NCBI GenBank assembly: GCA_030533105.1
Contig: JAUNJT010000001.1
Location: 20,933-61,586 of the forward strand
Origin: Eggerthellaceae bacterium
Lineage (GTDB): Bacteria; Actinomycetota; Coriobacteriia; Coriobacteriales; Eggerthellaceae
Length of the DNA: 40,654 bases
Direction: 5' to 3'
Below, piece after piece: positions 1-40,654 of this stretch. A program made the position numbers and the translations under genes. The notes beneath the pieces are model-generated. The model was not told the origin of the DNA. It saw nothing but the letters and a program-made list of their open reading frames with translations, and made no database searches. The stretch's first letter is position 1. Each line of letters starts with the position of its first letter.

Positions 1-307
1 GCTGCTCAAGCCACAAATACAAAGGCTCATCGAGCGCAAGCGATGCCTGCGGCCACTGCGGCGCATGCACATGAATGTCCACGAAACCCGGGAGGCCGTA
101 GCGGTCAAAGCCTAGTTCAACAAGGATGTTACGGTCGCGGTATTCGCGCAAAAGGCCCGGTTGCTCTGGGTCGTCGCGCTTGACAACGCGCTCGATATAC
201 CCTGTGTCGTTCACCTCGATGAGCGCGAATTCCAAGAACTCGAACTCGCCGTATACCGGAGTATGGAAAAACGATCCGTAAAAGGCTTTCACTACTTCGC
301 GATTCAT
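1..307 (-). CDS. guaD: Guanine deaminase, N-terminal part (cut by window edge)
   Basis: Guanine deaminase hydrolyses guanine to xanthine and ammonia in the cytoplasm, feeding purine salvage and catabolism. Only the first 102 residues are in the window; the gene runs off the left edge. The start ATG at 305-307 follows a GGAGAGGG ribosome site. The metal-binding HxH of the amidohydrolase fold is visible at residues 79-81 in the context GFVDIHVHAPQWPQ, followed by ALDEPLYLWL, the segment typical of guanine deaminases (HAPQ...LDEPL) rather than of other amidohydrolases. It lies 75 nt downstream of adenine deaminase and follows xpt, so the three form a purine-base salvage set: guanine is deaminated to xanthine, which Xpt can convert to XMP. 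A hairpin separates it from ade, so it may be expressed at a lower level. Family assignment is firm for the visible part; the remainder cannot be judged. Confidence 0.88.
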   Translation of the reverse strand, partial: MNREVVKAFYGSFFHTPVYGEFEFLEFALIEVNDTGYIERVVKRDDPEQPGLLREYRDRNILVELGFDRYGLPGFVDIHVHAPQWPQASLALDEPLYLWLEQ

Positions 308-330
308 ATCCCTCTCCATTCGAAACGTAT

Positions 331-368
331 TGAAAGGAAGGGCGCCCGCGCGTTTTGCGCGGACGCCC
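331..368 (-). terminator. Hairpin terminator or attenuator between ade and guaD
   Basis: Read on the minus strand, a 12-bp GC-rich stem (arms 357-368 and 340-351, one G-T pair) with a 5-nt loop is followed by TTCCTTTC. It lies just after the ade stop codon and before the guaD ribosome site. The U tract is interrupted, so it may only attenuate read-through into guaD. Confidence 0.6.
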
Positions 369-382
369 CTTAAAAAAACCTG

Positions 383-2152
383 TTACTCGACGACACCGAG
401 AATCGGATCCTCAATCGACATGGTCAGTACGTTGATGAACCCGTGGTCGGTAATGGCCAGAGTGGGCAGGGCTGCAAGGCAGATGAACGACAAGAACATG
501 CACGTGATCGGGATGATGCAACCACGCGCCGCAAGCGCTGCATTCAGCTCTTCCTTCTCGGCTGCAAGCTCTTCGCAGGACAAGTCGGACAGAAGACCGC
601 ACACAGGATACGGGATGTCCTTCACAACCTCGCCGTTCTCAACGAAGCATTGACCACCTTGGATATCAATCAGATGGTTGACGGCAACAGCCATGTCCTC
701 GAAGTTCGTACCCATGACGATGACGTTGTGGTTGTCATGGCCAACCGTCGAAGCGATGGCGCCGCTCTGCAGATGGAAGCCGCCCATGAACGCCTTGCCC
801 ACGTTTCCGTTCTTGCCATAGCGCTCGACCTGGGCGATGTAGAGGACATCTTGCGAAACGTCGCATTGCACATAGCCGTCCACGACGTCCAATTCAACCT
901 CACGCGGCTGCGTAATTGGAATCCACGGAAGCGTGTCCATGCACTTGACCTTGACCTTCTTTGCGCCTTCGGGTGCAGCCATCTTGAAGCTATCCGGCGT
1001 GATGGGATTCAACAGCGTGCAGGTATTCAGGACGCACGGCTTATGCTCGGCAACAGGATAGTGAACGAGCGACTCGCCGTTCTCGGCAACCTTCTTGCCA
1101 GCAGCCCACGTAGCCTTGACTTCGAACGTCTCGGCCGTGTCGCCCGCGACGAGGTTGATGTCGGCGCGCTTTCCCGGAGCAAGACCGCCGATAATGCGGC
1201 CCATATGGAAGCTGCGGGCAGCGTTGACGGTGACCATCTGGATGGCCTTGATGAACGGCAGGCCTGCTTCGAGGGCGACCTTGATGTGGTGGTCCATATG
1301 ACCGGTATGGGCGAGATCGATGCAGTGCAGGTCATCGGTGACGATGGAGGCGAACGTGGTATCGACACCGCTTTCGACCACGTATTTCACCTGATCCGCA
1401 AGCGTGCGGGCTGCGGAGGACTCACGCAGCATCGCATAGCAGCCACCACGCAGGCGCTCGACGATTTCCGGACCGTCGAGAGCTTCGTGGTCGTTGTTCA
1501 CGCCAGCCGCGAGGCACGCGTTCAGCGCAGGGCCCTTCATATCGGGCAGATGGCCCGCCGCGACCAGACCTGGCTTCTTCGCGGCGTCAATTGACTCCAA
1601 AAGGTCGGGGAAGCCAGCGAGGATATAGTGGCCGACGACCTCGGAAATGCCGACCGCGTCATCGCGCTCAAGTGCCTTCTTGATAATCTCGGTGTTGAAC
1701 ACACCGCCGCTCGTCTCGAGCAGCGGAGAGAACGGCACATGAGATGGAACGACGAAGAACAGATTAAGATCAGTGATCTCGTTCTCCTCGATGATGGCTT
1801 CAATGCCCTCGAGTCCGGACACGACTCCGATTTCATGCAGGTCAGTCATGATCGAGGTGGTGCCATGCTTGAGCACAGCCTCGGCGAAAGGACGGATGGA
1901 AAGGTCGGAACTTTCGGGATGGACGTGCGCATCGATGAAGCCCGGCGTGATGAACATGCCGCCCGCATCGACGACCTCCGTGGACGCGCCTTTGCAATAC
2001 TCAACATCACCAACCGCGGCGATTCTGTCATCGACGATAGCAACGCCGCCTTCATAAATCTCGCCCGTGTAGACGTTGACGATCTTGCCGTTCTCGATGA
2101 CAACGTCAGCGGGGCCTTTTCCGCCGGCAACTGCCAGCAACTTCATGTTCAT
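383..2152 (-). CDS. ade: Adenine deaminase
   Basis: Adenine deaminase converts adenine to hypoxanthine and ammonia in the cytoplasm. The 589-residue product fits the AdeC/Ade amidohydrolase family, whose members are just under 600 residues. An N-terminal composite domain (about residues 1-70) leads into the metallo-barrel with HxH at 76-78 (FIDAHVHPESS). Further metal or catalytic segments follow: GISEVVGHY, AAGHLPD, NDHEAL and IVTDDLH. The C-terminal ade domain ends in CMFLSFICLAALPTLAIT, a typical signature. The frame is open further upstream, but the start at 2150-2152 is chosen because AAGGAGG lies at 2159-2165 with a 6-nt spacer; the upstream extension has no ribosome site and a non-family Arg-rich sequence. 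It follows xpt by 81 nt and precedes guanine deaminase. Confidence 0.95.
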   Translation of the reverse strand: MNMKLLAVAGGKGPADVVIENGKIVNVYTGEIYEGGVAIVDDRIAAVGDVEYCKGASTEVVDAGGMFITPGFIDAHVHPESSDLSIRPFAEAVLKHGTTSIMTDLHEIGVVSGLEGIEAIIEENEITDLNLFFVVPSHVPFSPLLETSGGVFNTEIIKKALERDDAVGISEVVGHYILAGFPDLLESIDAAKKPGLVAAGHLPDMKGPALNACLAAGVNNDHEALDGPEIVERLRGGCYAMLRESSAARTLADQVKYVVESGVDTTFASIVTDDLHCIDLAHTGHMDHHIKVALEAGLPFIKAIQMVTVNAARSFHMGRIIGGLAPGKRADINLVAGDTAETFEVKATWAAGKKVAENGESLVHYPVAEHKPCVLNTCTLLNPITPDSFKMAAPEGAKKVKVKCMDTLPWIPITQPREVELDVVDGYVQCDVSQDVLYIAQVERYGKNGNVGKAFMGGFHLQSGAIASTVGHDNHNVIVMGTNFEDMAVAVNHLIDIQGGQCFVENGEVVKDIPYPVCGLLSDLSCEELAAEKEELNAALAARGCIIPITCMFLSFICLAALPTLAITDHGFINVLTMSIEDPILGVVE

Positions 2153-2233
2153 TCGAATCCTCCTTGTTCTTGCTCGCGTTTTTCCATTGCCTATGTAAAG
2201 ATGCCGCCCGCACACGGCAGACAGCATCTTTGG

Positions 2234-2812
2234 TTAACGTCTGAAAATGATCTCGCCCGTGGTTGCATCCATCGAATCGACGATGGCAAGCGATTCCACC
2301 CGATAGCCGCGCTCCCGAAGCGTCTGTCCACCTTGTTGGAAGCCCTTCTCGACGGCGATGCCGATTCCCTCGATCGTTGCACCCGCTTGCTCAACCAAAT
2401 CGACCAAGCCAAGTGCCGCACAACCGTTAGCGAGGAAATCATCGATGATCAACACATGATCGTCAGCAGAAAGGAATTTGGCCGACACGATGACATCGTA
2501 TACGCGCTTGTGCGTGAACGATTCGACCTTCGTGGCGTACAGCGTACCATCGAGATTCACGCTTTGCGCCTTCTTGGCAAAGAGCACGGGAACATGAAAG
2601 TAGCGCGCCGTGATGGAAGCGATAGCGATGCCGCTCGCTTCGATGGTGAGTATCTTAGTAACGGGAACGCCTTCGAAGCGGCGCGCAAACTCAGCGCCGA
2701 GCGCTTCGAACAAGTCGATGTCGAGTTGGTGGTTAAGGAAGTTATCTACCTTAAGGATGTTGCCTTCCCGCACGGTCCCGTCGCGGCGGATACGCTCCTC
2801 GAGCAACTCCAT
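2234..2812 (-). CDS. xpt: Xanthine phosphoribosyltransferase
   Basis: Xpt transfers the phosphoribosyl group of PRPP to xanthine (and often hypoxanthine or guanine), giving XMP for GMP synthesis. The 192-residue product has the normal length for Firmicutes and actinobacterial Xpt. The PRPP-binding loop is visible at about residues 119-132 ([15 protein letters not shown]), and the N-terminal [14 protein letters not shown] and [11 protein letters not shown] segments are family hallmarks. The chosen ATG (2810-2812) sits behind AAAGGGGTGG; a longer version starting at 2839 would lack a ribosome site. It is the first gene of the purine-base set xpt-ade-guaD and lies 101 nt after thiD, with a candidate promoter in the gap. 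I saw no purine riboswitch in the leader, unlike Bacillus xpt. Confidence 0.95.
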
Positions 2813-2847
2813 GACCACCCCTTTCGCACGTGATTTCACACGGTTTC

Positions 2848-2876
2848 AGTGTACTTGAGAACGCCCGCAAAGTCCA
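2848..2876 (-). promoter_or_regulatory. Candidate promoter for xpt-ade
   Basis: On the minus strand TGGACT (2871-2876) and TACACT (2848-2853) are separated by 17 nt, each matching the sigma-70 consensus at 4 of 6 positions. The position would give a leader of about 30 nt before xpt. This is pattern matching only. Confidence 0.4.
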
Positions 2877-2913
2877 CGATTTGCGCACTGCGAAACACTG
2901 AGCAAACGCGCCG

Positions 2914-3741
2914 TTAACGCATGCTCCAGAAGTGGTCGAGAGGTCCGCTCCCTTTGCCAAGATCGAGCCATGCTTCCAGTGCATTCGTGAGATATTCCTT
3001 AGCCTTACCAACAGCCTTGAGCATGTCATAGCCGGAAGCAAGACCGGCAGCAATCGCGCTCGATAGCGTGCAACCCGTGCCGTGCGTATTGGGGTTGTCA
3101 ACCCGCACGCCGTAGTACCATACAGCAGAACCGTCTGGCAGGCAGAGCACGTCGTCCGCACACACATCCGCCTCGCTTTCGGGACGCATGGGCCCTCTCA
3201 GCCCGTGGCCACCCTTGATGAGCACGGCTGCACCGCACGCATCCGACACGAGCCGGCCCGCGCGGATTGCATCGTCGGCTGTGCGGATTTCGAAACCGGC
3301 TAGCACCTGCGCTTCCGCAAGATTGGGCGTGATGATGTCGGCGCGGGGAAACAGGTATGCGCGCATCGCTTCGACGGCGCCATCCGCAGCAAGAGCAGAC
3401 CCGCTCGTTGCCACCATCACGGGGTCGACCACGATGTTTTCAGCGGCATGTTCCGTAAGCGCCTCACCGATAACCTGGGCAATCTCAGCAGACGAGACCA
3501 TTCCGACCTTGACCGCGTCGGGTCGAATATCGTCGAACACCGCATCGATCTGGGCTTTCACGATGTCGGGCGGAACGTCGTGCACGGCCGTTACGCCCAG
3601 AGTGTTTTGTGCAGTGATGGCGGTGATAGCCGTTTGCGCGAACAGCCCTATAGCTTGGATGGCTTTGATGTCGGCTTGGATGCCCGCACCTCCGCTGGAA
3701 TCGGAGCCGGCAATGCTCAATACGCTTTTCAGGGTGCTCAT
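2914..3741 (-). CDS. thiD: Hydroxymethylpyrimidine / phosphomethylpyrimidine kinase
   Basis: ThiD phosphorylates hydroxymethylpyrimidine (HMP) twice to give HMP-PP, the pyrimidine half of thiamine phosphate. The 275-residue protein is the usual length for this ribokinase-like enzyme. It opens with SIAGSDSSGGAGIQADIKA (about residues 9-27), the HMP-binding signature, contains KVGMVSS and DPVMVATSG, and ends with NTHGTGCTLSSAIAAGLA, where the GTGC element forms the anion hole and carries the catalytic Cys. The ATG at 3739-3741 has AAAGGA upstream and overlaps the thiE stop by 4 nt, so translation is probably coupled. It is the last gene of the TPP-riboswitch operon and handles pyrimidine imported by CytX. 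Confidence 0.96.
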   Translation of the reverse strand: MSTLKSVLSIAGSDSSGGAGIQADIKAIQAIGLFAQTAITAITAQNTLGVTAVHDVPPDIVKAQIDAVFDDIRPDAVKVGMVSSAEIAQVIGEALTEHAAENIVVDPVMVATSGSALAADGAVEAMRAYLFPRADIITPNLAEAQVLAGFEIRTADDAIRAGRLVSDACGAAVLIKGGHGLRGPMRPESEADVCADDVLCLPDGSAVWYYGVRVDNPNTHGTGCTLSSAIAAGLASGYDMLKAVGKAKEYLTNALEAWLDLGKGSGPLDHFWSMR

Positions 3742-4403
3742 GCGAAGGTCCTTTCACACTGTTTTCTTAATTCCGCAGCTGCTTTTTTACAATCAGGTGC
3801 TCCGAAAATGGCTGAGACGACCGCGGCGCCAACCATACCCGTTCCCCTAAACTGCGCGATCGTGGAAGCGTTGAGACCGCCGATGCCGACTACGGGAATG
3901 TCAACTGCTTTGCAAATCGCGCAAAGCCCTTCAAAGGTAACGTCCACCGCCTCGGGCTTGGTTGCCGTGGGGATGAGCGCTCCCACGCCCAAATAGTCCG
4001 CTCCTGCCTTCTGTGCTGCGAGCGCCTGAGCGACCGTCTGCGCGGAGACGCCGACGATCTTTTCGGGTCCTAGCAGCGCGCGTGCCCTTTCGCAAGCCAT
4101 GTCCGATTGGCCCACATGCACGCCGTCTGCATCGATGGCCAAGGCAACATCGACGTTGTCGTTGATGACGAAGGGCACGCCTGCCTGCGCGCAAATGGGT
4201 TTGAGCTCACGTGCAAGAGCCAGAAACTCATCGGGCGAAGCGTTCTTCTCACGCAGCTGCACGAAAGTCGCACCGCCATCTATGGCTTCCCGCACGCAGC
4301 TTGCAAGACTGCGACCGCCAAGCCACGAGCGGTCGGTAATCGCATACACGAGCAAGTGTTTGCGTAACTCCTGCGTTGAACATTTCGTCATTTCATCGCA
4401 CAT
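3738..4403 (-). CDS. thiE: Thiamine-phosphate synthase
   Basis: ThiE joins HMP-PP and hydroxyethylthiazole phosphate to thiamine phosphate. The 221-residue product is a single TIM barrel with the expected segments: LLVYAITDRS near the start, GGATFVQLREK (residues about 50-60, pyrophosphate contacts), FVINDNVDVALAIDADGVHVGQ, and VVGIGGLN near the C terminus. The reading frame overlaps the thiM stop region. The ATG at 4403 has no spaced ribosome site, whereas the in-frame ATG at 4391 has GAGG about 12 nt upstream, so the true start may be four codons later; either way translation is likely coupled to thiM. It works with ThiM, which supplies the thiazole half, and ThiD, which supplies the pyrimidine half. 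Confidence 0.94.
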   Translation of the reverse strand: MCDEMTKCSTQELRKHLLVYAITDRSWLGGRSLASCVREAIDGGATFVQLREKNASPDEFLALARELKPICAQAGVPFVINDNVDVALAIDADGVHVGQSDMACERARALLGPEKIVGVSAQTVAQALAAQKAGADYLGVGALIPTATKPEAVDVTFEGLCAICKAVDIPVVGIGGLNASTIAQFRGTGMVGAAVVSAIFGAPDCKKAAAELRKQCERTFA

Positions 4404-5226
4404 CCTCTACCAAAGCACGGCTGGCGAGCATCTCGCCGTCCAGTTTATACAAAGCATCGATGAGGTAGGTCCGAAAACTTAAGTTGCCATCGAGTTCGCC
4501 CATGCGCTCTTCGGCGAGATTTCCCGCAACACCTGTTGTGCACACAGCACCCAATGCGGCGAGCAGCTTGTCGTCGTTTGCAACCGCGAAAGCCCCTGTA
4601 ATGCACGAGAGCATGCAGCCTGCACCCGTGATGCGTCCTTGGAGCTTGCTGCCGTTGCGCACGGCAAAGGAGCGCGTGGCATCTGCCACGATGTCGATAG
4701 GCCCCGTGATAGCTACGACAGCGCCCGTCTGGGCCGCGAAATCACGCGCGAACGCAGCGCTTGCCGCTAGGTTCTCGTCTGTCACGATATCGTCGGGACA
4801 CACGTCAACGCCTCGCGTGGAGGCCGCGCCGCTCGCCAAGGCCTTGATTTCGCTGATATTACCGCGCACGATAGCGACCGGATAGGCGTCGAGCAACTCG
4901 GCTGCGGTCTGTGTGCGCAGTTTCGAGGCGCCCGCACCCACAGGATCGAGCACGATAGGATGCCCTAGTTCGGCAGCCGTTTTCGCACCCGCATGCATGC
5001 CCTGGATCGTGCGTTCGTTCAGTGTGCCGATGTTGATAACCAAGCCTCCGCAGATGGTCTGGATGTCGCCCACGTCCAAAGGCTCATCGCTCATGATCGG
5101 ACTCGCATCAATTGCCAAAAGCGCATTCGCGCAATCGTTGACGGTCACGTAGTTCGTGATGTTGTGCACGAGGGGATGCGTGGTGCGCACCCTGTCAAGC
5201 GATGCTCCGATATTCGTGATGTCCAT
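4393..5226 (-). CDS. thiM: Hydroxyethylthiazole kinase
   Basis: ThiM phosphorylates 4-methyl-5-hydroxyethylthiazole, salvaging the thiazole half of thiamine. The 277-residue protein begins with the family pattern RTTHPLVHNITNYVTVNDCAN and SPIMSDEP, has LDPVGAGAS in the middle, VRGNISEI after it, and ITGAGCMLSCITGAFA near residue 200, where the GAGC segment holds the catalytic Cys and anion hole. The start ATG at 5224-5226 follows AAAGGAGCC. It lies 21 nt after cytX and overlaps thiE. The presence of ThiM, ThiD, ThiE and CytX without thiC or thiG nearby suggests that this operon is for salvage; genes for de novo synthesis could lie outside the window. Confidence 0.96.
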   Translation of the reverse strand: MDITNIGASLDRVRTTHPLVHNITNYVTVNDCANALLAIDASPIMSDEPLDVGDIQTICGGLVINIGTLNERTIQGMHAGAKTAAELGHPIVLDPVGAGASKLRTQTAAELLDAYPVAIVRGNISEIKALASGAASTRGVDVCPDDIVTDENLAASAAFARDFAAQTGAVVAITGPIDIVADATRSFAVRNGSKLQGRITGAGCMLSCITGAFAVANDDKLLAALGAVCTTGVAGNLAEERMGELDGNLSFRTYLIDALYKLDGEMLASRALVEDVR

Positions 5227-5247
5227 GAAGGCTCCTTTCGTTTGCTT

Positions 5248-6507
5248 TCAGCCGATTGTTCGACGCATGCACTTGCGGATCAGACCGACCAGTAGCGTTG
5301 CGAGCGCCACAGCGATCATCACAGGCAGCGTGTTTCCGAGCACGAAATCCCAACTCATCGAGAAGCGGTACAGCACGAAACCCGCCAGCCACAATACGAG
5401 ATTGGGCGCGTTGACAGGGTTCCTGCTTGAATCATTGCCAAGTAGCAGATAGTCGGTGAGCAGTATGGCGACCATGGGCGCGAACACCGAACCGATAAGA
5501 TAGAGGAAGTTCTCGAAATCACCTACAGGGGCAAGGGCAGCAGCAAAAGCACCGACGACCGCAACGCCCACACCGAGCCATTTCGCGAGCAAGCTGGAGT
5601 GAATGGCTGACGCAGAAACCCCCGCGGATTGCGCATCTAAGAAGGTGGTGGTAACCGTCGAGAGTACGACAACCAAAATACCGACAATGCCTAACCCTGC
5701 GCTGGAAAGGATCTCCGCTAAATCGCCAGAGCCCGCGAAAAGCGCCATGCCTAAGCCGATGGCAAACATCCAAACGCTGCCTAACGAGTAGGTGGTAGCA
5801 GCAATAAGCGAGCCAGCCAGCGGCTTTTTCGCCTCGCGTGTGTAGTCGCCGACAACGGGAAGCCACGACAAGGGCATCGCAACAGCAAGCTCGACAGCCG
5901 CCCCGAAAGAAAGCGCCTCGTCGGCTCCGAATGGCGCGGCATCTGCGGTAAACACCGTGGTGCTGATAACGATTGTCAAAACGAACAGACATACGGACGC
6001 GACTGCTTGAATGCGGCTCATGTTGCGCACGCCGATAGCTATCCACACAACGATGAGCACGCCGATAACGGCGCACCAGCCAACCATACCTACAACAGGA
6101 ACCAAGAATGCCGCTGCGGCGGCACCCGATGCCACCATGATGGCGGTCCAACCCACCAGTTGCACGACATTGGCAACCGAAAACACGAGAGAACCGTAGC
6201 GCCCGAACGACAGCTTTACCGCATCCATCGCGCCCAAACCTGTTTTCGCGCTTACGTACGCGATGAGAGCGAAAAGGCAAAAGCCGATGGCATGCCCGAT
6301 CAATATTGCCTGAAGGCCATCTGTAAGGCCGAGCGGTGTGAAGAAGGTTCCCGTGAGGATTTCGGCTAAGGAGACCGAAGCCCCGAACCATACGAGTCCC
6401 AAAGCTGGAGTAGCCAGCGCACGCTTTTCGGTACACTCGCCAACAGGTGCGAATTCCCCCCGAGAGGCATCCGCTTGCACTACGGCATGTGTTGCGGTGA
6501 TATTCAT
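5248..6507 (-). CDS. cytX: CytX-type permease, probably for hydroxymethylpyrimidine
   Basis: A 419-residue polytopic membrane protein of the nucleobase:cation symporter-1 family, with about 12 hydrophobic segments. The opening ALGLVWFGASVSLAEILTG after a polar N terminus of about 30 residues, and the AMPLSWLPVVGDYTR and STVTTTFLDAQSAGVS segments, match the CytX subgroup. That subgroup is found with TPP riboswitches and thiamine genes and is assigned from context as an HMP transporter. It is the first gene behind the TPP aptamer at 6512-6604 and is followed by thiM, thiE and thiD. The ATG at 6505-6507 uses a GGGAG ribosome site that overlaps the 3' end of the aptamer, pointing to translational control. 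The substrate is inferred from context, not from visible binding residues. Confidence 0.9.
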   Translation of the reverse strand: MNITATHAVVQADASRGEFAPVGECTEKRALATPALGLVWFGASVSLAEILTGTFFTPLGLTDGLQAILIGHAIGFCLFALIAYVSAKTGLGAMDAVKLSFGRYGSLVFSVANVVQLVGWTAIMVASGAAAAAFLVPVVGMVGWCAVIGVLIVVWIAIGVRNMSRIQAVASVCLFVLTIVISTTVFTADAAPFGADEALSFGAAVELAVAMPLSWLPVVGDYTREAKKPLAGSLIAATTYSLGSVWMFAIGLGMALFAGSGDLAEILSSAGLGIVGILVVVLSTVTTTFLDAQSAGVSASAIHSSLLAKWLGVGVAVVGAFAAALAPVGDFENFLYLIGSVFAPMVAILLTDYLLLGNDSSRNPVNAPNLVLWLAGFVLYRFSMSWDFVLGNTLPVMIAVALATLLVGLIRKCMRRTIG

Positions 6508-6511
6508 AGAA

Positions 6512-6604
6512 ATCTCCCTCCGCCGGCATTACCCGGATCAGGTTCCTAGGGTCGCGACCTTGCGGCGTCGCCTCTCAGCCAGGCCAATTCCCAGCTCCCC
6601 TTTT
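6512..6604 (-). promoter_or_regulatory. TPP riboswitch (THI element)
   Basis: Minus-strand sequence carries the conserved THI-box parts in order: GGGGAGCTGGG, GGCTGAGAGG, ACCCT, GAACCTGATCCGGGTAATG and CCGGCGGAGGGA. A small extra hairpin lies between the CTGAGA and ACCC blocks, as in many natural variants. The aptamer ends in the cytX ribosome site (about 6513-6519), so TPP binding would hide the site and shut off cytX, and through coupling thiMED. I see no separate intrinsic terminator between aptamer and start codon, which favours translational control. Confidence 0.95.
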
Positions 6605-6649
6605 CATAAGACAAGCGGCTTTTTGAAAAGAGCCTCTGTCTTCGACGCT

Positions 6650-6678
6650 AGTTTACACGCTGTATGCACATCTATCCA
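6650..6678 (-). promoter_or_regulatory. Candidate promoter of the thiamine operon
   Basis: TGGATA (6673-6678) and TAAACT (6650-6655) on the minus strand are 17 nt apart, each 4 of 6 to consensus, and would start transcription roughly 40 nt before the TPP aptamer. No other signal stands out between here and the tRNA promoter. Confidence 0.4.
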
Positions 6679-6795
6679 GAGCGAACGGTCGCGTGGCATC
6701 CTGCTGTCTATTTGTGGCGTTGTTCTTCAATCATTGACGCTGAAAAAGACCGAAGGATAAAACACGGAATGCACTGGCAAACGGCAGAATGCCCC

Positions 6796-6824
6796 TTGCG
6801 AGCGTTCGTGCAGTTCGCTATACT
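6796..6824 (+). promoter_or_regulatory. Promoter of tRNA-Thr
   Basis: TTGCGA (6796-6801) and TATACT (6819-6824) with an exact 17-nt spacer stand 24 nt before the tRNA 5' end. Position and spacing fit a sigma-70 type stable-RNA promoter. Confidence 0.65.
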
Positions 6825-6848
6825 TACTGCCTGCGCGAAAGCGCTTTC

Positions 6849-6924
6849 GCCAATGTGGCTCAGTTGGTAGAGCAACGCACTCGTAATGCGTAGGTCAGCG
6901 GTTCGAGTCCGCTCATTGGCTCCA
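6849..6924 (+). tRNA. tRNA-Thr, anticodon CGT
   Basis: A complete 76-nt cloverleaf including encoded CCA. Acceptor arms GCCAATG/CATTGGC pair over 7 bp; the D stem is GCTC/GAGC; the anticodon stem ACGCA/TGCGT encloses CTCGTAA with anticodon CGT, reading ACG (Thr); the T arm is AGCGG-TTCGAGT-CCGCT. The base before CCA is U. It is the only plus-strand gene in the window and is flanked by its own promoter and terminator, so it is a single-gene transcription unit. Confidence 0.97.
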
Positions 6925-6932
6925 CAAAATCG

Positions 6933-6970
6933 CAGGTCAGCCTGATATTATGGCTGACCTGTTTTGTTTT
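6933..6970 (+). terminator. Intrinsic terminator after tRNA-Thr
   Basis: A perfect 10-bp stem, CAGGTCAGCC (6933-6942) with GGCTGACCTG (6952-6961), and a 9-nt loop are followed by TTTTGTTTT. On the minus strand the stem is followed by a short T run too, so it may also stop transcription coming from the aldo/keto reductase gene. Confidence 0.9.
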
Positions 6971-7030
6971 CCTCGACATTGCGGGGATATTTTTGGGGAT
7001 ATTCGCGCAAACCTGGCCGACGCGCAGACG

Positions 7031-8056
7031 TCAGACGCTAACCCTCCCCGCAAGCACATCTCGGAAGTCTTCGAGGTTCTGCTTCAGCAATTCGGGGATG
7101 GGCAACCCGTACGGGCAGCGCCCTTCGCAGACACGGCACTCGATGCAATCGTCGATCTTTGCCATCTCGGCCTGCCAATGCTCTGTGGTCCAACTTTGCG
7201 TGGGCGCACGTCTAAGCATGAGCGACATGCGCGCGCAGTCCTTGATGGAAATGTCTACAGGACAGGGCATGCAGTAGCCGCATGACCTGCAGAAGTTCCC
7301 TGCAAGCTCCGCGCGCTCTCGTTCGATGTAGACGCGCATTTCGTCATCGAGCTTAGGCGTATCATCCATGTACGATAGCCATTCCTCGAGTTCGCTTTCG
7401 CGCTGTACGCCCCAAATGGGCAATGCGTGCGGATGCTCGTTCATGAAAGCCATGGCAACCTTGCCGCGCGTGATAAGACCACCAGCCATGCCCTTCATGA
7501 CCACAAAACCCATATTTGCTGCCGCGCACGCGTCGACAAGCGCCATTTCGCGTGGGGTGGAAAGATAGCTAAACGGGAATTGCATCGTTTCGTACAAACC
7601 AGAGTCTATCGCCTCTTCCGCGACGCCGATCTTGTGCGCCGTCACGCCGAAATGGATGATCTTTCCTTGGCGCTTGGCTTCGAGCAGGCATTCATAGAGC
7701 CCAGTCCCATCATCTGGGCGATAGCATTGCTTGATGTTATGTAGCTGATAGACATCGATATAGTCGGTCTGCAAATTACGCAGCGACGTTTCGAGGTCAT
7801 CCCAAAAGGCTTCGGGCGTCGTCGCCATGGTTTTCGTAGCGATGAAGACCTCGTCACGCATGCCTGCAAACGCTTTGCCGACACGTTCTTCGCTATTGCT
7901 GTAGCTTCGAGCGGTGTCGAAGTACACCATGCCGCCCTCATAGGCACGACGCAAAAGACGTATGGCAAGCTCTTCTGGGATGCGCTGCAGAGGCAGCGCG
8001 CCGAATGCGTTTTGCGAGGTGGTGATGCCGGTAGATCCGAGTGTAAGCGTATTCAT
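7031..8056 (-). CDS. Aldo/keto reductase with C-terminal [4Fe-4S] ferredoxin-like domain
   Basis: A 341-residue cytoplasmic oxidoreductase. The first 270 or so residues form the aldo/keto reductase barrel with the catalytic tetrad visible as FDTARSYSNSEE (Asp and Tyr), IATKT (Lys) and YQLHNI (His). The C-terminal 80 residues carry two cysteine clusters: CRSCGYCMPCP near residue 258 and CIECRVCEGRCP near residue 308, which suit two Fe-S clusters or one cluster and a structural site. This architecture is common in anaerobes and is usually annotated only as an oxidoreductase; the substrate is not known and I do not guess it. Start ATG 8054-8056 follows GGAGGG with a 4-nt gap. It lies alone between the adhesin terminator and the tRNA. 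Confidence 0.92.
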   Translation of the reverse strand: MNTLTLGSTGITTSQNAFGALPLQRIPEELAIRLLRRAYEGGMVYFDTARSYSNSEERVGKAFAGMRDEVFIATKTMATTPEAFWDDLETSLRNLQTDYIDVYQLHNIKQCYRPDDGTGLYECLLEAKRQGKIIHFGVTAHKIGVAEEAIDSGLYETMQFPFSYLSTPREMALVDACAAANMGFVVMKGMAGGLITRGKVAMAFMNEHPHALPIWGVQRESELEEWLSYMDDTPKLDDEMRVYIERERAELAGNFCRSCGYCMPCPVDISIKDCARMSLMLRRAPTQSWTTEHWQAEMAKIDDCIECRVCEGRCPYGLPIPELLKQNLEDFRDVLAGRVSV

Positions 8057-8161
8057 GGTACCCTCCGCCCGATGCTCCCTGTGATGATGCCATTATCGCA
8101 TGAGGTTCGGTTTTCGGCCGTGCATTTGTCGAATCGTGTAGGGAGCAGACAAGAATGATCA

Positions 8162-8194
8162 GGGCCCCTGATGCTTGTTCAGGGGCCCGTTTTC
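8162..8194 (-). terminator. Terminator hairpin after the giant adhesin gene
   Basis: A perfect 10-bp stem, GGGCCCCTGA with TCAGGGGCCC (8162-8171 and 8179-8188), lies 40 nt past the adhesin stop codon. On the minus strand the trailing bases are only modestly U-rich; the clean T run (8190-8193) is on the plus side, so the hairpin may work in both directions. Its place between two minus-strand genes suggests that it mainly ends the adhesin transcript. Confidence 0.7.
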
Positions 8195-8228
8195 TGTTGG
8201 TCTTATCAACCCGCAAGTTGCTTACCAA

Positions 8229-11200
8229 CTAAGCGGTTTGCTCATCCTCTTGGCGACGGCGTCTCTTGGCAACTGCGAAAGCCGCACCGCCGCATACGAT
8301 CAGACCGCCTACCACAAATGGAATCCAGTTGAAATCACCATGGACCGACATCTTCGGGATCGGCAGCTTAAATGCGAGGGCGTCCTCGAGACCATCCTCT
8401 ACTTCCATGCCAGCACCTCTGAATCCTCCAAATGTCGTGTCGCCGTTCGTGGTGGTCTCGGACGAGCTTGTGGTCGAGTGCGTCTCGATGTTGACCATGC
8501 CGTAGTTCGACGTCGCATTCACCGTGCCGTTCTCCCCATCGAAATATGCAACAAGCGGCTCGTCATCACTACCCACATCGCCATCTGCCACGATATTGAG
8601 GTTTTGCGAGTTCGTCGTGCCTTGGACAGCACCTGTCGAGGTTATGGCGATGTCTCCACCAGCTGTCATATCTACCGTCGTAAGTGGGCTTGTGAGGTTG
8701 ACGGTCGTATCGCCACCGGAGTTCGTAGTTAGGTTGTCAGCATTCACATCGAGCGGGTTATCGGCAGAGCCGATGTTGCCGCCAGCCGTGATGTTCGCGC
8801 TATCCGCAACGACGCCTGCGCCGTTGTTCGTGTCGTTGACATCACCGTCAGCAGACAGGCTCGCGTTATCCTCGGCCACCACGGAGTCGACGGATAGATC
8901 CTTGAAGCCTTTAACATAGACGTTCTTGCCGTAGACATCGAGGCCGCTGGTCTCCACCGAAACCGGATCGTTCGCGGAACCCACATCGCCATCGGTGCTG
9001 CGGATCGTGACCGTATCAGCTGCGATATCAGCAACGGATTCGTCATCGTTATTGACCTGAATGTCACCGGTTGCAGCTAACGACACGGCATCATCGGCTG
9101 CGATTGCGCCGGTGGTGAGATCGCCGGTATTCTCGACGTTCACGCTGCCGACGTTATTGCCATCAGCATCGCCGTCGACGTTGAGCTGGCCACCCACATT
9201 GGTGGAAAGCGCATTGCCATTGGTGCCCACATTGTCGGCCGTAACGTTGAGGTCGCCACCAGTCGTGATGGCAGGCTCGACTGCATCGAGCTTTTGCTGG
9301 AGCTTCTCAGCTTCAGCGCGGGCAGCTGCAGCCTCTTTTGTCTTGTCTTTGGCGGTCTGCTTGTAGCCATCCACCTCTGCCTTGAGCGTTTCATACGCGT
9401 CCTTGGCATCGCTTTCGGCCTTTTGAGCGTCAGCGAGCTTCTTCTCGGCGGAATCGAGAGCATCCTGCGTGGTCTTTGCGTACGCCGCTGCCGCATCGGC
9501 AGCAGCCAGCGCATCCTTGGCATCGGAAGCAGCCTTGTCGGCTGTAGCCTTCGCATCCGCAACATGCTTAGCGATCATCGAGTCGGTTACTTCGTCGGAC
9601 GCAACTCCCTGCTCGTCCGCGATCTGCTGCTTTATCTTATCGATTGCGTCTTGGTCGTTGTTCGCGAGCGCTTCGGTCAGCTTGTTAACCGCATCCTGTG
9701 CAGCCTTGGCATCGGCAGCAGCCTTGTCAGCTGCAGCCTGCGCGTCTTCCGCGTACTGCGCAAGCAGCTCGTCGGTTACCTCGTCGGGCGCGACACCCAA
9801 CTTGTCGGCAATCTGCTGCTTGAGGTCATCGAGCGCATCTTCCGCAGCATCGGTCGCAGCCTGAGCCGCCTCGTAAGCCTCGAGAAGCTGTTGCAGGGTA
9901 TCTTCGCGCAACCGAGCGCTTTCGGCGGCGCTCTCGGCCTGCTGTTCGGCCACACGGGCTTCCTCGAGGAGCTCACCGAGCTTGCTGATCATGTCATCCG
10001 TATCAGCATCCACAAGGTCGCCATCGGATGCGACGAGGTTCGCATCGCCACCGGCAACGATGGCGCCAACGCGCATGACGCCTTCGGTTTCGGTGAGGTT
10101 CACATCGCCGCTCGCGACCGCATTCACGGTAGCGTCGGCAGACGTGCCTTCGCCGTTGGTGTTGATCTCGATAGGTTCGTCGACCGTTCCGATTCCGCCA
10201 TCAGATGCGATAAGCGTCACTCCCTCGGCGGTGATGTTCGGATCGGTTGTAGCCCCATCGCGCGCATCGGAGATGGAGTCGGCCTTAAGTTCGACAGTAC
10301 CACCAGCCTCGATGGTATCGACGCCCATATCGCCGCTCTTCTCAGTTACTTCAACGCTGTCGCCGGCGGTCGCATCAAGCGAGCCGGTCTCTTCCTCGTT
10401 GAAATTCGCGACCTGCTGGTAATCGACATTCCACGTGGTGACGAACTTGCCAGTTGCCTGATCGTACGCAACCGCAGACACCGCGCCGTTCGTCACGTTC
10501 TCGATGGTGCCGACAACCGTAAGGTCGACCGCACCGGATTCGGTGACGATCGGGCCGATGTTTCCGCTAGCCTCAAGCGAAAGATCGTTGCCCTGGATGT
10601 TTTCAGGTTCGTCAGCATCGCCGATAATGTCGCCTTTTTCGTTGACGAGCGTGACATCGCCGAGCTGTGAAACAACCTTGCCAGCCGTCAGCGTGCCGCT
10701 TGTCTGCGTGATCGAGATATCGCCGCGGTTCTCAACGTAGGCGGAACCAGTGGACTTGCCCACCGCTACAGAGAGCCCACGAAGCTCGTCGAGTTTGCTC
10801 GGGTCGGTTTCGGGATAGGTTGTCTTGTCCCATGCGGCCTGCTCGAGAGCTTCGAAATCCTCGACAGTCAGCAGGCTGGAAACGACAGTTGCAAGCAATG
10901 CTTCGTCAACGGCACCCTGCCCCTTCTGGCTATCGATCCAAGCGGCCAACGCCGTTGGGTCGTTTGCAGCAATGATGTCGTCAACCTTCTCGGCCACGGC
11001 ATCGTTAAGCGCAGCCCTAACCTCATCGTTGCCAGCCAGATGCTTTGCCAGCCACGTGGTCAGGTTCTCTTCGTCAGCCAGCACGTCTATGGCATGAGCC
11101 GCACGTGCCGCCTCGTTCGCAGCCTCGATCTCCTCGTCGGTGATTAAGCTCTCAACCAGTGCCTTTAAAGCCGCTTCATCGAGCGTATTGAGCGAAGTAA

Positions 11201-14200
11201 GCGTTCCCGGGTCATCGGCTAAGCGCTCTGCCAACCATGTCGTCAATGCATCAGCGTTCGCAAGGACGCCATCGGCAAGATCGCCCGCTGTAATCGGCGT
11301 CACGTCAGCATCGTTTATCAGTTCAGCAACCAGAGCTGCGATAGCATCATCGTCGAGCGTTCCCTGTTCGAACTGGCGAGCCAGCCATTCGGCAAACCCA
11401 TCGACATCGCCCGCAGCAACAAGAGCGTCGCATGGATCAGCCGCCGCATCATCGAGCAGGGCGACAACATCGTCGCGCCCCTCAATCCGCTCGAGAATCC
11501 AGCTGGCAAGTTCAGCGGTGTCGTCGGAGATGATTTCGGCTGTAACGGTTTCACCGCCCATGTCACCCATGTGCGTGCCGGATACATCGTTGCCATCTTG
11601 GTCGCGTCCGCTCGCATCGGCATATTCCTGATGCGCGGATGTCGACTCGACGCCAACGAGATAGTAATCGTTCGCCTGTGCGATATTCAGCGCGTTGTCC
11701 TCAGGCAGGTCGACCACGAGGTAGTGATCGGCACTGTTGATGTCACCGTTCGAGCTGAGCGTAAAGGCAGCGTCGCCATGGCCGACAACCGATTCACCCA
11801 CGATAGCAGCCTCGCCCGTCACGCCAACCGTGGCGCCGCCTGCGGCGATGAGGGTATTGAAGGTGTTCTCGTTACCGGCAAACAAGCTTGCATGTCCGCC
11901 TTCGGCAACGTTGACGTAGCTTTCGACACCATCCTCACGGGTGACGCCCGTGACGTTGCGCTCAGCCACGAGATCGAGGTTGCCCTTCTTGGCCACATCG
12001 ATCGTGGTGTAGATGACGTCTTGGGTCGCCTCGTGGTGATAGCTTTTACCCTCGGTGATCACAAGATCGTCGGGCAGCCTAACGGAGCCGTCGGTCTCGA
12101 GCCATGTGTTACCGACGATTATGTTCTCGTCGCCTGCAAGCGTCTCGAACTCGACGGCGGCGACATCGGCACTGTACGGAGCCGTAGCCAACGAGTCGGT
12201 CTCGGTACCGATTTCCACGCCGTCACCGGTGACGATCAGGATGTGGTCACCCACGATGGCGGGTTTCGGGTCGCCGTTGACGAGCTTCGCGCCCGCGTCG
12301 CGATCGAGTATCGTCACCTTAACGTTTTCGCCTACGATATTGGAAAGCGCATACGCACTCCCTGCGTTCTCGACAGCTTCCCACTTGACGGTCTTGCCGG
12401 GTTTGACGTTGCCGTTGGAGTCGACCACGGTCGCTTCTTCCAGGGTCTCGCCGCGCATCACGTGCTCGATGAGAACCAGTTCGCCATTTTCGTCGTAGTA
12501 ACGCTTGATGGTGAGGTAACGCACGCCTTTGTATTCAATGTCGAGGGACTCGACCGTGGTGTTGATCTTGGTGTCATCGTCGAGGGTTATCTCCGCGGTG
12601 CTCTTGACGATGTCGTTGACCTCGTCAACCGCATCGGCATCCGTGTAATCAGTGCCGCCCTCCGGAATCACATAGTACTTGCCATCGACGGAACGTGCGA
12701 CCTCGGGCGAAAGGATCTCGAGGTACACCTTCTGGCCGTGGACCAGCATGACCGTGGAAGTCCGCGCGGCCCGTTGCGGAGCAGGAGTCGTGACGATGGT
12801 GTCTGCGGACGCGAAGGTTTGCGGATTGTCGGCCGGACGGTACCATGCCTGCTTCATGTCGCCCGCCTTCACATACGTGGACGGCAGGATATCGGTACCG
12901 GCGATGATGCCGAGCGCGTTAAGCGCGAGTTGGGCATTGGTCACGTTGTTGGCGATCTGGCGGGCCAGCCATTGCGGATAGTTGGCCGTATCGTTAAGCT
13001 TGTTCAGCGCCGCCTGCGCTCGCCGCGAGATGTTGGCGTAATCGTCTGCGAGCAGCGCGATGTTGACGGCGAAGAGCTTCTTGGTCAGGCTCACGCTCGG
13101 ATCGGCAAGCGAAGCCGTATCCTTTAAGAACGACGCCCTCGTGCCGAGGAGGGTCTTGAGCTCGGCATCGGTAAGAGTGCACTCGACGCCGTTCTCGGTC
13201 ACCTTATCGGTCGTGTAATTATCGCTTCCGAAAGCGAGGTCGAACCACTGCATGAAGCCCTCGAGATCGGTTGGCTCACGGAAGTAGTAGGTGCCGTCGT
13301 CCGCCACGTAGAGCGCCTCGGTGATCCGATAGCCGATCGTAGAGGAGCTGCTGCTCGCCCACTTGGTATCCGCGGGAATGGTCATCGCGGTTGCCTGGAC
13401 CTCCTCAACCGGGCCCAGCAAGGTAACGCATGACTCGACGGAGGCGCCAGCATCTTCATTATTTGATTGGCTGAGGGACAGAATGACGTAGTCGGGCGAA
13501 GCCGTGTAGTAGGTCTTATTGGGGTCGAATTCGGCGATGTCGCACTTGACGTACCTTGTGCCCGAGATGTCTTGGACGTAATACGTCACACTCGGGTCGA
13601 ACTCGGTTCCGGCGTCGACCTCGGTGTATTTATAGCTCTGCTCGAGGATGACGTCGGCAGGCTTGAGGTTGATGTAGCTCAACTTCACCCGATGCTCGTA
13701 CGGATGCAGGATCACGTACCTGAACCTGCTGGGCACATCCTTCTTCTTCCCCACCAGATAAGCGAAGCGCAGGCAATCCTCATCATCATACAAATCCGCG
13801 CTCGTCACATAATTTGCAGAGTAGTTGTGCGTGTACGTCGTGGGATTCGTATTGCCGCACATGCCCTTGACGGTCATGGAAGTGAAGACGCTTTCGATGC
13901 TCTGGGTCCAAATGACGTTGCGCAGCTTCTCGTAGAACGACTGAGCGTCGACGGACATCATCCATTCAGAGGATTGCTGGGCTTTGTCCCAATCGATGTA
14001 GTAATAACCCTCTGCCGTCTGCGAGATGGCGTTGAGCGGCAAGGAGGTGTACGGCCCTATGCTGCTGGAGGACGATGCTATTTTCAAAGAGAATCCGCTG
14101 ATTCCCGTGATAACGTATTCCCTGATGTCCGTATTGGTGATCTTGACGCCATTGCGCGCATACGTGGGCGTAAGATAGACCGTCATGCCCGTACCCAAGA

Positions 14201-17200
14201 AATCGTCGACGGGGATTGACTCGGGCGTGGCAAGGATGCCCTTGACGGCTTCAACATTCATTCCGTAGCGGTCGTATCCTTCATCGTTCTTTCCTTCATA
14301 GTTGCCTCGCTCAAGAAGGAAGCCGATGAACTTCTCTCCACCCCAGATCTCGCTGAAAACTTTACCGTCAGTTGCAGAGTTCTTGAGTTCGCCAGCCCAC
14401 GTCTTATCGAGGTAGTCCTTTGCGGAACCGACGGAAGTCTTGGCCGCCTCGGCAACCTGCCATGCACCCATGGTCTTGGTATTCTTATCGTAAGAGAGCA
14501 GGTAGACGCACCCGGTGAATTCGGCATCCGTGAGCCCCTTGAGTTCGTCGATGGCGTCCAAAGCGGCGGGCATGCCACTGGTCAGGCGCTCATAGAGCCA
14601 TTCGGAGAGCATGGTGAAGTTATCGATACGATATCCGTTTTCGTTTATGCCAATCTTGGGATAAACGAGAGGATTGACATCACCGGCTGCAAGCAGGGAG
14701 CCGACGATGAGAAGCTGGTCACCGGCATCGGTGACGGAATCTTGGAACCATGCCTTGAGCTTTCCTGCGTTTCTTTCGGCAAGCAGCATGGATGCGTTTA
14801 TCGCATAGGCGGCGTCTGCAGCAGCGAGCGCATCCGCGTTCGCTTCGCCTACAAGATGTTGGGCGATGTATTCGGCAGCTATGACTGAGTCGCCACCCAC
14901 GAGATCCGCGAGATACTTGTCGGCGATTGCCGCTTTTCCATACTCTTTATCCTTATCTTCTGCGATGAGTTGCGATAGATAGTATTCACCCGTTTTGCCT
15001 GCATTTGCAGCATGGCTCTCAATCCACTCCCATGCTTCAGAGCCGGTGACTCCCGCTTTGCCGAGCAAGGAGGAAAGCGTTTTATCGTCATCGTCTTCAA
15101 GCGCATCGAGATTCTCAAGGACGTCTGCATTTGCAGAGTCGTTGAGCTTATCAAGCAGCCATCCGGAGAAGCCGGACCAAACGGGGAGGAATCCGGCAAG
15201 CTCTTCCTTCTCATCGCATTCACCATCGCGCACGAGCGACTTGATGAATCTCCAAAGCTCATCTTTGGGCAAATCATTATCGGTATCGAAGAGCTTATCG
15301 TTGTTTAGTATCCATGTAACAAGCTTTTCAAAGTCAGCCTGCTCCATACCTTCCTTGATGTAATCCGAGATACGGCTGCCGTACAAATCGAGTTGTGCGA
15401 GCACGGAGGCATTGGCCGGATCGGAAAGCCTTGTGTACAGCCAATCGCCAAAATCGTCTCTGGCCATAATCTGAGCAGCAATGGCATTGCGGTCTTCATC
15501 GGAGATTCCACCCACAGAGCCACCCACGGCAACATCCCCGACCGCAAATTGCGCGTAATCCTCTGCGGTAAAGAGGGATTCGAGGATGGACTCCAGTTTC
15601 TCTTCTACTACCTGATCGTCACCGCTTATATGGTGTTCTATCCACTCCCAAGCCTTCTTGCCATCCAAGTTTTGTCGTCTTATCAACTCGGAAAGCTTCG
15701 ACTCGTTCTCGTCCGCAAGTTTGTCGATCTCGTCGAGTACGTCGCGGTTGCTGTCCAGCTTATTGCGGAACCAAGCGCTGAAATCATCATGATTGGGCAG
15801 CCAGAAGATAAGGTCATCGTTGGTGTCGATATCATCCTCCACTGCAATCCCGTTGTAGTCCTCGTCGGTGATGAGGCGATTGACGATGCTGATGATCTGC
15901 CAGGCGGGGAGCTGGCTGCCTTGAGCATTCGGATCCCACGAGGTAATCCAATCCCGCAGCTTGTCCGTGCTCCCCGTTGCGAGCACGGCCGTGATGGAGT
16001 TGGAATTGGAATTGCCGAAAGCAGCGTCGAATGTGTAGCTCGCGAAGTCGAGGCTCGCACCAGAACCGGTGAGCTGGTAATAGGTGATGCCGTTGATTTC
16101 GATGAGGCGTTCTGCCTTGAGCGTTATCGCCTTGGGAACGGTGACGGATATGCCGTTTTCCTCATCGTTGATGGTCACCGGCTTGCTTGAGTCATAGACG
16201 ACGATCTTGGTGTCTCCCTTTTCCACGATACCCTTGAGCCATTCGCCATCCAAAGACGAGAGGAGCATGTCGAGCGACGCATCCTCTTCGATGATGATTA
16301 CGCCCGTGGAGAGGTTGATAGCCACGCCTTGACCAATCGTTGCAATGAGATCGCCATCGAGGTTGGCGGTGATGACGTAATCATCGAACGTGACGTCGAT
16401 GCCGCCCTCGATGATGCGGGTAACCACGCCATCGAGGTCGGTATGGATGATGGTCCCGTTGGGAAGCAGGAAGGTCTTGTCAAAATCGGTCTCGCCGACA
16501 AGGTACGCGTCCATCGCGTCCGCGTTGATGTACGTATCGCTGACGAGATTAGCGAGCTTGTCATTCGTATACTCGAGCTTGCCAGGCGTGGGCATCGAGA
16601 TGATCGGAGAATCCGCTGCACGATAGATGGTAGTCGCAACGTTCACCTCAAGGTCTGTGTTGCCGCCTACGATATCGCTCACCTCGACGGCATTCGCACG
16701 CGGAGCGGCCGTGGCGGGTGCCGTACCCACCTCGATGATGACATCCGTGATTCCAAACCATATATCACCGGAGGCATGAACCGAAGTGGTCGGCTTGGCG
16801 CCGTCTGTCCATGTCGCGAAGAGGTTCATGCGCGCGTTCTCGGCACCGACATCTTGGGCTCCATCCACGACGAACGTGTTGGCCCAAATCGGGGCTACTA
16901 ACTGCTCCAGGTTCATGGTGGTGACCCCGGCCGCGCCGGCTACAAGGCTGCCACGGTTCTCTGCATCGGTCCAGCCGAAGCTCACCGAGCCGGTCTGGTT
17001 GGCAATGAGGCCGTTCACTTCGACATTGCCGCAGCCGTTGCTGATAACGGAAACCTCGGGGCGCACCGGATTGGATGTCGGCACACCATTCTCGTCAAGG
17101 GCACCCTTGACACTCGTCTTGTTGGCGTTTTTGATGCTCGAGCCGTTGACGCTCGGACTGAGGTAGTTCGCGTTCTCGACGGTGATGGCGCTTAAGACGA

Positions 17201-20200
17201 CATCGAGGTTGGTGTGGTTGAGGATGAGGACGTACGGGATCATGTTCTGGTCGTAGACGTTAGCTGCCGCAACGCCAACCTTCGTCCTGAGGCCCTTCAG
17301 CTCCCTGGTCACGTCGAGCGTTCCTTTGAGCGGGTTGGAGATGTTGCCGATGCGCACCTCGTTGTCCACGATGGTCCAAATCGAACGCTCGCCTCGCAGT
17401 CCGACGGCACGTACCGTCGGATTGCTCTCATTGCCGGAGATATCGATGACGATACCGGCTGCGGCGTCGCCTACATAGTAGGCGTTGCCATCGCCCAGTT
17501 TCACTTTGGCGGTCACGTTATCGCTGACAGGAGTGCTGGAGTGCTCGCCGAGGCTCGCGAGGTGGCTGGACTTATAGCCGCTGGCATCGGGCCCATATTT
17601 TAAGTTGTTAGCCGAAACGACATCGATGTCGGCGCTGAGGATGGTTGTTCCAGCCATGTCGACGAGCGTCGTGAACGTCGTCACGTTCTTGTTCATGTAA
17701 GCATAAGCGTCGGCATCGCCCGCAGCGTAGATGGCGACATAGGCGGTCGCATAGACGCTCTTGCCGTCTGAGCTCCTGCCGTACCCGTCGACCTTCGGGG
17801 AGGAAGTGGAGCGCACTGCCACGGAGTCATAGCCGCGGATGACGGCATTGCGCACCGTGGTCACATTGTCGACATGCGCGAGCAGGTCGGTGTACGCATC
17901 GACGTTGGCACCCGCAGCGGCGCCGTATGAATAGGTCCGGTCGATGACCTTCATCGTGGAGTTCAGGGAATCGATCATCACATGGCGACCGGTGATGAAG
18001 GCCTTCGCGCCATCCTGTTCGCCCACGTTGACGTTGCTCTTGATGGTGACGAATGTGTCGGTTTCCGAATAGGGTTTGGCGCCAACGCCGCGTGCATCGC
18101 AGCTCGCAACGTTGTAGAAGTACCTCATCGAAGAGTCGCTGATCACGTTGATGGAACCGAACGTGTCCTCGATCGTAACGCCCGAACCCACTGTCGTGGT
18201 GGCCGTGGAATTAATGTCCGCATGCGTCTTCACCGCGGAGATGCCGACGAAGGCGCCGGATTCGACATAGCTCTCGTTCGTGATGTGGTCCTCATCACCC
18301 GCAACGGCCTTGATGTCGATGTTGCCGCGGTTCGCAGTGATAATCGCCCCATCGCCGACCGTGGTCGTCACCGTGCGGTCAAGATTGCTGTATGCCTCGA
18401 TGGAACCGTCGCCTCCGAAGATGCCCTTGGCGTCAGCATCGCTGATGGTCTCTTGCTTTACGTTGCCGCGCGCGATGATGCTCACGTAACCTTCGGCAGC
18501 GAGCTCGGCACCCGAGCCGATAGACGTATCAACCGTCATGTTCGTCGTTGCCTCGGAGTGCGTTTCGTCAGCGCTTACCGTGAGGGAGAAGGCGGAAGCG
18601 GTCGCATCGGAAGCGATCTCGGGCTTCGATTCAGCCGAAACGGTGATGTTCTTCGCCGCATTCAGCTTTGCGCCTTCGCCGATGGTTGCATCGGTTGAAA
18701 GATCGGCGTTCGAGGAGAACTTGGCGTTGACAGTCGAGGTGATCAACGAGAACGAGCTGCCGCCGTCGATCTTACCCTCAGCGTTGCCGTAGTTCTCGGC
18801 TTTGACGTTGATGCTGCCCGCCGTGGAGGTGATGTTGGTGTTGTTTCCAACGGAAGCGCTTACCGCTTGCTTGTTCGAGGACGTGCCCAAATCGGCATAT
18901 GCACGCAGCTTCTCGGTGGTTATCGAGGCGGCTCCGCCAGGATCGGTGACCTCACCTGTGACGGAGGCTTTGGCATAGCCTTCGATGTCGACGTCACCGG
19001 AAGCGATCAGCGTCAGATTGCTCACCGATGCATCAACGAAATCGGATGCGAGGGCGCGTGCATCGAGGTCGCCGACTGTTGCGCAAATCGAGACTCCGAA
19101 GGAAGCCGCGGCAGTCGCGGTGGCGGCGGAATAGGTCGTCGCCTTGACGCTTGCGGAAGCGACGTCGTAGGTCGTGTTGGTGCTTCCCGCACCAGTAATG
19201 TAGGCCGTATTGGTAGAAGTGCTATTGGACTTTGCCTTGTTCGTCGTAACGTCCAACGCCAGCGAAACGCTTACGCCAGCGGAAGACCCCACTATGGACG
19301 TCGCATCGACTGGATCGGCTGCGGTGCCGAGCTCTGAGGTCACACTGAGACGGCTGTTCTTTGCGATGATCTGTCCGCCGAAGGTGCTGAATGCTGACTG
19401 CTTCACGTCCTGCTTGGCGGCGACGTTGTTGACGAGCACCTTGATCGCGCTGATGCTCACCGGATACGTGCGTCCCTCGACCTCGGCATTGGAGGCTCCC
19501 TTAGCGGTGATGGAGAGGTTGCCGATAACATCGAGCGTGCCGGTACCGGTCAAACCCGCATTCGCGATGGTTTCAGTGACGGAGCGGGCTACGTTGACGT
19601 CAACGGAGATTGCCGAGACCTGCACGCCGCCCAACGGGCCATTGCCCGCGAAGGAGTACGAATCATAGTTGTTGGAGACGCTCGTTGCGCCGACCTTGTT
19701 CTCACCGGCGACATCGAGAAGCGCCTCGAAAGTGCCTCTCGCGCTGGCACGGACATCGGTCACGCCCACATTGACGAGGCTGATGTTGACGAGCGCGGCG
19801 ATCGTATCGGCCTTAGCGTAGGAATCCGCTTTGACGGCCACGTCGACTGCGCCGCGGCTACCGTCAGCGCTGGTATCGAGCTGAGCGCCGGTCACTATTG
19901 CACGCGCCGTAGCATCCATGCGGGCCTTGCCAACGGAAACCGTGGTGCCGACCAGAGAGATGTTGGAGAGCTGCTGACCGTTGTATACGGGCTTGCCGCT
20001 TCCGTTGCACTCAGGACCGTTCACTCCGATAAGGGAAACCGCGCCATAGCTTTCGTCGTTGGTCGCGTTGTTGAAGTTGGAAGCGACTTTGACCGCTCCG
20101 CCTTCGGTGGTGACATTGGCGTTCTCGATGCTGGCGATCTGCGTGGCATCCACGTAGGCGAACGCGTTGTTGGATGCGATTTTGACACCCGAAATCTGGA

Positions 20201-23200
20201 CGATGCCCGAGCCCATGATGGCATAGGCCGTGGCGCGGCCGTTAGCTTCGATCGTGAGGGTTCTGCTGACGGTGAGCATGCCTGTGCCGAGGACCTTTGC
20301 GTTGTTCACGGTGTCGTTCTCGGCATATGCCACGTTGACCGCAATCGCGATGGCCGCGTTTGCCGAACCGATACCGGTAGCGTTGGCGGTCGTCACGTTC
20401 GGATTGCTCTCACGACCCGCATAGACTTCCAGCGCTCCGACTTCGATCTCGGTTCCGGTCGAATCGACGATCGCCTCATTGTCTGCGGTGAGGTTGGAGA
20501 CGAAGACGTTCACGCCGACGACGAGACCGCCCACATCGATGGCGAGGCACTCGGTATCCGCCTTGGCAGAGAAGGCGCTATCGATGGTCGCCTTGTTGTC
20601 CACGATGACGTTCTTCTGGAAGACGCCGGCACGGATGAGCGAGTCGTTGCTCACAACGAGCACGTTCGTGCTGAGCGAGACGAGGCTCGCAGAGATACCC
20701 AGCGTAAGGGCCTGGCCCTTCGTGGTGATATTGTTCCCGATCGTGAGGCTGTTCACGTGCGCTTGCTTATTCGTGCCGCTGGCACCGGCAATGGCGCTTT
20801 CGACCTTGCCCTGCGCAAGAGGCGTGGTGCCGACGTACGTGAGGATGATCGGATCGATGGTTGCTATGGCAACGCCGGCCTTGGCGGAAATGGTGCCGAT
20901 GACGCCGCCGATGATGTTGGCATGCGCCGTAACGCTGCCACTGGCGGTGACCACGAGATTCTTGACGTCATTGAGCGTCGTCGCCTGGCCCACGAAGGTG
21001 TGGACGGTCATATGGTCGACCGCAACGGAAGCCGCGCCATTGACGGCGACGCTTCCGCCAGCAAGGCTCGCCGCGAAGGTGGTGGCGTCGAATTCGGTAT
21101 CGGTGTGAACGGTCACGGTGTCGGACACGTTCTCGATCACGGAGGCGCCGACGACGCCTGCATAGACGACGCCATTGCTGACGACGACGGCCGCAGAGGC
21201 GGATACCGCCACTTTACCGGCCGCGAGACCGAAGGTCGCGGATGCGGCAACTGGGAAGTGCGTCTCGGCCTTGACGGTTACGTTCACGGCCTTGGTTACG
21301 TCACCGGCGATATAGGCGTAGGAATTGCTATCGAGCACGAGCACCGCCACGCAAGGCGCGACACCGACCATACCGATGGAGCCTGCTGCGCCGACGACGC
21401 GGACGCTGCGCCCGTTGAACACGGCCCCGACATTGCCAAGGCTATCCGCCTTGGAGCTTCCTTTCTTGATTTGCTCGTTGAATGTCGCGTTGCGATTCGC
21501 CTCGTCAGAGCCTGCGGGAGCTGCAACCTTGGCGGAGCCGGTCCAGGAAGTAACGTTTACGTTCCCTCGGGAAATCAGCTTAGAGCCCGCTTCGGTGTAG
21601 GCGACCGCGTTCGCGTGGGTTATGCCCACGGCAACGGTTGTCGAGACGCCGACCATGCCGCCCGAAGCGGTGAATGCCATGAGATCCAGCAAAAGCATGT
21701 TCTTGGCGCTGATGGTGATGTTGCGGGCATCCACTACGGAGCCGGCGGCCACATAGGCGCGAGCATTATCATCACCGGTGATGGCCGGAACATCGGCGCT
21801 TACGGTTTGCTCGTCATCGTCAGAGGCTTTGTAGACATCGTTGACGTCTGCGAGATCGACGCCGGAATCGAGCATGTAGTAGGTCTTTCCGGAAACGATC
21901 GTCTTATCCTCGGTGGGGATGTAATCGTCGCCGACTTTCTCGAAATAGTCCTTCAGGCCATCCTTGGTTGGGGTGGAAACCTTCACATAGGACGCTTCAG
22001 GCTGTATGCCACTGCCCTCGGTGGGGTCGGCATACGAGGTGCCGTCGCCCTCGAACAACGACTCAATGTTGGTACCATCGAGCTTGGCGTTGATCGCCTT
22101 GCCTGAAGCGGTCTGCTTGCTCGCGTCGTCCTTGAAGATGGTGGCAGAAAGCTCATCCCAGAAGTCGGCAGGCTTGAAGTAGTGGTACTTCTCCTCGCTG
22201 TAGCACGCATCCGTGTGCTTGTGGCCGTTCTTGCCGTCATCCTGATCCTTGCCGCAGACAAGGATGCTATCCTCCGCCAAGATGGCGTCGGAGGAATCCT
22301 GATCGAGACCGCCGCCGACGACGCTCACGAGCACAGTGACGCCCACGCCCGCCTCGCCACCGGCGGAAATGGTGGCCAGGTACATCTGGATATCGCGCAG
22401 GCCGGTGGCTTCGATCTTCACGTCGTTCGCGCAAGTAACGATGCTGCTCTTACCCAGATACGCTTCGATGGTGTTATTGGAAACGCTCACGATCGCCGTG
22501 ATGCCCACGCCCGCTTGGCCAGAGACTGCAGCGGTGCCGGCAATGCCGAGCAGCGTGTACTCGTCCGCAGCGATCACGGACAGGCTCGCCGCATCGATCG
22601 TGGTGTCGATGCTGTTCTCGTCGTCACCGACATAGGCCTTGGTCACGATTTCGGTGACCACGACGGCAATGGTGCCGGAAACGGCTGCCGTGCCGGAGCC
22701 GGTGATGCCTAAAACGTCGGCATCGATGCGCTCGAAGGAGTTGGCGGTGATGGTGACATCGCCATCGGCGTTGACATCGGAACCGGCGACGATCTTCGCG
22801 GTGGTATTCGCCGTGAAGTAGGTGACGGCCACGATGCCGGTGACGCTTGCGGATCCGGAGGCGCCCACAGCACCTGCCGCGTTGATCAGATGGCTGTCGT
22901 TCATGGCAGCCACGATCACGTCGCCGGAAGCTTTGACGGTTCCGCCGAGCTCGGCCGTAGTGGTGTCGTTGAAGTAAAGGACGGTCGCGCCTGCGCCTAC
23001 GGCAACGCCGGCGGCAGAGACGCTCACGCTGAAGATGTAGAGGTCATCGGTGGGCTCGGTGGATTCGTCCAAACCTTGAACAATGCCCTCCGGCGTACGC
23101 TTGTCGCCCGCATTCACCTCGACATCATGCGCAATAAGCTCGCCTGCCTGGTAGGCATTCACGCTGGCGACGATATCCTTGTCGTAGGTGAGAACGGTGA

Positions 23201-26200
23201 CGGAAGCGCCCACACCCGCGGTACCGGCAGCATCAAGCGAACCGGTGACCAGATAGATGTTGGAATCAGACGAAGCGAACGTCGATAGGTCACCCTCCGA
23301 ATCGTCGTTGGAGTCCGCATCTATCCGCCCGCCTCCGTAGATGATGGCGTGTACGTTATTCGAATAGACGCCGGTGTTCACCACGCCCGCAACGGCTGCC
23401 TTGCCGGATGCCGCGCCTGACACGCCGACGCCGAGGAATGTCTCATTTGATGTCGCCGAAACGACGACGCCCTTGCGTTTGCCATCGCGATTCGGACTCG
23501 AGATGCCTGCTCCGCCGCCGCCAGCGGCCAGCATTGCGCCATAGCCCACGAGGGCGTGCACATCGTTGCTGACGACCGTGGTAAGCACCGTTGCGCCCAC
23601 CGCAGCCGTACCAGAGCCTGCGACTGAGCCCGCAGCGATATACATCTTGGTGTCATAGTCTGCAAAGATGCCGATGGAACCCTTGACAGCGGTGACCTTC
23701 GCGTTGTCGGCGATCTTAGCTGTCACGCGATTGGTTGAGACGATGACCGGAACGGTTCCACTCACGGCCACGTCTCCGCTCCCGGCACCGCCTATCACGA
23801 CGACGACCGAGTAATCTTTTGCCTTCGCGTTGACGATCGCATCGCCGGTATTTGCGGTGACCTGGGCGTCCTCGCCCACTTCGGCGGTAACGTCGCGGTC
23901 GAACACGAACACGTTCACGACTGCGCCTACGGCAACCGAGCCGGAGCCGGCTAGAGCCGTGGAGACCGCGACCATGAAGGTCTCGGACTCAGCGGAAACG
24001 CTCACGTCCTTTTCGGCTGTGACAACAGCATCATCATCGATGACCGCCATGGTGTTCGAACGCGTGACGACTGCGCTGACAACGGCGGCCACACCCACCT
24101 TGGTGCTAGCCGAGATCGATCCGAGCACGTTTACGAGGAACTCTTCGGAGTTCGCTGCAACACGCACGGAACCATTGCTGGAAGTCACATGCGCGCCATC
24201 GCCGATGCTCGCAAGGGTCTGCGTCTTTTGGACGAGCACCTGCACGGTGCCTCCCACGGCAACGTCTTGGGCGCCGGCATATGCGAACGAAATCGGGATG
24301 AGTTTCGCATCGTCTTGCGCGTAAACGATCACATCGTCGCCGGCGTTGACAACCGCACCATCGGCGATCTCGGCAACGAAGGAGTTCTCAGCGACGATGA
24401 CCGGAACCACCGCGCCAACGGCCACGTTGCCCGTGGCGCTGTTGGCCGGCGCGACGGAGATCACGAGGATGTTGGAGCTCTCATACGCGCTACCCTCAAG
24501 TTCGAAGTACCCGAGTTCGGACGGATCGCCAGACGGAGCGTCCACCTTGGTATAGACATAGCGATCGTCCAAGGCGCCGGTGCCCGAGCGGGTATAGTAG
24601 TCCTTACCCGCCTGGACGGAGGTATCGGATGTCGCGATGAATTCGCCATTGAAGTTCGGATCGGGTTGCGACCCATGCGCCGCAACCTTCACCTTACCGC
24701 CAGCGTTGATGATGCTGTGGTTGGCTGCTCCTGCATCGGTGCCCACGGCCGCGGTCGTCGAACCCATGTCGACGTAGACCGAAACGGAGGCGCCCACGCC
24801 CACCTTTGCTTCCGAAATCGAGAAGGATCCGGTGATCATGCGCGCGTTGGTGCCGCATGCCGCTTCAACGGTCACATCGCTTGCGAGGTCGATCGTGCAA
24901 CCATCGCCGATGAGCGCTTCGATCGTGTTGTTAGCGAACACGAAGGCGAAGCTGCCGGCCACATTGGCCGTTGACTGACCGCCGGCCGTCTGGACGGCGC
25001 CCGCAATGGCCTCGGTATAGTAGTTGGTCGAGGACAGGAAATTCAGCAAATCGATGGCACCGAGAATCGTATCGGTGTCGATGTTGATGTCGATGTCGTA
25101 CTTGGTTACCGCACCATCCTGGACTGGCTGCACGGTGATGATGGCCTGGTCCTTTGCCTGCGTGATAGCCTCGTTCGGCGCCGCAGCCTTCTTAACGGAC
25201 GGCTTAAGCTCGATGAGATACGACAGATCCTTGCCGAGCGCATAATCGCTGAAGGTCACGATGGCCTTCTCGGAGCTCACGTTGAGGTTGTTGCCCAAGA
25301 TCGTTGCGCCATCGCCCACGGTCGCACGCACGATATCATTGCCGTAGATGAGCGCGAACGACGCACCCACGCCCACGGTGGAACCGCCGGATGCCGTCAG
25401 CGCGCCTGCGCGAACCGCGAGCTTAGACTTGTCGAAGGCCTTGACGGCGATGTCGCCGCCGGTGACGGTCGCTCCGTCAGCAATGGAAGCCTCGGTCTCG
25501 CTGTTGGAGACGAGGATCGAAACAGCACCTGCAACCGTTGCGGTGGAACCGCTGCCGGAAGCAGCACCCGCGATGGTCTGCGCGCCGAGCAGGCCGGCAT
25601 ACACGCCATCCATATTCTGCGTGTAGGTTGCAACGATGTTCACAGCGCCGGCTTGTGCGGCCCTATCCGTCCAGTCGGCATCTGCGGACGTAGCGTCCAA
25701 GGCCTTGGCCGTGCCGCTGACGGTGGCATAGGTCTTGTTATTGTTCACACCCACGGCAACAGCTGCACCGATGGTCGCCATGGAGGCCTCGCCCGTCGCA
25801 GCGGCACCCGTGGCATAGGTGCGATAGTTCGCATTGTTCGTAGCAAGTACGTCGAATCCGCCAGCCGTCAGCGTGCCAGAGAGCAGCGCCTTGGACAGGT
25901 GATTCGTGATGTTCACCGCAATGGCTGCAGCGAACTGGACGCTCTTGCTGCTGGTGTCGGTCGGGGCAGCCTCTTCGCTGGTTGCCCCCTCATTGGCTGC
26001 CGTCTCAGGATTGGTGGTCTTGGTGGTGTTCTTGGTCACGGCCGACGTGCCCTCGCTCGTGGGAGCCTTCTCCTCGGTCTTAACATCCTGCGTCTTCAAC
26101 AGGTTGCTCGAGAGCGAAGCACCCGGATCGGCCTTCGGCTTCTCTGCATTCGTATTGTTCTCGTTCTCGTTCGAGTTGTTCTCGTTGTTGTTGGACTCGC

Positions 26201-29200
26201 TCGTGCTCGAACCGCTCTCCACGTTTTCCGTGTTGGTATTGGTCTTCAGCTCGTCAGCATGCGTGTTCACGTTCGCGTTCGCATCGAGCTTGCCGTTGAT
26301 CTTATCGGCCGTCGCGTTGTCGCCCTGATTCTTGTTCGGATCGGAGGCCGATGCTTGGCCGCTGCTGACCTTGCTGAGCCAGTTCTCGATATCCTGGGAG
26401 TTGATGTTCTCGAGGCGCTCAACGGTACCGGCGAACTTGGCGAAGTAACGAGCCAAATCCGCGCCCATGGCGGTCGCGGTGCCTACGGCCTCGTCTTCGG
26501 TGTGCGCGAACGCATCGACGAGCACCTTACCGGCTGCAGAGCCGGTACCCTTGAAGTTCGCTATCGTTTCGCTTGCGGGAATGTTCACGGCCACCGCTGC
26601 GCCCACGGCGGTCGAGCCGCCGCACGCGAAGCCGGATGCCTTCGCTAATGTCGTGCCCTTGCTCTCCGCGTATACGGCAACGCCATAGCCCTTATCGCCC
26701 TTCGTCACAGGGTCAACCGTGAACTCGGGATGTGCTGCCTCGCCCTCGCCCACCGTGACGGTGGCACCTGCGGATGCAAGCGTGCTGCCTTCCTCGAAGA
26801 CCGCTTCGATGGTTGCATCGATGATGTTCAGCGCGACGGAGGCGTCAAGCGCGATGCTCTTCGTGGAGGTCTCTTTGTCCTCGAAGGGATCGGTGCCGGC
26901 GACCGAATAGGTCTCGGCGATGTTGCGCGCCGTTGCATGGAGGTCAAGGCCGCCCGCCTCGACGGTGCGGTTCTTGCCAATCGTAGCCTGCGTGTTGAGG
27001 TCGGCGACGACTAGGCCGAACGCTGCACCCACGCCGACGCCCTTTTTGCTATCGGCCGCGGAAGGCATCGTACCCGAACTGGACGTGTTACCGCCAACAC
27101 CCGTGGTGCCAGAGCTCGTCTTGCCGTTCGCGGTCGTCGCCGTAGTGGTCTTGGCATCGGCCTTGCTCGCTGCTTCGGCATTCTTATCGGGTTCGCTGCC
27201 GTCACCGGTGACCGCAGCGGTCGCCACGGTGTCGAAGGTCTCAGCGCTCTGGGCGGCAACCGTCAGGATGCCCGTTACGCTGATGTCCTTCTCGCGTGCG
27301 TTGCCCGCATGGTCCTTGATGGTCGCGGTCGTATCGCCATTGACGACGGCGATCGAGACACTGCCCGCAATGCCGACGTCAGAGGCGCCCGCACCGGCAA
27401 CGGACCAGGTGGTGAACGTGCTCGCAGGAGCCGCGGCACCCGTTCCGAACAGTGAGTAGAAGAAGTTATAAACCTTGTTGATGAGTTGGTTCGTGGTCAT
27501 CGTCGTGCCAGGGAACATGTCGGTGATGCAGTCAGGAAGCATATTCCACAGCGTGTTGAAGTTGAAGAGCCTACCGAACACGTCCTGCGCAAGGTCGTTG
27601 GCAATGCGCTGCATGTCTGCGCTCAGGTCCGGAGCCGCCATTCCGCCAGCAACGCCGAGGCGATTGCCGAGCATGCTGAAAACCTGAGAGAGGACCGCCT
27701 GGGCGATGGGACCCTTTTGGGCCTCAAGCAAATCACCGCGGTCTTCCCAGAGCTTGGTGATGCGATCGGTGATGCTGTCATAGAAGATGCCCAGGATGCC
27801 GTTAAGGCCATCGACGCTGACCGGATTGCCGTTTTCGAAGAAGCTCACGACGTTCTCGAACTTCTTGATCATCTTGTTGACATATTCCTTCAGCTTGTCG
27901 ACAAGGTCGACGTCCAGTTCGGCATTAGCCTTGGAGTCATCGATCTGCGCTGCGAGCACCATCGCATCGCCACCAACCGTCAGCGTTGTGTCGCCGACAA
28001 GTGCCGTGGTGTCGTGGTTCACGATGTTGAGCGAAACGGCAGCGCCGATGCCGATCCTCGACTTCGTAGCCGACGCGTTGGCGAAAACCTTGGAATCGGT
28101 ATCGCTGTACGAGATGACGGAGAGGTTGCCTGTCGTCTCGATGGCCAGATTGTCGCAAATCTCAGCGATAACGTCGTTATAGGCGATGGTAAGACCGAAT
28201 GCCGCCGCGAAGGAGACGCTGCCTTCGGAGGTCTGGGCCTTTTGGCGGTTGCTGGTCTTGTCGGTGATGGACGTGCCAGCAAGACCGGTTGATCCGGTGA
28301 GCTGACCGAGCGAAGACCCAGCCTTTATGGCCTTGTCAGCTTGTGCGTCTGAATCACCGGATTTCGATGAGTCTCCCTCCGATGAGTCGCTTGATCCTGG
28401 GTCTCCTCCTTCGCTCGACGAGCTGTTGGAGGAATCACCTGACTGACCGCTCTTGGAGCCGCCCGTGCCCGCAGCGCCGGCTTTCACGGTATTCGTTGTC
28501 TGCTGGACGCCCTTGGCGGTGACAGAAAGGTTTAGCGCCTTGACCGAGCGGTTCAGCCGCGAGCTCGTGTTGTCGTTGGCGACCACGATGCCGAACGCAC
28601 CGCCGATGCCGACACCGGAACCAGCGGCTGCAGCGTCACCCGTGTAGGCACGTGTCATGCTGTTGTCGGCCTTAATCGTGGCATCGCCCGAAGCCTTGAT
28701 CTGGTTACCGCTGCCAAGATATGCCTTGACAGTCGAGCTCGACACGCCCAACGCCAGCGCCGGGGTTACTGAAGTTCCGCCTGCGGAACCTGCTTTGCCC
28801 GTAACGAGCTGATTGCCCGAATGCGTAGCGGAGACGGTGAGGCTGCCGAGCGTTCCCGTCACGGTAAGCGTGCCATCGGGTATGTTCGCTATGGTATCGA
28901 TGCCGGTGACATCGATGGCCAGGCCGGCTCCGACACCGACGCCCTCGCCGCCGGCCTTTGCGTTGGACGAGCAGTCGGCAACGGTCTTGGTGTTGGTCTT
29001 CGCCGATGCGGTCGCTGCCAGCGAACCGTCGGCAATCGTCACGTTCGCATTATCAGCAATATAGGCGTTCGTGTTAAAACCGTTTACTTGGATGGCGATG
29101 GCTCCGGCAACGGAGTTGTCCGCGTTGGAGAAGCCCGCGTGCGCCTGAGCATCGCTTGAAGCGAACGGCGTCGAGGCGTTGATCCTCAGCCCCTTCGCGT

Positions 29201-32200
29201 TGACGGTCGAACGCTCGCTGATATAGGCGTTGCTGTCGTGATCCACGACAACGACGGACAGCGCAGCACCAAGCGCGGTGGTCTCCTGCTTTGCAGGCCT
29301 CGAAACATTGGCGATTTCGCCGCCCCGCACCAAAATCTTGCTGTTCTTATTCTCTTTCTCGGTGGCAATGGAGAGATCTCCTAAAACGATGGTAATCTTT
29401 CCGCCCGTAACGGTCAGTTTACCCGCGTTGTCCCTCACAAGCACTACGTTATCGCCGTCGATGAGGATACGCCCGCTCGTGACCGTGAAGATGGTTTCAT
29501 AGAATTCGGTCGCACCGCCTTTAAGTACGTAACTCCCGGTTTGTGTCTCGCCCTTACGCACGAACGTGACGTTATCGAACGCGAGGTTGCCGGAATAGGT
29601 TCCGCTGAACTTGAAAGAGAAGGTGCCGTCGATGTAGACGCTCATCGATTTGCCATCGGGATTCTCATACTTCACATAACCGGTATCGTTCGCACCCGTG
29701 GACTTGGTTCCGTTCATGATGTGATAGGTAGCAGACTCGGTGATCGTGAAGGGGCTGTCGCTTGCAAGGGTGAACTTGTTGCCCGTCATGGTGACTGTGG
29801 AGCCTTCCGTTCCCTCTTCGCCAGTCGTTGCTGCGATGAAGGTCGTCTTGACTTCGTTCTTGGCGGAATCCTTGGTCTCGATCATTTCAAACTTATCGGC
29901 ATCGAAGTTGGTGCCTGCAGTGATGTCGACCAGCAAATCCTTCTCGATGTTGATTTCCTTCATGGTCGGTGGCGTGATTTGACCGCCCGCATGAACGAGC
30001 TCACCTGACTGGTCGCTCCCTGGCGTCTTGTCCGAATGGATCTGGTTTACGTCGCTGACGGTGACGGTGACGGAGCGGAAGGTGCCGGCGTTATCGTACT
30101 TGTCGCCGCCATAGCGCTTTACATCACCCTGGTTGGCGATGATCTTCATGTCGCCACCGACAACCTTCTGGATGGAGAAGTTACCCGTGACCACATGCTC
30201 TGGATTATTTTCTTCGTTGGTCACGGTTGTGCCATAGTTGTTATGCAGGTAGATGGTGCCGCCCTCAAGCGTGAGCGTCGCTCCCGTCAAAACGATGCGA
30301 CCTTCCTCGAGCAGGAGCGTGCCACCGGTGATTGTGAGGTTGGCGCCCTCATAGGTCTTCGTGGATTGGCCGTCCTTAACGGTGGTCTTGCCCGGGTTGT
30401 TGAGCACGATGTGGTCGTTTGAACCTGTACCCTTCCACGTGATGGTACCACCGGAATTGGACGTCATATCAATGCGGACGTTTTCGATGGTCGTCGTACC
30501 TCCTGTGATGATCCAAGAGGCGTCGTTGCCGCGTGAAACCGTGCCGCGCTCGTTCTTGAAGGTCGTGCTGGCATCAGACTCGAGATTCACAGCGGTCTTC
30601 GTCGCCGTATACTCGCCGTTGGCCATAAGGATGACGAGGCCGCCCGTTTCGAGCTTCTCGATATCGGCCTTCTCGACCGATGCGGTGATTTTGGCCGAGT
30701 TGTCGATCGTCTTGTTCTGCTTGGATTGGGCGGTATTGGTCTTCGTCAGCGTCGTGGCGTCAGCGAGCGTGGTCGCGATGGTCGTCGCCTTCGCATCGAG
30801 GACCACGTCTGCGCCCGAAGTGATCGTACCGGTAGAATCGATGTGCGCGTCAGCCGCGTTGATGATGACGGTGATAGCCGCAGCACCTACCGCATGAATT
30901 GTCGAGCCAGTTGCTTCCTTGGGGGCCTCGGCGGGAGTCTCGGTAGATGTGTTGTTATTGTCGTTGGAGCTGTTAGTCTCGGAAGAGTTGTTGTTGCTGC
31001 TCGCGTTGTCCTTGTCGTTTTCCGGGCTGGAGCTCGAATCGGTTGCGGTGTCGAACACCTTGTTGACGGCTTTGCCATCCTTCTTGCCTTCGTCTGAGGC
31101 ATTGCCGGAATCGCTGCCCTCATTCGAGCTCTCGTCGTTGATGGACTGCTTGGCAACGTCGAAGCCGCCAGAGATCTTGTTGTCATTCGCGTCGGTCTTC
31201 TTCATCGAGCCCTTGACGGCTTCGATGATGCCAGGAGCGAGCTTTGTGAGCTGAGCCACGGTGAGATTCTTGATCTTGGTGTTGGCATCGACGGTTGTCG
31301 AAGTCGCCGGCTTGCCGGAAACGGCCTTGCCGATCGCCTTGTCGAGTGCCGTTGCCTGGGCGCGGACATCGCCGCCTGCCGTGATGTTCGTTGTGCCAGT
31401 GATGATGGCATTCGCCTCATGCACCGCGACGTTGATGGTGAAGAAGCCGCCCGACTCATAGTTGGAGGTACCCTTCTTGGGGAGCGAGGACGATGCGCTT
31501 TGCGAAAGCGAGCTCGTCGCCTGCGCGGAGACCATGCCGTTGGCGATGATCGTGGAATCCTTGATCTCGACGTCCGTATAGCTCACAGCCACGTTGAGCG
31601 CGAGCGATGCGGGAACAAGGCCGGTCGTGGAAGCCGCGAGCTCCTGGATAGCCGTAGTGGCACGCAGGATCAGGCTGCCCGTCGTTTCGATGGTGGCGCC
31701 ATCGAGCACGATGTGGTTATCCATCACAGCGGTCGTGATGGCGACGGAAAGCGGGAGAGCCGAAGCATCGCAGGTGATGGTGATGGTGCCATCCGACGTC
31801 ATGGCGATACCCGCTCCGGCTTTGATGGTACCGAAGATATCGATACCCGAATTGCCGACCTTGACGGTGACGAAGTTGATCTGCGGAATGGGCAGCATGC
31901 CGTGAATCTGCTCGGATTTTGCTTCTATCGAGACGAACTCGCTCGCATCGATGACGGCATCCTCGGCGATGGTGACGTTACCATCGCAGACGAAGTTGAA
32001 GCATGACAGGTCGAGGTCCAGGTCGTCCTGGCCTTCGACGACCGCGCTCACCGGAATCGGGATTACGAAGTTCGTGTCATCATCGAAACCGCGCAGGATG
32101 ATGTTGCGCGCATAGATGCCTGCTGCCTGACGCTTGGCTTCGGGAACGTTCGCAGCCGCTGCTTTCGAAAGCGCGATGCTTACGCTAGCTTCCTCGACCG

Positions 32201-33983
32201 CGTTCGCCTTCTCGACGCCGTCTTCCATGTCGGCGTACGCATCCGGAACGTTCGACTCGTCATAGACGTAGCGGCCGACGTGGATTGCGGTCGCCTCATC
32301 GATCACGTTGAGCTGCGGAGCGTAAATGTAGTAGATGTCCTTCGCCTCAAGACGCAAAGACGAGAGGAAGGGATTCGAGTCAGCCGTGAAGATGGCTGCG
32401 ATGATCGTGTTTGCGGAAGAGATCACATAGTCGGTGAAGCTCTCAAGCGCGTTGTTATAGACGATGGTTCCGGAGGCATTGCCGTCCTTGCCGAGCTTGA
32501 GTTCCTTCTCCTGCTTGCCCTCAAGGTCATCGGTGTATGCTTCGACATTCGCGAAGTTGAGGACCAACGCATTATGGATCAGCTCAGAGGTGTTCTCGTC
32601 CTTTTCAGGCTTGTTCGGTTCGAGTACCAAGCGCTCTGCGTTGCCGGAGATGCCGTACTCCTTCTTGTCGGTGTCGTTGTAGATCTTGCCCGTCAGATGG
32701 ACGCGATCCGCACCCTCGCCGCCATCGACCTTGAAATCGTTTGTGTTTGTGGCGATGTATTGCAAGCTGGTGTCGAGCGTGATGAGGTCATCACCCTCGC
32801 CTCCGTAAATCTCAACGCTGCTCTTACCGGCACCCTTCTTGGGACCTTGAGCCGTGATGGCATCGTTGCCGGCATCGCCGTAGATTTCGAAGTCGGATGA
32901 TTTGTGCACGGTGTTGATGACCAAGCCGATCGTGTCGTCACCCGCGCCGCCATGGATGAGCGCATCCTGGGCCTTGGCCTTCTCTTCGCTCGCCTCCTTG
33001 AAGGTGATGGTGACGGTGTCGTCGCCCGCACCCAGGTTGACGGAAGAGCAAGGCACGTCGGTCAGCGTGATGACGGCGCTATCGTTGCCAGCCGTGCCGT
33101 TATAGGTGAAGGACGGTGCATCGGTCACATCGATTTTGCTCAGCGAGCTCGCCGCACCGCTATACACCGCGTTGATGCTGTTCTTCTCGCCACCCGAGAA
33201 ATACAGGCCGGACATCTCGACCGCAAGCTCTTTGATGGTGAAGTTCGCCGTAACGTTCGCGCCTATGCCGCCGTTCGCCAGCGCCTCGTCGGTCGCGCTC
33301 AGCACGCTGGCCGCACGGATGATGATGGTGAACTTATCCTTGCCAGCGAATGGATTGAACGCATGGGTCGAAACAGAGTTGTCCTCGTTCTTTACCGTTA
33401 CGACAGGCTCAATGAGAACGGTGCCCTCATAGGTGCCGTCCTTAACGACGATCGTGATGCTGTCCTTTTGATAGAGCCTGGAATTGTTGGCCTTTTGGAG
33501 CGCCGCATTCACCGCGAGCTGGATGGCATTGTCGGTGTTGGAGTTGTTATACAGGACCGCATCGCCAACCTCTTCAATGTAGCAACTGCCCGTAGGCACC
33601 TGGGTGGTCGCCGCATTGGCTGCAGGCGTCGTGGTGTCGGAGCTCGAGTTGCTTTCGCTGCCGGCGTTGGGGCTCGTGCCGTTGCTGGATGCGGAACCGC
33701 CCTCGTTGACCGTCGGGGTTTCATCCGCGGTGCCGTTATCGTTCACGGAATCGACGTCGCCATCGCCTTCAGAGCCGTTGGCATTCACGGTTCCGTCTCC
33801 CTCGCCATTGTCGTTGGCTAATCCAGCTTGGTTGACCTGGGAAGAAGTTTCCGTGTTGTCATTCTCGTCTGCGAATGCCAGCTGAGACGGCCAGAGCACA
33901 AGACTCAAAGCCAAGCTTGCCATAACGGCAAAGAGCAGGACGAACATACGGTTGCGTGTTTTCGGCTTAGCTGAATCAGTCAT
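8229..33983 (-). CDS. Giant secreted, membrane-anchored adhesin, LktA/filamentous-haemagglutinin-like (about 8,584 aa)
   Basis: One unbroken reading frame of 25.8 kb, about 63% of the window. Start ATG 33981-33983 is preferred because AAAAGGA lies 8 nt upstream; an ATG nine bases earlier has no spaced ribosome site. In order (residues approximate): signal peptide 1-38 (cleavage after LAFA); acidic Asn/Ser-rich stalk 40-125; RTX-like repeats 318-432; beta-rich repeats broken by Ser/Asn/Glu-rich linkers at 950-1027, 1840-1885, 2260-2312 and 2529-2680; a helical insert 2017-2192; a long array of about 54-residue beta repeats resembling the Fusobacterium LktA family from about 2684; Trp-containing helical repeats 6000-6482 and 7475-7732; coiled coil 7997-8240; a last beta region; and a C-terminal TM helix with Lys/Arg tail. 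It is probably a fibrous surface adhesin held in the membrane. It overlaps the upstream gene by 8 nt. Target and true function are unknown. Confidence 0.9.
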   Translation of the reverse strand: MTDSAKPKTRNRMFVLLFAVMASLALSLVLWPSQLAFADENDNTETSSQVNQAGLANDNGEGDGTVNANGSEGDGDVDSVNDNGTADETPTVNEGGSASSNGTSPNAGSESNSSSDTTTPAANAATTQVPTGSCYIEEVGDAVLYNNSNTDNAIQLAVNAALQKANNSRLYQKDSITIVVKDGTYEGTVLIEPVVTVKNEDNSVSTHAFNPFAGKDKFTIIIRAASVLSATDEALANGGIGANVTANFTIKELAVEMSGLYFSGGEKNSINAVYSGAASSLSKIDVTDAPSFTYNGTAGNDSAVITLTDVPCSSVNLGAGDDTVTITFKEASEEKAKAQDALIHGGAGDDTIGLVINTVHKSSDFEIYGDAGNDAITAQGPKKGAGKSSVEIYGGEGDDLITLDTSLQYIATNTNDFKVDGGEGADRVHLTGKIYNDTDKKEYGISGNAERLVLEPNKPEKDENTSELIHNALVLNFANVEAYTDDLEGKQEKELKLGKDGNASGTIVYNNALESFTDYVISSANTIIAAIFTADSNPFLSSLRLEAKDIYYIYAPQLNVIDEATAIHVGRYVYDESNVPDAYADMEDGVEKANAVEEASVSIALSKAAAANVPEAKRQAAGIYARNIILRGFDDDTNFVIPIPVSAVVEGQDDLDLDLSCFNFVCDGNVTIAEDAVIDASEFVSIEAKSEQIHGMLPIPQINFVTVKVGNSGIDIFGTIKAGAGIAMTSDGTITITCDASALPLSVAITTAVMDNHIVLDGATIETTGSLILRATTAIQELAASTTGLVPASLALNVAVSYTDVEIKDSTIIANGMVSAQATSSLSQSASSSLPKKGTSNYESGGFFTINVAVHEANAIITGTTNITAGGDVRAQATALDKAIGKAVSGKPATSTTVDANTKIKNLTVAQLTKLAPGIIEAVKGSMKKTDANDNKISGGFDVAKQSINDESSNEGSDSGNASDEGKKDGKAVNKVFDTATDSSSSPENDKDNASSNNNSSETNSSNDNNNTSTETPAEAPKEATGSTIHAVGAAAITVIINAADAHIDSTGTITSGADVVLDAKATTIATTLADATTLTKTNTAQSKQNKTIDNSAKITASVEKADIEKLETGGLVILMANGEYTATKTAVNLESDASTTFKNERGTVSRGNDASWIITGGTTTIENVRIDMTSNSGGTITWKGTGSNDHIVLNNPGKTTVKDGQSTKTYEGANLTITGGTLLLEEGRIVLTGATLTLEGGTIYLHNNYGTTVTNEENNPEHVVTGNFSIQKVVGGDMKIIANQGDVKRYGGDKYDNAGTFRSVTVTVSDVNQIHSDKTPGSDQSGELVHAGGQITPPTMKEINIEKDLLVDITAGTNFDADKFEMIETKDSAKNEVKTTFIAATTGEEGTEGSTVTMTGNKFTLASDSPFTITESATYHIMNGTKSTGANDTGYVKYENPDGKSMSVYIDGTFSFKFSGTYSGNLAFDNVTFVRKGETQTGSYVLKGGATEFYETIFTVTSGRILIDGDNVVLVRDNAGKLTVTGGKITIVLGDLSIATEKENKNSKILVRGGEIANVSRPAKQETTALGAALSVVVVDHDSNAYISERSTVNAKGLRINASTPFASSDAQAHAGFSNADNSVAGAIAIQVNGFNTNAYIADNANVTIADGSLAATASAKTNTKTVADCSSNAKAGGEGVGVGAGLAIDVTGIDTIANIPDGTLTVTGTLGSLTVSATHSGNQLVTGKAGSAGGTSVTPALALGVSSSTVKAYLGSGNQIKASGDATIKADNSMTRAYTGDAAAAGSGVGIGGAFGIVVANDNTSSRLNRSVKALNLSVTAKGVQQTTNTVKAGAAGTGGSKSGQSGDSSNSSSSEGGDPGSSDSSEGDSSKSGDSDAQADKAIKAGSSLGQLTGSTGLAGTSITDKTSNRQKAQTSEGSVSFAAAFGLTIAYNDVIAEICDNLAIETTGNLSVISYSDTDSKVFANASATKSRIGIGAAVSLNIVNHDTTALVGDTTLTVGGDAMVLAAQIDDSKANAELDVDLVDKLKEYVNKMIKKFENVVSFFENGNPVSVDGLNGILGIFYDSITDRITKLWEDRGDLLEAQKGPIAQAVLSQVFSMLGNRLGVAGGMAAPDLSADMQRIANDLAQDVFGRLFNFNTLWNMLPDCITDMFPGTTMTTNQLINKVYNFFYSLFGTGAAAPASTFTTWSVAGAGASDVGIAGSVSIAVVNGDTTATIKDHAGNAREKDISVTGILTVAAQSAETFDTVATAAVTGDGSEPDKNAEAASKADAKTTTATTANGKTSSGTTGVGGNTSSSGTMPSAADSKKGVGVGAAFGLVVADLNTQATIGKNRTVEAGGLDLHATARNIAETYSVAGTDPFEDKETSTKSIALDASVALNIIDATIEAVFEEGSTLASAGATVTVGEGEAAHPEFTVDPVTKGDKGYGVAVYAESKGTTLAKASGFACGGSTAVGAAVAVNIPASETIANFKGTGSAAGKVLVDAFAHTEDEAVGTATAMGADLARYFAKFAGTVERLENINSQDIENWLSKVSSGQASASDPNKNQGDNATADKINGKLDANANVNTHADELKTNTNTENVESGSSTSESNNNENNSNENENNTNAEKPKADPGASLSSNLLKTQDVKTEEKAPTSEGTSAVTKNTTKTTNPETAANEGATSEEAAPTDTSSKSVQFAAAIAVNITNHLSKALLSGTLTAGGFDVLATNNANYRTYATGAAATGEASMATIGAAVAVGVNNNKTYATVSGTAKALDATSADADWTDRAAQAGAVNIVATYTQNMDGVYAGLLGAQTIAGAASGSGSTATVAGAVSILVSNSETEASIADGATVTGGDIAVKAFDKSKLAVRAGALTASGGSTVGVGASFALIYGNDIVRATVGDGATILGNNLNVSSEKAIVTFSDYALGKDLSYLIELKPSVKKAAAPNEAITQAKDQAIITVQPVQDGAVTKYDIDINIDTDTILGAIDLLNFLSSTNYYTEAIAGAVQTAGGQSTANVAGSFAFVFANNTIEALIGDGCTIDLASDVTVEAACGTNARMITGSFSISEAKVGVGASVSVYVDMGSTTAAVGTDAGAANHSIINAGGKVKVAAHGSQPDPNFNGEFIATSDTSVQAGKDYYTRSGTGALDDRYVYTKVDAPSGDPSELGYFELEGSAYESSNILVISVAPANSATGNVAVGAVVPVIVAENSFVAEIADGAVVNAGDDVIVYAQDDAKLIPISFAYAGAQDVAVGGTVQVLVQKTQTLASIGDGAHVTSSNGSVRVAANSEEFLVNVLGSISASTKVGVAAVVSAVVTRSNTMAVIDDDAVVTAEKDVSVSAESETFMVAVSTALAGSGSVAVGAVVNVFVFDRDVTAEVGEDAQVTANTGDAIVNAKAKDYSVVVVIGGAGSGDVAVSGTVPVIVSTNRVTAKIADNAKVTAVKGSIGIFADYDTKMYIAAGSVAGSGTAAVGATVLTTVVSNDVHALVGYGAMLAAGGGGAGISSPNRDGKRKGVVVSATSNETFLGVGVSGAASGKAAVAGVVNTGVYSNNVHAIIYGGGRIDADSNDDSEGDLSTFASSDSNIYLVTGSLDAAGTAGVGASVTVLTYDKDIVASVNAYQAGELIAHDVEVNAGDKRTPEGIVQGLDESTEPTDDLYIFSVSVSAAGVAVGAGATVLYFNDTTTAELGGTVKASGDVIVAAMNDSHLINAAGAVGASGSASVTGIVAVTYFTANTTAKIVAGSDVNADGDVTITANSFERIDADVLGITGSGTAAVSGTIAVVVTEIVTKAYVGDDENSIDTTIDAASLSVIAADEYTLLGIAGTAAVSGQAGVGITAIVSVSNNTIEAYLGKSSIVTCANDVKIEATGLRDIQMYLATISAGGEAGVGVTVLVSVVGGGLDQDSSDAILAEDSILVCGKDQDDGKNGHKHTDACYSEEKYHYFKPADFWDELSATIFKDDASKQTASGKAINAKLDGTNIESLFEGDGTSYADPTEGSGIQPEASYVKVSTPTKDGLKDYFEKVGDDYIPTEDKTIVSGKTYYMLDSGVDLADVNDVYKASDDDEQTVSADVPAITGDDNARAYVAAGSVVDARNITISAKNMLLLDLMAFTASGGMVGVSTTVAVGITHANAVAYTEAGSKLISRGNVNVTSWTGSAKVAAPAGSDEANRNATFNEQIKKGSSKADSLGNVGAVFNGRSVRVVGAAGSIGMVGVAPCVAVLVLDSNSYAYIAGDVTKAVNVTVKAETHFPVAASATFGLAAGKVAVSASAAVVVSNGVVYAGVVGASVIENVSDTVTVHTDTEFDATTFAASLAGGSVAVNGAASVAVDHMTVHTFVGQATTLNDVKNLVVTASGSVTAHANIIGGVIGTISAKAGVAIATIDPIILTYVGTTPLAQGKVESAIAGASGTNKQAHVNSLTIGNNITTKGQALTLGISASLVSLSTNVLVVSNDSLIRAGVFQKNVIVDNKATIDSAFSAKADTECLAIDVGGLVVGVNVFVSNLTADNEAIVDSTGTEIEVGALEVYAGRESNPNVTTANATGIGSANAAIAIAVNVAYAENDTVNNAKVLGTGMLTVSRTLTIEANGRATAYAIMGSGIVQISGVKIASNNAFAYVDATQIASIENANVTTEGGAVKVASNFNNATNDESYGAVSLIGVNGPECNGSGKPVYNGQQLSNISLVGTTVSVGKARMDATARAIVTGAQLDTSADGSRGAVDVAVKADSYAKADTIAALVNISLVNVGVTDVRASARGTFEALLDVAGENKVGATSVSNNYDSYSFAGNGPLGGVQVSAISVDVNVARSVTETIANAGLTGTGTLDVIGNLSITAKGASNAEVEGRTYPVSISAIKVLVNNVAAKQDVKQSAFSTFGGQIIAKNSRLSVTSELGTAADPVDATSIVGSSAGVSVSLALDVTTNKAKSNSTSTNTAYITGAGSTNTTYDVASASVKATTYSAATATAAASFGVSICATVGDLDARALASDFVDASVSNLTLIASGDVDIEGYAKASVTGEVTDPGGAASITTEKLRAYADLGTSSNKQAVSASVGNNTNITSTAGSINVKAENYGNAEGKIDGGSSFSLITSTVNAKFSSNADLSTDATIGEGAKLNAAKNITVSAESKPEIASDATASAFSLTVSADETHSEATTNMTVDTSIGSGAELAAEGYVSIIARGNVKQETISDADAKGIFGGDGSIEAYSNLDRTVTTTVGDGAIITANRGNIDIKAVAGDEDHITNESYVESGAFVGISAVKTHADINSTATTTVGSGVTIEDTFGSINVISDSSMRYFYNVASCDARGVGAKPYSETDTFVTIKSNVNVGEQDGAKAFITGRHVMIDSLNSTMKVIDRTYSYGAAAGANVDAYTDLLAHVDNVTTVRNAVIRGYDSVAVRSTSSPKVDGYGRSSDGKSVYATAYVAIYAAGDADAYAYMNKNVTTFTTLVDMAGTTILSADIDVVSANNLKYGPDASGYKSSHLASLGEHSSTPVSDNVTAKVKLGDGNAYYVGDAAAGIVIDISGNESNPTVRAVGLRGERSIWTIVDNEVRIGNISNPLKGTLDVTRELKGLRTKVGVAAANVYDQNMIPYVLILNHTNLDVVLSAITVENANYLSPSVNGSSIKNANKTSVKGALDENGVPTSNPVRPEVSVISNGCGNVEVNGLIANQTGSVSFGWTDAENRGSLVAGAAGVTTMNLEQLVAPIWANTFVVDGAQDVGAENARMNLFATWTDGAKPTTSVHASGDIWFGITDVIIEVGTAPATAAPRANAVEVSDIVGGNTDLEVNVATTIYRAADSPIISMPTPGKLEYTNDKLANLVSDTYINADAMDAYLVGETDFDKTFLLPNGTIIHTDLDGVVTRIIEGGIDVTFDDYVITANLDGDLIATIGQGVAINLSTGVIIIEEDASLDMLLSSLDGEWLKGIVEKGDTKIVVYDSSKPVTINDEENGISVTVPKAITLKAERLIEINGITYYQLTGSGASLDFASYTFDAAFGNSNSNSITAVLATGSTDKLRDWITSWDPNAQGSQLPAWQIISIVNRLITDEDYNGIAVEDDIDTNDDLIFWLPNHDDFSAWFRNKLDSNRDVLDEIDKLADENESKLSELIRRQNLDGKKAWEWIEHHISGDDQVVEEKLESILESLFTAEDYAQFAVGDVAVGGSVGGISDEDRNAIAAQIMARDDFGDWLYTRLSDPANASVLAQLDLYGSRISDYIKEGMEQADFEKLVTWILNNDKLFDTDNDLPKDELWRFIKSLVRDGECDEKEELAGFLPVWSGFSGWLLDKLNDSANADVLENLDALEDDDDKTLSSLLGKAGVTGSEAWEWIESHAANAGKTGEYYLSQLIAEDKDKEYGKAAIADKYLADLVGGDSVIAAEYIAQHLVGEANADALAAADAAYAINASMLLAERNAGKLKAWFQDSVTDAGDQLLIVGSLLAAGDVNPLVYPKIGINENGYRIDNFTMLSEWLYERLTSGMPAALDAIDELKGLTDAEFTGCVYLLSYDKNTKTMGAWQVAEAAKTSVGSAKDYLDKTWAGELKNSATDGKVFSEIWGGEKFIGFLLERGNYEGKNDEGYDRYGMNVEAVKGILATPESIPVDDFLGTGMTVYLTPTYARNGVKITNTDIREYVITGISGFSLKIASSSSSIGPYTSLPLNAISQTAEGYYYIDWDKAQQSSEWMMSVDAQSFYEKLRNVIWTQSIESVFTSMTVKGMCGNTNPTTYTHNYSANYVTSADLYDDEDCLRFAYLVGKKKDVPSRFRYVILHPYEHRVKLSYINLKPADVILEQSYKYTEVDAGTEFDPSVTYYVQDISGTRYVKCDIAEFDPNKTYYTASPDYVILSLSQSNNEDAGASVESCVTLLGPVEEVQATAMTIPADTKWASSSSSTIGYRITEALYVADDGTYYFREPTDLEGFMQWFDLAFGSDNYTTDKVTENGVECTLTDAELKTLLGTRASFLKDTASLADPSVSLTKKLFAVNIALLADDYANISRRAQAALNKLNDTANYPQWLARQIANNVTNAQLALNALGIIAGTDILPSTYVKAGDMKQAWYRPADNPQTFASADTIVTTPAPQRAARTSTVMLVHGQKVYLEILSPEVARSVDGKYYVIPEGGTDYTDADAVDEVNDIVKSTAEITLDDDTKINTTVESLDIEYKGVRYLTIKRYYDENGELVLIEHVMRGETLEEATVVDSNGNVKPGKTVKWEAVENAGSAYALSNIVGENVKVTILDRDAGAKLVNGDPKPAIVGDHILIVTGDGVEIGTETDSLATAPYSADVAAVEFETLAGDENIIVGNTWLETDGSVRLPDDLVITEGKSYHHEATQDVIYTTIDVAKKGNLDLVAERNVTGVTREDGVESYVNVAEGGHASLFAGNENTFNTLIAAGGATVGVTGEAAIVGESVVGHGDAAFTLSSNGDINSADHYLVVDLPEDNALNIAQANDYYLVGVESTSAHQEYADASGRDQDGNDVSGTHMGDMGGETVTAEIISDDTAELASWILERIEGRDDVVALLDDAAADPCDALVAAGDVDGFAEWLARQFEQGTLDDDAIAALVAELINDADVTPITAGDLADGVLANADALTTWLAERLADDPGTLTSLNTLDEAALKALVESLITDEEIEAANEAARAAHAIDVLADEENLTTWLAKHLAGNDEVRAALNDAVAEKVDDIIAANDPTALAAWIDSQKGQGAVDEALLATVVSSLLTVEDFEALEQAAWDKTTYPETDPSKLDELRGLSVAVGKSTGSAYVENRGDISITQTSGTLTAGKVVSQLGDVTLVNEKGDIIGDADEPENIQGNDLSLEASGNIGPIVTESGAVDLTVVGTIENVTNGAVSAVAYDQATGKFVTTWNVDYQQVANFNEEETGSLDATAGDSVEVTEKSGDMGVDTIEAGGTVELKADSISDARDGATTDPNITAEGVTLIASDGGIGTVDEPIEINTNGEGTSADATVNAVASGDVNLTETEGVMRVGAIVAGGDANLVASDGDLVDADTDDMISKLGELLEEARVAEQQAESAAESARLREDTLQQLLEAYEAAQAATDAAEDALDDLKQQIADKLGVAPDEVTDELLAQYAEDAQAAADKAAADAKAAQDAVNKLTEALANNDQDAIDKIKQQIADEQGVASDEVTDSMIAKHVADAKATADKAASDAKDALAAADAAAAYAKTTQDALDSAEKKLADAQKAESDAKDAYETLKAEVDGYKQTAKDKTKEAAAARAEAEKLQQKLDAVEPAITTGGDLNVTADNVGTNGNALSTNVGGQLNVDGDADGNNVGSVNVENTGDLTTGAIAADDAVSLAATGDIQVNNDDESVADIAADTVTIRSTDGDVGSANDPVSVETSGLDVYGKNVYVKGFKDLSVDSVVAEDNASLSADGDVNDTNNGAGVVADSANITAGGNIGSADNPLDVNADNLTTNSGGDTTVNLTSPLTTVDMTAGGDIAITSTGAVQGTTNSQNLNIVADGDVGSDDEPLVAYFDGENGTVNATSNYGMVNIETHSTTSSSETTTNGDTTFGGFRGAGMEVEDGLEDALAFKLPIPKMSVHGDFNWIPFVVGGLIVCGGAAFAVAKRRRRQEDEQTA
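8247..8325 (-). other. C-terminal membrane anchor of the adhesin
   Basis: The last 35 residues contain WIPFVVGGLIVCGGAAFAVA followed by KRRRR and a short acidic end. This is a single TM helix with a positive cytoplasmic stop. No LPxTG-type sortase motif precedes it; the nearest similar string, LPIPKM, lacks the Thr-Gly. The protein therefore appears tethered in the membrane, not covalently joined to peptidoglycan. Confidence 0.85.
9265..9995 (-). repeat. Ala/Lys/Glu-rich coiled coil with 63-residue internal repeat
   Basis: About 240 residues of heptad-like Ala/Lys/Glu/Asp sequence near the C terminus. Two in-frame copies of a unit beginning KQQIAD and continuing GVAxDEVTDxxxA are offset by 189 bp (9808-9821 versus 9619-9632 share nearly the same bases), exactly 63 codons. 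It interrupts the terminal beta region and probably forms a rod. Confidence 0.85.
10790..11560 (-). repeat. Trp-helix repeats, second block
   Basis: Units of about 50-60 residues built on a pattern L/F-x-x-W-L-x-x-x-L followed by an acidic Leu-rich helix: FAEWLARQF (11366-11392), LTTWLAERL (11219-11245), LTTWLAKHL (11037-11063) and LAAWI (about 10940). The block is helical and acidic, unlike the beta repeats on either side. I do not recognise a named family. Confidence 0.7.
13490..13640 (-). repeat. Small TYY module, copy 3
   Basis: Two half-units, EFDPSVTYYVQD and EFDPNKTYYTAS, within about 45 residues. They resemble the two GKxYY modules at 24475-24645 and 21865-22006. Such short modules are familiar from phage and surface proteins of gut bacteria; their function is not known to me. 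Confidence 0.55.
14540..15985 (-). repeat. Trp-helix repeats, first block
   Basis: About 480 residues, largely helical and acidic, with recurring FxxWLxxxL elements: FSAWFRNKL (near 15770), FGDWLYTRL (15430-15456), FSGWLLDKL (15145-15171) and LSEWLYERL (14583-14609). Between them, AWEWIEHH and AWEWIESH recur. The spacing is about 90-95 residues, longer than in the second block, and a related single element (YPQWLARQI) sits near 12970. Confidence 0.7.
21865..22006 (-). repeat. Small GKTYY module, copy 2
   Basis: About 47 residues containing PTKDGLKDYFEKVGDDYIP and TIVSGKTYYML, inserted between two beta-repeat units. It pairs with the module at 24475-24645, which has the order AGKDYYTRSG, VDAPSGDPSELGYFE. 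Confidence 0.6.
22203..22256 (-). other. Cys/His cluster insert in the adhesin
   Basis: Residues C3910, H3921, H3923 and C3927 occur as CG-x9-HKH-x3-C, ending TDACYSE. The CGK...HTHTDACY pattern is a recurring short element in surface proteins of Firmicutes and Actinobacteria and looks able to bind a metal ion. It interrupts the beta-repeat array. Confidence 0.6.
24475..24645 (-). repeat. Small GKxYY module, copy 1
   Basis: About 55 residues with SVQAGKDYYTRSG, YVYTKVDAPSGDPSELGYFE, placed between two beta-repeat units. It is the best-preserved of the three such modules in the protein. Confidence 0.6.
27410..27935 (-). other. Helical insert within the adhesin beta region
   Basis: About 175 residues (2017-2192) unlike their surroundings: amphipathic helices with Leu, Phe, Lys and Met such as LVDKLKEYVNKMIKKFENV, QVFSMLGNRLGVAG and NQLINKVYNFFYSLFG. 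The beta-repeat pattern stops before and resumes after. I do not recognise the domain. Confidence 0.65.
32689..33035 (-). repeat. RTX-like calcium-binding repeats in the adhesin
   Basis: Five GGxGxDxhx-type units spread over residues 318-432: LGAGDDTVTI, GGAGDDTIGL, GDAGNDAITA, GGEGDDLITL and GGEGADRVHL. The units are about 20-35 residues apart instead of in strict nonapeptide tandem. The motif is known to bind calcium and drive beta-roll folding outside the cell. Confidence 0.75.
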
Positions 33984-34317
33984 GATCCACATCCTTTTTT
34001 ACACCGTCATCGGATTTGCGATGTTCGGATTTGCGGCGATAGGAAACGCAGCCGAGCGTGATGATGACGGCTACGATGAAGCAGATGATGCCGACGAGCA
34101 CATACCCGCCTGCACCACTGAACAGAAGGGACGCCCCGAAGAGGCCGACGACGTCTCCCGAAATCGGCTGAGAGAACGAAGCGATGAAGCCAACGAGGCA
34201 TACGGCTAGGACGACGCACGACGAGGAAAGCGCGGTAATGCTGCGCTTGGCGGCAGCACGACGATGCGCGCGGACACGTGAATTGACGAGAGCAATTCTC
34301 TCATCGGTATCCAACAT
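33976..34317 (-). CDS. Small two-TM protein B, paralogue of the protein at 35809-36198
   Basis: A 113-residue protein of no family I can name. A basic cytoplasmic N terminus (LDTDERIALVNSRVRAHRR) precedes TM1 (about 28-50), a short loop, TM2 (about 68-92, GGYVLVGIICFIVAVIITL) and a basic cytoplasmic tail. It shares the TDERIA-V-R start and the SG..GYV..GI second TM with the 129-residue protein encoded just after the sigma factor, so the two are paralogues. Start ATG 34315-34317 follows a strong GGGGGAGG. Its last 8 nt overlap the start of the giant adhesin, so the two are translationally coupled. Possible roles are an anti-sigma-like regulator or a dedicated membrane partner for export of the adhesin; the sequence does not decide between them. 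Confidence 0.8.
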   Translation of the reverse strand: MLDTDERIALVNSRVRAHRRAAAKRSITALSSSCVVLAVCLVGFIASFSQPISGDVVGLFGASLLFSGAGGYVLVGIICFIVAVIITLGCVSYRRKSEHRKSDDGVKKDVDHD

Positions 34318-34369
34318 CGAACGAGCACCTCCCCCTGCATAAAACAGTCCTACGATGCTTTAATCCGCA

Positions 34370-34417
34370 GGAAGAGAAAAATCCTCATTATTTTTTTCGT
34401 TTACTGAAAAAAGGAGG
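34370..34417 (-). terminator. U-rich hairpin between the protease gene and protein B (possible attenuator)
   Basis: On the minus strand CCTC-CTTTTTTC, loop AGTAAAC, GAAAAAAA-TAAT-GAGG is followed by ATTTTTCTC. The stem is long but mostly A-T, with a GC clamp at its foot. It fits a weak intrinsic terminator that could separate the regulator genes from the adhesin genes. I saw no convincing sigma-70 promoter in the 150-nt gap. Confidence 0.4.
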
Positions 34418-34469
34418 GGAAATGGCGCATTACGCTGGCATCTTCGGGCGGCAGAACGTCTGCTTGGGA

Positions 34470-35141
34470 TTAATCGATCGGTTCCGTTAGGAACATGTCG
34501 GTCGCCCGCTTCTTCTCATGGACGCGACGTCTCGCAAGGATCACCGCGCAGGTGACGATCGGTGCGGCTAGCGCAACATACATCAACACGCCCTCTGCCG
34601 CCAACAGCACATTGAATAGCTCGTGGAACGAGATGGCAACGCATAGCATCGAGAAGCCTCCGACGATACGAGTCGAAAGCCGCGAAGTCGTATGCCGTAA
34701 TTGCACGAGGCCATACACCGCGAGCATTGCGCACGCAAGGTGCATAGCTCCCGTTCCGAAGCCGCGCAAGAACAGAAGAGAGATCGACGAGGCACCGTTC
34801 TCAATGAGATAGCAAACGTTTTCGAAAGTAGCGAAGCTGATGCCGATGACGAGTGCGAAGCTGACCAGCGCTTCGTCTTTCGGGTCGAACACTGCGAGGA
34901 TGAACACGACGGGCAAGAACTTCATGAACTCCTCGACAACCGGAGTGATCTCTGCCGCCGTCGCTACGACATCAGCACCGTAGAGCTGCGCGAAGAACGC
35001 GCTCACATAGGCCGAAAGCAGGCAGGCAACCATGCCGAGGACGACCCCGAAGATGCTTAATCGCCTCGGACCCCTCACGAAGAAAAGCAACACCACAAGA
35101 GGGGCGACTAGGCACACGAATATGTTCTCGATGTACAGCAT
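34470..35141 (-). CDS. PrsW-type intramembrane protease
   Basis: A 223-residue polytopic membrane protein with the PrsW signatures: PVVEEFMKF (E70, E71, K74; EExxK), FATFENVC (F103...E107-N108), R126...H134 (GAMHLACAML), and FHELFN (H173), all inside or at the ends of TM segments, as in this metalloprotease-like CAAX/PrsW clan. In Bacillus subtilis PrsW makes the first cut in the anti-sigma factor RsiW to free sigma-W. Here the gene is in the same operon as an ECF sigma factor and a candidate membrane anti-sigma protein, so the same role is likely by analogy. Start ATG 35139-35141 overlaps the previous stop by one base (TGATG), so translation is coupled. The substrate is inferred. Confidence 0.85.
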   Translation of the reverse strand: MLYIENIFVCLVAPLVVLLFFVRGPRRLSIFGVVLGMVACLLSAYVSAFFAQLYGADVVATAAEITPVVEEFMKFLPVVFILAVFDPKDEALVSFALVIGISFATFENVCYLIENGASSISLLFLRGFGTGAMHLACAMLAVYGLVQLRHTTSRLSTRIVGGFSMLCVAISFHELFNVLLAAEGVLMYVALAAPIVTCAVILARRRVHEKKRATDMFLTEPID

Positions 35142-35812
35142 CAGTCACCGTCTCCGTCGTGAAACTTTTTGAAACGCATGACAGTTAGCGTTATGCAGAG
35201 AATCGCCACGTATACGAGAGGTCCGACCCAGTAGTAAGGATTCGAGATGCTCACCGTGCCGTCGACGGCCGAACACGACCACAGGATGTACTCAAGCGCT
35301 ACGAAGCACACCGTTGCGACATAGAACCTGGTATGTCTCGTAATTCCTTTTGATCGATCCTCTTTAGTATTGAGGAGCGCGGAGAGGGAAAAGAGGGCAA
35401 TGCCCGACATCGCACAACCCATCAGGATGTTGAGTACCGGGTCGCCCGCAACGGCGACATACCATGTCGAGAGCGCTGCGATGACGATCGGGCCTATCCA
35501 TGCAGTCGGATTAATTGGAGAAAGGCCTTCCTTGCCGTAAACCTCAACGATGAGCAGCAGAAGGAACAGCTCCTCGGCCAACCACGCAAGTTCCTCGCCG
35601 TAGAAGTATTGAGGAGAATGCCCGAAAACGAATGTATAAATGGTCCAACAGGAATCGCCGAGCAACCCAGCGCCGACGAATCCGCGAGCAAACAGACGGA
35701 TCTCCGCACTCGGCCACGTGCGTTTCGCGAACATCATCGCCGCGCAGACGACGAGCACGGCGAGGCCGAACAAGTTCTCGATCTGCTCTATGTTGACATC
35801 GATGAAATTCAC
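35141..35812 (-). CDS. Polytopic membrane protein of unknown function
   Basis: A 223-residue protein with about seven hydrophobic segments and short polar loops; I do not recognise the family. The frame is open for a further 92 codons upstream, but that part is a very Arg-rich shadow of the preceding gene. The GTG at 35810-35812 (MNFIDVNIEQIENL when translated) is chosen because it overlaps the stop of the preceding gene (GTGA) and has GAGGA 9 nt upstream. It ends one base into the protease gene. Conspicuous features are a polar pair in TM segments (GEELAWLAEELFLLLLIVE) and a charged cytoplasmic tail (KKFHDGDGD). Lying between the candidate anti-sigma factor and PrsW, it could be a sensor or a partner of the protease; this is inference from position only. 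Confidence 0.75.
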   Translation of the reverse strand: MNFIDVNIEQIENLFGLAVLVVCAAMMFAKRTWPSAEIRLFARGFVGAGLLGDSCWTIYTFVFGHSPQYFYGEELAWLAEELFLLLLIVEVYGKEGLSPINPTAWIGPIVIAALSTWYVAVAGDPVLNILMGCAMSGIALFSLSALLNTKEDRSKGITRHTRFYVATVCFVALEYILWSCSAVDGTVSISNPYYWVGPLVYVAILCITLTVMRFKKFHDGDGD

Positions 35813-36198
35813 AGAGCGTTGTCCTCGCCAACGTCGGGATCGCTGTTGCCCTCGCGAGCGAAAACGACCTCGTCGGCATCCTCGCGGAGCCGATCCCTGA
35901 TTTTCACGCACAACAACGTCAAGGCAACGCCGAGGCAGAACGCAAGGATGCCGATGACGACGTATCCGAGCATCCCGCCTGAAGCCAGAATAGAACCGTA
36001 TGCGCCCGAGGTGCCCAACGTTGCAGTCGGCGCACTTCCGGAAACACTCGGAATGTAAAAGGCGAAACCGAAGATCGCCGCAACGCATGCGATTGTCGAG
36101 ATGCCCGACAAAACATATCCACGGCGTTGTGCCGTACGACGGCGCAGCGTTCTTGAGCGCGCCTGCACGGCAGCGATTCTCTCATCGGTCGAACGCAT
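35809..36198 (-). CDS. Small two-TM protein A, candidate membrane anti-sigma factor
   Basis: A 129-residue protein: cytoplasmic N terminus (RSTDERIAAVQARSRTLRR), TM1 (about 27-50), an outside loop of about 22 residues rich in Gly/Ser/Ala, TM2 (about 73-97, GYVVIGILAFCLGVALTLL) and an acidic cytoplasmic tail. No zinc anti-sigma (H-x3-C-x2-C) motif is present. Start ATG 36196-36198 follows GGGGAG and lies 17 nt inside the sigma factor gene, a tight overlap usual for sigma/anti-sigma pairs. It is paralogous to protein B in front of the adhesin. Being co-encoded with an ECF sigma factor and a PrsW-type protease makes an anti-sigma role the most economical reading, but no sequence hallmark proves it. 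Confidence 0.78.
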   Translation of the reverse strand: MRSTDERIAAVQARSRTLRRRTAQRRGYVLSGISTIACVAAIFGFAFYIPSVSGSAPTATLGTSGAYGSILASGGMLGYVVIGILAFCLGVALTLLCVKIRDRLREDADEVVFAREGNSDPDVGEDNAL

Positions 36199-36742
36199 TG
36201 GTCACTCCCCTCTTCGCTAAGAGCGGTTTCATGGCGGCCTTGCCACGCGAAACCAGGTTGTCCACCTGCTTGCGCGACTTGCCCATAACCGTGGCTGCCT
36301 GCTCGTAGCTCATCTCCTCAATATACACGAGATACAGCGCCTCGCGATAGTCTGCTGGAAGCTCGTCCAGACAGCTGCGTACGATGCGCGATGTGTCGGT
36401 CGTGAACACCGCGGCATCGACGCGATGCTCGTCTTCGGGATCTAGCTCAAGATGCTCGAAACTGAAAATGCGGCTGCGGCGCTCCAAATGGCGCAGGGCT
36501 AGGTTGCGCGCGGTCTTATACAGGTAAGGCCGAAAGCCCGCCACGGTGAAACGCGGGCGTTTGGCGATGATGCGCGAGAAAGCCTCGATCATGAGATCCT
36601 CGGAATCATGGAGGTCGTGAAGATAGCCGTTGATGTAAAGGGTGAGGCTGTCGCCATAGCGGTCCATGAGCGTACGCAGACCCGACTCCGCACCCGCGAG
36701 GAAGTCGTTGAAACAACGCTCATCTGTTAATTCATCGCGCAT
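36182..36742 (-). CDS. ECF-type sigma-70 family RNA polymerase sigma factor
   Basis: An alternative sigma factor that directs RNA polymerase to a small promoter set. Region 2 spans about residues 15-85, with DSEDLMIEAFSRI and FRPYLYKTARNLALRHLERR (core binding and -10 recognition). Region 4 (about 120-180) has LDELPADYREALYLVYIEEM and a helix-turn-helix SYEQAATVMGKSRKQVDNLVSRG for the -35 element. The two-domain layout without region 1 or 3 is that of ECF factors. The ATG at 36740-36742 is preferred (AGGA 5 nt upstream), giving 186 residues; ATG 36748 and GTG 36763 are alternatives. It heads the regulatory gene block ending in the PrsW protease and overlaps protein A. A TAAAAT box about 45 nt upstream could be its -10. 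Confidence 0.93.
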   Translation of the reverse strand: MRDELTDERCFNDFLAGAESGLRTLMDRYGDSLTLYINGYLHDLHDSEDLMIEAFSRIIAKRPRFTVAGFRPYLYKTARNLALRHLERRSRIFSFEHLELDPEDEHRVDAAVFTTDTSRIVRSCLDELPADYREALYLVYIEEMSYEQAATVMGKSRKQVDNLVSRGKAAMKPLLAKRGVTNAFDR

Positions 36743-36862
36743 TGGCATCCTACGAAAAACCACTACCGAAAAGCATTCGTAATTTTACCAGAGAGCTACG
36801 TTGAAAGACATTGGCGACAAGACAGACGGAAGGTCCCAGAAACCGTTTTGGCCGACCCAGCG

Positions 36863-36892
36863 AAAACGGCCCCGCTGCGTGGCGGGGCCGTT
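36863..36892 (-). terminator. Intrinsic terminator after the methyltransferase gene
   Basis: A perfect 10-bp GC-rich stem (arms 36882-36891 and 36866-36875, ACGGCCCCGC on the minus strand) with a 6-nt loop is followed by TTTTCGC. It lies 44 nt beyond the methyltransferase stop and insulates the sigma factor operon. Confidence 0.9.
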
Positions 36893-36935
36893 GCTTCCTC
36901 AGAGCGTTTCGACTCTATTTCTAAGGCGCAATCTG

Positions 36936-38027
36936 CTAGAACTTATACCTGCGGAACATTTCCTCGAAATCGAATTCGTCCTGCAGTTCCTCAAGCATAT
37001 CGTGGCAGGTGTAATAATCGTATGCCGCGCTGAAGAACTCCTCGATATTGCTCGGATCGGTGAGTGCGGGAACGTCGCAGCCGGATGACAGCCAGAAGTT
37101 GTCATAGCGATAGCAGTCATGCATGACTTCGTAGGTTGCCTTGCGGATGGAGGCCTTCGTGCCGCCGAAGAACTCCTCGGACGGGCTCACGTTGCCCATG
37201 ACCAACACGTCTTCCGGTGCCTTCTCGAGCATTTCCTTCAGCGTGATCTTGTCGCCGAAATGATAGCCCTTGCAGCCGATGTCGAAAATCTCCTCAGCCT
37301 GCAGCACCGTGTTGTTGCCGCAGTTGTGATAGAAGATCACGAAGTTCTTGTCTTGGCACTCTTCGACGATGCGCTTCATGTAGTCGCAAGAGAACTCGCC
37401 AACCAAAGCAGGCGAAAGGATGCCTGCCAATGGCTCGGCAACCATTATGCCGTGTGCACCGAGGGCCTTGTAGGCCTTGATGTAATCGATGATGAACGTG
37501 GTGGCCTTGTCGAGCACCGTATGCATCATGTCGGGTTCCTCGTAGCACAGAACCATTGCTTCGGTGATGTCAACCAAGCGGCCAGCCAAAGAGAACGGAC
37601 CGATGCATTCGGCGAACACGGGACGATCCTTGATGAGATGCAGCGCCATCTCGATACCGAGCAGGTAAGAGCCAGTGCGCCCCGTGCCCACCTCGGGAAT
37701 CACGAGAGCGTCGGCTTCGTCCTCATCGGTGACGAGAGCACCGGAGATGGTCGGGATCTCGTCCTCATGATAGATGCACTCAGCACCGAAGGCTTCGGCC
37801 TCAGCGGAAAGATCCATGTAACCCATGGCGATGCGCATGTCGTACTTTTCGGCCATCAATTTGATGCCGATTGCCTGACCGACGGGGTTCTTCGAAAGAC
37901 GCTCCACCGAAGAACCTAATACCGCGGCGGCAGGGAACGTCGCGATTGGCTGTGGAACCTTGTGACGTGTCGCGATGGCCGCGTTGCACCAGTTGTACAT
38001 GTTGGAAAACTTGCTGTTCGATGGCAT
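36936..38027 (-). CDS. MtaA/UroD-family corrinoid-type methyltransferase
   Basis: A 363-residue protein of the uroporphyrinogen decarboxylase superfamily, in the branch of methylcobamide:acceptor methyltransferases. The zinc-type HxC...C set of that branch is visible: FYHNCGNN (His and Cys, about residue 253) and WLSSGCDVP (Cys, about residue 326). Others of its hallmarks are HFGDK and VLVMGNVSPSE. True uroporphyrinogen decarboxylases lack these Cys ligands. Such enzymes move methyl groups from a corrinoid protein to a thiol or folate-like acceptor. No corrinoid protein or partner methyltransferase is nearby, so the substrate is open. ATG 38025-38027 (GGGAG, 6-nt spacer) is chosen over an 18-codon longer Arg-rich version. 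It is monocistronic. Confidence 0.85.
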   Translation of the reverse strand: MPSNSKFSNMYNWCNAAIATRHKVPQPIATFPAAAVLGSSVERLSKNPVGQAIGIKLMAEKYDMRIAMGYMDLSAEAEAFGAECIYHEDEIPTISGALVTDEDEADALVIPEVGTGRTGSYLLGIEMALHLIKDRPVFAECIGPFSLAGRLVDITEAMVLCYEEPDMMHTVLDKATTFIIDYIKAYKALGAHGIMVAEPLAGILSPALVGEFSCDYMKRIVEECQDKNFVIFYHNCGNNTVLQAEEIFDIGCKGYHFGDKITLKEMLEKAPEDVLVMGNVSPSEEFFGGTKASIRKATYEVMHDCYRYDNFWLSSGCDVPALTDPSNIEEFFSAAYDYYTCHDMLEELQDEFDFEEMFRRYKF

Positions 38028-38271
38028 TCTTTGCTCCCGTTCTCTTCGACTGCCTATTCGATATCGCGCAGCGCGCAACATCCGCGCAGCGCGTCATGGT
38101 GGGCGCGAGGACCCGCAGCTTACGCGCCCTTGCGCTGATAGATAATCGTAGGAAAACCCACCCCCAGTAAGCATGATACTCCTGATGGGGAAATACGGGG
38201 AGAGAGAACGTTGCCGTTTTATGGAAAGATATTACCTGCCGCCGCCACACCGTAATAGGCCATACGGAGTA

Positions 38272-38296
38272 CGGCGACGGGCAAGACCCGTCGCCG
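38272..38296 (-). terminator. Hairpin after ecfT
   Basis: A perfect 10-bp stem, CGGCGACGGG with CCCGTCGCCG, and a 5-nt loop lie 27 nt past the ecfT stop. No T run follows on the minus strand, so termination would be inefficient or need Rho. The rest of the 296-nt gap to the methyltransferase gene holds two copies of GCGCTGCGCG but no gene or riboswitch that I can recognise. Confidence 0.5.
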
Positions 38297-38323
38297 ATTC
38301 AGACAAACGGCGCAAAGGGTGAC

Positions 38324-39160
38324 TCACAGAATGCCCGCGAGCATCGTGTCTGCAACATTGCAGCCAATCACCGCCGCCAGCAAAATGACGATGGCAAGCA
38401 CCGCGAAACCATCTAAGCGCGTGAACTCCATGGGCTTTAGCCGCGTGCGCCCGACACCTCCGCGATAGCAGCGCGAATCCATAGCCTGGCTCAACGTGTC
38501 GGCGTGGCGGAACACGCTTGTGAACAGCGGGACGAGCAGCGCGGTCAGACCAGTGGTGCGACGCCTGTGCGCGCTCAACAGCTTGGATCCTCGGCTTTGC
38601 TGTGCGCGGCGAATGTTCGAAAACTCGCGCGAGAACTGCGGGATGAAGCCGAGCGCGATGCCCATCATGAGCGATATCTCACGCGCAGGCACGCCGAGAC
38701 GCTTGAAGGGAGTGAGCAGCTTCTCGAATGAATCGGCGATATCGATGGTCGTTGTGGTCAGCGTGTACAGGCACATGATCAAAAGGAACAACGTCAGGCG
38801 GATGCCGAAGAAGATCGCGTCATGCACGCCTTGCGTGGTGATAAGGATCGGTCCGGCACTTATAAGCTCTTCCCCACCGCTGACGAACAGCAAATTCAAG
38901 ATCATCGTGATGACAACGATGAACATAAGCGGGGCGATTGCGCGAAGCGCCGCGGAGATGGGCACTTTAGCGAGCGCGTAGCAGACAGCCGTGAACAGGC
39001 ACAGTGCGCACAGCGCAGCAGGCGACCATGCGAACAGGCCGATGATGGTCGCAATGAGAGCACCAAGGAATTTCGTACGCGGATCGAGCGCATGGATGGG
39101 GCTTTCGGTCTCGTAGTACGTCCCGAAGATGGCGCCCCTGCCAATGGTCCCTTTACCCAT
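38324..39160 (-). CDS. ecfT: Energy-coupling factor transporter transmembrane protein EcfT
   Basis: EcfT is the membrane scaffold linking ATPase and substrate-binding S component in ECF vitamin transporters. The 278-residue protein starts with a family-type SPIHALDPRTKFLGAL, has about five or six TM helices, and bears the coupling-helix motifs in its cytoplasmic part: FSNIRRAQQSRGS (A-R-G type) and SQAMDSRCYRGG (second A/S-R-G type), which dock into the ATPases. Start ATG 39158-39160 overlaps the preceding gene by 8 nt with GAGGTG as ribosome site; a longer frame up to 39259 is a shadow of the previous gene. Paired with the S-ATPase fusion upstream, it should complete a functional riboflavin-type importer if the single ATPase acts as a homodimer. 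Confidence 0.93.
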   Translation of the reverse strand: MGKGTIGRGAIFGTYYETESPIHALDPRTKFLGALIATIIGLFAWSPAALCALCLFTAVCYALAKVPISAALRAIAPLMFIVVITMILNLLFVSGGEELISAGPILITTQGVHDAIFFGIRLTLFLLIMCLYTLTTTTIDIADSFEKLLTPFKRLGVPAREISLMMGIALGFIPQFSREFSNIRRAQQSRGSKLLSAHRRRTTGLTALLVPLFTSVFRHADTLSQAMDSRCYRGGVGRTRLKPMEFTRLDGFAVLAIVILLAAVIGCNVADTMLAGIL

Positions 39161-40610
39161 TGCGCACCTCGTTTGCAGCAAGCATGTAGCGCGGCAGATC
39201 GAGACCAACCGAGCGCAGGTTGTCAGCGTTTTCGGGAACGAACACGGCACTCGGCGCATCTAGGAAGCGCTGCTCGCCATGATCTAAAACGAGCATGCGA
39301 TTGCAGTGAACGGCAAGATCGTCCATGTCGTGCGATACGAGCACGATCGTCGTTCCTGCGGCATGAAGCTCATCGAGCAGACCGAAAAGCGCCATACGTC
39401 CCGCCGGATCGAGACCCGCGCTTGGTTCGTCAAGCACAAGCACGTCGGGTTCCATCGCCAAAATGCCCGCGATGGCTGCACGACGCTGCTGACCACCCGA
39501 AAGCTCGAAGGGGTTCTTCGTGGCAAGTTCGCGCTCCAAATGCACCAAATCGAGAGCCCTCGCAACGCGACGCTTGATCACGGCAGGCTCGAGGCCTAAG
39601 TTACATGGCCCGAACGCCACATCATCCGCAACCGTCGAGGCGAACAGTTGGTATTCCGGATACTGGAAGACCACTCCCACGTGCGCGGGCACGTTGCGCG
39701 CATTATCTTTGTCGGCAAGGTCGAGGTTCTTATACAGCACGCGCCCCTTGCTTGGCTGGTTCAGACCATTCATGAGCAGCGTCAGCGTCGACTTGCCCGA
39801 ACCCGTTGCACCCGCGACGCCGAAGAAATCGCCACGCTTTATGACGAAATCGATGTCGTGGAGCGCATCCGTTTTGCCGTCATACGAAAACGAGACGTGC
39901 TCGAACGTCAGGATCGGGCCATCGAAACCATCTGCAGGCTCTTGCGCTCCGGCAAGCCCCTCGATGATTTCTGCAGGCTCTTCGTCCGACGCCTCGTCGG
40001 CATTCCAATACGTCGGGACAACGGTGCCGCCTACGTCCTCAACCTGTTCTTTCTTCGGAGTGATCAGGTTCGAGATGCTCTTGTAGCACAGCAAGGTGAT
40101 CAGAGAGTTGATAACTGCCTTGAGCGCATTGAACGGCAACAGGATGGGCAGGATCATCGCGATGATAGACTCGAGCGGCGTACCCGTGTACAAAGGAGTG
40201 ATGACGAGGTTGCCCAGAATCGCCATGCCGATAGACACTACACTGCCGACGATAAGGCCGATGATCGCACCGCGACGGCGATGGATCTTGCGGTAGATGA
40301 TTGCCGCAGGCAGCACATAGCCCACAACGACCAGGATGTTCATGACCGCGCCGGCAAGGTTACCTGCAATGATGCCATGAAGCAGCGCGGTGACCACGCC
40401 GATGATGATGCCCGGCCCCGCACCATACGCGAAGCCGCCTACCATGGTGGGGACGAAGCTCGCGTCATACTTCAAAAACGGCGCTGCGGGGAAAATCGGG
40501 AACTCGATGAAGGACAGCACCGTTGCCAGCGCGCAGAAAAGCGCCATGGTTACAAGCTGTCGGGTGCTCCAACGTGGAGCGTCTGATTGCGCACGTGAGT
40601 CGATAGGCAT
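39153..40610 (-). CDS. Fused ECF S component (RibU-like) and ECF ATPase
   Basis: A 485-residue fusion. Residues about 15-190 form a six-helix S component whose segment FPAAPFLKYDASFVPTMVGG resembles the riboflavin-binding RibU pattern (W/FLKxDxSxxP). An acidic linker (about 193-230) joins it to an ABC ATPase with Walker A GATGSGKST, Q loop FQYPEYQLF, signature LSGGQQRR, Walker B VLVLDEPSAGLD and switch His (VSHDMDD). Start ATG 40608-40610 (AAAGGGG, 8-nt gap) lies just after an FMN riboswitch, so riboflavin is the likely substrate. It overlaps ecfT. Only one ATPase is encoded here, unlike the usual EcfA/EcfA' pair. The reading frame extends to 40637, but that part lies in the riboswitch. Confidence 0.92.
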   Translation of the reverse strand: MPIDSRAQSDAPRWSTRQLVTMALFCALATVLSFIEFPIFPAAPFLKYDASFVPTMVGGFAYGAGPGIIIGVVTALLHGIIAGNLAGAVMNILVVVGYVLPAAIIYRKIHRRRGAIIGLIVGSVVSIGMAILGNLVITPLYTGTPLESIIAMILPILLPFNALKAVINSLITLLCYKSISNLITPKKEQVEDVGGTVVPTYWNADEASDEEPAEIIEGLAGAQEPADGFDGPILTFEHVSFSYDGKTDALHDIDFVIKRGDFFGVAGATGSGKSTLTLLMNGLNQPSKGRVLYKNLDLADKDNARNVPAHVGVVFQYPEYQLFASTVADDVAFGPCNLGLEPAVIKRRVARALDLVHLERELATKNPFELSGGQQRRAAIAGILAMEPDVLVLDEPSAGLDPAGRMALFGLLDELHAAGTTIVLVSHDMDDLAVHCNRMLVLDHGEQRFLDAPSAVFVPENADNLRSVGLDLPRYMLAANEVRNG

Positions 40611-40625
40611 AGTATCAGCCCCTTT

Positions 40626-40654
40626 CGTTTCTTCCATCCGGACTGTAACCGTTG
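40626..40654 (-). promoter_or_regulatory. FMN riboswitch (RFN element), 3' end only
   Basis: Minus-strand sequence at the window edge reads ACGGTTACAGTCCGGATG then GAAGAAACG, the conserved 3' block of the RFN element. The rest lies outside the window. The ribosome site AAAGGGG of the following gene begins directly after it, so FMN probably controls translation. Confidence 0.85.

Follow-up and report, generated by a model that had tools for sequence, protein, structure and literature searches.

We report that a seven-helix membrane protein without a recognised family is encoded directly upstream of the intramembrane protease PrsW in a conserved cassette, which in the window (the whole 40,654-nucleotide stretch of Eggerthellaceae DNA that was analysed) stands before a gene for a giant protein. 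We lean towards the view that this protein acts as the sensor or controller of a self-contained, portable membrane cassette that would sense, cut and express, through steps that we infer and set out below. In some gut bacteria, the cassette probably senses an outside cue and responds by inducing giant surface proteins or genes for peptide export. The sequence-only reading had treated the seven-helix protein and PrsW as a pair; the two are linked, but the unit proved larger, comprising an ECF sigma factor, the two-transmembrane (2-TM) proteins A and B, a promoter-like element and secreted cargo. To our knowledge, no cue is firmly established as the one that makes PrsW cut.

Gene order and distribution of the cassette

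All genes of the cassette lie on the reverse strand of the window. The first encodes an ECF-type sigma factor (36182-36763; Sigma70_r2, E = 2.5e-10; Sigma70_r4_2, E = 1.8e-15; TIGR02937, E = 1.8e-22) and is followed by the gene for the small 2-TM protein A (35809-36198), which may be an anti-sigma factor of the membrane or a substrate of PrsW. Next comes the seven-helix gene (35141-35812), an open reading frame of 223 aa running from a GTG start at 35812 to a TGA stop at 35141, whose product is a candidate receptor or regulator of PrsW. The neighbouring gene (34470-35141) had been read as PrsW, and this was borne out by PF13367 (E = 6.9e-18; 65.3 bits against a cut-off of 23.5). A gap of 152 bp separates it from the gene for the small 2-TM protein B (33976-34317), a homologue of A, which is followed by the cargo gene for an 8587-aa giant protein (8229-33992), with a hairpin-like stem directly 3' of it at 8162-8188. 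Translational coupling at both ends of the seven-helix gene, also proposed from the sequence, was confirmed: it overlaps the gene for A by 4 nt (GTGA) and that for PrsW by 1 nt (TGATG). The sigma factor and A genes overlap by 17 nt, as do the B and giant genes. Proteins A and B are homologous (hhalign, 99.5%, E = 3.3e-22) and have in common a basic N-terminal segment starting with DER; neither gave a Pfam or NCBIfam match over cut-off, anti-sigma families included, although either may still carry a short sigma-binding helix that these families do not capture.

A 28.8-kb segment holding exactly these six genes (8105-36936) is not present at the same site in G091, a sister species of the same genus (98% complete) in which neither the seven-helix protein nor the PrsW profile found a match. 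The flanks of the segment, window 6880-8104 and 36937-40654, match contig C25 of G091 at 920-2121 (80%) and 2219-5913 (83%), respectively, and are there 97 bp apart. The left match on C25 is only 1.2 kb long because the remainder of this flank sits on a different contig in G091. The island junctions show no repeats, and G091 might have lost the unit or the window lineage might have gained it. Separately, synteny with G091 breaks at a tRNA-Thr gene (window 6849-6924): window 1-6969 matches contig C6 at 21856-28867, and 6876-7006 is found a second time, in part, at C6:43278-43408. The tRNA-Thr site is possibly an integration site used in G091.

A profile of the seven-helix protein matched 8 of 138 genomes of the family and 11 of 396 genomes sampled from the class, with six strong and five weak matches (E from 5e-4 to 4e-3). 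A scan of the genome collection with the single protein gave no match, and one with the family alignment gave six loci. The PrsW profile A4 matched 24 of 395 genomes of the order, and its best 14 matches form a clear group (223-340 bits, the next being 144 bits), 10 of these 14 PrsW proteins having already been in the profile. Besides the window itself, seven loci (G414, G116, G124, G125, G128, G129 and G114) came first from searches with the seven-helix protein. The remaining six (G094, G315, G439, G440, G447 and G450) came from searches with PrsW and so are free of selection bias; all six have the seven-helix part. The 14 loci span four families of one order (f1, f2, f5 and f10), and in every one the order is ECF sigma factor, optional A, seven-helix protein, PrsW, B and then cargo, with a sigma factor homologue in 14/14 loci of this PrsW subfamily. 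The stop of the seven-helix gene and the start of the PrsW gene overlap by 1 or 4 nt in all 13 unfused loci. Protein A is encoded in nine loci and is missing from G129, G128, G114, G439 and G094.

In G094, the multi-helix region is an N-terminal fusion to PrsW (480 aa), encoded directly after the sigma factor gene; the fusion half is weakly like the seven-helix family (hhalign, E = 0.013) and does not match the G315/G440 profile, and B was assigned there from its position and weak similarity. The long variants as a group (G315, G440 and G094) are weakly related by profile (E = 2.3e-3; reversed control, 0.58). With the G315/G440 profile, the top match was a seven-helix protein of the cassette (E = 0.001), and an unrelated protein (E = 0.021) scored above two others. 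At a further locus (L015, on G112:C38), a cassette-type sigma factor gene (58% identical) is followed by a masked stretch spanning most of the seven-helix gene, so that the seven-helix match in G112 covers only part of the protein.

Promoter-like element and cargo

Within the gap between PrsW and B lies a 31-bp bipartite promoter-like element, ATGAGGATTTTTCTCTTCCTGCGGATTAAAG (34358-34388, reverse strand), which consists of GTGAGG, 19 bp and a TCTAAG-like block, with 40 bp between its end and the B start codon. It was first noticed visually in upstream regions, and each site was then scored with a matrix made from the remaining ones. With this leave-one-out matrix, the window element ranked first of 81,248 positions on both strands (20.9 bits against 14.0 for the next), and the element was the best match of its locus in nine of the 12 loci tried. 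At L040, it ranked 89th in the first register and first after a 2-bp shift (18.7 against 11.5 bits). The candidates at L120 (rank 4) and L089 (rank 16) are unsupported, and no element was found before B in L014 and L043, so that the element is present in 10 of the 14 loci. None was found before the sigma factor gene in the upstream regions examined. Across nine genomes, the pattern with 0 or 1 mismatch had five matches, all of them the cassette sites from which the pattern itself was drawn, and with two mismatches it had 43 matches against 37 in the reversed control, which is no better than the control. The sequence pattern suggests that the element serves one dedicated target operon.

Cargo is visible in seven of the 14 loci and is secreted or surface-directed in each. 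The giant of the window has an N-terminal signal-like hydrophobic stretch, read by eye, and no Pfam family at E 0.001. In G414 the cassette is followed by another giant, its frame open over 5,437 codons or more, whose match to a tandem-repeat filamentous protein stays under the cut-off. In G447, the cargo is a 1696-aa protein without a family together with a leucine-rich repeat (LRR) protein, and G450 has a 1730-aa protein that resembles that of G447 by eye. NHLM/RiPP peptide-export genes take this place in three loci: G116 has NHLM exporter genes (ABC1 over cut-off, ABC2 just under, and a short HlyD far under), G124 has the same HlyD fragment with ABC genes assigned by reading, and G315 has a radical SAM/SPASM gene, a Nif11 precursor (over cut-off in Pfam, under it in NCBIfam) and the start of ABC1. 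The 133-aa HlyD fragments (L009, 8486-8887; L011, 4322-4723) directly follow B and match only the start of the 421-position NHLM HlyD model; they are perhaps a shortened form of the HlyD exporter part.

The main rival to a signalling role is processing of the cargo by PrsW, in which PrsW and the seven-helix protein, with or without A and B, would process or release the cargo or give immunity against it, the sigma factor being regulated otherwise. The visible cargo is always destined for secretion or the surface, B overlaps the giant gene, a passage of one paper proposes that PrsW relatives process exported toxins (PMC3482391), and a passage of another counts putative bacteriocin-processing enzymes among the superfamily (PMC4602095). 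By contrast, the cassette is constant and the cargo is unrelated between loci (giants, radical-SAM/Nif11 peptides with NHLM exporters, LRR proteins), which argues against such processing; in addition, PrsW is encoded together with the sigma factor, and the element separates it from B and the cargo in 10/14 loci. We regard cargo processing as unlikely, if the least unlikely of the alternatives.

The seven-helix protein and its PrsW partner

The seven-helix protein had been described as unrecognised, and remote-homology searches left it so. Neither the window protein nor any of seven members scanned singly matched a Pfam or NCBIfam family over the curated cut-off, and the profile matched none of the PDB sequences at E 10. 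YhhN/TMEM86, considered as a possible identity, was not among the Pfam scan matches. Viral collections held no relative, so that a phage origin is not supported. In 10 further genomes the protein is conserved at 19-54% identity, always ahead of a PrsW gene whose start overlaps its stop by 1 or 4 nt, which indicates that the reading frame is more than chance.

An AlphaFold model built with 11 homologues has a mean pLDDT of 91.4 and a pTM of 0.89 (the five models span 88.8-91.4); it replaces an earlier model from a 7-row alignment (pLDDT 69.6), the fold matches of which are superseded. The modelled helices run over residues 3-29, 36-63, 71-95, 102-122, 125-147, 161-183 and 193-212. Taken over all 11 homologues, the four segments predicted to be inside contain 98 lysine and arginine residues and the four outer ones seven, which places the N-terminus outside and the C-terminus inside. 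The confident model and this charge bias together uphold the seven helices first counted from the sequence. An adhesion GPCR came out on top in a VIA comparison (Z = 14.0, with 185 aligned at rmsd 3.6), and GPCRs and microbial rhodopsins came next; judged by title, the 50 matches listed were GPCRs or microbial rhodopsins, except for a designed GPCR-like protein and one entitled 'Structure of membrane protein'. Helical bundles with Z below about 13 may reflect a common arrangement, and with Z = 14 just above this we claim architecture and not descent. The best Foldseek match was proteorhodopsin (E = 3.9e-3, TM 0.53), with none at E 0.001 from either the 7-row or the 11-row model. As modelled, the protein has a GPCR/rhodopsin-type architecture with its N-terminus predicted outside.

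Conservation is concentrated at the outer face. Twenty-one columns are the same in 10 or all of the 11 homologues, and 12 of them are at the outer side (55, 56, 59, 62, 64, 67, 71, 77, 79, 178, 181 and 193), and these map to the outer ends of modelled helices 2, 3, 6 and 7 or to the loop between helices 2 and 3. The acidic pairs within hydrophobic stretches, which had drawn attention in the window sequence, are present there but mostly not conserved: the pair E73-E74 occurs in one and the pair E80-E81 in two of the 11 homologues, and an acidic residue is found at position 74 in all 11 and at positions 80 and 81 in three each. The earlier idea of a signal-sensing subunit for PrsW accordingly keeps the receptor-like fold and the outer conserved cluster, which fit it, and loses the acidic pairs as a conserved feature.

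The PrsW protein of the window carries the residues of its family. EExxK, a histidine in TM5 and HxxxN/D in TM6 are given as PrsW motifs in a passage of PMC4602095, and the window protein has EExxK (E70, E71 and K74), the TM5 histidine (H134) and HxxxN (H173 and N177); together with E107, these residues are invariant in 10/10 aligned members. PF13367 has 63 matches in 53 of 296 genomes of the class. In 50 of these loci the upstream side of PrsW was scanned for an adjacent multi-TM gene (five or more predicted helices), and four had one, among them the seven-helix cassette at L089 and a related pair at L087. The seven-helix protein goes with a single PrsW subfamily, and the proposed tie to PrsW therefore holds across the 14 loci of that subfamily but does not make the protein a general PrsW partner.

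Other multi-helix proteins were seen near and away from PrsW. Of the six PrsW loci that rank next after the 14, five (G205, G437, G458, G084 and G462) have another multi-helix gene immediately upstream. A single comparison is suggestive of a resemblance between this second kind and the window family (E = 3.8e-4; reversed control, 0.15). The second kind is paired with PrsW at L042, L087, L121, L122 and L123, with no sigma factor gene noticed in the fetched stretch, and at L042 and L087 a gene for a secreted coiled-coil-like protein lies upstream of the pair. In the sixth locus (G073, L041), PrsW follows a 1396-aa surface-like protein (1883-6729) and not a seven-helix gene; the best promoter-matrix match of this locus, a weak one of 12.9 bits at 1846-1876, lies just before the surface gene. 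Stand-alone multi-helix proteins of 270-310 aa from other Coriobacteriia (L044-L047) are weakly related to the seven-helix family through a profile match over helices 1-3, with E = 1.8e-4 in hhalign and 0.67 for the reversed control. They carry the pattern GDxxW..EV..G..PP..PD.FY and have GDxxW...G..P...[DE] in common with the family, but no module-type PrsW adjoins them in the fetched stretches. L047 matched no Pfam family, and the four resemble the sensory membrane region found in certain GGDEF and kinase proteins.

These data bear on two further explanations. The seven-helix protein could be a factor for the assembly or stability of PrsW, a scaffold or chaperone without a ligand of its own; an obligate complex would account for the translational coupling and the 1:1 co-occurrence, and the conservation of the outer loop could be structural. 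Against this, 46 of the 50 sampled PrsW loci of the class lack a gene of at least five predicted helices directly upstream, and the strongest conservation is found at the outer face instead of being spread over the whole helix surface. We rate this explanation as slightly less probable than cargo processing. Least probable of all is an unrecognised transporter, an enzyme or a ligand-independent membrane-stress sensor whose proximity to PrsW is secondary. In its favour, folds of 7-8 TM helices are common and the best Pfam match is TauE (E = 0.044), though far below cut-off (13.9 bits against 32.6). Against it, neither the window protein nor the seven members scanned reached the cut-off of any family, the ten other high-scoring homologues (alignment A7) all adjoin PrsW, and no candidate catalytic charged pair is conserved in the 11 homologues. 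As for a PrsW/CPBP-type protease, which would show EExx[KR] and histidine motifs, the 21 conserved columns contain no Glu-Glu pair and no histidine, and the seven-helix profile reached only E = 0.054 against PrsW.

Proposed mechanism and comparison with known systems

In the reading we favour, with the seven-helix protein as the sensing or control subunit, the protein would sense a signal from outside or from the membrane through the conserved pocket at its outer face, its N-terminus being outside, and would activate its partner PrsW in the membrane. PrsW would then cleave the 2-TM proteins A and/or B, which would hold the ECF sigma factor, and a general site-2 protease would complete the cleavage and release it. 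The site-2 protease family PF02163 is present in 12/12 genomes searched and also in 14/14 control genomes, so that this result is not discriminating. The freed sigma factor would transcribe from the promoter-like element before B, leading to production of the secreted cargo, and B would provide negative feedback. A more specific version, in which a bacterial GPCR-like receptor, on binding a signal at its outer pocket, directly gates the action of PrsW on A and B and frees a private ECF sigma factor, within a mobile cassette placed before giants or peptide-export weapons, is offered more tentatively, as somewhat short of an even chance.

If this is true, a heptahelical receptor-like family joins bacterial signalling, and there would be an explanation of how very large surface proteins and peptide-export clusters stay off until needed. 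Having PrsW with a dedicated, receptor-shaped partner, a short conserved promoter-like element and a single target operon could make signal, protease and output assayable in one transferable cassette. A search of titles and abstracts in open-licence PMC found no literature describing such a cassette.

Known systems invite comparison. The seven-helix protein is like GPCRs and microbial rhodopsins in being an N-out, C-in bundle of seven helices by model, charge and VIA, and differs in having no sequence similarity to solved structures at E 10. Microbial rhodopsins have a retinal-binding lysine in TM7, and GPCRs have a [DE]RY motif at the inner end of helix 3. No lysine occurs in columns 193-212 (TM7) of any of the 11 homologues, and hence there is no retinal attachment site; the window protein has EVYG at 90-93, and across the rows there is no arginine at the inner end of helix 3. 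NHLM/NHLP bacteriocin export clusters have a counterpart in the cargo of G116, G124 and G315, but there the export genes are cargo and lie outside the conserved cassette.

Another close parallel is the SigW-RsiW-PrsW-RasP pathway of Bacillus subtilis, where passages of two papers give PrsW as the site-1 protease of RsiW and list stresses, with no PrsW receptor named in them (PMC3498285, PMC10202637). Both have an ECF sigma factor and a PrsW-family protease with intact motifs, the membrane proteins of the cassette are of anti-sigma-like size, and a site-2 protease family is present in the genome. The cassette differs in its dedicated seven-helix protein between the sigma factor and PrsW, in a PrsW that is not the Bacillus equivalog (NF033739; 31.8 bits for the window protein against a cut-off of 225), in 2-TM proteins A and B without a recognised anti-sigma domain, in an element that stands before B and the cargo and not before the sigma factor, and in having one cargo and not a broad stress regulon. 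On the reading favoured here, the cassette is of a known kind, ECF signalling via intramembrane proteolysis, and what is new is an unrecognised receptor-like subunit in a portable cassette.
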